Program-made: the position numbers and the translations under genes
Source: Hyphomicrobiales bacterium
Lineage (GTDB): Bacteria; Pseudomonadota; Alphaproteobacteria; Rhizobiales; Rhizobiaceae
Length of the DNA: 64,000 bases
Direction: 5' to 3'
Assembly: GCA_900466575.1 (NCBI GenBank)
Contig: UBMP01000012.1
Coordinates: 232,442 to 296,441 of the forward strand
Shown here: positions 1 to 64,000 of the stretch, in pieces
Numbering within the stretch: position 1 is the stretch's first letter
How the letters are laid out: each line of letters opens with the position of its first letter
The notes under the pieces: generated by a model
What the model was told of the DNA's origin: nothing
Seen by the model: only the letters and a program-made list of their open reading frames with translations
The model's database searches: none

Positions 1-56
1 TCATGTCGCGACTGGCCGCGACGCTGCATCAGGTCGCTGCCGACATGGCGGCTTGA
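1..56 (+). CDS. C-terminal tail of an unidentified protein (partial)
   Basis: An open frame enters from the left edge and stops at TGA 54-56, leaving about 18 residues that end in QVAADMAA. This is too short to assign a family. The gene is cut by the window edge, so neither its length nor its function can be read here. A GC-rich hairpin follows the stop and may end its transcript. Confidence 0.4.
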   Translation, partial: MSRLAATLHQVAADMAA

Positions 57-82
57 GAATACATCCGTTCCATGGAGCGCGT

Positions 83-108
83 GAGCCCGGGGAATTGAAC
101 CCCGGCTC
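83..108. terminator. GC-rich hairpin after the first gene
   Basis: GAGCCCGGGG and CCCCGGCTC pair around the 7-base loop AATTGAA, with one bulged C. No clean T run follows, so termination is uncertain. Read on the minus strand the loop is TTCAATT, which resembles a tRNA T-loop, but no other tRNA arm can be folded nearby. Confidence 0.3.
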
Positions 109-197
109 TCGCATTCCGTTTGTTTACGCGCGCGGACCTCTGGACATGGACCGCGTCGCACGCTTGGATGCCGCATCTACTCATCGAAGGATGCGGC

Positions 198-918
198 ATG
201 ATCAAGCTCTACGGTTTTGGGCCTGGCGTGGAACAACCGGATCCCAGCCCCTTCGTCATGAAGGTCATGATCCTGCTGCGCATGGCCGGCCTCCCTTTCG
301 AAGATCGACGGCATTGCGGGTGCCTCCAGCGCCCCACGCGGGAAGCTGCCCTACATTAAGGACAGAGGACGCGTCGTCTGCGACTCGCGCTTCATCAAGC
401 GCTATCTGGTCGAGGCCCATGGCGCAGACTTCAGCGGTGGCTATGACGAGCGTGCCCTCGCGCTGGGCCTTCTCGCGGAACGCACGCTGGAGGAATCGAG
501 CTATTTCATTGCCGTTGAGCGCCGGTGGATTCGCCCCGACGGTTGGGCGGTCATGGAAAGGGCTGCCTTCGGCCGATTGCCCACCCCGGTGCGTCCGCTG
601 ATCGCGCCTCTTGTGCGCCGTAGCCTCAGAAAGGCGCTGAAAGGGCAGGGCACAGGGCGCCTGAGCGATCAGGAAAACGATGGTCTTTCTGCCGAAAACG
701 CGCGAGCGATTGCGAGCGTGCTGGGCGAGAGGCCGTATCTGCTCGCCGACCGACCGTGTGGCTCCGACGCGACGATCCTCGACTTTGCCAATGCTGCCAC
801 CGGCCGAGCCTTTCCAGGGCCGATTCGCGACTCGATTTTGGCCGAACCCAATCTCAAAGCCTACCGTGATCGGCTCGCGAACGAGTTCCTGCCGGAATGT
901 GATCTCGCTATGCTGTAA
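198..918 (+). pseudogene. glutathione S-transferase-like protein (metaxin/Tom37-type), frameshifted
   Basis: The reading starts at ATG 198, preceded by AAGGA at 186-190, and gives a GST N-terminal segment (MIKLYGFGPG, then VMILLRMAGLPFE). Near 300-304 the frame changes. The continuation in the +1 frame is APRGKLPYI, a helical C-terminal domain and the end DLAML at 918. Joined together, the two parts make one GST-like protein of about 240 residues of the metaxin-like type (thioredoxin-like N-terminal half, GKLPYI substrate-binding segment, helical C-terminal half). One extra base or two missing bases near 300-304 would explain the break. It may be a true pseudogene or a sequencing error, because the downstream frame shows no other decay. 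The substrate is unknown. Confidence 0.65.
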
Positions 919-1035
919 AAGATTGCCAAGAATTCACTATCCAAGACGAAGCTCTGAGATTATGGAAAGTATGTATTCCTTACAATAGCAAAATGGGCAG
1001 CAAATTTGTCGCCCGCGTTTCCTCCCGGTTCCGCC

Positions 1036-2424
1036 ATGCCTCGCATCGTCCCCATTATCCTCGCCTTCGCCTTCTTCATGGAGATGATGGATTCTACGGT
1101 CATCGCCACATCCCTTCCGGCGATTGCAAGCGACATTGGCGTCAGCCCCATCACATTGAAGCTGGCGCTGACTTCCTATCTCGTCGCGCTCGGCGTCTTT
1201 ATTCCGATCAGCGGCTGGATGGCGGACAAGTTCGGCGCAAAGAACATTTTCCGGATCGCGCTGCTCGTCTTCGTGCTCGGTTCGGTCGCTTGCTCCATGT
1301 CATCGAGCCTGCCGGAATTCGTCATCGCCCGCTTCCTGCAGGGCATCGGCGGGTCGATGATGACCCCCGTCGGACGCCTCGTGCTGGTGCGCGCCGTGCC
1401 AAAGAGCGAGTTCGTCTCTGCCATGACATGGCTCACGATCCCCGGTCTCGTCGGTCCCATGGCCGGCCCGCCGCTTGGCGGTTTCATCACCACCTATTTC
1501 TCCTGGCACTGGATCTTTCTGATCAACGTGCCGATCGGTCTGCTCGGCATCTGGCTGTCCTCGATCTATCTGCCCGAAGTGCCGCCGCGTGAGACACCCA
1601 AACTCGACTGGCCGGGCTTCTTCCTGAGCGGGATAGCCGCCGCCGGCATCGTTTTCGGCCTCTCGGTCATCAGCCTTCCCGCGCTGCCGCCGGTGGTCGG
1701 CGTTGCCGCAACTGCCCTCGGCATCGTAACGCTCGTGCTCTATATCCGCCACGCCCGGCGTGTGGCGAACCCGATCCTGACGCTGAAGCTCTTCCGCGAC
1801 CCCGTCTTCCGGCTCTCGATCGTCGGCGGAACGATTTTCCGTGTTGCCAACGGCGCCCAGCCATTCCTGATGCCTCTGATGCTGCAGATGGGCTTCGGGC
1901 TGAACCCGTTCCACTCGGGCCTCATCACCTTTGCCGGTGCGTTCGGCGCAATGTCGACCAAGTTCCTCGCCACCAGGGCGTTGGCCGCCCGCGGCTTCCG
2001 CGATACCATGATCATGGCTGCGGCCGGTGGCGCCGCGATGATCGGCGTCGCCGTCTTCTTCACGCCCGAGACGCCGATCTGGCTGATTATCCTGTCACTC
2101 TATCTCGCAGGCTTCACGCGTTCCTTCCTGTTCACCTCGTCGAACAGCCTGAACTTCACGTCGATCGCCGAAAACGATGCCAGCCAGGCCACCTCGATCA
2201 GCTCGGTCTTCCAGCAGATCGCCACCGCTCTCGGTGTTGCCGTCGCCGGTCTCATTCTTGAAACGGGCGGATGGTGGAGCGGGCAGACGCTCTCGCTCTT
2301 CTCCTTCCACCTGGCCTTTGGCGTCACGGCGCTGCTCTCGGCAGCCTCGCTGTTCTTCATCGTCCCCCTGCCGCGCGATGCGGGCGCGGATGTGTCAGGG
2401 CACAGGGCGTATCAGGCTGGGTGA
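1036..2424 (+). CDS. MFS drug-efflux transporter, DHA2 (EmrB/QacA) family
   Basis: A hydrophobic protein of about 462 residues with 12-14 predicted membrane helices. The DHA2 signature MDSTVIATSLPAIA lies in helix 1, and RFLQGIGGSMMTPVGR carries the motif typical of drug/proton antiporters. Members export lipophilic compounds using the proton gradient across the inner membrane; the substrate here is unknown. ATG 1036 is chosen because it begins just before helix 1. An in-frame TTG at 1006 would add ten residues, and neither start has a good Shine-Dalgarno sequence. The gene converges with the VOC gene, with two bases between the stops, and no dedicated regulator is adjacent. Confidence 0.85.
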   Translation: MPRIVPIILAFAFFMEMMDSTVIATSLPAIASDIGVSPITLKLALTSYLVALGVFIPISGWMADKFGAKNIFRIALLVFVLGSVACSMSSSLPEFVIARFLQGIGGSMMTPVGRLVLVRAVPKSEFVSAMTWLTIPGLVGPMAGPPLGGFITTYFSWHWIFLINVPIGLLGIWLSSIYLPEVPPRETPKLDWPGFFLSGIAAAGIVFGLSVISLPALPPVVGVAATALGIVTLVLYIRHARRVANPILTLKLFRDPVFRLSIVGGTIFRVANGAQPFLMPLMLQMGFGLNPFHSGLITFAGAFGAMSTKFLATRALAARGFRDTMIMAAAGGAAMIGVAVFFTPETPIWLIILSLYLAGFTRSFLFTSSNSLNFTSIAENDASQATSISSVFQQIATALGVAVAGLILETGGWWSGQTLSLFSFHLAFGVTALLSAASLFFIVPLPRDAGADVSGHRAYQAG

Positions 2425-2426
2425 GC

Positions 2427-2810
2427 TTATTCTGGCTTCTCGCAGACAGCCGCAATCTTGTTGCCATCAAGGTCGCGAGCAAATGCTGCGTAAAAATAGG
2501 CGTGAAACGGGCGCAGTCCGGGTTCGCCTTCGTTGAGGCCGCCTCGAGCCAAGGCTGTAGCGTGAAAACGCTGAACAGCATCGCGACTCTCTGCCATCAG
2601 AGCGATCGTGACCCCGTTGCCGAAACTGGCGGGTTTTTCATCATAGGGCCGCGTCACCCAGAAGCGGCAACGCGTGTCATCGGGATGCGCGTAACCGATG
2701 GAATTATCTTCCGTCTCGCGGCGCACGTACCCCAACTCATTCAGCACACCGTCGTAGAATACCCCGGCTTTCGCCAGATCATTCGTTCCGACCGTGACGT
2801 AAAGCAGCAT
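2427..2810 (-). CDS. VOC (glyoxalase/bleomycin-resistance) superfamily protein
   Basis: A 127-residue protein beginning [20 protein letters not shown], the usual first beta-alpha unit of a VOC domain, and ending with RDLDGNKIAAVCEKP, the usual last strand. VOC proteins bind a metal and act as dioxygenases, lyases, isomerases or binding proteins; nothing here fixes the reaction. The ATG overlaps the TGA of rlmE by one base (TGATG), so it is probably translated by coupling to rlmE. The family call is firm and the activity unknown. Confidence 0.8.
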   Translation of the reverse strand: MLLYVTVGTNDLAKAGVFYDGVLNELGYVRRETEDNSIGYAHPDDTRCRFWVTRPYDEKPASFGNGVTIALMAESRDAVQRFHATALARGGLNEGEPGLRPFHAYFYAAFARDLDGNKIAAVCEKPE

Positions 2811-3529
2811 CAGGCTTCTGCCTCTGCCTCGCCCTGGGTCCGACCCTTGAAGCCCTTGGCCAGCAAGAACATCTCGACGGACTCCGCGCGCGATGCGCCG
2901 GGCTTCACATGGATGACCTGACGGAAATTCTGCTTCAGAAGTGTCAAAAGGTCGTTTTCCGTCCCGCCCTGGAATGTCTTGGCCAGGAAATGCCCGCCTT
3001 CGGCCAGAACTTCGATGGCGAAATGCGCCGCCACTTCGCACAGATGCATGGTGCGCAGATGGTCGGTCCGCTTGTGGCCGGTCGTGGGCGCGGCCATATC
3101 GGAGACGACGAGATCCGGCGCGCCGCCGAGGGCTTCCATCAGCAGGCGGGGGGCCTCATCCTGCAGAAAGTCCATCTGCACGAAATGGACGCCCGGCAGC
3201 GGGTCCATCTCAAGAAAATCGATAGCTGCGACTCGGATGTCGCTGTCGGTCGAATTCGTCACCTTGGCTGCGATCTGCGACCAGCTGCCCGGTGCGGAGC
3301 CCAGGTCTATGATGCGCTTGGCGCCTTTGAGGATCTGGTGCTTGTCATCGATTTCGAGCAGCTTGAAGGCCGCCCGCGCGCGATAGCCCTCGAGCTTCGC
3401 CCGCTGGACGTAAGGGTCGTTGATATGGCGCTCGATCCAGCGGCGCGAGGAGGCCTTCAGCTTTCCCTTCTTCACCTTCTGGCCGATCTTGCGGCCTGTC
3501 CGGTTCGGCGTCGACGGTGGTTTGGTCAT
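2810..3529 (-). CDS. rlmE: 23S rRNA (uridine-2552 2'-O) methyltransferase RlmE/FtsJ
   Basis: A 239-residue Rossmann-fold methyltransferase. It methylates the ribose of U2552 in the A loop of 23S rRNA during late 50S assembly, using S-adenosylmethionine. The sequence shows a basic N-terminus, the SAM motif [13 protein letters not shown] (about 73-85), and the K-D-K-E catalytic tetrad at K56, D144 ([17 protein letters not shown]), K184 (FLAKTFQGG) and E216 (SRAESVE). The length fits alphaproteobacterial RlmE, which has an N-terminal extension compared with E. coli. The start overlaps the ppx/gppA stop by four bases (ATGA), as is common in rhizobia. Confidence 0.96.
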
Positions 3530-5055
3530 GTCTTGTCTCCCGGCCGGCCGCGCCAGGCCGAAAAGCCGCCGCGATGGCGCAGCCGCCGCCAGACGCCATC
3601 ATCGGCCATCATGTCTGTCAGGAGCCCTTCGCGCAGGCCGCGATCGGCGACCCGCATGCGCGGTGAGGGCCAGCGCCGGCGAATGGCTTCCAGAATAGCG
3701 CAGCCTGCCAGCACCAGATCGGCGCGATCCGGCCCGATGCAGGGATTGGAAGCACGCCCGGCAAAATCCCACGAGAGAAGCTTCGCCTGCATGGCGCTCA
3801 CCTCGGCGTCCGAGAGCCATACACCGTCCACCTTGCGGCGGTCGTATTTCTGCAAACCGAGATGGACACCCGCGAGTGTCGTCACCGTTCCGGAGGTCCC
3901 AATCAGATGGAACCCCGAATCCGGATCGTCCGCCAGTTCGCGGACATCCGGGCTCTCGAACGCAGCCAGCATCCCTTCTACTTCGCGCACCATCGCGTCG
4001 AAGACGGCCGGCGTCACATCGCGCCCGCCGTGACGTTCGGAGAGCGTAACGACGCCGACGGGCAGCGAGGTCCAGTGTGTGATGTGATTGGCAAGGCGCG
4101 CAGATCGGGTCTCGCCAGTCTTGATGACCGCAATTTCCGAAGAGCCGCCGCCGATATCGAAGAGCACGACCGAGCGTGTCTCGCGCCCCACCAGCGACGA
4201 GCAGCCAGAGACCGCAAGGCGGGCTTCCGTCTCGCGATTGATGATTTCCAGCTCCAGCCCCGTCTCGGCCGTCACCCGCGCAAGGAATTCCTCGCCGTTC
4301 TCTGCCGCCCGGCAGGCCTCGGTGGCAATCAGCCGGCGCTTGCGGATATTGCGTGTGGAAAGCTTGGAGGCACAAATCTTCAGTGCCTCGACCGAGCGCT
4401 CCATGGCGTCCTCGGACAGCCTGCCGCTGGAGCCGAGACCCTCGCCCAGCCGAACAATGCGCGAAAAGGCATCGACAACTCGGAACTGGCCCGGTCGCGT
4501 CGGTTGCGCAATCAGCAGGCGGCAATTGTTTGTCCCGAGATCGAGCGCGGCATAGAGATCGCCAGGCGGCGGTGCAGAATGGGCCCGTTCCGCCAGCGGC
4601 TGAGGGCGGATTTCATGTGCAGGCTGGCTTCGCACGACAGCCGGCGCGGCACTCTCCGAGGGAGATGCCAACGGCCTTCCCTGCAGGGAGCGGCGGTTGC
4701 GCTGATGTTTCTTCTTGGAGCCGGGGTTACGACTTTCCTGCGGCTGTGCCTGCGCGGTCTGCTGGTGATGAGGCTGTCCCGCCTGGACGCCCTTCTTTCG
4801 GCGACGCTTGCGCTTTCGCGTGCCATCATTGCCCCGTCCCAACGCTTTGTCGGGACTCGATAGGCTGTCAGGACGTTCGTCGTCGCCGGCTTTCACCGGC
4901 GGCTGGCTCTTTGCCTGCGGGGCTGACGCCGCGCGGCTCTTGCCGCTACGCCTGCGTCTGCCACGACGGGAATTTGGCTTTCCCTGGCTGCCAGTACGGT
5001 CGAACGCCCCATCGAATGACGGCTGAGAGCCGTTCGAAGGGTCTTCCACGTTCAA
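3526..5055 (-). CDS. Ppx/GppA-family phosphatase with long basic N-terminal extension
   Basis: A 509-residue protein. Residues 1 to about 165 are low-complexity, rich in R, K, S, Q and P, and probably disordered. From about 166 the actin-like ATPase fold begins with [22 protein letters not shown] forms the second phosphate loop. The family hydrolyses polyphosphate or converts pppGpp to ppGpp, linking it to the stringent response. The catalytic domain is complete at about 340 residues. The highly basic extension could bind nucleic acid, ribosomes or polyphosphate, which is inference supported only by charge and by coupling to the rRNA methylase gene. Ppx and GppA cannot be told apart here. Confidence 0.88.
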
Positions 5056-5283
5056 TATCCATGTCGCCGCGCAAAATCTCTCTTCGAGTTGCAGCAGGCT
5101 TGTTCAAGTTTCGTTGTCCCGATTGTAACAGCGGCAGACCTTTTCGCCAAACGTTTTTCACGGAGCCCGCTGCAGACCCGCTCGACAAAAAAATTTCACA
5201 TCAGGTATTTGCACCGGCCGATCTTTTGGTTATAAGCCGCCTCACCGAAGCGGTCGGACACAGTTGGACCGCAGCAAGGCTGT

Positions 5284-5357
5284 TGGGGAATAGGTTAACG
5301 GTAGACCCACGGACTCTGACTCCGTTAGTCCTGGTTCGAATCCAGGTTCCCCAGCCA
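5284..5357 (+). tRNA. tRNA-Gln (anticodon CTG)
   Basis: This 74-base cloverleaf begins TGGGGAA and ends with paired TTCCCCA, discriminator G and an encoded CCA. The anticodon stem ACGGA/TCCGT encloses the loop CTCTGAC, giving anticodon CTG, which reads CAG. The T arm contains GGTTCGAATCC. It lies alone between the ppx/gppA promoter region and the amidase cluster. The following 259 bases to 5616 hold no gene that I can support. Confidence 0.97.
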
Positions 5358-5616
5358 TTCGCCTTAAATTCCTGTAAAATTTACTTTTTCCGCCCGTTTA
5401 TTTCAACGGGGGTGGAAGATCGCGCGCAGCGTCAGGTTTGAGAGGCACATTGGGAGGCTGATCTACAGCTTCGGAGTCGCCGTCACCGGGCTCGCCTGCG
5501 GATCGACTAGGCCGGTCGCTTCCTTATCGGCGCCCAAAATTGGATGCCACTCAGCTCCTGACGAGGCGGCAGAGCATCGGATTCTCATCGGTGCTGATCC
5601 GGTACGTTGAACGTAC

Positions 5617-6981
5617 CTAAATTACCAAAGAGTCCGCGAATTCGAGCAGGGCGTCATCGCAGCCGAAGCCGCCGATCAATTGCGCGCCAATCGGCAGGCC
5701 GTCTGCGGAGTGGCCGATCGGAAGGCTGATCGCCGGAAGGCCGGCGATGTTCACCCAGCCGGTATAGACCGCATGGTCACGCGGACCGGCGGGCTGGCCG
5801 TCAATCACGGTCGGATACGGATCTTCCGCAGGCCAGGGCAGGGCGGCGGCACTCGGCATCAGGATGAGGTCGTAACGGCTGAACACATCCACCATCTGCT
5901 GCCTTAGCGCTCTGACGCTTTCCAGCGCATCCAGATAGTCGGCGCCGTTGATCGTGCGTCCGTCCTCGGCCATTGCCCTCACCGAAGCACCGGCGAGGTC
6001 CGTGAGTGGCGGACACCAGCGCATCAAATAGTCCACCCCGGCTCGCGAGATGGTGCGCCAGATACGATTCGTCATCTCCAGATCGAAGAAGCAGCCCCCA
6101 CTTTCCACCACAGCGCCAGCGTTGGCAAGGTCATGGGCGAAGGCATCGGTCGCGGCGGCGATCTCCGGATCGAGCGGGCTGTCGCCAAAACGTGCGATGT
6201 AGAGAATACGCGGCCTGTCGTCGGCGCGCGAGCGCGGGGGCAGGACCAGCGAGGACCGGTCGCGTACGTTCGGTCCCCTCATCACAGCATCCAGAAGGCG
6301 CGCATCGGCGACGTTGCGAGTGATCGTCCCGACAACTTCGAAGTCGGTCAGGATTGCCGGAAACCCTGCGGCGCGCGCAACGCGTCCGGTCGACGGCTTC
6401 CAGCCGATGAGGCCGGTATGGCTGGCGGGCCGGCGGATGGAGCCCCCGCCATCCGTGCCGATCGCCGCCGGAACGAGGCCTGCCGCAACGCTCGCCACCG
6501 CGCCGCCGGATGACCCCCCCGGTGTCAGCTTGGTATCCAGCGGGTTTCGGGTCACGCCAAAGAGGTCGTTGGCAGTATAACCTTCGAGCGTGAGTTCCGG
6601 CACATTGGTCTTGCCGAGGAGAACCGCACCCGCCTCGCGCAGGCGGGTGACCGGCAATTCGTCATGGTCCGGCACGTAATCCGCCAGCGCACGGCTTCCC
6701 CATGTCGCGGGCAGGCCGCGCATCAGCAGATTGTCCTTGATGGATAGCGGAATGCCTTCGAGCGCGGACCGTGCTTCCCCCCGCTCAAGCCGCGCATCGC
6801 TTTCTGCTGCTGCAAGATAGGCGCCCTCTCGATCGACGGCGACAAAGGCATTGAGGCTGCCATTCAGGTCTTCAATGCGGGCAAGGCTGCGCTCCAGCAA
6901 GGCAACCGCTGACAGCTCACCGTTGCGCAAGGCTGCAGCCAATGCGCCGATCTCCTCCGGCATGTCCTTAAGACCTTTCAT
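5617..6981 (-). CDS. amidase-signature family hydrolase
   Basis: A protein of about 454 residues with the Ser-cisSer-Lys triad of amidase-signature enzymes: the lysine in PLSIKDNL, and the two serines in TPGGSSGGAVASVAAG followed by GTDGGGSIRRPA. These enzymes hydrolyse amides and ureido bonds in the cytoplasm. ATG 6981 is one base past the TAA of the upstream permease, so it is the last gene of the ABC operon; another ATG lies at 6963. In context it probably hydrolyses the linear product made by the ring-opening amidohydrolase, for example a ureido acid or a carboxybiuret-like compound. Its length is near that of AtzE, but no AtzG-like small partner gene is visible. The substrate is inference. 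Confidence 0.88.
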   Translation of the reverse strand: MKGLKDMPEEIGALAAALRNGELSAVALLERSLARIEDLNGSLNAFVAVDREGAYLAAAESDARLERGEARSALEGIPLSIKDNLLMRGLPATWGSRALADYVPDHDELPVTRLREAGAVLLGKTNVPELTLEGYTANDLFGVTRNPLDTKLTPGGSSGGAVASVAAGLVPAAIGTDGGGSIRRPASHTGLIGWKPSTGRVARAAGFPAILTDFEVVGTITRNVADARLLDAVMRGPNVRDRSSLVLPPRSRADDRPRILYIARFGDSPLDPEIAAATDAFAHDLANAGAVVESGGCFFDLEMTNRIWRTISRAGVDYLMRWCPPLTDLAGASVRAMAEDGRTINGADYLDALESVRALRQQMVDVFSRYDLILMPSAAALPWPAEDPYPTVIDGQPAGPRDHAVYTGWVNIAGLPAISLPIGHSADGLPIGAQLIGGFGCDDALLEFADSLVI

Positions 6982-6982
6982 T

Positions 6983-7885
6983 TTACAGAGGCTTCCCGAT
7001 GGCGGCAGGCAGGCGGCTCGACCGTCCGAGCCCAGCCAGCACGGCAAGGGCTATGAGATAGGGGGCCATCTGCATCACATAGGAACTCAACGGAACGCCC
7101 AGCGATTGAAGGCGCAATTCGAGCGCTTCCGCGGCGCCGAAACCGAGGCAGGCAAGTGCCGCGCCCCAGGGGTTCCAGCGTCCGACAATGAGCGAGGCAA
7201 GCGCGAGATAGCCTCGCCCGCCTGTCATGCCGTCTGTAAACGTGCCGACCTGCTGCAGCGAGAGAACCGCACCGGCAATGCCCGCGATCGCGCCGCAGCC
7301 AATCACCGCGGTCATGCGAATGTTCAGCGGATCTGCCCCCGCGGCAAAGACGGCCTCGGGGTTTTCGCCGGTGGCGCAGAGCTTCAGACCCCATTGGCTG
7401 CGGAAGAGGAAGACAGACAGAACCGCGCAACCGATGACGGCGAGATAGGTCAGGGGAGGCTGGTTGAAAGCGATGGGACCGAGAACCGGAATTTTTGAAA
7501 GCACGGGCACCGGCCACGCTCCGATGGGATCGAGATGAATGGCAAGCGGCCGGCCGCTGCCGGACAGGATCCGCATCAGATAAGTCGTAAGGCCGAGGGC
7601 CAGGATGTTGCTGGTCAATCCGGTGACCATGTTATCGGCGCGATGACGTACGGTGACGATGGCGACGACAGTGGCGAGCAAGCCGCCACCGGCCATGGCG
7701 AAGATGATCCCTACCGCCGAAAACCCGGTCAGCCACGTGCCGATGACGGCCGCAAATGCGCCTGTCAGCATCATGCCTTCAAGACCCACGGCAAAAACCC
7801 CGGCGCGTTCGGAGAGAATCCCGCCCAGCGCTGCGAAGACGAGTGGCGTTGCAATGCGGATGGCGGCTTCGAGAAAGTCTATCAT
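6983..7885 (-). CDS. BMP-type ABC transporter permease 2
   Basis: A 300-residue membrane protein (MIDFLEAAIRIATPLVFAAL at the start) of the BPD_transp_2/LivM-like fold used by nucleoside and purine-type BMP importers. It has about eight hydrophobic helices and the motif LSERAGVFAVGLEGMMLTGA, characteristic of these permeases. The ATG overlaps the TGA of the neighbouring permease by four bases (7882-7885). With that permease it should form the heterodimeric inner-membrane channel fed by the BMP-family binding protein. Confidence 0.9.
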   Translation of the reverse strand: MIDFLEAAIRIATPLVFAALGGILSERAGVFAVGLEGMMLTGAFAAVIGTWLTGFSAVGIIFAMAGGGLLATVVAIVTVRHRADNMVTGLTSNILALGLTTYLMRILSGSGRPLAIHLDPIGAWPVPVLSKIPVLGPIAFNQPPLTYLAVIGCAVLSVFLFRSQWGLKLCATGENPEAVFAAGADPLNIRMTAVIGCGAIAGIAGAVLSLQQVGTFTDGMTGGRGYLALASLIVGRWNPWGAALACLGFGAAEALELRLQSLGVPLSSYVMQMAPYLIALAVLAGLGRSSRLPAAIGKPL

Positions 7886-8937
7886 GTGCGTCTCACCGTC
7901 GCTGCAAGGATGAAAAGCATGGTGATGGCTTCGATCACCGTCACCAGGGAGGAGGGCACGCCGATCTGTCTCTGCATGGCCTGAGCACCGGCTTCCAGAA
8001 AGCCTACAAAGAGTGCTCCCGGTATGGTCACGGCCGGTTCGAGCGCGCCGAGGAGTGCGACCGTCACAGCCTTGAAGCCGAAGCCGCTGGAGAAGCCTTC
8101 GATGAGGCGATGATGCAGGCCGAGAATTTCGGTTCCGCCGCCCAGACCGGCCATCGCACCGGAAATCAACATGACACGCCATGTGATGCCCGGCGCCGAA
8201 AGGCCGGCATAGGCCGCAGCGCGGCGCGACTTCCCGGCGACGCGGATTGCAAAACCGAGCGGCGTCCGCCAGAGGACAAAGGATATGATGGCGGCCAGGC
8301 CGGCGGCGATCAGAACGCCAATGTGGAAATCGAACTGTGGCACGCGCGGCAGCCACACCCCGCGCGGCATAAGCGGGGATTGCAGGAACCCGGCGCCCGG
8401 CTGCCCAAGTGCCCCTGACAGAAGAAGCTGCACCAGCAGCAGGGCGACGAAATTCAGCAGCAGCGTTGCCAGAACCTCGTGGACGCGCCGGCCGAGATGG
8501 ATTGCGGTCGCAACACCCGCCCAAAGCCCGCCGCAAATGGCTGCTGCCAGCAAGGCGGCGATGCTGGCGAGAAGACCGGCCTCACCCGGCCAGAAGAGGA
8601 CAGCGGCGCAGGCCCCCACACCGCCCATGGCGATCTGCCCATCCGAGCCCATGTTGATGACGCCTGCGCGAAAGCAGAGTGCCAATCCGGCACCCGCAAA
8701 GAGATAGGGCGACGTCCGGTTCAGCGCGACCCCTATCTGATGAGGTGAGCCGAAGGCGCCGGCAAGCATGGCCCAGAAAGCCTCCAGCGGGTTCTTGCCC
8801 GACAGAAGGATGAGGATGGCAGCCGACAGAAGGGACATGGCCAGAGCAAAGCCGATCCGCCAGATGACGTGATCGCGGGCAAAGGTGAATGGTAGTCGTG
8901 ACAGCTGAACTGCACCGGTGTTCGCTGGCTTGTTCAT
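7882..8937 (-). CDS. BMP-type ABC transporter permease 1
   Basis: A 351-residue membrane protein of the nucleoside-importer permease family. A cytoplasmic N-terminus precedes helix 1, and the segment LCFRAGVINMGSDGQIAMGG is the family-typical loop. It overlaps the ATPase gene upstream (8934-8937, ATGA) and the second permease downstream, so the three are translationally coupled. Its partner is the 300-residue permease, and the pair should import the compound bound by the periplasmic BMP protein. Confidence 0.9.
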   Translation of the reverse strand: MNKPANTGAVQLSRLPFTFARDHVIWRIGFALAMSLLSAAILILLSGKNPLEAFWAMLAGAFGSPHQIGVALNRTSPYLFAGAGLALCFRAGVINMGSDGQIAMGGVGACAAVLFWPGEAGLLASIAALLAAAICGGLWAGVATAIHLGRRVHEVLATLLLNFVALLLVQLLLSGALGQPGAGFLQSPLMPRGVWLPRVPQFDFHIGVLIAAGLAAIISFVLWRTPLGFAIRVAGKSRRAAAYAGLSAPGITWRVMLISGAMAGLGGGTEILGLHHRLIEGFSSGFGFKAVTVALLGALEPAVTIPGALFVGFLEAGAQAMQRQIGVPSSLVTVIEAITMLFILAATVRRT

Positions 8938-10421
8938 GCCGCGCGCTCCGACATCCAGAGACCGATCCGGGTCATGTCGACCTCCGCGCGTGAGACGAGA
9001 CCGGCGATGCGGCCGCCAGCGAGCACCGCAATCCGGTCGCCGACGGCAAGAACCTCTTCCAATTCCGACGAAATGTAGATGACCGCCGATCCGGCATCCC
9101 GCAGGGCGATCATGCGCTCGAGAACGAACCTGGTTGCACCTGGATCGAGACCCCAGGTCGGCTGATGGGCTACGAGAACGGCCGGCTGGCGTGCCAGCTC
9201 GCGCGCAATGACGATCTTCTGCTGATTGCCGCCGGAGAGGCTGCCCGCGAGAGTCTGTTCGGATGGGGCGCGGATATCGAACCGTTCCATCAGCGATCTT
9301 GCCTCCTTGCGCGTCGCTTCACGGTCAAGCAATCCGCCTTTGCTGAAGGGCTGCCTGTGGCTGTCGCGCAGCATGAGGTTTTCGGCGATCGTCATGCTTT
9401 TGACGAGAGCGGTGGTCGAGCGGTCGGCGGGCATGTAGGCAAGACCTGCCTCTGTGCGCCGCGCCGCCGTCGCGTGCGTGATCTCCGCGCCGTCCAGCGT
9501 AATCGCGCCGCTTTCCACGGGACGCAATCCTGCCAGCGTCTCGGCCAGCTCCAACTGACCATTCCCATCGACACCCGCGATGCCGAGGATTTCCCCGCCG
9601 CGAAGGCGGAGATCGAGCGGTCCAAGGTCCTGCGCCTTGAGCGCCCGGATATCGAGGCGGACCGCTCCGGCTGCTTTCGGTTCAACAGAGAGTGGCGCTG
9701 TGACGTCGCGACCGACCATCATTGCTGCGAGGCTTGCCTTGTCGGCGCCCGCGATGCCCGCCTTGCCTGCAACCTTGCCGGCGCGCAACACGACCACGCG
9801 GTCGCACACCTCAATCACCTCCGGCATCTTGTGGGTGATGAAAACGATGCCTTTGCCTTCGCTGCGCAGGCGACGCAGGATATTCAGCAGTTCGTTGATC
9901 TCGGAAGGTGCCAGGTTCGATGTCGGCTCGTCCAGGATCAAGAGATCCGCGTCGCGCAGTACCGCCTTGAGAATTTCGATACGCTGCCGCCGGCCAAGCG
10001 GCAGATCCGCCACACGCACGTCGGGGTCGAGATCAAGGCCAAGTCGTTCGCTCGCCTCGCGGATACGATCGGCGATGGTTCCGCGGCGCAACAACTTTCC
10101 CGCCTCCTCCCATCCCAGCATGATGTTCTCCAGCACAGTCATGGCTTCGACCAGCATGAAATGTTGATGGATCATCACGATGCCGGCCGCCATCGCCTCG
10201 CGCGGGCGGTGTCCGGAAAGCTCTCGCCCCTTGAAGACGATCCCCCCAGCATCCGGCTCGGTCATGCCGAAAAGAAGCTTCATCAGGGTGCTCTTGCCGG
10301 AGCCGTTTTCGCCGAGGAGTCCAACGATTTCGCCCGCGAACACGTCGAGATCGACGCCATCGTTCGCCCTGAGCGAACCATAGGTCTTCACCATCCCGCG
10401 CATTTCCAGAAGTGCTGCCAT
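8934..10421 (-). CDS. BMP-type ABC transporter ATPase (two nucleotide-binding domains)
   Basis: A 495-residue ATPase with tandem cassettes. The first has Walker A GLLGENGSGKSTLMK and Walker B LLILDEPTSNLAP. The second has a degenerate Walker A (GIAGVDGNGQLELAE) and the signature SLSGGNQQKIVIARELA. One intact and one degenerate site is usual in this family. It powers the two-permease channel at the inner membrane. The gene sits 64 bases downstream of the binding-protein gene, with a strong hairpin in the gap that could lower its expression relative to the binding protein. Confidence 0.93.
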   Translation of the reverse strand: MAALLEMRGMVKTYGSLRANDGVDLDVFAGEIVGLLGENGSGKSTLMKLLFGMTEPDAGGIVFKGRELSGHRPREAMAAGIVMIHQHFMLVEAMTVLENIMLGWEEAGKLLRRGTIADRIREASERLGLDLDPDVRVADLPLGRRQRIEILKAVLRDADLLILDEPTSNLAPSEINELLNILRRLRSEGKGIVFITHKMPEVIEVCDRVVVLRAGKVAGKAGIAGADKASLAAMMVGRDVTAPLSVEPKAAGAVRLDIRALKAQDLGPLDLRLRGGEILGIAGVDGNGQLELAETLAGLRPVESGAITLDGAEITHATAARRTEAGLAYMPADRSTTALVKSMTIAENLMLRDSHRQPFSKGGLLDREATRKEARSLMERFDIRAPSEQTLAGSLSGGNQQKIVIARELARQPAVLVAHQPTWGLDPGATRFVLERMIALRDAGSAVIYISSELEEVLAVGDRIAVLAGGRIAGLVSRAEVDMTRIGLWMSERAA

Positions 10422-10443
10422 TCTATCCTCGACATCATGTGAA

Positions 10444-10471
10444 CCGGAGCGCGATGTTCGCCGCGCTCCGG
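10444..10471 (-). promoter_or_regulatory. intercistronic hairpin between BMP binding protein and ATPase genes
   Basis: CCGGAGCGCG and CGCGCTCCGG form a perfect 10-bp stem around an 8-base loop, with no T run. Such hairpins after binding-protein genes often protect the upstream mRNA and limit read-through, making the binding protein more abundant than the membrane complex. That role is inferred from position. Confidence 0.55.
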
Positions 10472-10485
10472 CTATGTCCGGCGGC

Positions 10486-11505
10486 TTAGCTGCCGCTGCG
10501 TGCGTCCTGGTCCGTCGGGGTCACCTTGAGTTTGCCGGAGGCAAAATCGGCGGCCATGGCATCGACTTCCTTGGAGACCGCCTCGGGAACTGCCGGGCCA
10601 TAGGCCTTGTCGGCGCTGTATTTCAGCGAGGCGCCGGTCGTCTTGCCCGTGTCATAGCCATACTGCACGAAGGTGCCGAACAGCTTGCCGGCCTTGACGT
10701 CCTCGGCGGCGCTGCCGATCATCGACGGCCAGTCTTCGACGATGTTCGTCAGGACCAGATCCGGCGCGATCGCAGTCTGATCGAAACCGCGGCCGGTGAC
10801 GTAGACGTGCTTTTCCTTGGCGGCCTGAACGAGACCGGCCTCAGCGGCGTTCAGCTTGCCGGTCAGCACGTCTGCGCCCTTGGCGATGAGCGACAAGGCC
10901 GCTTCCTTGGTCTCGGCGGCGTCTTCCATGTCCTTGACGTAAAGGATCGTGACTTCGGCCCCGGCCTTTGCCGCGCACAGCCGGAAGGCACCGGCCTGGG
11001 CGGTGATGTTCGGCACGCCCTGAAGGCCGTAGATGCCGCCGACCTTGTGCGTCTTGCTCATCTTTGCGGCCAGCAGGCCGATCTGGCAGCCGAACTGCGC
11101 GTTGTTGTAGTCGATCGACATGACGTTGGGGGCGGCCCCCTCATTGCCGCTGACGGCGATGAACTGCGTCTTCGGGAAATCGGGCGCGACCTGTTCCATC
11201 GCAGAAACGAAACGGCCGGAATGTCCGAGCACGATCTTGTAGCCCTGGTTGGCGTAGTCGCGAACGGCCTCCGCTTCATCTGCATCGGCGACGTTTTCCG
11301 TATAGGCCGTCTTGAAGCCATGCGGTTCGAGGCTCTTGACGATCGCATAGCCGAGCGCGTTCCAGCTCTGGTCGTTTGCGCTGCCGGGGAGCAGGATGGC
11401 GGCCTTGTCTTCGGCAAGAGCGGAACCCGCAAATGCGGCGCTCGAGAGCATGAGTATAGCGCTGGCCGCCGACAGCCGCCGGCGGCTTGAAATCATTTTC
11501 ATCAT
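10486..11505 (-). CDS. BMP-family periplasmic substrate-binding protein
   Basis: A 339-residue protein with a Sec signal peptide (MMKMISSRRRLSAASAILML, likely cleaved after SALA). The mature part has the Bmp/PnrA fold: KAAILLPGSANDQSWNALGY at the first strand, and YKIVLGHSGRF and FIAVSGNEGA in the ligand cleft. Known members bind nucleosides, purines or similar ring compounds. It stands first in the ABC set and should capture the substrate in the periplasm. GAGGG lies about 12 bases upstream of the start. Ligand identity is inferred from the ring-opening enzyme encoded just upstream. Confidence 0.9.
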   Translation of the reverse strand: MMKMISSRRRLSAASAILMLSSAAFAGSALAEDKAAILLPGSANDQSWNALGYAIVKSLEPHGFKTAYTENVADADEAEAVRDYANQGYKIVLGHSGRFVSAMEQVAPDFPKTQFIAVSGNEGAAPNVMSIDYNNAQFGCQIGLLAAKMSKTHKVGGIYGLQGVPNITAQAGAFRLCAAKAGAEVTILYVKDMEDAAETKEAALSLIAKGADVLTGKLNAAEAGLVQAAKEKHVYVTGRGFDQTAIAPDLVLTNIVEDWPSMIGSAAEDVKAGKLFGTFVQYGYDTGKTTGASLKYSADKAYGPAVPEAVSKEVDAMAADFASGKLKVTPTDQDARSGS

Positions 11506-11601
11506 GGCGATAAACCCTCTGTCTGGTTTTTGTAGCTTGCTTCAGTAATCCGGCGCATATGCTTTCCCCATGCCTGCCGGCGGCTTGGGGGTCTGGGAGG
11601 A

Positions 11602-12696
11602 CTAGACTTCGACGATCACGGCAATGGGTGCTTCGCCGGGCTTGCATTGGTGTTCCGTGCCACCGGAGACGAAAATCCTCGGATCTCCGGTCACGGATGT
11701 GATCACCGCGCCCAGTGCCGCCCGCGCATGACGCTCGTAATTGATATCGGCATCCGAGAGCATCGTGGTCCGTGCGCCGCGCAACATGCCGCCGACCGGC
11801 GCTTCCGCCTTGGCAAAGACGGCCTTGACCGCGCTGACATCGATCGCGGCCTGTCCGGTGCTCCCACCCATTGCGTTGGCAATGGCGGCCCTGACGCCCT
11901 CCGCATCGGCCACGTCGCGCAAGATGCCATGGCCTATGCGCAGGCTCCCGCCTGCCTTTGCCGAGTTGCCGAACAGGATGATCTCGCAATTGCTCAGTTC
12001 GCCGCCGGCCGATGTATTGGCGACGGTGGAATAGAGATCCATGCGCTTGGCGATGACCTCGTCGCTCAAATCCGCCTCATCGACTTCGCCGAGTGCAAGG
12101 GCGACACCAAGAGCGGTTGCGCCGCGTGCATAGGGTTTCGAGCCGTTCGGATCGCTGGTGACCAGCTTGGCGCCGCGACGCTCTGCATCCGCAACGGCAG
12201 CGGGTGTCAGCAGCGGACCCTTGACCTGGACATAATGGACATCGCCCGCGTCCTCGATGGCGGCATCGGCGAGGGCTGCCCGCACCGCGGATGCCACTTC
12301 GTAAACTTCGGCCATCGTGCCGACCTCTTCAGGCGCGAAGTTGCGTGTGACAGCAATGCCGATCGAAAGGCGCTTTTCTCCGGCCGGCTCCGACTGGCTG
12401 CTGCGGGTAAAGACGGTGGCGTGCGGGCTGAGAACGCCCTCCGTCCCGCCGGACCAGACGAAGGCGATACGCTTCGTCACCGCGTCCGGGCTTATGCCGA
12501 GAAGACCGGAGAGCAGAAGCGAAAGCGACTGGGTCGCGAAGCCGCGGGTGAAGTCATTTGCGCCACCGTTGCCCTCTGTCTTGCCGATAAGCGCAACGAT
12601 CTCCTCAGCCTTGATTTCGCCCGCGTCGATCAGGCGCTGCAAATCCGACACGTCGCCTGGATTGTTCATTCTGATCTTGTGAACGCCGACGCGCAT
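11602..12696 (-). CDS. ring-opening amidohydrolase (cyanuric acid hydrolase / barbiturase family)
   Basis: A 364-residue member of the small AtzD/TrzD/barbiturase family, which hydrolyses cyclic imides by a Ser-Lys mechanism. It has KTEGNGGANDFTRGFA, AFVWSGGTEGVLSPHATVF, VQVKGPLLTPA, ANTSAGGEL and TMLSDADINYERHAR, matching the three repeated domains of the family, and it is full length. Cyanuric acid would give carboxybiuret and barbituric acid would give ureidomalonate; I cannot separate these activities by eye. AAGGAG lies 7-12 bases before the ATG. It is the promoter-proximal gene of a unit that continues into the BMP transporter and amidase, divergent from an IclR regulator, so it is probably substrate-induced. 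Confidence 0.9.
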   Translation of the reverse strand: MRVGVHKIRMNNPGDVSDLQRLIDAGEIKAEEIVALIGKTEGNGGANDFTRGFATQSLSLLLSGLLGISPDAVTKRIAFVWSGGTEGVLSPHATVFTRSSQSEPAGEKRLSIGIAVTRNFAPEEVGTMAEVYEVASAVRAALADAAIEDAGDVHYVQVKGPLLTPAAVADAERRGAKLVTSDPNGSKPYARGATALGVALALGEVDEADLSDEVIAKRMDLYSTVANTSAGGELSNCEIILFGNSAKAGGSLRIGHGILRDVADAEGVRAAIANAMGGSTGQAAIDVSAVKAVFAKAEAPVGGMLRGARTTMLSDADINYERHARAALGAVITSVTGDPRIFVSGGTEHQCKPGEAPIAVIVEV

Positions 12697-12755
12697 GGTG
12701 CTCTCCTTGTTTGTGCCTATATCTTATGCGTGACTAAATCCTGTGCAAGTTGGCT

Positions 12756-12784
12756 TGGAATAAATTTCACGATGTGGAATAAAT
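12756..12784. promoter_or_regulatory. candidate IclR-family operator
   Basis: TGGAATAAATTTCA (12756-12769) is an imperfect palindrome close to the TGGAA-N5-TTCCA pattern of classic IclR sites. A second TGGAATAAAT starts at 12775, 19 bases on. Both lie between the divergent ring-opening hydrolase and regulator genes, where autoregulation and control of the catabolic genes would be expected. Confidence 0.45.
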
Positions 12785-12829
12785 GGGGGCGCGGGGGAAC
12801 ACGATTATTTGAGCGGAAGATTGAATTCA

Positions 12830-13636
12830 ATGCAAAATCAAGAGCCTAAGGAAAGCGGCAGTGTGCAGTCCATCCACCGCGCGCTATCGATTCTGGAGCG
12901 TCTGGGAGAGTCGGATGACGGGCTTCCCCTCAAGGAAGTCGCCGCCCAGGCCGGGCTACCGCCGTCCAGCGCACATCGGATTCTCACAACATTGCAGCGC
13001 CAGAGGTTTGTTCGTTTCGATCAGGCAACCATGTGCTGGAGCGTCGGCGTGCAGGCCTTTGTCGTCGGCAACGCCTTTGCACGATCGCGCGATATGGTAT
13101 CGCTTGCCGTGCCGCTCATGCGCAGACTGATGCTTTCGACCGGCGAGACGGTCAATTTCTTCATGCTGGATGGCTCCGAGGTCGTCTGCATGGCGCAGGT
13201 TCAGAGCCAGCAGATGGTGCGCGCCATATCGCGGCCGGGCGGCGGTGCGGAGATGCATCGCTCGGCTGCCGGAAAGATGATCCTCGCCCACATGAGCGAC
13301 GATGAAGTGGCCGCCATCATCCAGAAAACCGGCATGACGCGCTATACCGAGCATACAATCATCACGCCCGATGCGCTGAAGAGCGAACTGCGCAAAATCC
13401 GGCAACGCGGATTTTCGGTCGACAACGAGGAGTTTTCCCTGGGGTTGCGCTGTATCGCGGCGCCCATTTACGACGAGGCTGGCATTGTCCACGCGGCCGT
13501 ATCGATTGCCGGTCCGTCATCCCGGATTTCGGAGGCGCGGGTGGAGGGTCTCGGCGAGATGGTCGCAAACTGCAGCAGGCTGATCACGTCGGAATTCGGC
13601 GGCTCGGCGCGAGAGATGGCGCCTCGCGTGCCTTGA
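12830..13636 (+). CDS. IclR-family transcriptional regulator
   Basis: A 268-residue protein with an N-terminal winged helix (SIHRALSILERLGESDDGLP, then PPSSAHRILTTLQ) and a C-terminal IclR effector domain (SRPGGGAEMHRSAAGKMILA, then FSLGLRCIAAPIYDEAGIV). IclR proteins bind a small-molecule ligand and repress or activate an adjacent catabolic operon. ATG 12830 follows GGAAGA by about 10 bases; an in-frame TTG lies at 12809. It diverges from the amidohydrolase-transporter unit, its likely target. Confidence 0.92.
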   Translation: MQNQEPKESGSVQSIHRALSILERLGESDDGLPLKEVAAQAGLPPSSAHRILTTLQRQRFVRFDQATMCWSVGVQAFVVGNAFARSRDMVSLAVPLMRRLMLSTGETVNFFMLDGSEVVCMAQVQSQQMVRAISRPGGGAEMHRSAAGKMILAHMSDDEVAAIIQKTGMTRYTEHTIITPDALKSELRKIRQRGFSVDNEEFSLGLRCIAAPIYDEAGIVHAAVSIAGPSSRISEARVEGLGEMVANCSRLITSEFGGSAREMAPRVP

Positions 13637-13773
13637 ATTCGGCCGGCATCCCTTGCGTTGGGGCAGGAGATCGATCACGGCAGAATTAGCCGCCTCGTTT
13701 CATTCCGGTTTGCCGATTGCCTTGCCCATGGCGTTTCTGAATGCGGCACCTCTTGGTTCCGGGGCGAAGCTCT

Positions 13774-14625
13774 CTAAGCACTCTTCACGGCGTCGATGGC
13801 GTGCCGATAGTCGGTGAGTGTATCGGCGACGCGTGCCTGAAAGCTCTTGATGTCGCCCTCGAGGTCCCGTTCTATCTCCAGGAACCGGTCGATCAGCGCG
13901 GTCGCGACGATGACGCCATCCGCCACCTTGGCGACATCGGCGGCGAGTTCCGGTGTCTTCACGCCAAAGCCCACCATGACCGGAAGGCTTGACTGCCGCC
14001 GGCAGCGTTCCACGGCCTCGGCGATCACCTCCTTTGATGCGGAGGGACCACCAGTCGGCCCGACGACGGGAATGCAATAGAGAAATCCGCCGATTCCCGG
14101 CTTTTCGACCGCGAAATCGCGCGCCTCCAGCGTCGGTGCGGCGAGCGGGATCATGTAGAGCCCGTGTTTCGCCAGCGCCTTGACGAGATCGTCCGCCTCG
14201 CGCAACGGAAAGTCGGCGGCGATCAGTCCGTCGATCCCTGCCGCCGCCGCTGCTTCGGCGAAGCGCTCGTAGCCCATCGTAACCAGGGGATTGGAATAAC
14301 CCATCAGGATCAGCGGCGTGCGGTCGTCCGTCTCGCGAAAGGCGCGGCAGAGGTCGAGCGTGACACGCAGATTGCCGCCGGCCGCGAGCGCGCGCCTGTT
14401 CGCCTTCTGGATGGTCGCACCATCGAGAATGGGATCGGAGAAGGGGTGACCGATTTCGATCAGGTCGATGCCCGAGGCGGCGAAAGTTTTCAGCCGTGCA
14501 AGGCTTTCCTCGAAGCTCGGATCGGAGGCGACCGTGAAGGTCACGAAGGCCTTGCGGTTTTCCGTCCTGAGCCGGGCGAACATCGCGTCGATGCGGTTGA
14601 TGCGTTTCGGGTTGTGTTTCGCCAT
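13774..14625 (-). CDS. TrpA-like protein 1 (tryptophan synthase alpha paralogue)
   Basis: A 283-residue TIM-barrel protein clearly homologous to tryptophan synthase alpha. Both catalytic acids are kept: E57 in DLIEIGHPFSDP and D68 in ILDGATIQ, eleven residues apart as in TrpA. The phosphate-binding strands are recognisable (GFGVKTPE and VIVATALI). It is the last gene of a unit with a sugar ABC transporter, an FGGY kinase and a second TrpA paralogue rather than trpB-trpF, so a biosynthetic role is unlikely. Known TrpA splits indole-3-glycerol phosphate into indole and glyceraldehyde 3-phosphate. A retro-aldol cleavage of another phosphorylated polyol conjugate is a reasonable guess. Confidence 0.82.
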   Translation of the reverse strand: MAKHNPKRINRIDAMFARLRTENRKAFVTFTVASDPSFEESLARLKTFAASGIDLIEIGHPFSDPILDGATIQKANRRALAAGGNLRVTLDLCRAFRETDDRTPLILMGYSNPLVTMGYERFAEAAAAAGIDGLIAADFPLREADDLVKALAKHGLYMIPLAAPTLEARDFAVEKPGIGGFLYCIPVVGPTGGPSASKEVIAEAVERCRRQSSLPVMVGFGVKTPELAADVAKVADGVIVATALIDRFLEIERDLEGDIKSFQARVADTLTDYRHAIDAVKSA

Positions 14626-14626
14626 G

Positions 14627-15814
14627 TCACGCGTCCTGCCAGAGGATGTCGATGTCCTTGTCGCCGGAAGAGGGTGTCATCACGACGACGGCTTCATGCG
14701 GCTCCATGGTCCGGGCCACATGCTCGGCGGCGGCTAGAGCGTGACCGGCTTCCAGGCAGATGAGAACGCCTTCTGTTTCAGCGAGCCGCCGCACCGCGCG
14801 CTGCGCCTCGGCGTCGGTTGCTGTCATCGTTTCGACGCGGCCGCGCGAAACGAGATCCGCCAGCTGCGGCGCGGAACCCGGATAGGCGAGCCCCGGCGCA
14901 ATGGAATTGGCCGCCAGAATCTGCCCCTCCGCGTCAGCCAGAACCAGCGTCTCCGCGCCATGGAAGATGCCGCGCCGGCCCTGCGAAAGCCGCGCCGAAT
15001 TCGGCGCACCGCTTTCGCCCGAGCCGGCCGCCTCGACGGCAATCAGCCGGATCGAGGGATCGGAGACGAAGGAGGAGAAGAGGCCAACGGTCGACGATCC
15101 CCCACCGACGGCCGACAGCACCGCTGACGGCAGCACGCCACCTTCGACCAGCTGCAGCCGCGTTTCCTTGCCGATCACCTGTTGGAAGGCCGCGACCATT
15201 TCCGGATAGGGATGCGGCCCGATCGGCGCGCCGGCGACATAGGCATCGGTATCGGAATGCCCCATCCAGTGGCGGATGGCGGCACTTGTCGCCGAACTCA
15301 GCGCGCGGTCTGCATCTTCCACAATTTCGAGCTTCGCGCCGAAAAGCCGCATCTTCTTGACCGCCTGCGGCTGGGCTGCCGCATCGCGCGCGCCCATGTA
15401 GATCGTGCAGCGCATGCCGAAGCGGGCGGCCACGGCGGCCGTGGCAATACCATTCTGGCCGGACCCCGTGTCGGTCACGACGGCCGACAGGCCCATGCGG
15501 CGGGCGAGAAGGCATTGGCCCACCGCCGAGTTGGCATAATTGCCGCCGTTGAAGGTCAGGTCATCGCGCTTCAGCACGATGCGCGCACCGCCCGGACGGC
15601 TTGGAAAGGCCGGGATGTCGAAGAGCGGCGTCGGCCGGCCGACGAAGCGGTTCAGCAGATGCGTCAGTTCCGCGTGAAAGGCCGGATCGCCCCAGGCACT
15701 GTGGAAACCGGCTTCCAGCCGGTCGAGCACAGGCAGGAGAACGGGGGCGACGAACTGTCCGCCGAAGGACCCGTAACGGCCGGGGCGGCTTTCGACCTTC
15801 AATGCACGCGCCAT
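14627..15814 (-). CDS. TrpB-like fold-type II protein lacking the PLP lysine
   Basis: A 395-residue protein that aligns along its length with tryptophan synthase beta: RYGSFGGQFVAPVLLPVLD, RPTPLFD, LKRDDLTFNGG, GSGQNGIATAAVAARFGM, GGGSS and SSGDKDIDIL. The residues needed for PLP chemistry are changed. The lysine of GAHKIN is Y93 (GGNYAN), the catalytic glutamate of AETGAGQ is D115, the aspartate of GLDYPG is A310 (GLAYPG), and the serine of SGRGDKD is P381. The phosphate loop and E355 remain. No other lysine sits in the motif. It starts two bases before the permease stop and runs into the TrpA-like gene. It may be a structural partner of TrpA-like proteins or an enzyme with new chemistry. 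Confidence 0.82.
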   Translation of the reverse strand: MARALKVESRPGRYGSFGGQFVAPVLLPVLDRLEAGFHSAWGDPAFHAELTHLLNRFVGRPTPLFDIPAFPSRPGGARIVLKRDDLTFNGGNYANSAVGQCLLARRMGLSAVVTDTGSGQNGIATAAVAARFGMRCTIYMGARDAAAQPQAVKKMRLFGAKLEIVEDADRALSSATSAAIRHWMGHSDTDAYVAGAPIGPHPYPEMVAAFQQVIGKETRLQLVEGGVLPSAVLSAVGGGSSTVGLFSSFVSDPSIRLIAVEAAGSGESGAPNSARLSQGRRGIFHGAETLVLADAEGQILAANSIAPGLAYPGSAPQLADLVSRGRVETMTATDAEAQRAVRRLAETEGVLICLEAGHALAAAEHVARTMEPHEAVVVMTPSSGDKDIDILWQDA

Positions 15815-15816
15815 GG

Positions 15817-16749
15817 TCAGGCTCCCTGCTTGCCGGCACGGCGGACGAGAACAGCCGCCAGAATGATCGTGCCGGTGATGATGTCCTGCAGGAAGGTCGA
15901 GACGCCGAGGATGGTCAGCCCGTTGCCGATGACGGCGATGATGGCCGCACCCACCAGCGTGCCGGGCACGTTGGCCTCGCCCTCGCGAAACGCCGTCATG
16001 CCGAGGAAGACGGCGGCATAAGCCGAGAGCAGATAGCCTCCGCCACCCGTCGGATTGGCCGAGCCGATGCGGGCTGTGAGCAGAATACCGACGAGCGCGG
16101 AGAGCACGGCGCTGACGATGAAGGCGAACATCGTGTTGGGCACGATGCGCACGCCGGCAAGGCGCGCCGCCTCGCGGTTGCCGCCGATAGCATAAAGCCG
16201 CCGTCCGATCTCGACCTTGTCGAGGATGATCCAGGCGCAGGCGGCAACGCCAATCAGCCACCAGGTCAGCGTCGGCAGGCCGAGCATCGTGCCGCGCCCG
16301 ATATCGCGGAAGCCGCCCGGAATATCGCCGAACAGCGTCGCCCCCTCGCAAAGCCAGAAGGTGATGCCGCCAATGATCGTGCCGACGGCAAGCGTTGCGA
16401 TGAAGGAAAGCACTTCGAAGCGCGAGACCACGAAGCCGGAGACCGCGCCGAAGACGGCAGCGGCAGCCAGAACGGCAAGGCAGGCAAGCGGGGCGGGGAC
16501 GCCGGCCTTGAACAGGAAGACGACAAGAATGCCGCCGAAAGAGACGATGGACGCGGTCGAAAGGTCGAATTCGCCCACCGCCATCACGACAGTCGCGCCA
16601 ATTGCGACGATGGCGAGCAGCGTCATCTGCTGCGTGATGTTGATGAGATTGCTCGGCGAGCCGAAAGCATCGGGCGAGGCGATGGAGAAGGCGATGATGA
16701 TCGCGATGAGGGCGGCGAGCGTGCCGAAACGTCTGACGAAACCGGTCAT
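15817..16749 (-). CDS. sugar ABC transporter permease (RbsC/XylH family)
   Basis: A 310-residue membrane protein with about 9-10 helices and the family motif VVMAVGEFDLSTASIVSFGG (the DLS of RbsC-type permeases), then YAIGGNREAARLAGV in the coupling loop. It should homodimerise in the inner membrane as the channel of a ribose-type importer. The start overlaps the ATPase stop by four bases (16746-16749), and the TrpB-like gene follows after two bases. The substrate is unknown. Confidence 0.92.
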   Translation of the reverse strand: MTGFVRRFGTLAALIAIIIAFSIASPDAFGSPSNLINITQQMTLLAIVAIGATVVMAVGEFDLSTASIVSFGGILVVFLFKAGVPAPLACLAVLAAAAVFGAVSGFVVSRFEVLSFIATLAVGTIIGGITFWLCEGATLFGDIPGGFRDIGRGTMLGLPTLTWWLIGVAACAWIILDKVEIGRRLYAIGGNREAARLAGVRIVPNTMFAFIVSAVLSALVGILLTARIGSANPTGGGGYLLSAYAAVFLGMTAFREGEANVPGTLVGAAIIAVIGNGLTILGVSTFLQDIITGTIILAAVLVRRAGKQGA

Positions 16750-18266
16750 GCTGCGGGGTCTTTCCGTGACTGATGTTGGAATGCGGCGTCGATGATGCGC
16801 GCCGGCGTGAGGGAGGAGCCGGAGAGTTCGGCGGTGATCTCGCCGCCGGCGAGAACGAGGACGCGGTTGGCAAGCGCCAGCAGTTCGTCCATGTCGGATG
16901 TTGTCATGAGGACGGCCGCGCCCTCGTCGGCAAAGCGGCGGGCGACGGCGTGAATTTCGGCCTTGGCGCCGACATCGACACCGCGCGTCGGCTCATCGAG
17001 GATGAGAAGGCGGATCGGTCGGCCGAACCAGCGGCCGAAGAGAAGCTTCTGCTGGTTGCCGCCCGAAAGCGTCAGCGGCTTGGCAAAGGCCGAGCCCATC
17101 TTGACCGATAGCGCCGCCTTGACCTCTTCGGCGCGCCGCCTCAGGGCGGCGAGGCCAACCCAGGGCAGCGATGGTGCAACACGCACGGCCTTGAGATTGG
17201 CGATGGCGAGGTTTTCCGCGATGGTCCGGCTGACGATCAGGCCCTCATGGCGGCGATCTTCCGGAACATAGGCGCCGCCGGCAGCGATCCGGTCGCCGAT
17301 ATGGCCCGGCCGCAACGCCCGGCCTTCGAGCGTGATCGTGCCTTCGCGATGGGACGTCGCGCCCCAGACGATCTTCATGAGCGAGGAACGTCCCGCACCC
17401 ACAAGCCCGTAAAGCCCGAGAATTTCCCCCGCCTTGATCTCGAAGGAGATGCGCGAACCGTGGTCGCCGAAGGGTAGATCGGAGACCTTGAGCGCAACCG
17501 GGCTTCTCGCCGGTGTCGGCCGGGCGATCAGCTCGGCCTCTTCACGGCCCGACATGAGTCGCACCAGGCCGGGGCGATCAATGTCGGAAACGTCGCCCGC
17601 TCCCGCCGTCACGCCGTTGCGCAGCACGGTATAGCGGTCGCAGATCTCCATCACCTCATCCAGCCGGTGCGAGATGAAGATGACGGCCACCCCGCGCTCG
17701 GCCAGCCGGCGGACAGCCTTGTGCAGGCGGCGCGCCTCGCCATCGGAAAGCGAGGCCGTCGGTTCGTCCATCACGACCAGTCGTGCTGGCTCGCCGATCA
17801 GCGCACGGATGATTTCGACCAGCTGCTTCTGCCCGGTGGTCAGCCGTGCGGCAGGCACGTCGAGCGGCAGATCGGGAGCGATGTCGCGGGCCGTCTCCGC
17901 AATCGCGCGGGCCATCGCGGCCCGGTCGATGAAGGGGCCGCGTTTCGGATAGGCGCGGCCGACAAAGGCGTTCTCGACCGCCGTGAAATGCGGAACGAGG
18001 CTCAGTTCCTGATGGATGAAGCGGAAGCCGAGCTCTTCGGCATGGCGGACGCTTTCGATGCTCGCGGGCTTCCCGTCGATGAGAATCTCACCGGCATCGG
18101 GCGTCACGAGGCCGGACAGCGTCTTGATCAGCGTCGACTTACCCGCGCCGTTTTCGCCGAGCAGGCCGTGAACGGAGCCGGCGGCGACCTCGATATTGGC
18201 ACCGCCAAGTGCGCGCGCGCCGCCATAGCGCTTTTCAAGCGCCTTGATGCTGAGCAACATGGTCAT
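16746..18266 (-). CDS. sugar ABC transporter ATPase (RbsA/MglA family)
   Basis: A 506-residue ATPase with two cassettes. The first has GLLGENGAGKSTLIKTLSG and LVVMDEPTASLS. The second has GLYGLVGAGRSSLMKIVWG and LSGGNQQKLLFGRW, with LLILDEPTRGVD. This two-domain layout is typical of importers for pentoses, hexoses and AI-2. It energises the RbsC-type permease encoded next to it. An 11-bp hairpin separates it from the binding-protein gene. A second ATG six bases downstream (18260) is an alternative start. Confidence 0.94.
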   Translation of the reverse strand: MTMLLSIKALEKRYGGARALGGANIEVAAGSVHGLLGENGAGKSTLIKTLSGLVTPDAGEILIDGKPASIESVRHAEELGFRFIHQELSLVPHFTAVENAFVGRAYPKRGPFIDRAAMARAIAETARDIAPDLPLDVPAARLTTGQKQLVEIIRALIGEPARLVVMDEPTASLSDGEARRLHKAVRRLAERGVAVIFISHRLDEVMEICDRYTVLRNGVTAGAGDVSDIDRPGLVRLMSGREEAELIARPTPARSPVALKVSDLPFGDHGSRISFEIKAGEILGLYGLVGAGRSSLMKIVWGATSHREGTITLEGRALRPGHIGDRIAAGGAYVPEDRRHEGLIVSRTIAENLAIANLKAVRVAPSLPWVGLAALRRRAEEVKAALSVKMGSAFAKPLTLSGGNQQKLLFGRWFGRPIRLLILDEPTRGVDVGAKAEIHAVARRFADEGAAVLMTTSDMDELLALANRVLVLAGGEITAELSGSSLTPARIIDAAFQHQSRKDPAA

Positions 18267-18284
18267 AATTCCAGTGAAGAGGGA

Positions 18285-18312
18285 TGGCCGCCCCGTTCAG
18301 GCGGAGCGGCCA
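18285..18312 (-). promoter_or_regulatory. intercistronic hairpin between sugar-binding protein and ATPase genes
   Basis: TGGCCGCCCCG and CGGAGCGGCCA pair over 11 bp (one G-T pair on the transcript) around a 6-base loop, with no T run. The position directly after the binding-protein stop suggests mRNA stabilisation or partial termination, as seen in the BMP operon of this window. Confidence 0.5.
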
Positions 18313-18322
18313 GATATCTCGC

Positions 18323-19240
18323 TCAGGGGCACTTCACGCCGAGCGTTTCCGGCGTGATCATGACAGCCGGAACATACATTTCGTCGCTGTCGGCCTTGCC
18401 GCCCTTCAGGATCTTGTCGAGCTGTTCGGCGCCCAGCGTCGCCATCTTCGGGAAGTCCTGACGGAAGGTCGCCTTGTAATGCGTGCAGGACTTGATCATG
18501 TCGACCGCCTGCGCGTTGCCGTCGATGCCCATGATGATGAGCTTGGACTTCGGCAGTTCGGATTCGGTTGCCAGTTCGGCGCCGATGCCCGGATCGTCGA
18601 AGGCGGCCCAGACGCCGTCGATCTTGTCGCCGTGCTGGCGCAGGATGTTTTCCATCGCAACGCGGCCATCATCGACCGGGCCGGGAACCTTTACGAAGTG
18701 GTCGGCAATCACCTTGATGTCCGGGTATTTCTTCAGCGTGGCGTCCAGGCCGAGTTCGCGCTGGTGCACGCCCGGATGGGCGGAATGGAAGAACTTCACG
18801 ATATTGCCCTTGCCGCCCATCGCCTTGAACAGCGCCTCAGAGAGCTGCGTGCCGAGCTCGAAATTGTTCGACGTCACGTTGACGGCGACGTTGGCGCGCT
18901 TCGACCCGTCGAGTGAGATCACCGGGATGCCGGCCTTGGCGGCCATGTCCACCTGATCGCCCACCTGGCCCGGATCGGTCGAGATGAGCACGATGGCGTT
19001 CGCTTTGGCGTTCACCGTGTCTTCCATGCGCGAGGCGAGCTGGCCGAAATCGTTGCGGGTGTCGATGATCGTCACCTTCCAGCCGCGCTTCTCGCCTTCG
19101 GCCTTGAAGCTCTGCGCCATCTCGTTGGTCGGGATGGAGCTGATATAGGGCGTGAGAATGGTCACGTCTGTGGCGAAGGCGGCGGTGGAGCCGGCCAGCG
19201 ACAGCGCCAGCGCTGCAAGGGTCATTCTGATGGATTTCAT
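18323..19240 (-). CDS. periplasmic sugar-binding protein (RbsB family)
   Basis: A 305-residue protein with a signal peptide (MKSIRMTLAALALSLAGS, likely cut before ATDV). The mature part shows the Peripla_BP_4 pattern: TDVTILTPYISSIPTNEMAQ, AIVLISTDPGQVGDQVDMA, GIPVISLDG and GVWAAFDDPGIGA. GAGAGGAAC lies 6-14 bases before ATG 19240, so this start is preferred over one ten codons upstream. It captures the ligand for the RbsC/RbsA-type importer. The ligand is unknown; sugars, polyols or sugar conjugates are typical. Confidence 0.9.
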   Translation of the reverse strand: MKSIRMTLAALALSLAGSTAAFATDVTILTPYISSIPTNEMAQSFKAEGEKRGWKVTIIDTRNDFGQLASRMEDTVNAKANAIVLISTDPGQVGDQVDMAAKAGIPVISLDGSKRANVAVNVTSNNFELGTQLSEALFKAMGGKGNIVKFFHSAHPGVHQRELGLDATLKKYPDIKVIADHFVKVPGPVDDGRVAMENILRQHGDKIDGVWAAFDDPGIGAELATESELPKSKLIIMGIDGNAQAVDMIKSCTHYKATFRQDFPKMATLGAEQLDKILKGGKADSDEMYVPAVMITPETLGVKCP

Positions 19241-19282
19241 GGGACTGTTCCTCTCGTCTTGTTGGTTCATTTCCTGAGCGCT

Positions 19283-20758
19283 TTAGCGGTGCGGCTCGCC
19301 CGTCTCGATGATCCCGAGCGGCTTCAGCGCGTCGATGGCCTTCAGATAGGCCTCGAACATGCGGTCGTAACGCTGCTTTCGCTTGGGATCGGGTTCGAAA
19401 ATCGTCTGCACCGAGGTCATGGCCGGCACGGCCTCGGCAATGGTCTGGAACGCGCCGACGCCGACGGCGGCCATGATGGCGGCGCCGAGGCACCCGACGT
19501 CATTATAGCTGAAACGGTGCAGCGGCACGCCGAGGCAATCCGCGCGGATCTGGCTCCAGAGATCGGAGCGCGCGCCACCACCGCCATAGAGCAGCCAGTC
19601 CGGCCGGTAGCCGGCGGCCTCCGTCAGCGCATTGAAGAGATGCCGTGCCGAGAGCGCGACGCCTTCCATGACGGCCAGCGCGAATTCCGGTCCGCCGGTG
19701 CGGCTGTCGAGCCCGATGAAGGAGCCGCGAATGTCGGCATCCCAGAGCGGTGCGCGCTCGCCCTCCAGATGCGGCAGGAAGAGAACGGGCCGGCCGTCGC
19801 GATCTGCCTTGCCGGCCAGTTCGGCAACATCGCCCGGCTCGATTCCGACCGTGTTGCTCCACCAGCGCAGCGAATCCGCCCCGCTCTGCGTCGGACCGGC
19901 ATTGACGACAAGACCATCCACTGTCGCGAAGGTGACGACGCCCGGCGCGCCGATGCGCTGCGATCCGGCCAGCGCCAGGATTTCGCTGGTGCCGCTGACA
20001 TACATGCCCTGGCCGGGTTTGAAGACGCCGCAGCCGAAGAGGTTGCCCCAGGCATCCATGGTGCCGACGGTCACGGGCACCCGCCGTGCATGGCTGCCGA
20101 GCTGCATCTCGCCGGCGATGTCGGTAAAGAAACGCAGCGGTGGCAATCGCTCGGCGGCCCCATCGACCCGCGAAATCAGTGGCTCGATATAGGTGAGGTC
20201 GAGGCCGACATGGCCGAAGGAGGCGATGGGGTCCGCAACCGCCGCGCCGGTCAGCCGAAGAAGGCAATAGTCCTTCGGCGACAGCACGTAACGCGTCTTC
20301 TCCCAGAGGTCGGGATGATGCTTCTGGAACCACATCATCTTGGCGAGCGCATGGCTCGCGCCCACAGGCATCTCCGCGCCCCACCAGGCCTGCTTGTCGG
20401 CCGGCGAAATGGCGCGATCGAGCGCTTCCGCTTCGCGGGCAGCACGCACGTCCTGCCAGACGATGGCGGGGGCCAGCGGCTCGCCATTTGCGTCGACGAA
20501 GACGTCGGTGTTGACCTGGCTGCAAAGCCCGACGGCGACGACGCGTTCGGGGTCGCGCCCGACGAGAAGCCCGTCGATGGCATCGCGCACGCCGTCCAGC
20601 CAGTCCTGCGGGTTCTGTTCGACGAGGCCGGGGCCAGGCCGGGCGGTTGGGTAATTGCGGCTCCAGTGATCGACCACGTCGCCGGCAAGCGTGAAGAGCC
20701 CGGCCTTGACGGCGGTCGAACCGATATCGAACCCGATCACATAGGCATCGTCACGCAT
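19283..20758 (-). CDS. FGGY-family carbohydrate kinase
   Basis: A 491-residue sugar kinase of the xylulokinase/glycerol kinase superfamily. The ATP-binding segment YVIGFDIGSTAVKAGLF is N-terminal. The catalytic aspartate is D235 in VTVGTMDAWGNLFG. The C-terminal signature region reads WLLYGGGGARSDLWSQI. It phosphorylates a sugar or polyol in the cytoplasm after uptake by the adjacent importer. The start lies inside the end of the second TrpA-like gene (8-base overlap), which argues that kinase and TrpA-like protein act together. The substrate cannot be read from sequence. Confidence 0.92.
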   Translation of the reverse strand: MRDDAYVIGFDIGSTAVKAGLFTLAGDVVDHWSRNYPTARPGPGLVEQNPQDWLDGVRDAIDGLLVGRDPERVVAVGLCSQVNTDVFVDANGEPLAPAIVWQDVRAAREAEALDRAISPADKQAWWGAEMPVGASHALAKMMWFQKHHPDLWEKTRYVLSPKDYCLLRLTGAAVADPIASFGHVGLDLTYIEPLISRVDGAAERLPPLRFFTDIAGEMQLGSHARRVPVTVGTMDAWGNLFGCGVFKPGQGMYVSGTSEILALAGSQRIGAPGVVTFATVDGLVVNAGPTQSGADSLRWWSNTVGIEPGDVAELAGKADRDGRPVLFLPHLEGERAPLWDADIRGSFIGLDSRTGGPEFALAVMEGVALSARHLFNALTEAAGYRPDWLLYGGGGARSDLWSQIRADCLGVPLHRFSYNDVGCLGAAIMAAVGVGAFQTIAEAVPAMTSVQTIFEPDPKRKQRYDRMFEAYLKAIDALKPLGIIETGEPHR

Positions 20759-21542
20759 CGAGGCCGCTCCTCAGGTCGTGAAGCAGCGCCTGGAGTTCGT
20801 CCGACCCTGAAAGGGCGGCGCGCAGCACCTGCGAGCCAACCACGACGCCATCGGCATCGAGATCGCAGGCTTCTCGGGCCTGCGCGCCGTTGGAGATGCC
20901 GAAGCCGAGAAGGATGGGGGCCGTGACGCCGGCCGCCCTGAGGCTGGCAATCCTTGCGGCATTGCCGGGATCGACATCCTTGCGCGGCCCGGTCGGGCCG
21001 TCATTCGATTGTAGCATGACATAGAATTCAGCCTGCCGCGCTCGCGCCATGCCGTCGGCGCTCAGCGGCAGGGGCAGGAACGCAGACGGCGAAACGCCTG
21101 CCGCGACCGCAGAGTTTTCCAGCCTTGCAGCCAGCGGATCGCCTTCGTGGGCAACTACGAGAAGGCTATCGAGCCCGCGCCAGAGACCGCTATCGGCAAA
21201 GGCCGGATGCGCTTCATCGGCGTAAGTCATCAGAAGCGTGCGCGGTGGATCGCGAAACCGTGAAAGCCGGTCGAACACCGCATCGAGATCGCGGCGCCAG
21301 GAGGCGCGATCGGCGCGCGCCATCGAGGCGCGGACATCGGCGCCATCCAGAAACGGTTCGGCCGAGGTCATGCCGATCTCGATCACATCGACGCCTTCTC
21401 CGGCGTAGGTGTCCAGGAGTTCCACGGGAACGGCCGGATCGCCCAGCGGAAAATAGCAGCTCAACAGCGACTTTCCGGTTAGCGCGGCAAATCGCGCGTC
21501 TCGTCTTGATGTGGCGGTTTCCGTCGGCATGTCTTTCATCAT
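20751..21542 (-). CDS. TrpA-like protein 2 (tryptophan synthase alpha paralogue)
   Basis: A 263-residue TIM barrel related to TrpA but more diverged than the first copy. The catalytic acids are kept with the same spacing: E55 in VDVIEIGMTS and D66 in PFLDGADV. The phosphate-binding region reads ILLGFGISNGAQ and GVVVGSQVL. It is the first gene of the importer-kinase unit and overlaps the kinase by eight bases. Two TrpA copies with a TrpB-like protein suggest either two steps with similar chemistry or a hetero-complex. The start may be a few codons later (MPTETATS). Confidence 0.78.
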   Translation of the reverse strand: MMKDMPTETATSRRDARFAALTGKSLLSCYFPLGDPAVPVELLDTYAGEGVDVIEIGMTSAEPFLDGADVRASMARADRASWRRDLDAVFDRLSRFRDPPRTLLMTYADEAHPAFADSGLWRGLDSLLVVAHEGDPLAARLENSAVAAGVSPSAFLPLPLSADGMARARQAEFYVMLQSNDGPTGPRKDVDPGNAARIASLRAAGVTAPILLGFGISNGAQAREACDLDADGVVVGSQVLRAALSGSDELQALLHDLRSGLDA

Positions 21543-21672
21543 TCCATATGCATCGCTCTATGTGGCGGCGACGGGAGGAAGATGAAACAAGGTCATCGAA
21601 TTGTCATGTCCGAAGATGCACCGAACCGGGCGGTCGAAAGACAATTCTGCAGGATGTGGATAGTGGGGTCGC

Positions 21673-22695
21673 TCAGTGGCGGTTCGCGGCATCCGCCGAG
21701 GGCAGCACGCCAAAGAAATCGCGGTAGGCGGAGGAGAACCGGCCCAGATGCCGGAAGCCCGCCCGACTTGCCGCCTCGGCCACGGTCAGGCCTTCCGTCC
21801 TGATCAGGCTGCGTGCCTTTTCCATTCGAATACGGGTCAGCATGTCATAGGGGCTGGTCTGGTAGAACCGCTGGAAGCCTTCATAGAGCGCGCGCTCGGA
21901 AACCCCCATTTCCTCCGCGATGTCGGGAATGGAGAGCCGCTCTCCGAAGCGTGCATGGAAGAGTTCCAGCGCGCGCTTCACATGCCGCGGCGTTGCCGTC
22001 ACGCGCTCGGGCACCACGGTGCCGCCCTTCACAAAGGGGATATTGCCGATGAGAAGGTCAACGATGCGGTTGGTCAGTGCATCGCGGCGGATGATATCGG
22101 CCTGCTCGGGTACCGCAAAATCCCGTGCAAGTGCATTGAACATCGAAACGAGCTGCCGGCCATGGCTGGTGCGGAGATCGACAACCGGATTGAACACCGG
22201 CATGTCATTGATATTGCGGTGTGTGAGGCGGGTGAACCGCTCTTCCATCCGCTCCGCTTCGATCTGCAGCATCCATTGCCGTGTGTTCGCGCGCCAGCGG
22301 GAACGGAACTTCGGTCCCGGCGACAGAAGCAGCGCCTTGCCCGGGCTGGAGCGGATGTCGTCTGCCCCATAGGATATTTCGACACCGCCGGTGAGCGGCA
22401 TTTCCAGCATGTAGAACCGGTCGAACCCGTCTGAGCGAACTTCGATGTCGGTGCCGTATTCGAGGCTGTTGAACGCACCGGTCGGGATGGACAGACCCAT
22501 ATGTCGCATGCCGACGCGGTTGCCGGACAGAGCCTCCAACCGATGGCTGCAGAACGTATGCGTCATGTAGTGCTCCGCCTCCAGCGGATCACTCGCCACG
22601 TAGCTGATGACACTCCCCTCGGCCAGCATGCTTCCCGATCTGCAGTCCGTTGCACCCATCGGCGGTCTCAAGATGAACCTGCCTTGCTTCCACAT
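21673..22695 (-). CDS. AraC-family regulator with AraC_binding_2-type sensor domain
   Basis: A 340-residue protein with a cupin-like N-terminal sensor domain (FYMLEMPLTGGVEISYGADD, LLLSPGPKF) and two C-terminal helix-turn-helix motifs (RLSIPDIAEEMGVSERALYE, then GLTVAEAASRAGFRHLGRFS). It is encoded just upstream of and on the same strand as the TrpA-like/kinase/importer unit, with a 130-base gap that probably holds the operon promoter. It is the likely ligand-dependent activator of that unit. ATG 22695 is chosen; a TTG at 22743 would extend it. Confidence 0.87.
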   Translation of the reverse strand: MWKQGRFILRPPMGATDCRSGSMLAEGSVISYVASDPLEAEHYMTHTFCSHRLEALSGNRVGMRHMGLSIPTGAFNSLEYGTDIEVRSDGFDRFYMLEMPLTGGVEISYGADDIRSSPGKALLLSPGPKFRSRWRANTRQWMLQIEAERMEERFTRLTHRNINDMPVFNPVVDLRTSHGRQLVSMFNALARDFAVPEQADIIRRDALTNRIVDLLIGNIPFVKGGTVVPERVTATPRHVKRALELFHARFGERLSIPDIAEEMGVSERALYEGFQRFYQTSPYDMLTRIRMEKARSLIRTEGLTVAEAASRAGFRHLGRFSSAYRDFFGVLPSADAANRH

Positions 22696-22887
22696 TGAAA
22701 GCACAGTGGGCCGCAAAACACAATCAGACCGGACCCGCCCCAAAATTGACGTCCTGAGGCAGGCGCCTCTTCAAGTCTGGAACAGAGGCTGGAAGACCTT
22801 CCACCTGTACTGCCAGGGAACCATCCCGGGCTGGTGCTGTTAGGGCGACCGACGAGTGGCGCAGCCAGAATGGTCAGGAGACAGATG

Positions 22888-23244
22888 ATGCCGACAGCCA
22901 AACAAGACGACGTCGCTCCGGTGAGCGGCAGCGATGACGCCCGGTCTGGCGCGGGCGAGGCCGCACGAGACAGAGAGGATGCAGCGCAACAGGCCGAGAA
23001 ACGCCTGCGCCAGCAGGGTGCCCTGGACGAGGGTGTGGAAACCCGAAGCCACGAACTTGCTATGGCCTATCTGCGTCTGGGCGGTCGACGTCGTGCCATC
23101 CTGGACGACAACATAGCGGACACGCGCAAGTGGGAACCGGATGAACCGGAGGCCGAGAAATACTGGCAGGACCACATCGCGCCACTCTCGGACACCCAGC
23201 GCAAGCAGGTGGAGGAGCACCTGCCGAGCGTCAACGAAGATTGA
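22888..23244 (+). CDS. small conserved-looking hypothetical protein
   Basis: A protein of about 118 residues starting MPTAKQDDV, very hydrophilic, with an Ala/Glu/Gln-rich helical first half and LAMAYLRLGGRRRAILDDNI then KYWQDHIAPLSDTQRKQVEEH in the second. AGGAG at 22876-22880 supports ATG 22888 (or 22885). There is no signal peptide or membrane segment, and I recognise no domain. It lies 29 bases before the copper-storage-like gene and is probably cotranscribed with it. Confidence 0.7.
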   Translation: MPTAKQDDVAPVSGSDDARSGAGEAARDREDAAQQAEKRLRQQGALDEGVETRSHELAMAYLRLGGRRRAILDDNIADTRKWEPDEPEAEKYWQDHIAPLSDTQRKQVEEHLPSVNED

Positions 23245-23273
23245 AGCGTCGGCATCTTTAAGGAGAAGTGACC

Positions 23274-23606
23274 ATGAACGAGATGGAACCGAAACTGCGC
23301 GCATGCGTGGAGGCTTGTCTGCGCTGTTACAGCACCTGCCTTCACGCCGCGATGAACCATTGCCTCGAAGCCGGCGGGCAGCATACGGAACCGGCGCATT
23401 TCAGGTTGATGATGGCCTGCGCGGAAATCTGCCGCACATCGGCACACTTCATGCTCATCGGCACGGAGCATCATCGCCATACCTGTCGGGAATGCGCGGA
23501 AATCTGCGAGCAATGTGCGGCCGATTGCGAGCGTGTCGGCGGCATGGAGGACTGTGTCGAAACGTGCCGGCAATGTGCCGAAAGCTGCCGGGCCATGGCA
23601 GGATAG
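23274..23606 (+). CDS. cysteine-rich four-helix-bundle copper-storage-like protein (DUF326/Csp)
   Basis: A 110-residue protein with 16 cysteines, most in CxxC or CxxxC helical pairs (RACVEACLRCYSTCLHAA, CRECAEICEQCAADCE, CVETCRQCAESC). This is the pattern of Csp-type four-helix bundles that load many Cu(I) ions along the inside of the helices. It has no Tat or Sec signal, so it resembles the cytosolic Csp3 type. AAGGAG lies 10-15 bases before ATG 23274. A copper buffering role follows from the family. No copper-efflux gene is adjacent. Confidence 0.88.
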   Translation: MNEMEPKLRACVEACLRCYSTCLHAAMNHCLEAGGQHTEPAHFRLMMACAEICRTSAHFMLIGTEHHRHTCRECAEICEQCAADCERVGGMEDCVETCRQCAESCRAMAG

Positions 23607-23705
23607 ACGACGCAAGCACGTAATATGCAGCGAACGGCGGCTGGAAGGCCGTCGTCAACCCGGAAGAGGCCCGCCGCGGCTCCTCGCTGAACCAGATGCA
23701 GGGCC

Positions 23706-24137
23706 TCACACCTCGTCGTCGAAGGGCAAGGAGTTGTCCCGGGTGAATTCATTGAAAATGTAGCGCAGGCTGCGCGCATCGACCTCCTGTTTCGACATGC
23801 GGAAGTCGGCGCCGAATTCGCTGAACGACTGGAAATAGTTGCTGGAAATATCGCTGGAGATGATCCCGATCGGGCCGATATAGCGCGCCTTGCGGATCAG
23901 CGGCACGGTTTGCCGGAAGTCGTTATGCGGCGGCAGCATGTTGTCGATCAGGATGATGTCGTAGCTACGCTCGGCCAGCTTCTGCAACCCGTCGTCCAGC
24001 GTCGATACGAAGTCCACGGCGACATCGTGGCTTTCGACCTTCTTCAGTTTGTACTGGATGATCTCGTATTCGGTTGGATCGTCATCAATCAAAAGGACGC
24101 CGATGCGTTTCTGCTGTTCGTCCACGCCGTCTCCCAT
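23706..24137 (-). CDS. receiver-only response regulator, copy 1
   Basis: A 143-residue single REC domain: acidic pocket IGVLLIDDDPTEYE, phosphorylatable Asp in IILIDNMLPPHNDF, the conserved Ser in GIISSDISS, and the conserved Lys in FRMSKQEVD. No output domain is present, so it probably acts by protein contact or as a phosphate carrier. Its ATG overlaps the TGA of the LuxR-type gene by one base (TGATG), so the two are coupled. A close paralogue sits at 29281-29667 beside another LuxR-type gene. No histidine kinase is adjacent. Confidence 0.9.
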   Translation of the reverse strand: MGDGVDEQQKRIGVLLIDDDPTEYEIIQYKLKKVESHDVAVDFVSTLDDGLQKLAERSYDIILIDNMLPPHNDFRQTVPLIRKARYIGPIGIISSDISSNYFQSFSEFGADFRMSKQEVDARSLRYIFNEFTRDNSLPFDDEV

Positions 24138-24862
24138 CAGCTAATGATTCCGACCCTGATCGCCTTCGTGACAAGATGAATCCGATTGAGCGCATCGAGT
24201 TTGCGCATTGCGGAGCCAATATATTCGTTCACGGTATATTCCGATAGTCCCAGAATTAGGGCAATTTCGCTCGATGTCTTGCCCTCGGCCGTCCATTCCA
24301 CGACCTCGATCTCCCGTCTCCGGAAACGCGGGGTTTCTGCATCCAGACCCTCCGCCACCGCCAGCTTTTCCAAAGCCTGAAGAAAATCGAAGATTGCGCC
24401 TGCGACTTCCGCCTCCGGACGCGTAGCAAGATCATCAGCCAGCACGAGGACAAGACGTTCGCCGGTCAAGGCTGTCATCGGGATCAGGTTCGCGCGCCGG
24501 CATGGCATGTAGGGCGCCAGCGCGGCTGGCGGCTCCGGCAGGATGGCCGGCCTGCGCAGGCCGGCGAGCTGGCCGAGAAGGGCCTGGCTTTCCTCCGAGG
24601 AGACGTTGGCAAGGCTACCGCGCCCCCGGGGCAGATCCGCCAGCAGGCAGATCCGGTCCAGGCGTGGCTCCACCCTGACGCCAGTCAATTCGAAGACGGC
24701 GAAGGACAGGAAACCGTATCGATCGGCAAGCATTCGGAAGACGCGAAAGAAGTCGGTCCGATTGATCGCGCGGTTCAGCTCCGCATCGATGCTTTCGTCT
24801 GTCAGATCCAGGTTCATCTCAGAAGACCTGCATCGTTCGGGTAGGGTAGTGGGGTTCTGCAC
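24137..24862 (-). CDS. LuxR-type regulator, copy 1
   Basis: A protein of about 241 residues with an N-terminal sensor-like domain (ELNRAINRTDFFRVFRMLAD) and a C-terminal LuxR helix-turn-helix (RRREIEVVEWTAEGKTSSEI, LGLSEYTVNEYIGSAMRKLD). The start is uncertain. GTG 24862 has AAGGAG ten bases upstream, ATG 24889 lies further out, and ATG 24817 begins MNLDLTDES. It is coupled to the receiver gene downstream. The N-terminal domain does not show an obvious acyl-homoserine-lactone pocket signature. Its paralogue at 29807-30508 has the same layout. Confidence 0.82.
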   Translation of the reverse strand: MQNPTTLPERCRSSEMNLDLTDESIDAELNRAINRTDFFRVFRMLADRYGFLSFAVFELTGVRVEPRLDRICLLADLPRGRGSLANVSSEESQALLGQLAGLRRPAILPEPPAALAPYMPCRRANLIPMTALTGERLVLVLADDLATRPEAEVAGAIFDFLQALEKLAVAEGLDAETPRFRRREIEVVEWTAEGKTSSEIALILGLSEYTVNEYIGSAMRKLDALNRIHLVTKAIRVGIIS

Positions 24863-24922
24863 AAGGGCGAATCTCCTTCCATCCAGCATCTTCCGGTCAT
24901 CTGGACAGTCAAGTATAATCTT

Positions 24923-25546
24923 CTATCTGAGGTCAAACTCTGCAAGCTGCGCACGGATCAGCCGCTTGAAGTCGGCGACGATCCGTTCTCCGTCCTCTCC
25001 TCCCTGGAAAAGAGCGAGACGCACAGCCCCGCCGGCAAGCTGGAAAAGGAGATAGACGGAGCGTGTGAAATTCTCGCGGTGATGCTCGGCAACCAGATGC
25101 TGGGTCCTTGCCGAGAAACCCGCAGCCTGCACGCGCGTTTGGGCAATGTCGAGATTCCGCATTTCCTTGTCCGCCTGAACGGCATTGAGCAGATCCTGTA
25201 TCGCCGGTTCGTCTTTCAGCATCTCGAAGTAGCCGTCGACGATCGCTTCGGTCGCCCGCAGGATGCCCCGCGCGTCCTGGATTGCCCCGACAATATCCTT
25301 GAGCGTCAGCTGAAATCGTTCGGAGAACCGCCTGTAGAGCTCGGCAGTCACCGCCGTGCGGTTGGGAAAATAGTGGTAGACGCTCGCCAGGGGCATGCTG
25401 CTTGCGGAAGCGATGTCCACCATTGCCAGCGCGACCAAGCCCTTTTCCCCGATCAGCTTTTGCGCGGTAGAAAGAATGAGGTCCACGCGCTCGCGACTTC
25501 GGTCCTGCCGCGGCTGTCGTCGCAATGTTTTGGCCGGCCTTCTCAT
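24923..25546 (-). CDS. TetR-family repressor
   Basis: A 207-residue regulator with an N-terminal helix-turn-helix (LILSTAQKLIGEKGLVALAM, ASSMPLASVYHYFPNRTAV) and a helical ligand domain. ATG 25546 has GGAG nine bases upstream; a GTG eight codons earlier is the alternative. It is divergent from the transporter-oxidase-racemase operon, and the 98-base gap contains a perfect palindrome, so it probably represses both itself and that operon. The inducer is unknown. Confidence 0.9.
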   Translation of the reverse strand: MRRPAKTLRRQPRQDRSRERVDLILSTAQKLIGEKGLVALAMVDIASASSMPLASVYHYFPNRTAVTAELYRRFSERFQLTLKDIVGAIQDARGILRATEAIVDGYFEMLKDEPAIQDLLNAVQADKEMRNLDIAQTRVQAAGFSARTQHLVAEHHRENFTRSVYLLFQLAGGAVRLALFQGGEDGERIVADFKRLIRAQLAEFDLR

Positions 25547-25578
25547 CTGCGACTCCGGATTGACAAACACCCGCCAAC

Positions 25579-25611
25579 ACTATCATGCTTCAAAAGCTGA
25601 TAGTCTATCAG
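25579..25611. promoter_or_regulatory. candidate TetR operator
   Basis: CTGATAG-T-CTATCAG (25597-25611) is a perfect 15-base palindrome. An upstream ACTATCA (25579-25585) repeats the half-site and pairs with TGATAGT over 12 bases. The site lies between the divergent tetR-like gene and the MFS gene, as expected for its operator. Confidence 0.65.
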
Positions 25612-25644
25612 TTTCTCGTGATGCGCTTTGGGAGGTGAGGGCGA

Positions 25645-26823
25645 ATGGAGGCGGAATGGCTGGTCGGCAGTCCCTCCCGGACGAATATGTGGGCGGCTCT
25701 GTGGGTCGGCTCGGTTGGACTTCTCATTCTCGGTCTCCAGCCTATTTTGCTCGGCGCCCTCCTGAATGAGGGCCGCGTCAACTTCGACCAGCTTGCCTTT
25801 GCCGCCACCGTCGAAATTCTGGCGATCGGTGTGGGTTCGGTGCTTTCCGCCTTTCTCCTCGGCAGCGGTGCAATCCGCGCCAAGGCGGCCGTTTTCCTTG
25901 TCCTGACAGCCATGTGCAACCATGCCACGGCATCCACGGATGGACCGACGTCCGTGACCGTCACGCGCGGGCTTGCGGGAATCGTCGAAGGCGGGCTTGT
26001 CGCTTTTGCGGTCGAACTGATCGCGCGCTCGCGTCATCCAGGGCGGATCGGTGGCTATTTCGTCTCCGTGCAGACTTTGGCGCAGGCCGGTATAGCGGCT
26101 CTTCTGGCGCTGTGGTTCGTGTCCCGCTGGGGTGCCGTTGGCGGGTTCGAGGCGCTGGCGATCATCTCCCTTGCCAGCCTGGCAATCATTTTCCTTCTGC
26201 CCGAAAGTTATGGCGCGCTGCCAAAGCCCGCCGATCAGTCGGCCTCTGGACTCTGGCATCCGGCTCCCCTGACCGCGCTGCTTTCGATCTTCAGCTTCTA
26301 TATGTTTCTCGGGTCGCTCTGGGCATTTCTCGAGCCGCTCGGCGGCGATGCCGGCATCACGGCCGACATTGTGGGTCTCATGGTCTCGGTGAGCCTGGTG
26401 GTGCAGATTCTGGGCGCCGTGACATCGACGGCCCTGGAGGCCCGGTTACCTTTTCGGCCGGTTCTGGCCATCGCAGGCGTTGCGGCACTGGCCATCGCGC
26501 TCGCTCTCTCGCTGCATCCGCATGCTCTGGTCTTCTGGTGTCTGGCCATGAGTATCGGCTTCATCTGGCTGTTTGTCGTGCCATTCCAGGTCCGGATCGC
26601 AGTGGATGCCGATGCCTCGCGCAATACGGCGCTCGTTGTGCCGGCCGCTCAGCTTTTCGGGGCTGCGCTCGGGCCCGCCGGCGCGTCCGCCTTCGTCGAG
26701 ACGGGATCATCCGTCGGCGTCGCCTATTTCGCCGCGGCAAGTGCTGCCGCATCTGTTCTGTTCGTCATTCTCAATGCGTTCTCCCTGCGCCGGGTGCAGG
26801 GAGAAAAGGGAAGGGTCACATGA
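25645..26823 (+). CDS. MFS transporter
   Basis: A 392-residue membrane protein with about 12 hydrophobic helices. There is no strong family-specific motif, but the helix pattern and the short acidic and basic loops fit the MFS. GGGAGG lies about 10-15 bases before the ATG. Its stop overlaps the start of the flavoprotein gene (ATGA, 26820-26823). It may import the substrate of the oxidase or export its product; the direction is not readable. Confidence 0.8.
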   Translation: MEAEWLVGSPSRTNMWAALWVGSVGLLILGLQPILLGALLNEGRVNFDQLAFAATVEILAIGVGSVLSAFLLGSGAIRAKAAVFLVLTAMCNHATASTDGPTSVTVTRGLAGIVEGGLVAFAVELIARSRHPGRIGGYFVSVQTLAQAGIAALLALWFVSRWGAVGGFEALAIISLASLAIIFLLPESYGALPKPADQSASGLWHPAPLTALLSIFSFYMFLGSLWAFLEPLGGDAGITADIVGLMVSVSLVVQILGAVTSTALEARLPFRPVLAIAGVAALAIALALSLHPHALVFWCLAMSIGFIWLFVVPFQVRIAVDADASRNTALVVPAAQLFGAALGPAGASAFVETGSSVGVAYFAAASAAASVLFVILNAFSLRRVQGEKGRVT

Positions 26824-28115
26824 GGGAAACGGCCGCAGCATCCAATTGGTCGAACTGGTCTGGCAATGTCCGAGCCACGCCACGCCGGATTGCCCGGCCG
26901 GCGGACGAGGCGGAACTCGGCGATGTGATCCGCTCCGCCCCTGGCCCGGTGCGCATCGTGGGCTCCGGCCATTCCTTCACGCCACTCGTTGCCTCCGAAG
27001 GGACGATCCTCGACCTTGGCGGCTTTTCCGGATTGAAGGCGCATGATTCGGAGAGAATGACAGCCATTGTCGGGGCTGGCACGCCGCTCGGCCAACTGAC
27101 CCATCTGCTGGACTCGGCAGGGCAGGGGTTGCCGAACATGGGCGACATCGATCGCCAGACGATCGGCGGCGCCCTCGGCACGGCCACTCACGGATCGGGA
27201 CTTGGCCTCGGGGCATACCACACCCAGCTGCTCAAGGTTCGCCTCGCCGACGGGCGCGGTCAGATCCGTGAGTTCAGCGCGGACACACAAGGCGAGATGA
27301 TCCAGGCAATCGGGGTCAACCTCGGTGCCTTCGGGGCGATGACCGAAGTGACGTTGCAGAACATGGCATCCTATCGCCTTCGCCGCCGCCGCCGCGCGCT
27401 GCCGCTCGCGGAAGTCCTGCAGGACTTTGACACACTGCTGAAATCCCATCGCTCGGCCGAATTCTTCTTCATTCCGTTTTCCAGCCATGCCCTGCATTTG
27501 ACCTACGACATCGCGGAGGGACCGGTCAGTACACATCCGCCCGAGCAGGATGAAGATGGGTTGAAGACCCTGAAGATGCTGCGGACCGCTCTGAAACGAC
27601 TGCCCTGGCTGCGTCGCAGGCTGATCGGCTCAGCCCTTGCCAAGGTCGAGCCCGAGGATTTCGTCGATGTATGGTTCGGGGCCTATGTCAGTGAAAGACG
27701 GACGCGCTTCAACGAGATGGAATATCACCTGCCATTCGAGGCAGGAGCAAAGGCACTCGGCGAAATCGTCACGCTGATGGAGCGGGCCTTTCCCGAAGTC
27801 TATTTTCCGCTCGAAATCCGCTCCGTCAGGGCGGATGAAACCTGGCTGAGCCCCTTTTACCGCCGTGAAACCTGCTCGATTGCCGTGCATCACGATGCCG
27901 CAGAAGACCCGACCGCGTTTTTCCGCGCCGTGGAACCGATCTTTCGCCGGTGTGACGGCCGGCCGCATTGGGGCAAGATGCATAGCCTCACAGCGCAGGA
28001 TTTCGCGGCGCTTTATCCGCGCTTCAAGGACGCGATGGAGGTGCGACGCGACATCGATCCCGAAAACCGTTTCATCTCGCCTTACCTGGCAAAGATCCTG
28101 GGCGTCGAGACATGA
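26820..28115 (+). CDS. FAD-linked oxidase of the aldonolactone (D-arabinono-1,4-lactone) oxidase type
   Basis: A 431-residue protein. The N-terminal FAD-binding domain (vanillyl-alcohol-oxidase fold) has VRIVGSGHSFTPLVAS, MGDIDRQTIGGALGTATHG and NLGAFGAMTEVTLQN. The C-terminal ALO-type domain ends with RPHWGKMHSL and FKDAMEVRRDIDPENRFISP. The family oxidises aldono-lactones or alditols with oxygen or a carrier. It overlaps both neighbours by four bases, so transporter, oxidase and racemase-fold protein are made together. There is no signal peptide. The true substrate is unknown. Confidence 0.87.
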   Translation: MRETAAASNWSNWSGNVRATPRRIARPADEAELGDVIRSAPGPVRIVGSGHSFTPLVASEGTILDLGGFSGLKAHDSERMTAIVGAGTPLGQLTHLLDSAGQGLPNMGDIDRQTIGGALGTATHGSGLGLGAYHTQLLKVRLADGRGQIREFSADTQGEMIQAIGVNLGAFGAMTEVTLQNMASYRLRRRRRALPLAEVLQDFDTLLKSHRSAEFFFIPFSSHALHLTYDIAEGPVSTHPPEQDEDGLKTLKMLRTALKRLPWLRRRLIGSALAKVEPEDFVDVWFGAYVSERRTRFNEMEYHLPFEAGAKALGEIVTLMERAFPEVYFPLEIRSVRADETWLSPFYRRETCSIAVHHDAAEDPTAFFRAVEPIFRRCDGRPHWGKMHSLTAQDFAALYPRFKDAMEVRRDIDPENRFISPYLAKILGVET

Positions 28116-29278
28116 GCGACGATGTCTACTTCCGCGCGCTTTCAACAGCGCTTCGGGATGCCCGCCGGCACCGCCCAACACTGGTGCTTGACCTGGACCG
28201 GCTTGATGCCAATCTCGAGGCTGTCCGCTCGGGAGTACCACCCCATGTGGCGCTGCGCGTCGTGGACAAGTCATTGCCATCGATTCCACTGCTTGCGCGT
28301 GTCATGGACAAGCTGGGCACCCGACGGGTGATGAGCTTCGATCTGCCGGTGACACGTGCGGTTCTGGAGGCATTTCCGGATGTGGACATTCTCTTCGGCA
28401 AGCCGATACCGACAGCAGCCCTCCGCGCCTTTCTCGCCGAATTGCCGCCTGATGCGATTGCCGACTTTGCCGCGCGCACCGTCCTGCTCGCCGATGGGGT
28501 TGCCCGCGTCGAACAATTGGCGGCACTGGCCACCTCCGAGAAGGTTGGCTTTCGCGTTGCCCTGGAAGTCGATGTCGGGATGCATCGTGGCGGACTGACC
28601 ACGCCCGCGTCTGTGACGGCGGCGGCGGGAGCGGCGCTGCAATCCGGGTCGCTGACGCTGGAGGGTATCATGGGTTATGAGGCCCACATCCCCGCGATCC
28701 CGGGCTTTGCTGGCGGTTCTGCCGCCGAGAGCAGGGCGGTCAGGGCGAGGCTCGCGGCCTTCGCAGAGGCGCTCCCTCCCGGCTGCCGCCAGATCATCAA
28801 CAGCGGCGGCAGCAAGACGGTGCTGACCTATGCCGACCCCGGCGTTGCGACAGAACTCTCGGTCGGCTCGGCTTTCGTGAAGCCGACGGATTTCGATGTG
28901 CCGCCGCTCGCAAGCCTGAAGCCGGCGGTCTTCATCGCTACGCCCGCTCTGAAGGTGGTGGACGCCATGCTGCCCGGTCCGCGGTGGATGACGTCACTCT
29001 TTCAGACGCTGGGTCTGTTTGGAAAAAGGGGCTGCTTTCTCTATGGCGGGCACTGGTTGGCAAAGCCGGTCTTTCCAAAGGGTATGCGGGAAAGCAGGCT
29101 ATGGGGTCACTCATCGAACCAGCAGTTCATGTCGCTGCCGGAGGCTTGCGATCTGCAAGACGATGATCTCGTATTCTTCCGCCCCACCCAGAGTGAGGCC
29201 GTGCTTTGGCAATTCGGCGAAATACAGCTCTTTTCCAAGGGCAGGATTATCGGCGCGTGGCCCCCGATCCTGCCATAG
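28112..29278 (+). CDS. alanine racemase N-terminal-fold (type III PLP) protein
   Basis: A 388-residue protein with an N-terminal PLP barrel (RPTLVLDLDRLDANLEAVRS, candidate Schiff-base lysine K53 in RVVDKSLPSIPLL) and a C-terminal beta domain like D-threonine aldolase or D-serine dehydratase-like enzymes (QIINSGGSKTVLTYADPGV, ELSVGSAFVKP). These enzymes racemise, dehydrate or cleave D-hydroxy-amino acids. The zinc-binding His/Cys pair of D-serine dehydratase is not obvious. It is the last gene of the TetR-controlled operon. The combination with an aldonolactone-type oxidase is unusual and the pathway is unassigned. Confidence 0.78.
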   Translation: MSDDVYFRALSTALRDARRHRPTLVLDLDRLDANLEAVRSGVPPHVALRVVDKSLPSIPLLARVMDKLGTRRVMSFDLPVTRAVLEAFPDVDILFGKPIPTAALRAFLAELPPDAIADFAARTVLLADGVARVEQLAALATSEKVGFRVALEVDVGMHRGGLTTPASVTAAAGAALQSGSLTLEGIMGYEAHIPAIPGFAGGSAAESRAVRARLAAFAEALPPGCRQIINSGGSKTVLTYADPGVATELSVGSAFVKPTDFDVPPLASLKPAVFIATPALKVVDAMLPGPRWMTSLFQTLGLFGKRGCFLYGGHWLAKPVFPKGMRESRLWGHSSNQQFMSLPEACDLQDDDLVFFRPTQSEAVLWQFGEIQLFSKGRIIGAWPPILP

Positions 29279-29280
29279 GC

Positions 29281-29667
29281 TTATCGCGGGGCGTATTCCT
29301 GGATGAGGAAGCTGATGGCGGTCGGATCGAATTCGGCCTTGTCGATGCGGAAGTCCGCTCCGTATTCGGCAAAGGACTGGAAATAGGGATCCGTCAGCGA
29401 CGAAGAGATCACGCCGATCGGGCCGATATAACCACTCTGGCGAAGGCGCGGAACGCTTTCACGAAAATCTTCACCTGGCCCCAGACGGTTGTCGAGAAGG
29501 ACAATGTCAACGGCCGCACCCTTGCCGAACATGGCCACGGCTTCGTCGATACATGCTGCGTACAGCATGTTGATGTCGTAATTCACGACTTTCTTCATCT
29601 GGGCCCGAAAGATCAATTCCTCCGCCGGGTCGTCGTCGATGAGCATGATATTGACGACAGTCGCCAT
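29281..29667 (-). CDS. receiver-only response regulator, copy 2
   Basis: A 128-residue REC domain starting MATVVNIMLIDDDPAEELIF. The phosphorylatable Asp is in IVLLDNRLGPGEDF, the Ser in GVISSSLTD and the Lys in FRIDKAEFD. It is clearly paralogous to the receiver at 23706-24137 (shared GYIGPIG-type and FQSF-E-GADFR segments). It converges with the racemase-fold gene, three bases away. The partner LuxR-type gene lies upstream with a 139-base gap rather than overlapping. Confidence 0.88.
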   Translation of the reverse strand: MATVVNIMLIDDDPAEELIFRAQMKKVVNYDINMLYAACIDEAVAMFGKGAAVDIVLLDNRLGPGEDFRESVPRLRQSGYIGPIGVISSSLTDPYFQSFAEYGADFRIDKAEFDPTAISFLIQEYAPR

Positions 29668-29806
29668 TAACCTCGCCACTCCGTTTCGCCTCTCAGGCAA
29701 TCATCTGTTCGGCCTTGGTGTCGCAAATGTCAACACGATCAGGCCACGCAAATTCAAAGACTATATAAATTGCCAAACGCTGAATCCGTTCTGGTCAATC
29801 TAGTGA

Positions 29807-30508
29807 TTAGGGGATGATCTGCTCCCGGATTGCTTTGGCCACCATCTGGGTTCGGTTTACCACATCGAGCTTTTTCAGGATCGTTGCGGTATGAGAATTT
29901 ACCGTGTGCTCGGAAACGGACACGATCAGAGCGATCTCGCCGGCCGTCTTGCCGTGCGAGATCCACTTCAGGATCTCCAGTTCGCGCGGCGTGAGGCCCA
30001 TGCCCTTCTTGTTTGCGAGGATTTCCCGGAAATAGAAGTCGAATGCGTAAGCCGCGTCGTAATAGATTGCGTGCAGAAGCTCCATGTTCGGAACGTCGCG
30101 GTCGCCCAGGAAGATGATCGCATGCCGGCTACCGTTCAGCCCCTGCACTGGAATGCAGAGCGCCAGCTCGAATCCCATCTGCCGCATCAGTTCATCCTGG
30201 GTACCGTCGGCGTCGATCCAGTAGGTCGGAAGCGTGGTCTCCTGCAGCATCTTGAACAGGCCGGACTCGGAGAAGGCATAGCGTCCGTCATAGGCCTCGG
30301 CGAGCCCCGCCGGCAGGTCATGCAGCTCAAGCTGGGTGGAGAGCGTCGGTGCCGGCACATCGGCAAAAAGCCGCATCAGGCAGAAATGCTCGAAACCTGC
30401 TCGCAAAGCCATGGAATGGAATATGCGGAAGAAGTCCACACGGTTGACCGCTTTGGCAAGCTCATTCTGATAATTGCCGGGACATTGATTTTTCAATTGC
30501 AGCGTCAA
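29807..30508 (-). CDS. LuxR-type regulator, copy 2
   Basis: A protein of about 233 residues: N-terminal domain with ELAKAVNRVDFFRIFHSMAL, C-terminal LuxR helix-turn-helix (LTPRELEILKWISHGKTAGE, VSVSEHTVNSHTATILKKLD). There is no ATG near the N-terminus. TTG 30508 has AAGGA about ten bases upstream; TTG 30544 would add 12 residues. It is paralogous to the regulator at 24137-24862 in both domains and probably works with the nearby receiver protein. The effector is unknown. Confidence 0.8.
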   Translation of the reverse strand: MTLQLKNQCPGNYQNELAKAVNRVDFFRIFHSMALRAGFEHFCLMRLFADVPAPTLSTQLELHDLPAGLAEAYDGRYAFSESGLFKMLQETTLPTYWIDADGTQDELMRQMGFELALCIPVQGLNGSRHAIIFLGDRDVPNMELLHAIYYDAAYAFDFYFREILANKKGMGLTPRELEILKWISHGKTAGEIALIVSVSEHTVNSHTATILKKLDVVNRTQMVAKAIREQIIP

Positions 30509-30756
30509 AAAGCCCGTCCTTGAACCATGTGAATGCGCACACAAATACAGGAAGCCATCTCACTGCGGTCAACAACGCAAAAACCCTATAGGCTTCCCGC
30601 GCCCGCAAGAAACCGTCAGGTTGATCCGTCATTGGATTCGACGCCCCGTTTATCAATCAACCTGAAATTGACGTCGTTGCAATCGGCGATTCCAACTATT
30701 GCTTTTTTTTAAAGCAAGCCCGCGACTCAGCGTCCGAGCAAATTGCCCTGGCGGCA

Positions 30757-31221
30757 TCAGGCAGTAGCGCTGACCTTGGCCGGCATCTCTTCAAGTCCGA
30801 GCAGGAAATTGATCTGCGGACGGGCAACGACCAGGTCGTGGATCGAATACTGTGCCAGGACCTCGAAGAAGGCATTCAGCGCCTTGCGCAGCGCCGAGTT
30901 CAGCCCGCAACTATCGACGAGAGGGCATTCCGTCACATCGGAATCAAAGCACTCGGCCATCGAGAAATTATCCTCGGTCACCTTCACCACGTCGAACAGG
31001 CTGATCTTCTCGGCGGGGCGACCCAGGCGGATACCGCCATTGCGGCCACGCACCGTTTCCACGATGCCTGCCTTGTGCAGAGGCTGCAGGATCTTGAACA
31101 GGAACAGTTCGGAGACACCATAAGCCTTGGCGATCTCGGGAATGCGGCTGAGATTGTCGGCATTCGCCGCGCAATACATCAGCATCCGCACCGCGTAGTT
31201 GGTCTGTTTGGTAAGCCGCAT
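30757..31221 (-). CDS. rirA: RirA, Rrf2-family iron-sulphur iron-responsive repressor
   Basis: A 154-residue Rrf2 protein that I recognise as RirA: MRLTKQTNYAVRMLMYCAA start, winged helix with ELFLFKILQPLHKAGIVE and VRGRNGGIRLG, and the cluster ligands C91, C99 and C105 (AECFDSDVTECPLVDSCGLN). In rhizobia the FeS form represses iron-uptake genes when iron is sufficient. It is divergent from an FbpA-like iron-binding protein gene; the shared promoter carries candidate RirA and Irr sites. Confidence 0.96.
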   Translation of the reverse strand: MRLTKQTNYAVRMLMYCAANADNLSRIPEIAKAYGVSELFLFKILQPLHKAGIVETVRGRNGGIRLGRPAEKISLFDVVKVTEDNFSMAECFDSDVTECPLVDSCGLNSALRKALNAFFEVLAQYSIHDLVVARPQINFLLGLEEMPAKVSATA

Positions 31222-31269
31222 CCGAAAACCTCGATCAGTCGATGGTGGTCGTTATAGACCTGTTTGCAG

Positions 31270-31286
31270 TTTGGAACAATTCCAAA
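31270..31286. promoter_or_regulatory. candidate Irr/ICE-type box in the rirA promoter
   Basis: TTTGGAA-CAA-TTCCAAA is a perfect 7-bp inverted repeat with a 3-base spacer, 49 bases upstream of the rirA ATG. It matches the shape of the Irr ICE motif (TTTAGAA-N3-TTCTAAA), differing by one symmetric change in each arm. Irr is reported to repress rirA under iron limitation in Agrobacterium, which fits this position. Confidence 0.55.
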
Positions 31287-31289
31287 ATA

Positions 31290-31304
31290 TGAACGGGCCA
31301 CTCA
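31290..31304. promoter_or_regulatory. candidate RirA IRO box (TGA-N9-TCA)
   Basis: TGAACGGGCCACTCA matches the TGA-N9-TCA core described for RirA iron-responsive operators. It lies about 80 bases before the FbpA-like start and about 70 before rirA, so it could mediate iron repression of the transporter gene and autoregulation. Confidence 0.55.
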
Positions 31305-31385
31305 TATTTCGCCTTCGTATTGACGAGCCCTGTGGGTCGCCCTAAAAGATGACAAAAATTATCCACATAGATACTGGAGGTATCC

Positions 31386-32423
31386 TTGTCGAACGTTGTG
31401 AAGAATTGCGTTCTTGCCGCTGCCCTGCTTGCCGGGACCGCTCTCCCTGCATTCGCCGATGGCGAGGTCAATATCTATTCCTATCGTCAGCCGGATCTGA
31501 TCAAGCCGGTTCTCGATGCCTTCACCAAGCAAACCGGCATTACGACCAACGTTCTGTTCCTGGACAAGGGCCTTGTCGAGCGGATTAAGGCAGAAGGCGA
31601 AAATTCGCCGGCCGACGTCATCCTGACGGTGGATATTGCCCGCCTGACCGAAGCCAAGGAAGGCGGCGTCGTGCAGCCGGTGAAGGACGCGAAGATCGAG
31701 GCCAACATCCCGGCCAGTTTCCGCGACCCGGATGGCGATTGGTTCGGCCTTACCACGCGCGGTCGCGTCGTCTACGCATCCAAGGAGCGTGTTGCGCAGG
31801 ATGAAATTACTTATGAAGAGCTCGCCGACCCGAAGTGGAAGGGCAAGATCTGCATGCGGGATGGCCAGCACTCCTACAATATCGGCCTGATCGCTTCGAT
31901 GATTGCGCATAACGGTGCGGAGGCGACCGAGAAGTGGCTGACAGGCCTGAAAAACAATCTCGTTCGCAAGCCGGATGGCAACGACCGCAGCCAGGCCAAG
32001 GCAATCTGGGCCGGCGAATGCGATCTCGCACTCGGCAACACCTATTATGTCGGTCTGATGCTAACCGACACGAAGGAGCCCGAGCAGAAGGAATGGGCCG
32101 GCGCCATCAAGGTGCTCTTCCCGAATGCCAAGGATCGCGGCACGCATGTGAACGTCTCCGGCATGGCGCTCGCCAAATATGCTCCCGACAAGGAAAATGC
32201 CATCAAGCTGATGGAATTCCTGTCGTCCAGGGAAGCCCAGCAGATCTATGCCGAACAGGTCTTCGAATATCCGGTCCTGCCGGGTGCCGAGCCGTCTGCG
32301 GTCGTGAAGTCCTTCGGCGAAATCCACCCGGACAAGCTGGCGCTGACCGACATCGCCAAATACCGCAAGCAGGCCTCCGAACTGGTCGACAAGGTTGGCC
32401 TGAACGACGGCCCGGCGAAGTAA
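31386..32423 (+). CDS. fbpA: Fe(3+) ABC transporter periplasmic binding protein, FbpA/FutA-like
   Basis: A 345-residue protein with a signal peptide (VVKNCVLAAALLAGTALPAFA, then DGEVNIYSYR). The mature part is a class II ferric-binding protein: EVNIYSYRQPDLIKPVLDAF at the start, ADVILTVDIARL, and the paired tyrosines in LALGNTYYVGLML that coordinate ferric iron. Translation begins at TTG 31386, which has a strong GGAGG seven bases upstream; no ATG is available. No permease or ATPase follows; an FbpB-like permease is encoded 10 kb away. Expression is probably iron-repressed through the RirA box. Confidence 0.93.
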   Translation: MSNVVKNCVLAAALLAGTALPAFADGEVNIYSYRQPDLIKPVLDAFTKQTGITTNVLFLDKGLVERIKAEGENSPADVILTVDIARLTEAKEGGVVQPVKDAKIEANIPASFRDPDGDWFGLTTRGRVVYASKERVAQDEITYEELADPKWKGKICMRDGQHSYNIGLIASMIAHNGAEATEKWLTGLKNNLVRKPDGNDRSQAKAIWAGECDLALGNTYYVGLMLTDTKEPEQKEWAGAIKVLFPNAKDRGTHVNVSGMALAKYAPDKENAIKLMEFLSSREAQQIYAEQVFEYPVLPGAEPSAVVKSFGEIHPDKLALTDIAKYRKQASELVDKVGLNDGPAK

Positions 32424-32452
32424 GCCGCCGCGTCAGCAACAGATCGGAAAAC

Positions 32453-32481
32453 AAAAGGCCGAGTCCATGACCCGGCCTTTT
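32453..32481 (+). terminator. rho-independent terminator after fbpA
   Basis: AAAAGGCCG and CGGCCTTTT pair around an 11-base loop and are followed by further T residues. It ends the fbpA transcript 30 bases past its stop. Confidence 0.85.
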
Positions 32482-32553
32482 TGTTTGTGGTCGATCGCCT
32501 TGAGGCAGCGGGGGCGTCCGTTCGCGTGTTGACACAGGAGCGCCGCAGCCGGC

Positions 32554-32988
32554 ATGTTGCGCTTCATGTCGATGCCTGAAGCTCTCTCACAGTGCCTTGT
32601 TCTGAATACTATCGCGGCTGCGCGCGCGCTCACGCGTGTCGCGGATGCCCGGTTCAAGCCCTTCGGCGTCACCGTGCAGCAATTCTCCCTGCTGGCAGCG
32701 ATCCGTTTCAATCCTGACGAACCGGTGAAAAATCTTGCCGAGCGCATTTCTCTGGATCGCACGAGCCTGACACGCAATCTCGATCTGCTTGAGAAAAAGG
32801 GGCTGGTCAGGCGCATAGCCCAGGCAGCGGGAAACGCACGTATTTGCGCGCTGACGGAGAGTGGCAATAGCCTTCTGGATCAACTGCTTGAGGAATGGCA
32901 GCAGGCTCAGAAGGGGATTATCGCCGGCTTTTCGGAAAGGGATGCCGACGCCTATATCCGCATTTCGAAACACTTCATGAAGTTCTAG
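32554..32988 (+). CDS. MarR-family transcriptional regulator
   Basis: A protein of about 144 residues with a MarR winged helix: CLVLNTIAAARALTRVADAR, FGVTVQQFSLLAAI, ERISLDRTSLTRNLDLLEKK and GLVRR. AGGAG lies 13 bases before ATG 32554; nearer ATGs at 32566 and 32572 are alternatives. It sits 71 bases upstream of a FabF-like synthase gene on the same strand, and the gap carries a long palindrome. It probably represses that gene, and a fatty or aromatic effector is plausible. Confidence 0.88.
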   Translation: MLRFMSMPEALSQCLVLNTIAAARALTRVADARFKPFGVTVQQFSLLAAIRFNPDEPVKNLAERISLDRTSLTRNLDLLEKKGLVRRIAQAAGNARICALTESGNSLLDQLLEEWQQAQKGIIAGFSERDADAYIRISKHFMKF

Positions 32989-33021
32989 CTTTCCCGAAAG
33001 GCCTTGTCCGCAGGTCATAAA

Positions 33022-33046
33022 GTGTATATGCACAGTGCATCTACAC
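33022..33046. promoter_or_regulatory. candidate MarR operator before the FabF-like gene
   Basis: GTGTATATGCAC (33022-33033), a central A, and GTGCATCTACAC (33035-33046) form a 25-base dyad with 11 of 12 positions symmetric. It ends just before the ribosome-binding site GAAAGGA of the synthase gene, so a bound repressor would block transcription start or elongation. Confidence 0.7.
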
Positions 33047-33059
33047 GAAAGGAAAACGT

Positions 33060-34328
33060 ATGAATGAGCCTATTGTCGTGACCGGGATGGGTGCTGTCTC
33101 TCCCTTGGGGGTGGGTGTAACTGTAAATTGGGAGAGGCTTCTCGCCGGGCAAAGCGGCATCCGGGCAAACACGCGTTTTGAAACTTCGGGCTGGAAATGC
33201 GCCATCGCCGGACTCGTTCCCTCTATCGATGAAGACGGCGCGGGTTTTGATCCGGAGGCCGTGTTGGCCCCACGCGACTTGCGGCGTAACGACCTCTTCA
33301 TCCAATACGCCTTAGCGGCGGCACATGAGGCGCTTTTGCAGGCCAACTGGATGCCGGAGCGCCCCGAAGAAAAGCGCAGAACTGCGACCCTGATTGCAAC
33401 GGGCGTGGGCGGTGTACCGGCCATCACCGCAGCGGTTGAGACGATCCGTCTGGAGGGCGCAAGACGGCTCTCTCCCTTCGTCGTACCCTCTTTCCTCCCT
33501 AATCTGGCAGCAGGTCAGGTGTCGATCCGCTATGGGTTCAATGGACCGTCGTCCGCCCCGACGACGGCCTGCGCCGCCTCCGCGCAGGCCATTGGCGACG
33601 CCATGCGCATGATCCGCTTGGGTGAGGTGGACATAGCGCTTTGCGGCGGTGCCGAGGCCTGTGTCGATCCCGTATCCATCGGCGGATTTACGGCAGCAAA
33701 GGCCTTGTCGTTCAATTTCAATGATCAACCGCAGCAGGCTTCTCGGCCGTTCGACCGGGACCATGATGGCTTCGTACTCGCGGAAGGTGCAGCCATGCTG
33801 GTGATCGAGCGGCTTTCGCATGCCGAGCGGCGGGGTGCACGCCCGCTCGCGGTCCTGTCTGGCTATGGGACAACGACGGATGCGCATCATGTGACTGCAG
33901 GCTGGCCCGACGGGCGCGAAGCACGCCGCGCCATGGAGATGGCCTTGTCCATGGCGGATATAGAAGCGGACGCGCTTGGCTACATTAACGCACACGCGAC
34001 ATCGACCCCTGTCGGCGATGCGGCAGAGCTAGCCGCCCTGACACATTTATTCGGCTCGGCGTCGCGATCTGTTCCCCTCGGCTCCACCAAGTCCGCCACA
34101 GGACACATGCTGGGTGCTGCCGGGGCTATAGAGGCGATCTATTCGGTTCTGGCGCTGCAAAACCAGATGCTCCCGCCGAGCTTGAACATCGAAAACCCGG
34201 TGACGGAAGCCGAAGACTTTGATCTTCTGGCAAACGGGGCAAGAGAGGCGCAAGTCGAACATGTCTTGTCAAACGCCTTTGGTTTCGGCGGCGTCAATGC
34301 AGCGCTGGTCTTCAGCAGATTTCACTGA
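33060..34328 (+). CDS. beta-ketoacyl-ACP synthase II-like protein (FabF family)
   Basis: A 422-residue condensing enzyme with the complete Cys-His-His set: C171 in TTACAASAQ, H312 in NAHATSTPVGD, K344 and H349 in STKSATGHMLGAAG. It elongates acyl-ACP with malonyl-ACP. The gene stands alone with a MarR regulator and no ACP, ketoreductase or other fab gene, so it is probably an accessory synthase rather than the housekeeping FabF. GAAAGGA precedes the ATG. It may adjust membrane lipids or take part in a specialised acyl product. Confidence 0.93.
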   Translation: MNEPIVVTGMGAVSPLGVGVTVNWERLLAGQSGIRANTRFETSGWKCAIAGLVPSIDEDGAGFDPEAVLAPRDLRRNDLFIQYALAAAHEALLQANWMPERPEEKRRTATLIATGVGGVPAITAAVETIRLEGARRLSPFVVPSFLPNLAAGQVSIRYGFNGPSSAPTTACAASAQAIGDAMRMIRLGEVDIALCGGAEACVDPVSIGGFTAAKALSFNFNDQPQQASRPFDRDHDGFVLAEGAAMLVIERLSHAERRGARPLAVLSGYGTTTDAHHVTAGWPDGREARRAMEMALSMADIEADALGYINAHATSTPVGDAAELAALTHLFGSASRSVPLGSTKSATGHMLGAAGAIEAIYSVLALQNQMLPPSLNIENPVTEAEDFDLLANGAREAQVEHVLSNAFGFGGVNAALVFSRFH

Positions 34329-34348
34329 ATGAATGGCGCCCCAAACAG

Positions 34349-34376
34349 AAAGGCCGGGTGCATGACCCGGCCTTTT
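34349..34376 (+). terminator. terminator between the FabF-like gene and mmsA
   Basis: AAAGGCCGGGT and ACCCGGCCTTTT form an 11-bp stem around a 5-base loop with A and T runs on either side. It lies between two convergent genes and can serve both directions. Confidence 0.85.
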
Positions 34377-34397
34377 GCATTTTATACGTGCCGATGC

Positions 34398-35894
34398 TTA
34401 CTTCATCGTCGGCATGGAGAATTCTGCACCATCCTTGATGCCCGACGGCCAGCGCGAGGTGATGGTCTTGGTGCGGGTCCAGAACTTGATCGAGTCCGGG
34501 CCGTGCTGGTTCAGGTCGCCGAAGGACGAGGCCTTCCAGCCGCCGAAGGAGTGGTAGGCGAGCGGAACCGGAACCGGCACGTTGATGCCGACCATGCCGA
34601 TATTGATGCGCGAGGCGAAATCGCGCGCGGCATCGCCGTCGCGGGTGAAGATCGCGGTGCCGTTGCCGTATTCGTGCTTCATCGGCAGCGACAGGGCGTC
34701 TTCATAGTTCTTGGCGCGAACGACCGAGAGAACCGGTCCGAAGATTTCCGTCTTGTAGATATCCATTTCAGGCGTGACGTTGTCGAACAGCGTGCCGCCG
34801 ACGAAGAAGCCGTTTTCATAGCCCTGCAGCTTGAAATCGCGACCGTCGACGACGAGCTTGGCGCCTTCTTCGACACCGCGCGAGATGAGACCCTTGATCT
34901 TGGCCTGGGCCTCCTTGGTGACGACCGGGCCCATGTCGGCCTTGTCATCCGTATAGGGGCCGATGCGCAGCGACTCGACCTTGGGGATCAGCTTTTCGAT
35001 GAGACGGTTGGCGGTCTCTTCGCCGACCGGAACGGCAACGGAGATCGCCATGCAGCGCTCGCCAGCCGAGCCATAGCCAGCGCCCATGAGGGCATTGACG
35101 GCCTGGTCCATGTCGGCGTCCGGCATGATGATCATGTGGTTCTTGGCGCCGCCGAAGCACTGCGCGCGCTTGCCGTTCATCGCCGCCGTGCCATAGACAT
35201 AGCGGGCGATCGGCGTGGAGCCGACGAAGGTCACGGCGCTGATATCGGGGTTCGTCAGGATCGCATCGACGGCGGCCTTGTCACCGTTGACAACGTTCAG
35301 AACGCCCGCCGGAAGACCGGCCTCGATCATCAGTTCGGCGAGACGCAGCGGCACGGACGGATCCCGCTCGGACGGCTTCAGGATGAAAGCGTTGCCGGTG
35401 GCGATGGCCGGGGCAAACATCCACATCGGGATCATGGCCGGGAAGTTGAACGGCGTGATGCCCGCGCCGATGCCGACCGGCTGGCGCATGGAATACATGT
35501 CGATGCCCGGGCCGGCGCCCTCGGTGAACTCGCCCTTCTGCAGGTGCGGAATGCCGATGACGAATTCGCAGACTTCAAGACCGCGGATCACGTCGCCCTT
35601 GGCGTCCTCGATCGTCTTGCCATGCTCGCGCGACAGCATTTCGGCGATTTCGTCCATATTCTGGTTGAGAAGGTCGACGAACTTCATGAAGACGCGGGCG
35701 CGGCGCTGCGGGTTGGTTGCGGCCCAGGCTGGCTGTGCAGCCTTGGCGCTGGCAACGGCGGCTGCAAGCTCGGCTTCCGTCGCGAGCGCGACGCGGGCCT
35801 GCACTTCGCCGGTGGCCGGATTGAAGACGTCTGCAAAGCGACCGCTCTTGCCGGCAACGTGCTTGCCGTCGATGTAATGACCGATTTCCTTCAT
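34398..35894 (-). CDS. mmsA: CoA-acylating methylmalonate-semialdehyde dehydrogenase
   Basis: A 498-residue aldehyde dehydrogenase. The catalytic cysteine is C281 in YGSAGERCMAISVAVPVG; ITPFNFPAMIPMWMFAPAI and the MmsA-typical QPVGIGAGITP are present. The glutamate used as general base in most ALDHs is absent from FGGAKNHMI, as expected for the CoA-dependent MmsA class. It converts methylmalonate semialdehyde to propionyl-CoA in valine and inositol catabolism. GGAGG lies 6-10 bases before ATG 35894. A LysR gene lies about 2 kb upstream with the coiled-coil gene between them. Confidence 0.95.
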   Translation of the reverse strand: MKEIGHYIDGKHVAGKSGRFADVFNPATGEVQARVALATEAELAAAVASAKAAQPAWAATNPQRRARVFMKFVDLLNQNMDEIAEMLSREHGKTIEDAKGDVIRGLEVCEFVIGIPHLQKGEFTEGAGPGIDMYSMRQPVGIGAGITPFNFPAMIPMWMFAPAIATGNAFILKPSERDPSVPLRLAELMIEAGLPAGVLNVVNGDKAAVDAILTNPDISAVTFVGSTPIARYVYGTAAMNGKRAQCFGGAKNHMIIMPDADMDQAVNALMGAGYGSAGERCMAISVAVPVGEETANRLIEKLIPKVESLRIGPYTDDKADMGPVVTKEAQAKIKGLISRGVEEGAKLVVDGRDFKLQGYENGFFVGGTLFDNVTPEMDIYKTEIFGPVLSVVRAKNYEDALSLPMKHEYGNGTAIFTRDGDAARDFASRINIGMVGINVPVPVPLAYHSFGGWKASSFGDLNQHGPDSIKFWTRTKTITSRWPSGIKDGAEFSMPTMK

Positions 35895-36002
35895 GGTTTC
35901 CTCCTTGGAAAATTTTGAGGCATAGTGACACCGGATTTTGTCGAGAGCAACCGCATGGTTTCCGCATCCGATGTGCAAATTTGCACAACGGCATGTAGCA
36001 AT

Positions 36003-36032
36003 AAAAAAGCCCCGCAGCATCGCAACGGGGCT
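36003..36032 (-). terminator. terminator after the coiled-coil gene
   Basis: On the minus strand AGCCCCG and CGGGGCT pair around an 11-base loop and are followed by a run of six T. It lies 35 bases past the stop of the coiled-coil gene. Confidence 0.85.
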
Positions 36033-36066
36033 CGTTTTGGGATGCTCTGTCGAGAGCGACTAAAGC

Positions 36067-37620
36067 TTATTCGCCGTCGCGCTGCTGATCGACAGGACGC
36101 GGGCGATTGCGCGGACGAAGCTCCTCGACGGTGGCGCTGCTGCGCGGCGAGCCGTCTTCGTTGAACTCGCTTTCCTGAGCATCCGGTTCGAAGTCGAGCG
36201 TGAGACCGGCCGGCTGTTCTTCCGGCTTGCCCTTGATCTTGATGAGCTGGCTCTGCAGGAAGTTGCGCTCGCGGCGGGCGGAATTCAGCGCGCCTTCCAG
36301 ATAGGTCCGGTCTGCGCGTTCGTTTTCCAGCTGCTCGTTGAGCTTGCGGCCCTGTTCCTCGACCTGCTGCAGGTATTCGGCGTGGCGCTTGTGCAGCGCC
36401 TCGATGACTTCCTGCTGCATGCGGATCTTCTCGGACGACTGCTCGGAAGAACGCACATGGCCGCGAAGCTGGATGCCGAGTTCTTCGACGCGGGCCTGAA
36501 GCTGCGTTTCCGACTTTTCCAGTTCCTTGTTGCGGCGTGCCGTGTCCTGAAGCTCCTGCTTGAGGGCTTCCACTTCGGACTCGAGGCGGCGCATGTGGCG
36601 CTGCGTCTCGGCCTGCGCCGTCTGGTCGCGGAAGTTCGAGCGCTGTTCGTCACGGGCCTTTTCGAGCAGATGCTCGGCCAGACGCGCACGCGAGGTCAGC
36701 GCTTCCAGGCGAATTTCGTAGTTCTTGGCGTCGGTCTCGCGCAGCGTTTCGGCCGTCTGCAAGCTCGCCTGCAGCTCTTCGCGCTCGCCGAGAAGCTCCG
36801 ACTGACGGGCTTCCAGCTTCATCACGCGGTCGCGGGCCTTGTCGAGTTCGTCCGTGGCCGAACTCAGGGCGCGGCGCTGCGACTGCATGCTGGTGACGAC
36901 CTCGTCATGCAGCTTGGAGAAGCGAATACGCTCGGCGACTTCGAAGTCGACACTCGACTGCAGGAGTTTGCGCTCCTCGCGCAGTTCATGCAGCTGCTTT
37001 TCGTTTTCCCCGACAATGACCGAAAGATGATCGGCCTTTTCCGTCAGGTTCTCGATCGTCGTGCGCATCGCGCTCATTTCGTTTTCGAGAACCTTGGCGC
37101 GGGCGTCTGCCTCGCGCATGGCGATCTGGTCGGACTTGTGCGCATCCGAAAGCTCGTTGCGCATGCGCAGGAGAAGATCGCGCTCGGAGGAGATCTCATC
37201 CAGCTGGCTCTGCAGGCGCAGAAGCGAGGCCTGCGAGGAGGACAGCTTGGCGCGCAATTCTTCGTTCAGCTTGCGCGACGAGACATAGGCGGTCTTGATT
37301 TCCGAAAGTTCGCGCTTGTTCAGGTGTAGCTGGCGGGCAATTTCGCCGAACTCCGTGAACAGGCCTTCCATTTCTTCCGCAGCGCTGCGCAGCGATTTCA
37401 GCGAGTTGAGCGCCGTCTCGCTGCGGTTGCGCAGACCCTCGTGGTAGGTGCCGAGCGCGCGAACGGCCTCGACGGTATCCACAGGCTCGGAACGTTCGGT
37501 TTCTTCGTTCTTTTCACGGATCATGGGCACATCGCTCCGCACTGGTTCAGGCATGTCACCATCTCCCTCGCCGCCGCCGCTGCCTTTTCGCTTTCTGAGA
37601 AGTGAAAAATTGGAAATCAT
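36067..37620 (-). CDS. long coiled-coil, filament-like protein
   Basis: A 517-residue protein starting MISNFSLLRKRKGSGGG. After about 50 basic and charged residues, residues from about 55 to 445 are almost uninterrupted heptads rich in L, E, K, R and Q. A flexible acidic, proline-containing tail ends RPRPVDQQRDGE. There is no signal peptide, membrane helix or ATPase motif, so it is not SMC. The layout (short basic head, long rod, short tail) resembles bacterial intermediate-filament-like proteins such as crescentin, but homology cannot be judged by eye. ATG 37620 has GGGG nine bases upstream. A role in cell shape, polarity or scaffolding is only a guess. Confidence 0.8.
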   Translation of the reverse strand: MISNFSLLRKRKGSGGGEGDGDMPEPVRSDVPMIREKNEETERSEPVDTVEAVRALGTYHEGLRNRSETALNSLKSLRSAAEEMEGLFTEFGEIARQLHLNKRELSEIKTAYVSSRKLNEELRAKLSSSQASLLRLQSQLDEISSERDLLLRMRNELSDAHKSDQIAMREADARAKVLENEMSAMRTTIENLTEKADHLSVIVGENEKQLHELREERKLLQSSVDFEVAERIRFSKLHDEVVTSMQSQRRALSSATDELDKARDRVMKLEARQSELLGEREELQASLQTAETLRETDAKNYEIRLEALTSRARLAEHLLEKARDEQRSNFRDQTAQAETQRHMRRLESEVEALKQELQDTARRNKELEKSETQLQARVEELGIQLRGHVRSSEQSSEKIRMQQEVIEALHKRHAEYLQQVEEQGRKLNEQLENERADRTYLEGALNSARRERNFLQSQLIKIKGKPEEQPAGLTLDFEPDAQESEFNEDGSPRSSATVEELRPRNRPRPVDQQRDGE

Positions 37621-38002
37621 GAATGCCCCAAATCCTGACGGACCAACCGTCGCGGTTCCTGGTCTGCTGCGCGCCCCGCCTGCAAGGTCGCCTTGTCCTC
37701 GTTCATCGGCCAATGCCGCCGACGGTTCCGCCAAAGCTCTGCGCGTAAGACTTCCCCGTTTGCGAAATGGGAGCTGCAAGCCTGCCCACACGCCGCATAC
37801 ATCTACACGCACCTATGTAATTAACCAAACGTATCAGGTGGCCCGGCCTATTGCAATCGGCCCAGCTGTGCAAACCGGGGGCAAGCGGCATAACAAAGAC
37901 GTTGTGGCGCGGGTGCAATAGCTGTCTTTGACTAATGGAACGCGCTCGGCCACGATAAGTTCATGAGAACAGGCCGGATTCGGTGTTGGGAATGACATTT
38001 CG
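37621..38002. other. 382-base intergenic region between divergent coiled-coil and LysR genes
   Basis: I see no convincing gene, hairpin or repeat here. Short frames on both strands lack ribosome-binding sites and have proline/arginine-rich shadow composition. It should hold the promoters of both genes; AT-rich stretches around 37810-37830 are the likeliest promoter area. Confidence 0.4.
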
Positions 38003-38884
38003 ATGAACTGGGACGATGTCCGCATATTTTTGGCGGTGGCGCGGGCAGGGCAGATTTTATCCGCCGCGCGCACGCTGGGCGTCAACCACGCAACCGTTGG
38101 CCGCCGCGTCAGCGCGCTCGAAGAGGCCTTGCAGACCCGCCTTCTGGTGCGCCGCACCAATGGTTGCGAACTGACGCCGGAGGGCGAAATCTTCCTTCAC
38201 GCCGCCGAGCGCATGGAAACCGAAATGCTCGCCGCACAAGCCAATGTCGGCAATGTCGATGCAGCCCTTGCCGGCACCGTCCGGATCGGTGCGCCCGATG
38301 GCTTCGGCGTCTCGTTTCTCGCGCCGCGCCTCGGCGCGCTGATTGCCCGTCATCCGGCGCTCAAGGTGCAGCTCGTTCCGGTTCCCCGTGCATTTTCGCT
38401 TTCGCAGCGCGAGGCGGATATCGCCATTACCATAGAACGCCCGGTCGAAGGCCGGCTGATCTCCGCCAAGCTCACCGACTACACGCTCGGCATCTACGCC
38501 TCGCGCGCCTATCTGCAGGCGAATGGCACGCCGGCGGATATCGAGGCGCTGAAGGCGCATCGGCTGATTGGCTATGTGGAGGATCTGCTGTTCACCCCGT
38601 CGCTGAATTTCGCGCATGAGGTCTTCAAGGGCGTCGACACTTCCTTCGAAATCTCGTCAGCGATCGGGCAGACGGAGGCCGTGCGCTCGGGCGCAGGCAT
38701 CGGCATTCTGCATGATTATATTGCGCGCAACGACGAGAGCCTTGTCCGCATCCTGCCCGAGATCTCGCTGAAGCGGACCTATTGGACGATCATTCATGAA
38801 AGTGCGCGCGAACTGGCCCGTGTGCGGGCCGTCGTCAGCTTCCTGCAGGAAATCGTCGAGGCTGACCGCGCGATTTTCCTCTGA
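38003..38884 (+). CDS. LysR-family transcriptional regulator
   Basis: A 293-residue LysR protein: helix-turn-helix in MNWDDVRIFLAVARAGQILS and HATVGRRVSALEEALQTRLL, then a periplasmic-binding-type effector domain (GTVRIGAPDGFGVSFLAPRL). Its N-terminal signature (NWDDVRIFLAVA) is the type often seen in single-target LysR regulators of aldehyde dehydrogenase genes. mmsA, about 2 kb away on the other strand, is a possible target but is not adjacent. Confidence 0.92.
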   Translation: MNWDDVRIFLAVARAGQILSAARTLGVNHATVGRRVSALEEALQTRLLVRRTNGCELTPEGEIFLHAAERMETEMLAAQANVGNVDAALAGTVRIGAPDGFGVSFLAPRLGALIARHPALKVQLVPVPRAFSLSQREADIAITIERPVEGRLISAKLTDYTLGIYASRAYLQANGTPADIEALKAHRLIGYVEDLLFTPSLNFAHEVFKGVDTSFEISSAIGQTEAVRSGAGIGILHDYIARNDESLVRILPEISLKRTYWTIIHESARELARVRAVVSFLQEIVEADRAIFL

Positions 38885-38917
38885 AGAGAAGCAAATTGGG
38901 AGAGGAAGAGTAGTGAG

Positions 38918-38994
38918 TGGTACGGTTGGGGGGTCTCGAACCTCCGACCTCAGGAGCCACAATCCTGCGCTCTAACCAACTGAGCTACAACCGC
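38918..38994 (-). tRNA. tRNA-His (anticodon GTG)
   Basis: A 77-base cloverleaf with encoded CCA. On the minus strand it starts GCGGTTGTAGCTCAGTTGGT. The anticodon stem CAGGA/TCCTG encloses TTGTGGC, giving anticodon GTG, which reads CAC and CAT. The T arm is GGTTCGAGACC. It lies downstream of the LysR gene on the opposite strand. Confidence 0.97.
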
Positions 38995-39078
38995 ATGAGG
39001 CACGTCTTCAAAGGCGTGTGACGCTCACATACGGGCGTCGGGATTTTTTTTCAAGCACAATCCGCATGAAAAACATAA

Positions 39079-39104
39079 AAAAGGCCGGACAATGCCGGCC
39101 TTTT
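39079..39104 (-). terminator. terminator after the phasin gene
   Basis: GGCCGG and CCGGCC arms flanked by A and T runs form a strong stem. Read on the minus strand it is followed by TTTTTTATG. It lies 20 bases past the phasin stop. Confidence 0.85.
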
Positions 39105-39124
39105 CATCGGAAAGCCCTGAAAAA

Positions 39125-39574
39125 TCAGGCAGCCTTGAAGATCGAAGCGACCTTCTGGGCGGCTTCCTTCGACGGCTGTGAGACCTCTTCGGCAACCTTG
39201 CGCGAGGTTTCCTGCATCGACTTGATCTGCTCGACGGCAACTTCAGCCTGCTTGCGGGCGAAGGCGGTCTGCAGCTCGAGGAGTTCGGAAACCGACTTCA
39301 CGCCGAGAAGAGCTTCCATGTGGGAGAACGTGCTTTCGGCATTGCTGCGAACGGCGTCGATAGCCTTGAGGCCGAGTTCGACGGTGCCGGCCTGCGCCTT
39401 TTCAAGCGTGGCTTCGATCGTCTTTGTCGCATCTTCGGACGCTTCCTTCACCTTGGCGAAAGCATCCTTGGACTGGTTAACGCTCTTTTCAGCAAGCTCG
39501 CGGAAAGACTCGGAAAACTTGGACGGGTCGAAGGACGAGAACGAGAAAACGTCGTCGAGTTTCGGGGTAGCCAT
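39125..39574 (-). CDS. phasin-family protein
   Basis: A 149-residue, mostly helical protein with the phasin pattern: PSKFSESFRELAEKSVNQSK, LKAIDAVRSNAESTFSHMEA and ELLELQTAFARKQAEVAVEQ. Phasins coat polyhydroxybutyrate granules and control their size and number. AAGGAG lies nine bases before ATG 39574. The promoter carries two TGC-N3-GCA boxes like those bound by the granule-sensing repressor PhaR. Confidence 0.92.
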   Translation of the reverse strand: MATPKLDDVFSFSSFDPSKFSESFRELAEKSVNQSKDAFAKVKEASEDATKTIEATLEKAQAGTVELGLKAIDAVRSNAESTFSHMEALLGVKSVSELLELQTAFARKQAEVAVEQIKSMQETSRKVAEEVSQPSKEAAQKVASIFKAA

Positions 39575-39652
39575 GATATGCGCTCCTTGGGGTTTGGCCC
39601 TCTCTTGAGGCGCCAGCTTTGTTGATGCCCAAGTATATAGCATCGCTTATTG

Positions 39653-39679
39653 TGCATTGCAACATGATTGTGCGGCGCA
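39653..39679. promoter_or_regulatory. paired TGC-N3-GCA boxes upstream of the phasin gene
   Basis: TGCATTGCA (39653-39661) and TGCGGCGCA (39671-39679) are 18 bases apart. PhaR-type repressors are reported to bind TGC-rich CTGC-N3-GCAG-like sites before phasin genes. The outer bases differ from that consensus, so this is a candidate only. Confidence 0.5.
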
Positions 39680-39813
39680 CACAAATTAACCCTGCCGCGT
39701 GATAGCGTGGGAGGAAAAGGCTGTTTTTGTAGACCCTGCCGGGCTGCGAGGCTATTAATAATCTGTTAAGACTTGGCGGCGGGGGTCCGCCGGGTTCGTA
39801 AGTGTGAGTACCC

Positions 39814-42800
39814 ATGAGCCAGTATCCATTCATCGACATCGCAGTTCACGAAAAGGTTCGCGAACGCTTTGCGCGCGGAGAGGCTCTTGTTGTCTTCACG
39901 GAAGACCTGTCGGGCGTTCTGTGGGCCAATGGCGCGGGTGCGCGCATGTTTGGTAATGCTTCGATTTACGATTTCATCGACCAGGGGCCGGACATCCGCG
40001 ATCTCGCGTGGCGGCAGATGACGACGACCGCCGGCCAGCTCGGCGCGCCCTTCGGCCCGCGCAGCTTTCTTATGCGCGTCTCGTCCGGATTTGAACGGAT
40101 CACGGTTCAGGCGAGCGTCGAGAAGATTGTCGTCGGCAACGAGATGGCCGTCCTGTTCGCCGCGCCGACAGGCGTTCGCTCTCATGCCGTCCGGGATGTC
40201 GCCCGCCGCCTGATTGAAGGCTTCGATGATCCCGAAACCCATGTTGCAGTGATCGGCGAGAGCGGCGAGGTCCTGTCTGCGACGGAAGGGTTCGGCCCGC
40301 TGGCGCTGCCGGTCCATGTCATCTCCATGCTGCAGGAGGGTGTGCGCGGCAAGCCGGGCCATGTTCTCAAGCGGCCTGTACATATCGGGGAGTCGGTTTA
40401 CCCGGCGGCAATTGTCCAACTGTCGGTTCAGCCGGCCCTGAACCTGCTGTTCGTCATCGGCGAGGAGATTGCGGAGCCCGTGCCTGCAGTTGCCCCCGCA
40501 GTTGAGGGAGACACGGTAGTCCAGGAGACGACCACGGCCCCCCTTTCCGAGCCTGCTGTACCCGCCGCAACCGAGCCCGCAGTCTTCGCCTTTGACCGCG
40601 AAAGCCGTCCCGCCCGTTTCATCTGGCGCATTGACGCTGAAGGCTTCTTCCACGATGTCTCGCCGGAACTCGCCGGGGCCGTTGGTCCGCTTGCCGCTGA
40701 TATCGACGGCAAATCCTTTGACGAGGTCGCGGCCCGCTTCGGGCTGGATCCCGAAGGCCGGATCGCAGCCCTGCTGGCCAAGCGCAACACCTGGTCAGGC
40801 CGAACCGTCTATTGGCCCATCGAAGGCCTTGCGCTGAAAGTGCCGGTCGATCTTGCCGCACTGCCCACCTATTCCCGCGATCATCAGTTCGAAGGCTTCC
40901 GCGGATTCGGTATCGTGCGTGTTGGCGACGTTATCGAAGATGCCAATGAAACAGGCCTCAAATTGCTCACGCCGGCGGCTGAGCCGAGCGAGCAGTCGTC
41001 TACAGCCGAGGGCGCTCTGCCAAGCCCTCAGGAGCCGCGCGACGAACCGCCGGCCCTGAAGTTCGAAGAGACGCCGATGCGGCGCTATTCAGACAAGGTC
41101 ATCCGCTTTGAGGAGCGCCGTCAGAGCACGCTGCCCGAGACGCTCTCATCCGACGAGCAGGCGGCTTTTCGCGAAATTGCCCGCAAGCTCGGCGGTCGCA
41201 TCGATGATCCCGTTGACGGCAAGCCGGACGAAGCGCCGGCCAGCAAGGCGCCGCGTGAAAAATCGCCGATGCGGTCCTCGGTCTTGTCCAGCGACAACCC
41301 GCCCTTGCTGCGTCTGGTAAAGACGAGCGAAGAGCAGGCGGCAGAGGATTTGAAGGACGATCTCGCGGCCATCAAGTCTTTCCGCTCGGAAGGCGACGGG
41401 CTGACGACGCTCGTGGCGCAGCAATTGCCCATGGCGATGCTGGTGCATGTTGCCGACAGGCTGATTTACGCCAACCCGGAATTCTTCCGCCTCACTGGCG
41501 ATCGCACTTTGCGCGATCTTGAAGCGCGTGGCGGCATTGATGCGCTGCTCGAGCGCGATGAGAGCATGAACCCCGACGGCCCCGGCATGATCCTCGTGCA
41601 GGCGAATGGCGAGCGCGTCGCCGTCGCCGCCAAGTTGCAGTCGGTTCGCTGGGAGGGGCGCGCGGCACTCCTGCTCGCGCTGAACCCCATGCCTTCAGTT
41701 CCGGTTCCTGCGAAGCCAGAAGAGACAGCCCCGGCTGCTGCTGAGCCTGTTGCGGACATTAATCCAGCCGCATCTGGCGAGCTCGCCAGCCTGCGCGCCG
41801 AAGTCGGCGAATTGCGCTCCATTCTCGAAACGGCGACCGATGGTGTCGTGGTGATTTCGGGCGAGGGCGAAATCCGCTCGATGAACCGATCAGCTTCCGC
41901 GCTCTTCAACTATGACGAGGCGGAAGTGCGCGGCAAGCCGTTTGCCATGCTCTTTGCGCATGAAAGCCAGCGGGCCGTGGCCGATTATCTCGCAGGTCTC
42001 GCGGGTCATGGCGTTGCGAGCGTGCTCAACGACGGCCGCGAGGTCATCGGGCGCGAAGCCTCCGGCGGTCGCCTGCCGCTGTTCATGACGCTCGGCCGGC
42101 TGTCCTCGTCCGCCAGCTATTGCGCCGTCATCCGCGATATCACGCAGTGGAAGCGCACCGAGGACGAGTTGAAGAACGCCAAGCGCGCCGCCGAAACGGC
42201 CAATGCGCACAAGAGCGATTTCCTGGCCAAGGTGAGCCATGAAATCCGCACGCCGCTCAACGCCATCATCGGTTTTTCCGAAATGATGTCGAACGAGCGC
42301 TTCGGCCCGATCGGCAACCAGCGCTATATCGAATATGCCAACGACATCAGCCGGTCCGGCCGTCATGTGCTCGATATCGTCAACGACCTGCTCGATATTT
42401 CCAAGATCGAGGCGGGCGAGATGGATCTCGATTTCACCGCCGTGCGCCTCAATGCCACCGTCATGGAGGCGATTTCGCTCCTGCAGCCGCAGGCCAACAC
42501 GCAACGCGTGATCGTCCGCACCGCGCTCTCGGAAAATGTACCGGACGTCGTCGCCGATACCCGCTCGGTCAAGCAGATCCTCATCAACATTCTGGCCAAT
42601 GCCATCAAGTTTACGCCGTCGGGCGGCCAGATCGTCGTCTCGACCTCCTACGAGCCGAATGGCTGCGTCATGCTGCGCATCCGTGATACAGGTATCGGGA
42701 TGACCCGCGAAGAGCTGGAACAGGCGATGAAGCCCTTCAAGCAGGCCCCCTCCGGTGCTGCCCGGCAGCGCGGCGAGGGCACAGGTCTCGGCCTGCCGCT

Positions 42801-42912
42801 CACCAAGGCAATGACCGAAGCCAACCGCGCAACCTTCTCCGTCAGCTCGACGCCGAATGAGGGCACGCTGGTCGAGATTTCGTTCCCGTCACAGCGCGTT
42901 CTGGCGAACTGA
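39814..42912 (+). CDS. PdhS-type soluble histidine kinase (DivJ/PleC family)
   Basis: A 1032-residue kinase without membrane helices. The N-terminal 600 residues are a poorly conserved sensory region with Ala/Pro/Glu-rich linkers. PAS-like segments lie around 530-620 and 660-780. The HisKA H-box is FLAKVSHEIRTPLNAIIGF with H809, followed by FGPIGNQRYIEYANDIS, typical of the PleC/DivJ/PdhS group. The ATPase domain has the N box LINILANAIKF and G boxes DTGIGM and GTGLGLPL. The length matches Brucella PdhS. Family members act on DivK to couple cell polarity and division. Which orthologue this is (PdhS, PdhS1/CbrA or PdhS2) cannot be decided here. Confidence 0.9.
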   Translation: MSQYPFIDIAVHEKVRERFARGEALVVFTEDLSGVLWANGAGARMFGNASIYDFIDQGPDIRDLAWRQMTTTAGQLGAPFGPRSFLMRVSSGFERITVQASVEKIVVGNEMAVLFAAPTGVRSHAVRDVARRLIEGFDDPETHVAVIGESGEVLSATEGFGPLALPVHVISMLQEGVRGKPGHVLKRPVHIGESVYPAAIVQLSVQPALNLLFVIGEEIAEPVPAVAPAVEGDTVVQETTTAPLSEPAVPAATEPAVFAFDRESRPARFIWRIDAEGFFHDVSPELAGAVGPLAADIDGKSFDEVAARFGLDPEGRIAALLAKRNTWSGRTVYWPIEGLALKVPVDLAALPTYSRDHQFEGFRGFGIVRVGDVIEDANETGLKLLTPAAEPSEQSSTAEGALPSPQEPRDEPPALKFEETPMRRYSDKVIRFEERRQSTLPETLSSDEQAAFREIARKLGGRIDDPVDGKPDEAPASKAPREKSPMRSSVLSSDNPPLLRLVKTSEEQAAEDLKDDLAAIKSFRSEGDGLTTLVAQQLPMAMLVHVADRLIYANPEFFRLTGDRTLRDLEARGGIDALLERDESMNPDGPGMILVQANGERVAVAAKLQSVRWEGRAALLLALNPMPSVPVPAKPEETAPAAAEPVADINPAASGELASLRAEVGELRSILETATDGVVVISGEGEIRSMNRSASALFNYDEAEVRGKPFAMLFAHESQRAVADYLAGLAGHGVASVLNDGREVIGREASGGRLPLFMTLGRLSSSASYCAVIRDITQWKRTEDELKNAKRAAETANAHKSDFLAKVSHEIRTPLNAIIGFSEMMSNERFGPIGNQRYIEYANDISRSGRHVLDIVNDLLDISKIEAGEMDLDFTAVRLNATVMEAISLLQPQANTQRVIVRTALSENVPDVVADTRSVKQILINILANAIKFTPSGGQIVVSTSYEPNGCVMLRIRDTGIGMTREELEQAMKPFKQAPSGAARQRGEGTGLGLPLTKAMTEANRATFSVSSTPNEGTLVEISFPSQRVLAN

Positions 42913-43047
42913 CAACACGTCGGGGCTGAAGCTGTCGCCTTCTGCCTGAAACTGCGGAAAAGCCGTAGCGAAAACGTGTCTGCCGCCCTCGAGTCTTGCA
43001 TCGTCCCCGGCCCGCCGGTATCGAGGGACGACGACGGGGACGGCGAG

Positions 43048-44727
43048 ATGCAGGCAGAGATCAGTGTCGGAACGGCAAGCAATGCGCGCGTGGCAAAGGC
43101 AGGCGAGGGCCGCCTGCTGCGTTTCGCTGCCATCCTTGTCGCGCTTGCTGCCGTGCTCCCGATCATCGCCATCATCTGGATCGCTCTCTCCGGCAGCTTC
43201 TCCGCCTGGCCGCATCTCATTGCCAATGTCATCCCGCGTTCTGCATCCACAACCGCGTTGTTGTTGATCGAGGTCGGTGCCTGCACACTCGTGACCGGCG
43301 TGGCAACGGCCTGGCTGACATCGGCTTGCGAATTCCCGCTGCGGCGAATCCTGACCGTGGCGCTGGTCCTGCCGCTCGCCATGCCAGCCTATCTCTCCGC
43401 CTATGCCTTCGGCGAATTCTTCGATTACAGCGGCCCGCTGCAAACTGCGATCCGCACATTGACGGGCCTGCGCTCCGCCCGCGACTACTGGTCGCCGGAC
43501 ATCCGCACGACAAGCGGGGCAGCCTTTGTTCTCGGCTCGGTGCTCTATCCCTATATCTTCCTGACGGCGCGCACGATGTTCCTGATGCAGGGGCGCAATG
43601 CCGCGGAAGTGGCGCGCACGCTGGGGGCAGGGCCGTTGCGCACCTTCTTCCGCGTCCAATTGCCGATGGCACGTCCCGCCATTGTCGTCGGCCTGACGCT
43701 GGTCATCATGGAAACGCTGAACGATATCGGCGCGGTCGAATATCTCGGCGTCAAGACGCTGACCTTCTCCATCTACGAAACATGGCTCAACCGCAACGAT
43801 CTGGCAGGTGCTGCCCAGATCGCACTGGTCATGCTGGCTATCGTCATTCTTCTCTCGTTCATCGAACGCCATGCGCGCGGACGCCAGCGCTTTGCCGGCT
43901 CCAAGCCGGCTTCAGCGCAGAATGTCACCCGCATCACGCTGAAAGGCCCGATGCGCCTTCTCGCAATCGTGATCTGCGCAGCCCCGCCACTTGTCGGCTT
44001 CTTCATTCCGGCCTGGATCATGGCGGGCTATGCAGTGAAGCGGCTGGGTGCCTTCGCTTCGCCGGTTCTGCTCTCGGCACTGGGGCATACGGTCGTGGTC
44101 TCGGCCGGCGCTGCGGTCGTTGCGACGCTGGCAGGCTTCGTGCTCGCCTATTCGATCCGTCACGGCGGCACGCGCGTGGTGCGCATGGCGAACCGTCTCG
44201 CCTCATTCGGCTACGGCGTGCCCGGCACGGTGTTGGCGATCGGCGTCCTGATCCCGCTTGCCGGCTTCGACAATGCACTCTCGTCGCTGACGAAATCGCT
44301 CTTCGGCGTTTCGGCCGGTCTCCTGCTCTCGGGCACAGGCTTTGCCATCGTCTACGCCAGCGCAGTGCGCTTCCTCACCATGGCGGAAGGCAATGTGGCC
44401 GCTGGTTTCGACAAGCTCTCGCCCAATCTCGACTGGGCCGCCCGCACGCTCGGTCGTACCCGGGGTGGGGCGCTGCGGGAAGTGCTCATGCCGATGATGC
44501 GACCGGCCACGCTGACCGCCGCGCTTCTCGTCTTCATCGAGACCTCGAAGGAACTATCCGCCACGATCCTGTTGCGCCCGTTCAACTTCAACACGCTGGC
44601 GACGCTGGTCTACGAAGATGCCTCCCGCTCCCAGGTCGCCGATGCCTCCGTCCCCTCGGTGATCATCATTCTGGCAGGGCTGGTGCCGGTGATTGTCGTG
44701 TCCCGATTGCTGGAGAAGGGGCGGTAG
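43048..44727 (+). CDS. ferric iron ABC transporter permease (FbpB-like, fused two-domain)
   Basis: A protein of about 559 residues with two homologous halves, each about six helices. The coupling motifs are EVARTLGAGPLRTFFRVQLP in the first half and WAARTLGRTRGGALREVLMP in the second. This fused layout is typical of FbpB/AfuB permeases. No ATPase or binding-protein gene is next to it; its partner may be the FbpA-like protein at 31386. ATG 43048 is chosen; GTG 42976 would add 24 residues. Confidence 0.9.
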   Translation: MQAEISVGTASNARVAKAGEGRLLRFAAILVALAAVLPIIAIIWIALSGSFSAWPHLIANVIPRSASTTALLLIEVGACTLVTGVATAWLTSACEFPLRRILTVALVLPLAMPAYLSAYAFGEFFDYSGPLQTAIRTLTGLRSARDYWSPDIRTTSGAAFVLGSVLYPYIFLTARTMFLMQGRNAAEVARTLGAGPLRTFFRVQLPMARPAIVVGLTLVIMETLNDIGAVEYLGVKTLTFSIYETWLNRNDLAGAAQIALVMLAIVILLSFIERHARGRQRFAGSKPASAQNVTRITLKGPMRLLAIVICAAPPLVGFFIPAWIMAGYAVKRLGAFASPVLLSALGHTVVVSAGAAVVATLAGFVLAYSIRHGGTRVVRMANRLASFGYGVPGTVLAIGVLIPLAGFDNALSSLTKSLFGVSAGLLLSGTGFAIVYASAVRFLTMAEGNVAAGFDKLSPNLDWAARTLGRTRGGALREVLMPMMRPATLTAALLVFIETSKELSATILLRPFNFNTLATLVYEDASRSQVADASVPSVIIILAGLVPVIVVSRLLEKGR

Positions 44728-44760
44728 CGCCCCTTCCTTGCCGGAGAGACGAGACTCGGC

Positions 44761-46713
44761 TCAGCTCTTCAGCTCTTCCAGTCCGGCGAACAGTTCCAGC
44801 GCCTCTGGGTTGGCCAGCGCTTCCTTGTTCTTCACCGGGCGGCCATGAACCACCTCGCGCACGGCCAGTTCGACGATCTTTCCGGACTTGGTGCGCGGGA
44901 TGTCGGCGACCTGGATGACCTTGGCTGGTACGTGGCGCGGAGAGGCGCCGGTGCGGATCTTGGTCTTGATCTTCTTGATCAGATCGTCATCGAAAGCCAC
45001 GCCTTCAGCCGTGCGCACAAAAAGAATGACGCGGACGTCATCGTCCCAGTCCTGCCCGATGCAGATCGCCTCGATGACTTCGGGAAGCTGCTCGACCTGA
45101 TTGTAGATCTCCGCCGTGCCGATACGCACGCCGCCCGGATTGAGTGTCGCGTCCGAGCGGCCATGGATGATGAGGCCGCCATGCGCAGTCCATTCGGCAA
45201 AGTCGCCATGGCACCAGATATTGTCGAAACGTTCGAAATAGGCAGCCTTGTATTTCGCGCCACCCTCGTCGTTCCAGAACATGACCGGCATGCAGGGGAA
45301 AGCCTTGGTGCAGACCAGTTCGCCCTTCTCGCCTTTCACCGGTTGCCCGTCATCGTTCCAGACATCGACCGCCATGCCGAGGCCCGGTCCCTGGATTTCA
45401 CCCTCCCATACGGCTTTCACCGGATTGCCCAGTACGAAGCAGGAGACGATGTCCGTTCCCCCCGAAATGGAGGCCAGATGCACATCCGGCTTGATCCCTT
45501 CGTAGACGAACTCGAAGCCTTCCGGTGACAGCGGCGAGCCTGTCGAGGTCAGCAGGCGGAGGCTCGACAGGTCATGCGTGTTCTTCGGCACGAAGCCGCC
45601 CTTGCGCACCGCGTCGATATACTTGGCCGACGTACCGAAGACTGCGAACTTTTCATCCTGCGCGAAGTCGAAGAGCACATTGCCGTCGGGATAGAAGGGC
45701 GAACCGTCGAAGAGGCAGAGCGTCGCGCCGATGGCGAGACCGGAGGCCAGCCAGTTCCACATCATCCAGCCGCATGTGGTGAAATAGAAGAGCTTGTCGC
45801 CCTTCTTCAATCCGCAATGGAAGGCCTGTTCCTTCAGGTGCTGGATCAGCGTGCCGCCAGCCGAATGGACGATGCACTTCGGAACGCCCGTCGTGCCGGA
45901 GGAGAAGAGAATGTAGACGGGATGCGAGAAGGGCATCCGCGTGAATTCGACCGGCTTTGCGGCGAAGGGCGCGATGAACTGCGCGAAGGTGCGCCCATCG
46001 GACAGCGATGCGGCCAGCGCATCTGCGTCGCCCGCATAGTGGACGACAAGAACCGGAACATTCAGCTTGGCCGAAACGGTGCGCACCTTGTCGGCGACAT
46101 CCTGTTTCTTGCCGTTATACCAATAAGCGTCGCAGGCGATGAAGAGTTTCGGCCCGATCTGGCCGAAACGGTCCAGCACGCCCTGTTCGCCGAAATCGGG
46201 CGAGCAGGAGGACCAGATAGCGCCCAGCGACGTCACGGCCAGCATCAGCGCATAGGTTTCCGGCATGTTCGGCATCATGGCCGCCACGCGGTCGCCCGCG
46301 GTGATGCCCATGGCTTTCATCGCCTGCTGGAGTTGCGAAACCCTCTGATGCAATTCATCCCAGGACCACCGGTAGGAAACCTTGTCCTCGCCGCGGAAGA
46401 CAAGCGCGTCGCTGCTGCCTTTTTCCTTCAGCAGGTTCTCGGCAAAATTCAGCTTTGCATCAGGAAAGAAGCGGGCCTCCAGCATATGTCCATTGTCCGA
46501 AAGGGCTGTCGCGCCCTTTTCGCCGACGATCGCGCAATAGTCCCAGACCGCATTCCAGAACGGGCCGCGCTCGGTGATCGACCATTGATGGAAACCGTCA
46601 TAATCGGCGAAGGCCGATCCGGCGCGCTTCTCGCAGAAGCGCATGAATTCCGTCATCGGGCTCGCTTCGACCTGAGCAGGAGACGGTTGCCAGAGGGGGT
46701 GTTCGGTCGCCAT
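44761..46713 (-). CDS. aacS: acetoacetyl-CoA synthetase
   Basis: A 650-residue acyl-adenylate-forming enzyme. It carries the P-loop [20 protein letters not shown], the adenylate motif [15 protein letters not shown] and the C-terminal lysine in [11 protein letters not shown]. The N-terminus ([20 protein letters not shown]) and overall length identify acetoacetate rather than acetate as substrate. It activates acetoacetate made by 3-hydroxybutyrate dehydrogenase, the last step of polyhydroxybutyrate use. GGAGGA lies 5-10 bases before ATG 46713. A TGC-N3-GCG box lies 40 bases upstream. The long open frame opposite it is a high-GC shadow. Confidence 0.94.
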
Positions 46714-46752
46714 ATCGTTCCTCCAAATATCCGGTTGGCTCTTAAAACATGT

Positions 46753-46761
46753 TGCATTGCG
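46753..46761. promoter_or_regulatory. TGC-N3-GCG box upstream of acetoacetyl-CoA synthetase
   Basis: TGCATTGCG lies 40 bases before the start codon. Its first eight bases are identical to one of the phasin boxes (TGCATTGCA), with one mismatch to the palindrome. Candidate PhaR-type site by similarity only. Confidence 0.35.
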
Positions 46762-46875
46762 GAAATAAAGGTCCTCCACGGCTGCTGTCACACTGATTTG
46801 CATTCTGGTCGCCAAGGGTTTATCCCCTTTGGCGCATTCGCCTGGAGACGTCTCGGGCGGAACGAGTATTCGAGT

Positions 46876-48711
46876 ATGCCCAGGCTGTTTCCTGATCGAT
46901 TACATCATGTTGGGTCAACCTTGCGCGCCGTCCTGACGTGGCGGATCGTGGTGCTGGCCGCGATCGTTCTGGTGGTTTTTGCCGGTGGGCAAAGGCTTAT
47001 GGGCTCCCTCTTCGTTTCCTCGGGCATGCTACGCCAGCAAATCCACGAAGCCGTCCGGCGTCAAACAGGCCTGGAATTTCTGGTGAAGGGCGATACATCG
47101 GTTTCCTTCTGGCCATCGCCGGTCATAACGCTGGAGAATGTCGACGTGGTCCGGCCGGGCGCGGGAAGCGCCGAGACCGTTTTTCATGCCGATGTCATCT
47201 CCGGCCGCTTCGACGTTGTGTCCGCCTTGTCCGGAAGCCCGCAATTCGGCTCCGTCACGCTTACCCGCCCGGTTTTCAAAGTCTCGCGCAGCACGACCGG
47301 TACCTTCGCGTGGGAGAAGCCCTCGACCGTCAAGGACGGCGGTCATTCAACCCTGGATGACCTGCATATGGGGCACATCAGGCTCGTCGGCGGCGCATTT
47401 GAATTTCGCCAGCAGGACGGACTTGGGGCGAAGTTCGAGGATGTTGCCGGCTCGCTGGAATTCTCCACCCTGTCGGGGACACTCTCCTTTGATCTGACCG
47501 CCGAAGCGGACGATCGGTCGCTGGCGCTTTCCGGCTCTCTGACGGATCCGGAGAAGCTGATGTCGGGCGACAATTCGGGCCTCTCGTTCAAACTCGTCTC
47601 GGATGATCTCGACGCGAGTTTTGCAGGCACCGCCAATATCGGCGAGCAGAGTTTCGTCAGCGGATCGATCGACGCGTCTGCCTCGGATCTCGGAACTGCG
47701 GCGACCTGGGTTGGTCTCCATTATCCGGTTCTCGACAAGCTGAAAGTGGTGGACCTGAGGGCCTCCATGGTGTCGGAAGGCATGAAATTCACGTTTTCCG
47801 ATCTCAAGCTCCAGATGACGAACTACCAGGCAACCGGCATCGTTTCCGTCGGTTGGACGAAGCGTGGCGTGCCTCCCTTCCTGTCGGGAACCTTGGCCTT
47901 TGATAATTTCGATGCCGGCGCGTTTCTGACTTCCTTCGTTCCCTCCGCCGTCAATCTGGCCGACATGCCGCTCAAGTTCGACACGTCATTCCTGCGCGAT
48001 TTCCAGATCGACCTGCGGCTTTCTGCCAACAAGGCGGCTCTGGGTGCGCTGACGGTGTCCGACATGGCGGCAGGCGTCCGCGTGAGCGAAGGTCACGCCT
48101 CTTTTGCCATCGCCTCGGGCCAGGTGGCCAATGGCAACGTTTCCGCAGACATCTCGGTGGATGATGATCGGGAAAAGGGGCCGCTCTGCAAGCTTCAGGC
48201 CCAGGCGCGCAATGTCGATCTGGGCGCGATTCCCGGTATACTGGGTCTTTCGGGGCCATGGCCGCAGGCAACCGGCAGCCTGGAGATCGATCTTAGCTCC
48301 AGATTGCCCCTGGCGCCTTCCGGCCATACCGAGACGAACGGTTCCATCAAGGTGAGCGGCGGTGCGGGCAAGCTGGTGGGGTTCGACCCGGCGGTCTTCC
48401 GTGAACTGGCATCGCAAAAGCGCTTCTTCGATCTTTCGCTCGCCTCCGCCACGCCGCTGCGCTTCGATACATTCCAGATGGCGGCCGTCATCGACAATGG
48501 CATTGCCGAACTCAACACGGCGAGCTTCAAGAGCGCGTCCGGCGATCTCGACCTCACGGGCGTCATTCCTTACAAGAACAGCAGCCTGGCGGTTTCGGGA
48601 ACGCTTGGCCCCGCGGCAGGCGTCAGTGCTCCCGCAACCCGGTTCTTCGCCGGTGGTGCCTGGCCGAATATCCTGATTTCGCCCTTTGCGGCCGTCATCT
48701 CCGGTCAATAA
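46876..48711 (+). CDS. AsmA-family envelope protein
   Basis: A 611-residue protein starting MPRLFPDRLHHV. One N-terminal membrane helix (WRIVVLAAIVLVVFAGG, about residues 23-39) is followed by an AsmA N-terminal domain (EAVRRQTGLEFLVKGDTSVS, WPSPVITLENVDV) and a long beta-rich region with repeated strand patterns, ending in a C-terminal AsmA-like segment. AsmA proteins span the periplasm and are linked to lipid transfer and outer-membrane homeostasis. It is divergent from the acetoacetyl-CoA synthetase gene, 162 bases away. No strong ribosome-binding site is visible, so the start is moderately certain. Confidence 0.83.
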   Translation: MPRLFPDRLHHVGSTLRAVLTWRIVVLAAIVLVVFAGGQRLMGSLFVSSGMLRQQIHEAVRRQTGLEFLVKGDTSVSFWPSPVITLENVDVVRPGAGSAETVFHADVISGRFDVVSALSGSPQFGSVTLTRPVFKVSRSTTGTFAWEKPSTVKDGGHSTLDDLHMGHIRLVGGAFEFRQQDGLGAKFEDVAGSLEFSTLSGTLSFDLTAEADDRSLALSGSLTDPEKLMSGDNSGLSFKLVSDDLDASFAGTANIGEQSFVSGSIDASASDLGTAATWVGLHYPVLDKLKVVDLRASMVSEGMKFTFSDLKLQMTNYQATGIVSVGWTKRGVPPFLSGTLAFDNFDAGAFLTSFVPSAVNLADMPLKFDTSFLRDFQIDLRLSANKAALGALTVSDMAAGVRVSEGHASFAIASGQVANGNVSADISVDDDREKGPLCKLQAQARNVDLGAIPGILGLSGPWPQATGSLEIDLSSRLPLAPSGHTETNGSIKVSGGAGKLVGFDPAVFRELASQKRFFDLSLASATPLRFDTFQMAAVIDNGIAELNTASFKSASGDLDLTGVIPYKNSSLAVSGTLGPAAGVSAPATRFFAGGAWPNILISPFAAVISGQ

Positions 48712-48738
48712 GGCTGACTTACCACTTTGTCATTTGTG

Positions 48739-48761
48739 TGCGCTGCACAATGGTGCTAGCA
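48739..48761. promoter_or_regulatory. TGC-rich boxes upstream of the patatin gene
   Basis: TGCGCTGCA (48739-48747) is an exact TGC-N3-GCA box, and TGCTAGCA (48754-48761) has the same arms with a 2-base spacer. They lie 40-65 bases before the patatin start and resemble the phasin boxes. Confidence 0.4.
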
Positions 48762-48802
48762 ATTGTTCATCTTTTGACAAATTGCAATGAGATCTCATTC
48801 CG

Positions 48803-49930
48803 GTGTCCATCCTTTCAGACAAGAAGATCATTGTATTTCAAGGCGGCGGCGCGTTGGGCGCGTATCAGGCGGGCGCATATGAAGCGCTGCATGACGCGGG
48901 CATTCGACCCGAATGGGTTGCCGGCATATCCATCGGTGCGATCAACTCCGCGATCATCGCCGGCAGTCCGGAAGAGAGGCGGGTGGAGAACCTGCGCAGC
49001 TTCTGGGAACTGGTGACGTCCGGCCCGCGCACGATCCCCATCGGGGAGGAGCCCTTGCTGCGCCGTTTCTTTAATGAGTTCTCCGCTTCCTGGGCGGCGA
49101 CTTTTGGTGTGAATGGCTTCTACAAGCCGCGCCTGCCGAACCCGATAACGCTTCTGAGCGGCAATGCACCGATCGCCTTCTACGACACGTCGCCCCTCAT
49201 CGCGACGCTGGAAAGCCTGATCGATTTCGATCTGATCAATCGCGGACCGACTCGCCTCAGCGTGGGTGCGGTCGAGATTGAAAGCGCAAACTTCCACTAT
49301 TTCGATAGTGCGCAGATGAAAAATCGCGGCGGAATCAATGCGCTCCACGTCGCGGCCTCCGGCGCGCTGCCTCCCGGCTTTCCGCCGGTCGAAATCGAGG
49401 GCAAGCACTATTGGGACGGCGGCCTCGTCTCCAACACCCCGCTGCAGTGGATCATGGACCGCCGCGATCACAAGGATGACATCTGCGTCTTCCAGGTCGA
49501 CCTCTTCAGCGCATCCGGCCACATGCCGCGCGATATGCTGGAGGCCGCCGCGCGCGAAAAGGAAATCCGCTTCTCCAGCCGCACGCGCCTCAACACCGAG
49601 ATTGCCCGCGAACAGGAGAAAATGCGCAAGGCTCTGAAGCGTGTCCTCGAAAAGGTGCCGCCGGAACTCGCGAATGATCCCGACGTGCAGTATCTGCTCG
49701 GCAAGCAGGATGGTGGCGGTACAACCGTCGTTCATCTCATCTACCAGCGGCGCGGCTATGAGACCAGCACCATGGACTTCGAGTTCTCGCGCATTACCAT
49801 GGAAGATCACTGGCGCGCCGGCTACGATGATGCGCGGGAGACCCTGGCCTGCCGCCAGTGGATCAACCGCCGCATCCCGGAAGACGGCTTCAAGACCATC
49901 GACCGCCGTCGCATTGCCAACGCGAAATGA
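48803..49930 (+). CDS. patatin-like phospholipase/depolymerase with C-terminal DUF3734-like region
   Basis: A 375-residue protein with a patatin domain: oxyanion loop IVFQGGGALGAYQAG, nucleophile S43 in GISIGAINS and dyad partner D205 in DGGLVSNTP. The C-terminal region (HLIYQRRGYETSTMDFEFSR, WRAGYDDARETL) is typical of patatins found beside bdhA in rhizobia. It starts with GTG 48803. Hydrolysis of a lipid ester or of polyhydroxybutyrate is possible; the position directly upstream of bdhA and the TGC boxes favour a role in polymer or 3-hydroxybutyrate metabolism, which is inference. Confidence 0.9.
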   Translation: MSILSDKKIIVFQGGGALGAYQAGAYEALHDAGIRPEWVAGISIGAINSAIIAGSPEERRVENLRSFWELVTSGPRTIPIGEEPLLRRFFNEFSASWAATFGVNGFYKPRLPNPITLLSGNAPIAFYDTSPLIATLESLIDFDLINRGPTRLSVGAVEIESANFHYFDSAQMKNRGGINALHVAASGALPPGFPPVEIEGKHYWDGGLVSNTPLQWIMDRRDHKDDICVFQVDLFSASGHMPRDMLEAAAREKEIRFSSRTRLNTEIAREQEKMRKALKRVLEKVPPELANDPDVQYLLGKQDGGGTTVVHLIYQRRGYETSTMDFEFSRITMEDHWRAGYDDARETLACRQWINRRIPEDGFKTIDRRRIANAK

Positions 49931-50015
49931 GCCGAGCAACGGCGGCGTATGTGCGTAAGCGGCTTCGCGTCGGGACTTGCGGAAACAAGAACGATCCACA
50001 CAAGGGAGCACTACG

Positions 50016-50798
50016 ATGAATATGAAGGACAAGGTTTGCATCGTCACCGGTTCGGCAGGTGGCATCGGTTATGCAATCGCCAAGCGCTATGTCGCTGCAG
50101 GCGCCAAGGTGGTGATCGCCGACCTTAAGGCCGATGCGGCTGAAAAGGCGGCGTCCGAACTCAGAGCCATCGGTCCCGGCGATGCGTTCGCGGTCGAAAT
50201 GGACGTTACGAACGAAGAGGCCGTGAATGCGGGCGTCGCTGCCACGATCGGCAAATGGGGCCGCGTTGACGTCCTCGTGTCCAATGCCGGCATCCAGATC
50301 GTGAACAAGATCGAGGATTTCGCCTTTGCCGACTGGAAGAAGATGCTGGCGATCCATCTCGACGGCGCATTTCTGACCACCAAGGCCTGCATGCCGCACA
50401 TGAAGGCGCAGAAGGGCGGGGCGATCATCTACATGGGCTCCGTCCATTCGAAGGAAGCCTCGCCGCTGAAGTCGGCCTATGTTACCGCCAAGCACGGCCT
50501 CCTGGGGCTCGCTCGCGTGGTCGCCAAGGAAGGCGGCAAGTTCGGCGTGCGCGCCAACGTCATCTGCCCCGGTTTCGTCCGCACTCCGCTCGTCGAAAAA
50601 CAAATTCCGGAACAAGCGAAGGAGTTGGGGATTTCGGAGGAGGAAGTGGTCTCGAAGGTCATGCTTGGACAGACCGTAGATGCCGAATTCACGACCGTCG
50701 AAGATATAGCGGAAGTCGCTTACTTCTTCGCCGGGTTCGAGACCAATGCACTGACCGGGCAATCCATCGTTGCCAGCCACGGCTGGTACATGGAATAA
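50016..50798 (+). CDS. bdhA: D-3-hydroxybutyrate dehydrogenase
   Basis: A 260-residue short-chain dehydrogenase. It has the NAD-binding [15 protein letters not shown] at [10 protein letters not shown], and the catalytic S142, Y155 and K159 ([20 protein letters not shown]). The [14 protein letters not shown] and VIVICPG-like regions match BdhA. It oxidises 3-hydroxybutyrate to acetoacetate, which the nearby acetoacetyl-CoA synthetase would activate. ATG 50016 has AAGGGAG about 8-14 bases upstream. It follows the patatin gene by 85 bases. Confidence 0.93.
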
Positions 50799-50881
50799 GT
50801 TTATTCGAGGTCGATCTGCGACCGTCACAATTTTGCCCGGGATCACGTTAACAAAAGTTAATGGAGACGAGGAGCAAGATC

Positions 50882-51073
50882 ATGACATCGCAGCATGTGA
50901 ATCAAGAAGTGATCGACGCCTACTACGAATACACGCATCTGACGCTCGATCGCAGCAAATTTGCCAATAAACTCAGGGAAATGGCGAAGACCGAGCTCAA
51001 GCTTCGGTCTTTCCAGATGGAGCGGGACTGGCAGCAGCTCCACTCCCTGGCCGAGCGACAGCTTCCCCAGTAA
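50882..51073 (+). CDS. 63-residue protein resembling the leader of a dienelactone hydrolase
   Basis: ATG 50882 has GAGGAG 8-13 bases upstream and opens a 63-residue frame. Residues 6-31 (VNQEVIDAYYEYTHLTLDRS, continuing KFANKL) match the N-terminal leader of the dienelactone hydrolase at 52398 (VTQAMINAYDEYTHLTLDRR, then DFMRKL) at about 17 of 26 positions, including an identical EYTHLTLDR. The twin arginine and hydrophobic Tat core are not kept and no catalytic domain follows. The tail is charged and helical. It may be a duplicated leader that has become a stand-alone gene. Function unknown. Confidence 0.72.
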   Translation: MTSQHVNQEVIDAYYEYTHLTLDRSKFANKLREMAKTELKLRSFQMERDWQQLHSLAERQLPQ

Positions 51074-51108
51074 TCGGTTTTTCGCCGGCGGGCGAAGCCT
51101 CTGCAAGC

Positions 51109-51135
51109 AACCGCAGGAAGTCACCTCCTGCGGTT
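51109..51135. terminator. hairpin after the 63-residue gene
   Basis: AACCGCAGGA and TCCTGCGGTT form a perfect 10-bp stem around a 7-base loop, 36 bases past the stop. No T run follows, so it is a weak terminator or an mRNA-stabilising element. Confidence 0.5.
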
Positions 51136-51205
51136 GATATTGATCAATGCGCCGTCATCCGCAGTTCCCTCTTATGGGGCTCCATTCAGCCCCTAGGAGC
51201 ACGCC

Positions 51206-52225
51206 ATGACGATGACCATGAAAGCAGCGGTCGTTCGCGACTTCAAATCCCCTCTTGTCATAGAAGAAATGCCAGTCCCCACACCGGGCGAAGGGCAGAT
51301 CCTCGTCAAGTTCGAGGCCACCGGCGTTTGCCACACGGACCTGCATGCGGCCCGTGGTGACTGGCCGGTGAAGCCCAATCCGCCCTTCATTCCGGGCCAT
51401 GAGGGTGTCGGCTTCGTCGCTGCGCTCGGCAAGGGCGTCACCCGCGTCAAGGAAGGCGACCGCGTCGGCGTGCCGTGGCTACATACGGCCTGCGGTTATT
51501 GCCCGCATTGCCGAACCGGCTGGGAAACGCTCTGCGGTTCGCAAAAGAATACCGGCTATTCGGTCAATGGCAGTTTCGCCCAATATGGTCTCGCCGATCC
51601 GGATTACGTCGGCCTGCTGCCCGCCAACCTCGAGTTCGGCCCCGCCGCCCCGGTCCTTTGCGCTGGCGTGACGGTCTACAAGGGGCTGAAGGAAACCGAA
51701 GTGAAGCCCGGCGAATGGGTGCTCATCTCGGGCATTGGCGGCCTCGGCCACATGGCCGTGCAATATGCCAAGGCCATGGGCATGCATGTCGCTGCGGCCG
51801 ATATCTTCCCGGAAAAGCTGGCGCTGGCGAAGAAGCTCGGCGCCGATGTCACCATTGATGCACGCGATGAGAAGGCCGTGGCGGAGTTCGCGGCTCATGG
51901 CGTTCACGGGGCGCTGGTGACCGCAGTTTCGCCCAAGGCGATGGAACAGGCTTTCCACCTGCTGCGCTCGCACGGCACCATGGCGCTGGTCGGTCTGCCG
52001 CCGGGCTTCATCAGTCTGCCGGTCTTCGACACCGTTCTGAAGCGCATCACGGTGCGCGGCTCCATCGTCGGCACCCGACAGGACCTTGAAGAATCGCTGG
52101 AATTCGCCGGTGAAGGAAAGGTTGCTTCGCACTTTTCCTGGGACAAGCTGGAGAATATCAACGCTATCTTCGAGACGATGGAAAAGGGCGGTATCGACGG
52201 CCGCATCGTCCTCGACATGCATTGA
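51206..52225 (+). CDS. zinc-dependent alcohol dehydrogenase (AdhP/AdhA type)
   Basis: A 339-residue MDR-family dehydrogenase. Catalytic zinc ligands are C42 (GVCHTDLHAA), H65/E66 (IPGHEGVG) and C152. The structural zinc is held by C96, C99, C102 and C110 (CGYCPHCRTG). The NAD site is ISGIGGLGHMAVQYAKAMG. It interconverts primary alcohols and aldehydes with NAD. AGGAG lies shortly before the ATG, and a terminator follows the stop, so it is a single-gene unit. Confidence 0.95.
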   Translation: MTMTMKAAVVRDFKSPLVIEEMPVPTPGEGQILVKFEATGVCHTDLHAARGDWPVKPNPPFIPGHEGVGFVAALGKGVTRVKEGDRVGVPWLHTACGYCPHCRTGWETLCGSQKNTGYSVNGSFAQYGLADPDYVGLLPANLEFGPAAPVLCAGVTVYKGLKETEVKPGEWVLISGIGGLGHMAVQYAKAMGMHVAAADIFPEKLALAKKLGADVTIDARDEKAVAEFAAHGVHGALVTAVSPKAMEQAFHLLRSHGTMALVGLPPGFISLPVFDTVLKRITVRGSIVGTRQDLEESLEFAGEGKVASHFSWDKLENINAIFETMEKGGIDGRIVLDMH

Positions 52226-52241
52226 TATCCTGTCACACCTG

Positions 52242-52277
52242 AAAGCCGCGCAGGCTGGGAACGGTCTGCGCGGCTTT
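52242..52277 (+). terminator. terminator after the alcohol dehydrogenase gene
   Basis: AAAGCCGCGCAG and CTGCGCGGCTTT form a 12-bp stem around a 12-base loop, followed by another T. It lies 17 bases past the stop. Confidence 0.85.
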
Positions 52278-52397
52278 TGCGTTCGGTCAATTCACGACTT
52301 TGTGTTTGGCCACCTCAGGTCCGCCGGTGCACGATAGACGTAAAAATATCCGCGCAGGTATGGGGACGCCATCCATCGATCAGAGGAGACCGACGAC

Positions 52398-53321
52398 ATG
52401 ACGAAACCCGATCAGAACTCCAAAACAGACGAAACTTCAGAAGTCACGCAGGGCCCGAAAGTCACGCAGGCGATGATCAACGCCTATGACGAATATACGC
52501 ATCTGACGCTCGACCGACGCGACTTCATGCGCAAACTGACGGCGCTGACCGGTTCGGCGGCAACCGCTGCTGCCGTTGCGCCGCTGCTGGCCGCCAATCA
52601 GGCGAAGGCCGAGATAGTGGCGCCCGACGACAGTCGCGTGAAGGCAGAGGACATCACGTTTCCCGGCGCGACCGGCGAGATGAAGGCCTACAAGGTGCGT
52701 CCCGCCAACGCGACCGGCAAGCTTCCCGCTGTGATCGTCATCCACGAGAACCGCGGACTGAACCCGCACATCAAGGACATCGCACGCCGTATCGCGCTCG
52801 AAGGCTTCGAGGCGCTGGCGCCGGATTATCTCTCTCCGGCGGGCGGCACGCCGACCGACGAGGACAAGGCGCGCGAGATGATCTCGGCGCTCAAGCCGGA
52901 GGATGCGACGGCCAACTCCGTTGCTGCCGTGAAATATCTGGAAAGTGCGCCCGACACGACCGGCAAGGTCGGCGTCGTCGGCTTCTGCTGGGGCGGCGGG
53001 CTCGCCAACCAGACGGCGGTGAATTCGCCGGACCTGAAGGCAGCGGTCGCCTATTATGGCCAGCAGCCGAAATTCGAGGATGTCCCGAAGATCAAGGCGG
53101 CCCTTCTGCTGCACTATGCAGGTCTCGACGAGCGCATCAATGCCGGCATCGAAGCCTACAGGAAGGCGCTGACGGACTCTGGCAAGGACTTCCAGATTTA
53201 CATCTACGACGGCGTCAACCACGCCTTCAACAACGATACCTCTGCCGCCCGCTACAACAAGCAGGCTGCAGATCTCGCCTGGGGCCGCACGATCGCCTTC
53301 CTGAAGCAGAAGCTCGGTTAA
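52398..53321 (+). CDS. Tat-exported dienelactone hydrolase family protein
   Basis: A 307-residue protein. After a hydrophilic leader with DEYTHLTLDR comes a Tat signal (RRDFMRKLTAL then TGSAATAAAVAPLLAA, likely cut after QAKAE). The alpha/beta hydrolase domain has the Cys-Asp-His triad of dienelactone hydrolases: C197 in VVGFCWGGGLA, D244 in AGLDERI and H275 in DGVNHAFNN. It probably hydrolyses a lactone or ester in the periplasm. The unusually long leader before the twin arginine is shared with the 63-residue protein at 50882. Confidence 0.92.
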   Translation: MTKPDQNSKTDETSEVTQGPKVTQAMINAYDEYTHLTLDRRDFMRKLTALTGSAATAAAVAPLLAANQAKAEIVAPDDSRVKAEDITFPGATGEMKAYKVRPANATGKLPAVIVIHENRGLNPHIKDIARRIALEGFEALAPDYLSPAGGTPTDEDKAREMISALKPEDATANSVAAVKYLESAPDTTGKVGVVGFCWGGGLANQTAVNSPDLKAAVAYYGQQPKFEDVPKIKAALLLHYAGLDERINAGIEAYRKALTDSGKDFQIYIYDGVNHAFNNDTSAARYNKQAADLAWGRTIAFLKQKLG

Positions 53322-53324
53322 CCT

Positions 53325-54272
53325 TCAGCGCCGGAAGGCGGGAGGTGCGCCGGTTGCCGGCTCGTCAGCGCTGAGGAGCTGTCGGGCCGCCCGATGGCAA
53401 ACCTCTCCGAAGGCCTCGAAGTCCTTGCGCCGCATGGCGCTGCCCTTGCGCCAGATGAGGCCGATTTCGCGATAGGGCTGAGGCTCGGCCATGCGCACGA
53501 CCCGCATCCGGTTGCGGTCGGCCTCGTCTTTCACGGCGATTTCCGGGATCAGCGTGATCCCCATGCCGTGGCTCACCATCTGCAGCAGCGTCGTCATGGA
53601 GGTCGCGCCGAAATTCGACACGCGCCGGCCCGAGCCCGTGCCGCAGACGGCGAGCGCCTGTTCGCGCAGGCAATGGCCCTCGTCGAGCAGAAGAAGCCGC
53701 TCCACATCCACCTCGTCGACGCTCAGCGGGGACATCAAGATATCAGTCTCGTTATCGGCGCTGGCGACAAGGAAGTGGTCGCGGAAGAGCGGAAGGCTCT
53801 CGACATTGCCTGCATCTGCCGGCAGCGCGATCAGCGCGCAATCCAGCCTTCCGGCCTGCAATTCTTCCAGACATTGCCGCGTGATCGCCTCGCGCATTTC
53901 GAGATTGAGATCCGGATAATCCGCCTTCAGCAACGGGATCAGCCGCGGCACGAGATAAGGAGCAACGGTCGGGATGATGCCGAGGCGCAGCCTGCCTTCG
54001 AGCGTGGCACGCGCTTGCCGCGCGCGGTCATGCAGGCGGTCGACACCCGAAAGGATCGAGCGGATTTCCGGGAGCAGTCCTTCGCCTTCCTCTGTCAGAT
54101 AGGTCCCGGCGCGCGAGCGCTCGACCAGTTTGACGCCCAATGCTGCCTCCATCTCGGCGATCTGCGCGGAGAGGGCAGGCTGGCTGACATTGACCATGTC
54201 CGCCGCCTTGCCGAAATGGCCGGTGGTGGCGAGGGCTTCGAAATAGCGCATTTGACGGATGGTAATCATCAT
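53325..54272 (-). CDS. oxyR: hydrogen-peroxide sensor OxyR
   Basis: A 315-residue LysR-family protein whose redox cysteines are spaced as in OxyR: C201 and C210 (LDEGHCLREQALAVCG). The helix-turn-helix is in FGKAADMVNVSQPALSAQIA. On oxidation the disulphide form activates katG and other peroxide genes. It is divergent from katG (244 bases). Two consecutive ATGs (54272, 54269) are possible starts. It converges with the dienelactone hydrolase gene three bases away. Confidence 0.96.
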   Translation of the reverse strand: MMITIRQMRYFEALATTGHFGKAADMVNVSQPALSAQIAEMEAALGVKLVERSRAGTYLTEEGEGLLPEIRSILSGVDRLHDRARQARATLEGRLRLGIIPTVAPYLVPRLIPLLKADYPDLNLEMREAITRQCLEELQAGRLDCALIALPADAGNVESLPLFRDHFLVASADNETDILMSPLSVDEVDVERLLLLDEGHCLREQALAVCGTGSGRRVSNFGATSMTTLLQMVSHGMGITLIPEIAVKDEADRNRMRVVRMAEPQPYREIGLIWRKGSAMRRKDFEAFGEVCHRAARQLLSADEPATGAPPAFRR

Positions 54273-54303
54273 AGGTTTTTCTTATCGAAAATTTCAATAA
54301 ATA
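54271..54303. promoter_or_regulatory. candidate OxyR site at the oxyR start
   Basis: ATAG-N7-TTAT-N7-TTCA-N7-CAAT spans the oxyR start and the first bases upstream. It keeps the four-contact, 11-base periodicity of OxyR sites, although only ATAG matches the consensus exactly and TTAT is one base off. Autoregulation would fit. Weak call. Confidence 0.3.
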
Positions 54304-54498
54304 CAATTGGAGACTATAAGAAATTGGTGCAAAATTGCCTATGTGTCCGGCTCGTACCGGCAAAAAGAACGTGACTTGAGGGATGGAGAAAACGGACCGG
54401 CCGCAACCCGCATGACAGGGGGTTGGCGCGCTGTTCGGCGATGACGCAACGTCATCAATGTTTCAAAACCCCGCGACAAGATAAACATTGAGACTTGA

Positions 54499-56730
<2,232 letters not shown>

Positions 56731-56753
56731 GGGCTGCAAGCAACGGACAATGG

Positions 56754-56780
56754 AAAGGCGGGCATCTTGCCCGCCTTTTT
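56754..56780 (+). terminator. terminator after katG
   Basis: AAAGGCGGGCA and TGCCCGCCTTT pair around a 3-base loop and run into T residues, 24 bases past the katG stop. Confidence 0.9.
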
Positions 56781-56917
56781 TGTTTCTGCCTTCTATTCAG
56801 ATGATAAGCCTTTCGAAGCTTAACCATCCCAAAGAAATTTCAGGACAAGATATGTGTTTTCTTGCATAGATCGCTGCGCGTGAGCGCGATGGGACGCGCC
56901 TTGTCCGGGGATAAACA

Positions 56918-57268
56918 ATGAAGATTCTTAAAGTGGTAGCTGCAGCTGCGCTTGCCTGTGCAATGTCTGCTTCGTCGGCCTTCTCGGCCGGCATGGAATT
57001 CAAGATTCATAACAAGTCCGATTACGTCATCAACGGCTTCTACGTTCAGGGCAAGGACGGTTCGCTCAGCAACAACTGGATGAACTTCGAATTGAACGGC
57101 AACGAGACCGCCAACATGAAATTCGATTACGATGGCGATTGCGATATCGTCTTTGTCGTCGCTTGGGCTGCGACCGATGGTTCCGAGATCAAGGGCGATC
57201 CGACCTCCATCGATATCTGCAAGGCCGATAACATCTATTTCGACGGCAAGGACGCCACCTACGATTGA
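56918..57268 (+). CDS. small exported acidic protein of unknown function
   Basis: A 116-residue protein with a Sec signal (MKILKVVAAAALACAMSASS, likely cut after AFSA). The mature part of about 92 residues is acidic, asparagine-rich and beta-like: EFKIHNKSDYVINGFYVQGK, NNWMNFELNGNETANMKFDY and two cysteines (DCDIV, DICKAD) that could form a disulphide. I recognise no named family. A GGGGATAAAC segment precedes the ATG. Its coding sequence is less GC-rich than its neighbours. A terminator follows, so it is monocistronic. Confidence 0.8.
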   Translation: MKILKVVAAAALACAMSASSAFSAGMEFKIHNKSDYVINGFYVQGKDGSLSNNWMNFELNGNETANMKFDYDGDCDIVFVVAWAATDGSEIKGDPTSIDICKADNIYFDGKDATYD

Positions 57269-57295
57269 TCGGCGTCAGTCGAGACCGCAGACACG

Positions 57296-57319
57296 AACGC
57301 CGGCCATGAGGCCGGCGTT
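57296..57319. terminator. terminator between the two small exported-protein genes
   Basis: AACGCCGGCC and GGCCGGCGTT form a perfect 10-bp stem around ATGA, followed on the plus strand by TT. It lies between convergent genes and can serve both. Confidence 0.85.
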
Positions 57320-57342
57320 TTGCATTCAGTGGCTGGAAAAGA

Positions 57343-57666
57343 TCAGCGGCGGATGATGGGGCAACCCGGGCGGTTGGCGACGACCATACGGTCCATCCGG
57401 TATCCACGCTTGCCTTCAAGGGTTATCCGGTTCGGGGAGCGGTCGACGACGGCTGCACCACGCAGGCCGGACTGCATCGCCCGCCCCACGGCTTCGCGGT
57501 TGGTGCAGGCTCGCATCGGCTCGGCACGAGGGCGATCCCGATGGTATCCATCGCGAACCTCCACGCGCACGCCAACGTCACGGGCGGCGGCGATGGAAGG
57601 GACGGTGGCGATGGCGCCAAGGCCGATCAAAGCTGCAAAGGCGGCCTTGGTGAAAAGCGAAGTCAT
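57343..57666 (-). CDS. small exported basic protein of unknown function
   Basis: A 107-residue protein with a Sec signal (MTSLFTKAAFAALIGLGAIA, likely cut after SIAAA). The mature part is arginine-rich with two cysteines (MRACTNREAVGRAMQSGLRG, RPGCPIIRR) and VDRSPNRITLEGKRGYRMDR in the middle. GGAG ten bases upstream supports ATG 57666; longer in-frame starts exist at 57684 and 57723. Proteins of this shape occur widely in rhizobia as uncharacterised periplasmic proteins. Function unknown. Confidence 0.75.
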   Translation of the reverse strand: MTSLFTKAAFAALIGLGAIATVPSIAAARDVGVRVEVRDGYHRDRPRAEPMRACTNREAVGRAMQSGLRGAAVVDRSPNRITLEGKRGYRMDRMVVANRPGCPIIRR

Positions 57667-57824
57667 GGGCGTTCTCCGGTTCATTTTGTCTGTTGCTGGA
57701 ATTTCGGTTGTGAGCAGCTCCATTCGCTGGAGCCGCCCTCATCAATCGCCGTCGAAAGCGATTGTTCCGAAATTAGCCTTGACTGACTGAACCAGAGCCG
57801 AACCTCCCATTCATCGAGAGTTCA

Positions 57825-58775
57825 TCACCAGCTCGATCCGGAATTCACCGCCACGAGATAGGGAAGCTTTGCCGCAGCCTTGAAGTCTTCGCTGATCTCC
57901 GCGCCGAAAGTCGCCGGCGTGATGTTGTCGAGACAGGCGGCGATATGGCTGGTGATGGCGTTCATCAGCGATGGCGCGACGCCCGGTCGTTTCATGATGC
58001 CGATCTGGATGGGCGCAAGTGCGGGAAACCCATCCTGCTGGCTCAGGACTTTCATTCCCGTCCGCAGAGCCGATTCGGGCTGCACCGAGACGGCCATGCC
58101 CGCCAGAACCGCAGCCGCGACGACGGTGGAGGACCAGCTCGTGAACAGGATGTGATAGTCGCGGCCGATCGAATCGAGTGCCGTGCAGGCAGCCTGCCGC
58201 CACTGGCAGTCCGTGCGTCCGAGCGCCAGCGGCACGGGTGCATTGTCCGGCAGCGGATGGTTCGCCGAAGCGACCCAGCAGAGCGGTTCGGTCCGCACGA
58301 CTTCGGAGACACGGGCGCGCGGATTATGCGTCACCAGCGCGACGTCCAGCTCGCCCCGCTTCATCTTCTCGCCAAGGTCGGCGGAGGATTCGCAGATGAT
58401 ATTCAGTTCTACGCCGGGATTGGTCCGCGCAAACCGGCTGATGATCTCGGGCATATAGCGGTCGGCATAGTCGTCGGGTGTCCCGATGCGCAGGCTGCCT
58501 TCGAGGCGATTATCATCAAAGGCAGCAATCGCTTCGTTGTTCAGCCGCAGCATGCGGCGGGCAAAGATCAGCAGGCGCTCGCCTTCGGGGGTCAATTTGT
58601 TACCGCGACCGTCCTTGATGAACAGCTGCTTGCTCAGCCGTTCCTCCAGACGGCGCATCTGCATCGAAACCGCCGATTGCGTCTTGAAGACGCGATCTGC
58701 GGCTTTCGTGAAGCTTCCCGTGTCCACGATCGCAACGAATGTTTGCAACTGGTCGATATCAAGGGGTGCAGCCAT
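57825..58775 (-). CDS. LysR-family transcriptional regulator
   Basis: A 316-residue LysR protein starting MAAPLDIDQLQTFVAIVDTG, with helix-turn-helix segments TKAADRVFKTQSAVSMQMRR and LEERLSKQLF and an effector domain (EGSLRIGTPDDYADRYMPEI). GGAG seven bases before ATG 58775 supports this start. No enzyme gene is divergent from it; the nearest plus-strand feature is a possible 30-residue reading frame. The target is unknown. Confidence 0.9.
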   Translation of the reverse strand: MAAPLDIDQLQTFVAIVDTGSFTKAADRVFKTQSAVSMQMRRLEERLSKQLFIKDGRGNKLTPEGERLLIFARRMLRLNNEAIAAFDDNRLEGSLRIGTPDDYADRYMPEIISRFARTNPGVELNIICESSADLGEKMKRGELDVALVTHNPRARVSEVVRTEPLCWVASANHPLPDNAPVPLALGRTDCQWRQAACTALDSIGRDYHILFTSWSSTVVAAAVLAGMAVSVQPESALRTGMKVLSQQDGFPALAPIQIGIMKRPGVAPSLMNAITSHIAACLDNITPATFGAEISEDFKAAAKLPYLVAVNSGSSW

Positions 58776-58908
58776 CGCCAACTCCATCAAGGTTGTTGAT
58801 GGTAATCATTAAAAACATTCGATGGACTGATCAATAAAAATTTGCGAGCCTTACCATATGCAAAGGAAAGAGCACTTTTCACCAAGACGAAAAGAGGAGA
58901 AAAGCGCT

Positions 58909-59001
58909 TTGTTCCTGTCGGCTTTCGAGCGAACCGTCCTTGGGTTCGCGAACCTCGCAGACAAGTTGCCTCGAGTTTTCCCCGCAGGGTCCCGCCAATA
59001 G
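58909..59001 (+). CDS. possible 30-residue small protein
   Basis: AGAGGAG at 58893-58899 lies nine bases before TTG 58909, which opens a 30-codon frame ending TAG 58999-59001. The product contains SAFERTVLGFANLADKLPRV, which reads as an amphipathic helix with a basic, proline-containing end. A plus-strand terminator follows 14 bases after the stop, and no larger plus-strand gene is present to need it. The good ribosome-binding site, spacing and terminator support a short translated transcript or a small RNA. The TTG start and short length keep confidence low. Confidence 0.45.
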   Translation: MFLSAFERTVLGFANLADKLPRVFPAGSRQ

Positions 59002-59014
59002 ACCCTGCCGCTTG

Positions 59015-59049
59015 GCCCGGCCCCGCTCCCAAAGCGGCCGGGCTTTTTT
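59015..59049 (+). terminator. plus-strand terminator after the 30-codon frame
   Basis: GCCCGG and CCGGGC extended by CCGCT and AGCGG give an 11-bp stem with a two-base bulge and a 5-base loop, followed by six T. The T run exists only in the plus direction, so a plus-strand transcript ends here. Confidence 0.8.
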
Positions 59050-59921
59050 CATTTCGGCGAGCTGGAGCCGTTGCCGTTGAAGCCCTTCATGTAGCCGTCG
59101 AAAATCTGCTCCATGCTTCTCTGATAGGATTTCTGCACCTCGAGCCCGCTGTCGAAGAGCGAACCCACGAGTTCGGAATATTGCGAGAGATCCACTGACT
59201 TCGGCATCTCGACCGGTTCGGGTTTTGCCTCGGCTTTCGGCGCCGCTGGTGCCGCGCTCGGCGACGTCATGAAGTCCTGCATCATTTTCATGAAGGCGCC
59301 GGCGCCGAAGGGGTCCGCCTGTTGCGGTGCGGGCTTGGCCGCCGCTCCACCCATCATCATCTGCATCATCTGGACAAAGGGGTTTTCGACCGGCTCCGGC
59401 TTCTTTGGCTTGGGCTGGAAGCCGGCAGCCTCCATCCATTGCGTCATCGCGCCCATCATGGGGTTGGAAGCCGTCCACTGGTCGGCCATCGTCTTGTACT
59501 GGCCCGTCATCTCCTTGATGAGCCCGCCGGCCATCGCGCTGGCCATCGCCGGCATCATCGCCCGCAACATGTCCTGACCGACGCCCGTCACCTTGGCTGC
59601 CTGCTCGGCGATCGCCTTCTGAACCTCGGCCGGTCCGAAGATCGTGCCCATGAAGTTCTGGCCATCAGCGATCCCCTGCGGCGAGAAGGCCGCGTTCACA
59701 TCCTCGAAGTACTTGGCATAATTGCCGCTCATCAGCGAGGACATCAGGGCGCTGAAGTCGTAGGGGTTGGCGGCGTTGCGCTTCAGGCCCGTGGAAAAGG
59801 CCGGGGTCAGCGCAGCCATGGCCTTCGCCATCTGCTCTTGCGCAAGCCCGAATTGCGAGGAAAAGGCTTCGAGCGCCTTCCCGTTTTGAGCCTGCATCAT
59901 CAAGTCAAACAGCGGCAGCAT
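59049..59921 (-). CDS. DUF937-like, methionine-rich cytoplasmic protein
   Basis: A 290-residue protein starting MLPLFDLMMQAQNGKALEAF, which is the common opening of DUF937-type proteins. It contains repeated helical segments (FGLAQEQMAKAMAALTPAFS) and methionine- and Ala/Pro-rich linkers (PFVQMMQMMMGG, FMKMMQDFM), with a C-terminal helix containing LVGSLFDSGLEVQKSYQRSM. There is no signal peptide. AAGGGGA lies shortly before ATG 59921. Function unknown; the last helix slightly resembles phasin-type granule proteins, which is only an impression. Confidence 0.75.
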   Translation of the reverse strand: MLPLFDLMMQAQNGKALEAFSSQFGLAQEQMAKAMAALTPAFSTGLKRNAANPYDFSALMSSLMSGNYAKYFEDVNAAFSPQGIADGQNFMGTIFGPAEVQKAIAEQAAKVTGVGQDMLRAMMPAMASAMAGGLIKEMTGQYKTMADQWTASNPMMGAMTQWMEAAGFQPKPKKPEPVENPFVQMMQMMMGGAAAKPAPQQADPFGAGAFMKMMQDFMTSPSAAPAAPKAEAKPEPVEMPKSVDLSQYSELVGSLFDSGLEVQKSYQRSMEQIFDGYMKGFNGNGSSSPK

Positions 59922-60082
59922 GCGAATCCCCTTCAATGAGTTGCGGGGATCACTATATCGGTGAAATCGTGAAGGAAAACTCCCGAAGCCTCACCGTATT
60001 GCAATTTTGCTAAATTGAACTCGCGGTTCGGCCTGAGCGTTGCGCGTCCTTCCGCGCATACAGAGCGCGATGCGCCACGCGG

Positions 60083-61456
60083 TCAATACTGCCAGGCCTC
60101 GAAGGCCGCCTCGACATTTTTCTTCCAGGCGCCCTCGTACTCCGCGAGCATGTCCTCGGCAAGAACCTTGCCCTTGGCCAGCATCTCATCGAGCGGATCG
60201 AGATAGAGGGCTTCGTCCTGACCAGCCGCGTTAAGACGCGCACGGTTTTTCAGGCCCTGCCGGCTGATGGCGAGCACGTCCTTTGCGACATCTGCAAGCC
60301 GGCCGCCACGGAACGGCGCGTTGAGCCCCTGAACCGGAACCGCATCCCGCAGCGCCTGCACTTCTTCGAAGGTCCAGTCGCGGGTCAGCGTCTCGGCAGC
60401 GGCAAGCGCCTGCCGGTCGTAGAGCAACCCGACCCAGAACGCGGGCAAAGCGGCAATGCGCGACAGTGGCCCGCCATCGGCGCCACGCATTTCAAGGAAG
60501 CGCTTCAGCCGGACATCGGGGAAAAGGGTGGAGAGGTGGTTTGCCCAGTCGCCCATGTTCGGTTCCCACTCGGCGACCTCGCCCTTGAGCGCGCCGTCGA
60601 GTGCCTGCTGGAACGTTATATGGGTGCAATCGTGATACTTGCCGTCGCGCACGACGAAATACATGGGCACATCCAGCGCCCACTTCACATAATCGGCGAA
60701 GCCGAAGTCCGGCTTGAAGACGAAGGGCAGGAGACCCGAGCGTGCATTGTCCGTGTCGCGCCAGATTTCGCCGCGCCAGGAGAGATAGCCGTTCGGCTTG
60801 CCTTCGGTGAAGGGCGAGGCGGCAAACAGCGCCGTCGCCAGCGATTGCAGCTTCACCGAGACCTGCATCTTGCGGCGCATGTCGTCTTCGGACGAGAAGT
60901 CGAGATTCACCTGGATCGTGCAGGTGCGATACATCATGTCGAGACCGTGGCGGCCCACCTTGGGCATGTAGCGCGTCATGATGGCGTAGCGCGACTTCGG
61001 CATTTTCGGCGTCTCGTCGAACGACCACTTCGGGCTGCCGCCCATGCCAAGGAAGCGGATATTCATCGGGTCGGCGATCGACTTCACGATCGCAAGATGC
61101 TCGGCCGCCTCGTCATGCGTCTGATGCAGGGTTTCCAGCGGCGCACCGGAAAGCTCGAACTGGCCGCCGGGCTCGATGGAGATCGCGCCCATGCCATGCG
61201 GTTCGGCAAGTCCGATGATGTTCTCGCCATCCATGATCGGATCCCAGCCCTGCTTCTCCTGCATGCCCTTCAGAAGCGCAGAGATGCTGGCCGAACCGAA
61301 ATACGGAACCGGTTGATGACTGTCGCGGAAGAAGCCGAACTTCTCGTGCTCCGTCCCGATCCGGAAATCCGCTTCCGGCTTGCAGCCCTTGGCCAGATAG
61401 TCGGTCAGGTCGCCGATCGAGCCGATGGAGGTGTGATCGGAAGTGTCGCGCGCCAT
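60083..61456 (-). CDS. gshA: glutamate-cysteine ligase (GCS2/plant type)
   Basis: A 457-residue enzyme of the GCS2 family found in alphaproteobacteria and plants. Recognisable parts are DFRIGTEHEKFGFF at the active site, AISIEPGGQFELSG, RYMPKVGRHGLDMMYRTCTI, QVNLDFSSEDDM, and FLEMRGADGGPLSRIAALPA. It joins glutamate and cysteine with ATP, the first and limiting step of glutathione synthesis. ATG 61456 (MARDTSDH) is chosen over one seven codons upstream. It lies downstream of rsmE on the same strand, a common rhizobial order. Confidence 0.95.
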   Translation of the reverse strand: MARDTSDHTSIGSIGDLTDYLAKGCKPEADFRIGTEHEKFGFFRDSHQPVPYFGSASISALLKGMQEKQGWDPIMDGENIIGLAEPHGMGAISIEPGGQFELSGAPLETLHQTHDEAAEHLAIVKSIADPMNIRFLGMGGSPKWSFDETPKMPKSRYAIMTRYMPKVGRHGLDMMYRTCTIQVNLDFSSEDDMRRKMQVSVKLQSLATALFAASPFTEGKPNGYLSWRGEIWRDTDNARSGLLPFVFKPDFGFADYVKWALDVPMYFVVRDGKYHDCTHITFQQALDGALKGEVAEWEPNMGDWANHLSTLFPDVRLKRFLEMRGADGGPLSRIAALPAFWVGLLYDRQALAAAETLTRDWTFEEVQALRDAVPVQGLNAPFRGGRLADVAKDVLAISRQGLKNRARLNAAGQDEALYLDPLDEMLAKGKVLAEDMLAEYEGAWKKNVEAAFEAWQY

Positions 61457-61606
61457 ATAACTGTCTCTAGATATCACCCTCGGACGAGGGTTCGGGATGA
61501 GGCTGCATGAACGGAATAGCAGACTTTTGCAAATAAAAAGCCTTCACTGAGCTTCAAATTCTGCTGAACCCGCTTGTCCCGTCAGGGATATAGGACAGCC
61601 GCCTGC

Positions 61607-62344
61607 TCAGTTCCAGTCCCCGACCGTCACCTGCATGATGGCAAGTGCGGCCACGGCAGCGGTATCGGCCCTCAGAATACGGGGGCCGAGCGGAATGGGC
61701 GTGACGAAATCCAGCCCGCGCAGCAACGTCCGCTCTTCTTCCGAAAAGCCGCCCTCGGGTCCGATCAGCAGCGCATAATGCTTGTCGTTCAGCCCCTGCA
61801 GGACCGGGAGCGGGTTTTGTCCTGCGTCGCCCTCGTCGCAATAGATGATCCGCCGGTCCTTCGGCCAGACGGCGAGAAGGTCCTGCAGTTTCATCGGCTC
61901 TACAATCTCCGGCACAGCCAGTATGCCGCATTGCTCGGCCGCCTCCATCGCGTAAGCGGCAAGCTTGTCGAGCGAATGGATCTTGCCCTGCACATGCTGG
62001 GTGATCACGGGCCGGATGAGCCCCGCGCCCATCTCGACCGCCTTCTGGATGAGATAGTCCATGCGTCCCGTCTTCAGCGGCGCGAAGAGGTAATGCAGAT
62101 CGGGAAGCGGCGGCTGTGGACGTGTCTGCTCTGTCGGTTTCAGCACGATCTTCTTGCGGCTCGGATAGTGGATCGTCGCCTTCCACTCGCCGTCGCGGCC
62201 GTTGAACAGAAGGACCTCCGCTCCGTCTTCCATCCTGAGGACGTTGCAGAGATAGTTGAACTGATCGGCGTTCGCGGTGATCTCGCTTGCCGGCGAAAGG
62301 GCGGCTTCTACAAACAGACGCTGCATACGAAAGTTGGCACGCAT
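61607..62344 (-). CDS. rsmE: 16S rRNA (uridine-1498 N3) methyltransferase RsmE
   Basis: A 245-residue SPOUT-class methyltransferase. The N-terminal PUA-like domain is [16 protein letters not shown] with [10 protein letters not shown]. The C-terminal trefoil knot contains [13 protein letters not shown] and [20 protein letters not shown], the SAM-binding signature. It methylates U1498 of 16S rRNA. The start lies eight bases after the stop of the phosphate transporter gene, so it is probably cotranscribed with it. Confidence 0.95.
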
Positions 62345-62352
62345 GGGAATTC

Positions 62353-63861
62353 CTACGCGGAGAGCAGCGCCAGCATTTTGTAAATGGCGGCTGCGAGAAG
62401 TGCTGCGACGGGCACGGTGACGACCCAGGCTGCGATAATGGTGAGGAAATGTGATCGGCGCACCAGATAGCGCCGCCGCGCTTCTTCCGGCGTGGCCTTC
62501 CGCTTTGGCTTGACGACATCGTTTTCGCCGGCCCGCATCGCGATATAGGCGGCACGGCGCTTGGAGTTCTGCATATACCATTCGCGGAAGAAGCCGACGC
62601 CGAAGACGCTGCCGATGGCGATGTGCGTGGAACTGACAGGTAGGCCGAACCACGAGGCGACCAGCACGGTCACCGCAGCGGAAATGGCGACACAAAAGGC
62701 GCGAATGGGATTGAGCCGCGTAATCTGCTTGCCGACGATCAGGATGAGCCTCGGCCCGAAGAGCAGAATCCCCGCCGAGATTCCGAACGCGCCAATCGTC
62801 ATCACCCAAAGCGGAATGCTGACCGTGTCGGTCAGACCGCTGGAGGAGGTCGCATGCACAATGGCCGAGAGCGGGCCGATGGCGTTCGAGACGTCATTGG
62901 CCCCATGCGCGAAGGACAGCAGCGCTGCCGAGAAGACAAGCGGCAACCGAAAGAGTTTGCGCAGCGACAGGTTGCGGTTCTCAAGGCCGATGGCCCGCTG
63001 GCGGATCACCGGGATAGAGGCGGCCCATGTCGCAATGCCAATGACAAGGCCGGCTGCAAGTGCCTCTTTCAGCGTGATGTTGACCACATTCTCAAGCCCC
63101 TTGAAGGCAAGATAGGCCATAAACGAACCACTCATGACGCCGAGCAGGACGGGAAGCCATGTCACGGCCGCCGCGATCTTGTTCTGCCGATAAACAATGA
63201 ACTCGTAGATGAAGGCGAGAAAGCCAGCCGCAATCACGCCACTGATCAAGGGGGAGAGCACCCAGCTCAGCGTGATTTCCCGCATGGCGCTCCAGGATAT
63301 GGCCGAAAAGCCGGCAGCCGCCACGCCGGCGCCGAGGACCCCGCCGACGATCGCATGCGTGGTCGAGACAGGTGCATTCAGCCAGGTGGCAAGATTGACC
63401 GACAGCGCCGCTGCCAGGAGGGCCGAGAGCATGACCCAGATGAACACGTCGCCGCTCGGCATGGAGCCGCCCTGCACGATGCCGCTGGAGATCGTCCTGA
63501 CGACCTCGCCGCCAGCAAGCAATGCGCCCGCGGCATCGAAAACGGCGGCAATCACCAGGGCTTGGACCATCGTCATCGCCTTGGCGCCGACCGCAGCACC
63601 CACGTTGTTGGTCACGTCGTTGGCGCCGATGTTCATGGCCATGTAAGCGCCGAGGGTCGCGCCGGCGATGATGCCGATGGCACCCGGGCTGTTGCCGACA
63701 TAGAGGCTGGAGAGCAGGCCGGCAAGCACGAGAAAGATCAGGCCTGCAGCCGGACGCACCAGGCCGCGGGCGACGAACTGGCCTGCTTCCTCAAGATAGG
63801 TGAATTTGCCGAGGTCCTTGTCGACCGTCGATCGACCCGGTACCTGCCGTCTTCTTGCCAT
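62353..63861 (-). CDS. PiT-family inorganic phosphate transporter
   Basis: A 502-residue membrane protein with about 10-12 helices and the two PiT signature repeats [20 protein letters not shown] and [20 protein letters not shown], plus [15 protein letters not shown] and [17 protein letters not shown]. It imports phosphate (or metal phosphate) driven by protons or sodium. A charged loop near residues 445-470 ([18 protein letters not shown]) is typical of bacterial members. No PhoU-like gene is adjacent in the window; one could lie beyond the right edge. It leads the rsmE-gshA set. Confidence 0.94.
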
Positions 63862-64000
63862 GGCTCACGTGGCGCACGACAGATCGTCTGGGTCGTCCGC
63901 GCTCCCGCCCGCTATTTATCGGGCGATGGTGCCGAGAGCAACCGTCAGATGACGTAGAACCATGCGGTCCGTGGTTGATCAACCGTTCGCTGACGGTCGG
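63862..64000. other. upstream region of the phosphate transporter gene, to window edge
   Basis: 139 bases with no complete gene. It should contain the promoter of the phosphate transporter transcript. I see no clear Pho box or terminator in it. Confidence 0.3.

Follow-up and report, generated by a model that had tools for sequence, protein, structure and literature searches.

A rare conserved bacterial operon with two TrpA paralogues and a TrpB paralogue devoid of the Schiff-base lysine: a candidate route of indolyl polyol catabolism

Results

Organization of the operon

The window analyzed here is a stretch of 64,000 nucleotides from a Hyphomicrobiales genome. It contains eight genes, all on the minus strand (22743-13774), assigned to families with Pfam and NCBIfam: an AraC-type regulator, TrpA2, an FGGY kinase, RbsB-, RbsA- and RbsC-like importer components, TrpB' and TrpA1. 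All eight lie where the first-pass annotation had placed them, as a one-strand run of seven structural genes headed by AraC, and the tight or overlapping spacing that it reported is borne out by gaps of 130, -8, 12, 56, -4, 2 and 1 nt from AraC to TrpA1.

The AraC/XylS-type protein (21673..22743, minus strand, with an in-frame ATG at 22695), the presumed regulator of the operon, combines the AraC_binding_2 and HTH_18 domains; its nearest NCBIfam model is AndR, with a score (132.7 bits) far under the cut-off of 350. The kinase (19283..20758, minus strand), whose first 8 nt are shared with the end of TrpA2, comprises FGGY_N and FGGY_C domains (PF00370, score: 110.5 bits; PF02782, score: 112.8 bits) and is XylB-like, with 263.4 bits against the XylB model, under its cut-off of 380.25; no equivalog cut-off in NCBIfam is reached. 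The importer consists of an RbsB-like periplasmic binding protein (18323..19270; Peripla_BP_4), an RbsA-like sugar ABC transporter ATPase (16746..18266; ABC_tran) and an RbsC-like permease (15817..16749; BPD_transp_2), all on the minus strand. Compared with E. coli RbsB, the binding protein keeps Asp89, Arg141, Asp215 and Gln235, while Phe15, Phe16 and Arg90 are replaced, and the position of Asn190 is occupied by Phe or Trp in 14/14 sequences. The neighboring AtzD, BMP and IclR genes were considered as pathway members and rejected, as they are unmatched in the stretches of other carriers, some of which end a few kb from the cluster.

A canonical trpB-trpA-accD cluster (accD recognized by eye) is found elsewhere in the same genome (G000:C35). 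This rules out the operon as the genome's tryptophan operon, so that its trp-like genes are not the only trpBA of this genome, the case that the first-pass annotation had held against its own proposal; the operon copies are therefore extra paralogues, TrpB' and TrpA1 each exhibiting 41% identity to the canonical TrpB and TrpA of their own genome. The adjacent TrpB'-TrpA1 pair resembles canonical trpBA, from which the operon differs by the loss of Lys87, the second TrpA (TrpA2), the importer and kinase, and the existence of the separate canonical trpBA.

TrpA1 and TrpA2

Pfam PF00290 is matched twice in the operon (230.4 and 70.4 bits). TrpA1 (13774..14625, minus strand, 1 nt past TrpB') scores 206.3 bits against TIGR00262 (cut-off 102.35) and in all ten orthologues retains the catalytic Glu49 and Asp60, Tyr175, Thr183 and Gly184, as well as Pro53, Phe54, Asp56 and Asp130, which we take to be TrpB-contact residues. 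Asp60 of TrpA serves the ring NH. Changes in the pocket comprise Ala59Leu, Ile52His/Tyr and Gly234Ala, the last of them in 10/10 TrpA1 sequences and likewise present in 10/69 canonical TrpA.

TrpA2 (20751..21542, minus strand) is a predicted, divergent TrpA-family lyase, with a score of 74.3 bits against NCBIfam trpA that remains under the cut-off of 102.35. The catalytic Glu49 and the phosphate-site residues Thr183, Gly184, Gly213, Gly234 and Ser235 are kept in 14/14 sequences and the catalytic Asp60 in 13/14, the exception being a Glu that also occurs in 6/69 canonical TrpA; Met or Phe replaces Tyr175, and the canonical Pro53, Phe54 and Asp130 are lost throughout (14/14). TrpA2 may thus act independently of TrpB, to which the loss of these presumed contact residues and the lack of TrpB' in G405, G566, G513 and G360 point indirectly. 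Loop 6 carries a TGPR motif, as in BX1, in 11/14 TrpA2 proteins, and in none of the 69 canonical TrpA or ten TrpA1 sequences.

A profile of TrpA2 compared with the PDB retrieved maize BX1 first (1tjr, score: 115.3 bits; 1rd5, score: 114.5), followed by 5ey5 (99.3) and a match at 88.1 bits; the single TrpA2 sequence of the window also ranked BX1 first, by a small margin (66.8 vs 61.3 bits). The preference for BX1 is not a general property of TrpA proteins in these bacteria, since in control searches 1tjr ranked only 10th for the genome's own canonical TrpA (158.2 vs 251.2 bits) and 33rd for TrpA1 (105.4 vs 209.7 bits). The TrpA2 model (pLDDT 91.1) likewise has 1tjr as its first Foldseek match, with 27% identity in the alignment. 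By profile, single sequence and model alike, the best match of TrpA2 is BX1 rather than a bacterial TrpA. BX1 is described as a standalone indole-3-glycerol phosphate lyase (PMC11574760); the two proteins would share the TrpA fold, Glu49/Asp60, the TGPR loop 6 and, presumably, independence of TrpB, and they differ in the Met/Phe at Tyr175, the importer-kinase setting and low identity of TrpA2, and in that its activity is predicted.

TrpB'

TrpB' (14627..15814, minus strand; PF00291) retains overall homology to TrpB, with 408.6 bits against TIGR00263, just over the cut-off of 392.45. The Schiff-base Lys87 (E. coli numbering) is Tyr in 10/10 TrpB' orthologues and Lys in all 81 canonical TrpB recovered. 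The designation "lysine-less" given to this protein earlier is apt for this position and wrong for the protein as a whole: lysines are present at other positions, three of which are invariant across the ten orthologues. Two of these are common to all canonical TrpB, and the sole TrpB'-specific one (residue 154) falls near E. coli position 148, not Lys87, so that a shifted Schiff-base lysine was rejected. Further changes are His86Asn, His115Asn, Asn236Ser and Asp305Ala/Ser; the closure residue Asp305 is Ala in seven and Ser in three sequences (canonical: 81/81 Asp), and the catalytic Glu109 is Asp in 9/10 and Glu in 1/10 (canonical: 81/81 Glu).

Among 26 positions presumed to form the former PLP pocket, 20 are invariant, compared with 166/354 elsewhere in the protein (p=0.0026), and the pocket exhibits a fixed new set of residues: Asn86, Tyr87, Ser112, Asn115, Ala188, Ala190 and Ser236. 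A pocket with fixed new residues suggests more than loss of function. Between the closest pair of genomes (window and L112), TrpB' has a dN/dS of 0.027, the lowest of the eight genes, while in wider pairs its values are mid-range (0.147 for L019-L111, 0.128 for window-L111). By these substitution ratios TrpB' is under purifying selection despite the loss of Lys87, and a decaying pseudogene is rejected by the low dN/dS and the open frame in ten genomes. In a tree without plant sequences, the TrpB' proteins group apart from the other prokaryotic TrpB sampled, as a separate clade with support 1.0. An AlphaFold2 model of TrpB', built with seven orthologues, had a mean pLDDT of 50.5 and was kept out of the evidence.

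Conservation of the operon

The seven structural genes occur in the same order in 10 genomes, from the window's family, Devosia, Ancalomicrobiaceae, Phaeobacter and Pacificibacter. Non-conservation of the order had been set beforehand as grounds for abandoning the proposal; its recurrence with mostly different flanks argues that the order is not due to chance. TrpB' and TrpA1 are either both present (10/10 long-form genomes) or both absent genome-wide, as in four short-form genomes (G405, G566, G513 and G360) that possess only canonical-type TrpB (42-43% identity) and TrpA (41-43%). In one of these (G405) the kinase and the binding protein are 86% and 90% identical, respectively. The core therefore consists of TrpA2, the kinase and the importer, to which TrpB' and TrpA1 seem to be added as an accessory pair.

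This conserved bacterial operon is rare. In the order sample (297 genomes), 12 genomes gave TrpA2 matches at 1e-15, of which the genome of the window and G282 contain true relatives, the other ten matches showing 31-36% identity. Searches of a class sample (385 genomes) and a phylum sample (398 genomes) with the TrpA2 profile returned the window's genome only (E<=1e-35), an absence that is not strict, as scoring was confined to the six best candidates of each genome. Among plasmids, TrpA2 matched 30 records with 22.9-33.5% identity, which we read as canonical TrpA, and TrpB' matched 122 records, all below 60% (41.8-44.4% among the 40 matches listed), which we read as canonical TrpB.

Association with an indole monooxygenase module

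In two carriers (L109 and L111), genes for a flavin reductase, an SDR and a StyA-like monooxygenase (IndA) lie directly upstream of AraC and in the same direction, while in a third (L021) SDR and IndA genes adjoin the operon divergently; adjacency thus extends to three genera. The L109 StyA-like protein finds 7z4x as its best PDB match (616.7 bits, vs 143 for StyA, 3ihm). Group E indole monooxygenases bear the fingerprint S46-Q48-M50-V/I73-I76-A96 (PMC13101512), whose S-Q-M part is present in all seven IndA proteins compared, out of nine; in the IndA of the window's genome, encoded on a contig other than that of the operon, V and I fit by hand counting and A96 was not placed.

IndA occurs in 8/10 long-form genomes and in the short-form G405. 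Within the sample of the window's family it is found in 5/8 TrpA2 carriers and in 21/289 (7%) of the others (p=1.6e-4, kinship ignored); counted by genus, the values are 4/6 with TrpA2 versus 11/103 (p=0.003, kinship ignored). In the window's own genus IndA is common (5/6) and TrpA2 occurs in 2/6, hence relatedness inflates these p-values. In the Pacificibacter family, 9/247 (4%) of the other genomes have IndA, and none of these nine IndA-bearing genomes contains TrpA2; therefore, IndA does not need the operon. IndA is absent from three short-form (G360, G566, G513) and two long-form carriers (G282, which is a MAG, and G968), which implies that indole is not always oxidized in this way or that the leaving group differs.

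Discussion

We propose, as a reading that we hold to be marginally probable in its entirety, including the role of TrpB' and the IndA step, that the operon serves to import, phosphorylate and split an indolyl polyol, in the simplest case indole-3-glycerol (dephosphorylated IGP). The RbsB/A/C-type importer would take up indole-3-glycerol, the FGGY kinase would phosphorylate its terminal hydroxyl to yield indole-3-glycerol phosphate, and TrpA2, as a standalone BX1-like lyase, would release indole and glyceraldehyde-3-phosphate by a retro-aldol reaction, the latter entering glycolysis. In the long form, TrpA1 would be a second lyase for the same reaction, complexed with TrpB', which in the absence of Lys87 would make no tryptophan, and may instead keep TrpA1 in its active state and set indole free, much as the plant TSB-like pseudoenzyme does. 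Indole could then be oxidized by the IndA/flavin reductase/SDR module, whose genes lie next to the operon or at another place in the genome. The sequence of import, phosphorylation and TrpA-type cleavage had been outlined in the first-pass annotation, and it agrees with all of the findings and gains independent support from the conservation of the module, the retained catalytic and phosphate-binding residues of the TrpA proteins, the match to BX1 specific to TrpA2 and the linkage to IndA. What does not stand is its claim that the route uses every gene, given the four genomes without TrpB' and TrpA1; indole-glycerol, one of the candidate substrates it had named, is favored by the linked indole monooxygenase module. 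For carbon catabolism of imported and phosphorylated indolyl-glycerol by the TrpA reaction, with two TrpA-derived lyases, one standalone and BX1-like and the other driven by TrpB', evolved independently of plants into an allosteric activator or a new PLP-independent enzyme with a remodeled, strictly conserved pocket, we see an even chance. In the open literature we found no description of indole-glycerol catabolism or of such an operon, and nothing on the availability of indole-3-glycerol in the habitat.

Parts of this scheme have counterparts in known systems. Plant TSB-like is a noncatalytic TrpB paralogue that activates TSA and frees indole, and in which an E is replaced by A and a D by E (PMC12727527); by our reading, the equivalents E109 and D305 are altered in TrpB' too. 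The indole-releasing role is demonstrated in plants and proposed here, and TrpB' differs in being bacterial, operonic and putatively catabolic, in having lost Lys87 itself, and in its substitutions (Asp in 9/10 at E109, Ala/Ser at D305); with these and its separate clade in the tree of prokaryotic TrpB, it does not qualify as a TSB-like protein in the sense of descent from plant TSB with the two particular substitutions. TSA of C. glutamicum is reported to work as a genuine IGP lyase in the absence of TrpB, and E. coli TrpB has been attenuated by design so that it stimulates TrpA and sets indole free (PMC9100643), the very role proposed for TrpB'; however, the former is a normal biosynthetic subunit and the latter engineered, whereas here natural paralogues reside in an importer-kinase operon. 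Bacterial indole oxidation clusters, iif of Acinetobacter (PMC4577076) and GS of Providencia (PMC9871250), also contain a StyA-like monooxygenase, a flavin reductase and an SDR, the combination that adjoins the operon in L109 and L111, and the indole-responsive regulator IifR has the same AraC_binding_2 and HTH_18 pair as the operon's AraC. According to these sources the clusters start at free indole, whereas here the importer, kinase and TrpA lyases would come first.

The same logic could apply to another aryl compound, a substituted indole or an aryl/heteroaryl glycerol, with IndA handling a related ring or being loosely associated. Asp60, kept in TrpA1 and TrpA2, favors a ring bearing NH or OH, though not indole in particular, and the pocket changes (Ala59Leu, Ile52His/Tyr and Gly234Ala in TrpA1, Tyr175Met/Phe in TrpA2) and the three short-form genomes without IndA point in this direction; nonetheless, with an indole monooxygenase module physically linked in three genera and BX1 as the nearest solved relative of TrpA2, we regard this as unlikely. 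It is quite improbable that the operon serves plain sugar catabolism, in which the TrpA-like proteins would be aldolases acting on a phosphorylated ketose or polyol without any aromatic ring and IndA would be coincidental: importers of the RbsABC type paired with a XylB-like kinase are typical of sugar pathways, and four RbsB residues (Asp89, Arg141, Asp215, Gln235) are kept in the binding protein, but three others (Phe15, Phe16, Arg90) are replaced, an aromatic residue occupies the Asn190 position, and the association with IndA (5/8 vs 21/289) and its adjacency in three genera speak against this reading.

Another reading concerns TrpB' alone, which might be no pseudoenzyme but an active enzyme that converts the product released by TrpA1 through a new chemistry, either independent of PLP or with PLP bound non-covalently. 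The higher conservation of the presumed former PLP pocket, with its new fixed residue set, and a dN/dS that is the lowest in the operon when the closest pair of genomes is compared would agree with this; however, no new invariant lysine appears at Lys87, the short form manages without TrpB', and the plant TSB-like precedent went from TrpB to a noncatalytic role, hence we consider an active TrpB' unlikely. Finally, excreted indole-3-glycerol might be salvaged and recycled to tryptophan via canonical TrpB, which is present in canonical-type form in all tested carriers (the window's genome and a set of eight). For this purpose the importer and kinase would suffice, since canonical TrpAB already uses IGP, and the link to IndA suggests that the ring is degraded, which makes salvage highly improbable.

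If the indolyl polyol route is correct, one of the best-studied enzyme complexes would have a catabolic use, with tryptophan-making enzymes turned to breakdown, and indole-3-glycerol or a close indolyl polyol would be an environmental nutrient. The operon would unite bacterial counterparts of the plant TSB-like pseudoenzyme and of the BX1 lyase, likely as an easier system, and it would show a TrpB persisting under selection after the loss of its PLP lysine. Since the scores of TrpA1 and TrpB' exceed the NCBIfam cut-offs, these proteins may be annotated as tryptophan synthase, and such a pathway is easily missed.

Layout and conservation of the operon

According to Pfam/NCBIfam assignments, all parts of the operon are members of known families: on the minus strand it encodes an AraC regulator (22743-21673), TrpA2 (21542-20751), an FGGY kinase (20758-19283), RbsB-, RbsA- and RbsC-like importer components (19270-18323, 18266-16746 and 16749-15817), TrpB', a TrpB paralogue without the Schiff-base Lys87 (15814-14627), and TrpA1 (14625-13774), separated in this order by 130, -8, 12, 56, -4, 2 and 1 nt. 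The 5.1 Mb genome (44 contigs) contains three TrpA-family genes, and its strongest TrpA match lies on contig C35 in the canonical order trpB-trpA-accD (accD named by eye); therefore the TrpB'/TrpA1 pair is extra. Among the best 80 of 133 loci from a TrpB' scan of genome contigs, seven were 67-97% identical to TrpB', and the other 73 (at most 48%) were read as canonical TrpB. At all seven, tblastn searches with the window proteins recovered the seven structural genes without any change in order. With genomes found via TrpA2 added, 10 genomes contain this long form: the present one, G310 from the same genus (loci L112/L018), Martelella mediterranea (L019), G563 (L111), "Marinicella" W31 (L024), Phaeobacter (L020), Pacificibacter (L021), the Ancalomicrobiaceae MAG G282 (L022/L017), G450 (L109) and Devosia (L023). 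AraC is found upstream in nine of them, the exception being L019. The operon is real and conserved; the first-pass annotation had staked its proposal of a catabolic pathway on the pair not being the only trpBA of the genome and on the order being kept in relatives; as far as the sequences show, both hold. TrpA2 is rare in the sampled genomes: it was found in 8/297 genomes sampled from the window's family, taken to be Rhizobiaceae (E<=1e-30), true relatives in 2/297 of the order sample, and in the class (1/385) and phylum (1/398) samples in the present genome only. In the record of "Marinicella sp. W31" (L024, 4283-9072) FGGY and RbsA are broken up across several frames, and the N-terminus of RbsB likewise appears out of frame, with TrpA2, RbsC, TrpB' and TrpA1 open; either sequencing error or decay may be the cause.

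A short form ends at the importer. Genomes G566 and G513 contain AraC-TrpA2-FGGY-RbsB-RbsA-RbsC and nothing further, G405 (L110, 6262-12228) has the same five structural genes with no adjacent AraC, TrpB' or TrpA1, and the G360 contig breaks off within RbsA. In whole-genome searches each of these four genomes yielded a single TrpB, 42-43% identical to TrpB', and a single TrpA that matches TrpA1 at 41-43%, both of which we read as canonical; the same search found both kinds of TrpB and both of TrpA in the long-form genomes G310, G563, G282 and G450. Therefore TrpA2, kinase and importer form the core, and TrpB' and TrpA1 are gained or lost as a pair. In G405, whose importer and kinase are 81-90% identical to those of the window (FGGY 86%, RbsB 90%), the absence of the pair is apparently a recent loss. 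A convergent gluconokinase-like gene (by eye) follows RbsC there, where TrpB'/TrpA1 would be. In G360 a second RbsA/RbsC-type transporter precedes the cluster (L106, 7264-13542), adjoining two genes that by eye resemble a hydantoinase A/B pair.

Sequence features of the operon proteins

TrpA1 retains Glu49, Asp60, Tyr175, Thr183 and Gly184 in 10/10 sequences, together with Pro53, Phe54, Asp56 and Asp130, which we take to be the TrpB-contact residues; Gly234 is replaced by Ala in all ten (as in 10/69 canonical TrpA). TrpA2 retains Glu49 (14/14), Asp60 (13/14) and Thr183, Gly184, Gly213, Gly234 and Ser235 (14/14 each), but has lost Pro53, Phe54 and Asp130 (0/14 each), keeps Asp56 in 9/14 and carries Met or Phe at position 175. 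Compared with solved structures, the TrpA2 profile reported maize BX1, a standalone indole-3-glycerol phosphate (IGP) lyase, as the best match (1tjr, 1rd5; 115.3 and 114.5 bits), followed by an ancestral TrpA (99.3) and natural TrpA (at most 88.1). The single window sequence also ranked BX1 first (66.8 vs 61.3 bits), while in control searches BX1 came tenth for the genome's canonical TrpA (158.2 vs 251.2 bits) and 33rd for TrpA1 (105.4 vs 209.7 bits). The predicted TrpA2 structure (pLDDT 91.1) likewise had 1tjr as Foldseek rank 1, but many TrpA chains followed closely, so this rank is weak by itself. The loop 6 motif TGPR, identical to that of BX1, occurs in 11/14 TrpA2, 0/69 canonical TrpA and 0/10 TrpA1. 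According to PMC11574760, a transplanted BX1 loop 6 greatly increases standalone TrpA activity.

TrpB' was compared with E. coli K-12 TrpB and 81 recovered canonical sequences, all of which have Lys87, Glu109 and Asp305; TrpB' has Tyr (10/10), Asp (9/10) and Ala/Ser (10/10), respectively. Further fixed changes are His86Asn, His115Asn and Asn236Ser, and the GGGS phosphate loop and Glu350 are retained. Of 26 positions that we assume to form the TrpB pocket, 20 are invariant in TrpB', vs 166/354 other aligned positions (p=0.0026), and this rebuilt, largely invariant pocket may still bind or convert something. Between the window and L112, TrpB' has the lowest dN/dS of eight genes (0.027; TrpA1 0.11, TrpA2 0.096), with mid-range values in two wider comparisons. 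In the tree TrpA1, TrpA2 and TrpB' are each recovered as a single clade (support 1.0) on a long stem.

The RbsB-like proteins (14 orthologues, compared with E. coli RbsB at residues presumed to line its ligand site) all retain Asp89, Arg141, Asp215 and Gln235 and have all replaced Phe15, Phe16 and Arg90; Phe164, in a gapped region of the alignment, is also replaced, and Asn190 corresponds to Phe (11) or Trp (3). These residues would fit a ligand with hydroxyls and a flat part, without naming it.

Association with indole monooxygenase

In two genera (L109, L111) genes for a flavin reductase, an SDR and a StyA-like monooxygenase precede AraC on the same strand, with gaps of 27, -4 and 51 nt in L109 and 27, 29 and 114 nt in L111 (where resemblance to L109 served to assign the reductase). 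Against PDB 7z4x the monooxygenase of L109 scores 616.7 bits, compared with 143 for styrene monooxygenase (3ihm); we take 7z4x to be the indole monooxygenase VpIndA1, an enzyme named in a citation (Kratky et al. 2023) that gives no PDB code. PDB 9lrq_A, named "Alanine-phosphoribitol ligase", matches the indole monooxygenase almost from end to end (518.8 bits), and its molecule name is probably wrong. Seven IndA proteins examined contain the S-Q-M portion of the fingerprint given for indole monooxygenases in PMC13101512. In Pacificibacter (L021) the cluster adjoins divergent genes for IndA and for an SDR belonging to the same NCBIfam subfamily; IndA and TrpA2 share a contig, about 3.3 kb apart.

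At E<=1e-20, IndA was found in 8/10 long-form genomes and in G405 (all matches 2e-162 or better), and not in the other two long-form genomes, G282 and G968, or in G566, G513 and G360; the W31 genome is counted among those lacking it. The background was measured in two families (E<=1e-120). In the window's family IndA occurs in 5/8 TrpA2 carriers and 21/289 other genomes (Fisher p=1.6e-4; by genus 4/6 vs 11/103, p=0.003); in that of Pacificibacter it occurs in 9/247 other genomes, with TrpA2 in 0/9 of these. Within the window's genus IndA is present in five of the six genomes sampled and TrpA2 in two, so relatedness inflates these p-values; that IndA adjoins the operon in three genera weighs more heavily. 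Homologues in G377, G512 and G409 have one in-frame stop within the match and are possibly inactive.

The present genome has its IndA module (reductase, SDR, IndA and divergent AraC, by eye) on contig C28 (L152, 356000-374000), a few kb from genes for a 771-aa flavoprotein, an SDR and a RidA-like protein (by eye). This neighbourhood resembles an annotated Alloyangia plasmid (L159), in which SDR, monooxygenase, flavin reductase and AraC genes adjoin one for a bifunctional salicylyl-CoA 5-hydroxylase/oxidoreductase, from which we infer that the ring may follow the 2-aminobenzoyl-CoA route. Clusters of similar make-up that degrade or oxidise indole are described in PMC9871250 and PMC4577076; the regulator IifR of the latter shares its Pfam pair with the window AraC.

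Proposed route

We propose that the importer would take up the substrate, the FGGY kinase would phosphorylate it, and TrpA2, as well as TrpA1 with TrpB', would cleave it by retro-aldol reaction, glyceraldehyde-3-phosphate entering glycolysis and indole going to IndA; the roles of the kinase, TrpA2, TrpA1 and TrpB' are predictions from sequence. The first-pass annotation had proposed import, phosphorylation and TrpA-like cleavage of a polyol conjugate by a route using every gene; this is supported in part, the IndA adjacency focusing it on indole, but the four genomes without TrpB' and TrpA1 speak against the need for every gene. According to PMC12727527, a plant TSB-like protein altered at two residues activates TSA and frees indole; we equate these residues with E109 and D305. 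PMC9100643 describes standalone lyase activity in a TrpA of bacterial origin and cites an attenuated TrpB engineered to free indole, so both properties have precedent. PMC9512447 describes Lys87 as indispensable to the beta reaction and reports closed alpha-R/beta-R complexes for the external aldimines of a Lys87Thr mutant; by analogy, a TrpB without Lys87 could plausibly occupy the activating state. Searches limited to open papers brought up none on a catabolic TrpA/TrpB' operon.

Next to the operon, the region 7882-13636 looks like a separate cluster for N-heterocycle utilisation. It encodes a ring-opening amidohydrolase from the cyanuric acid/barbiturase family (11602-12696), which scores 441.5 bits against AtzD, a regulator resembling BhcR/IclR (12809-13636) and, judged by eye, ABC genes and a BMP-like binding protein.
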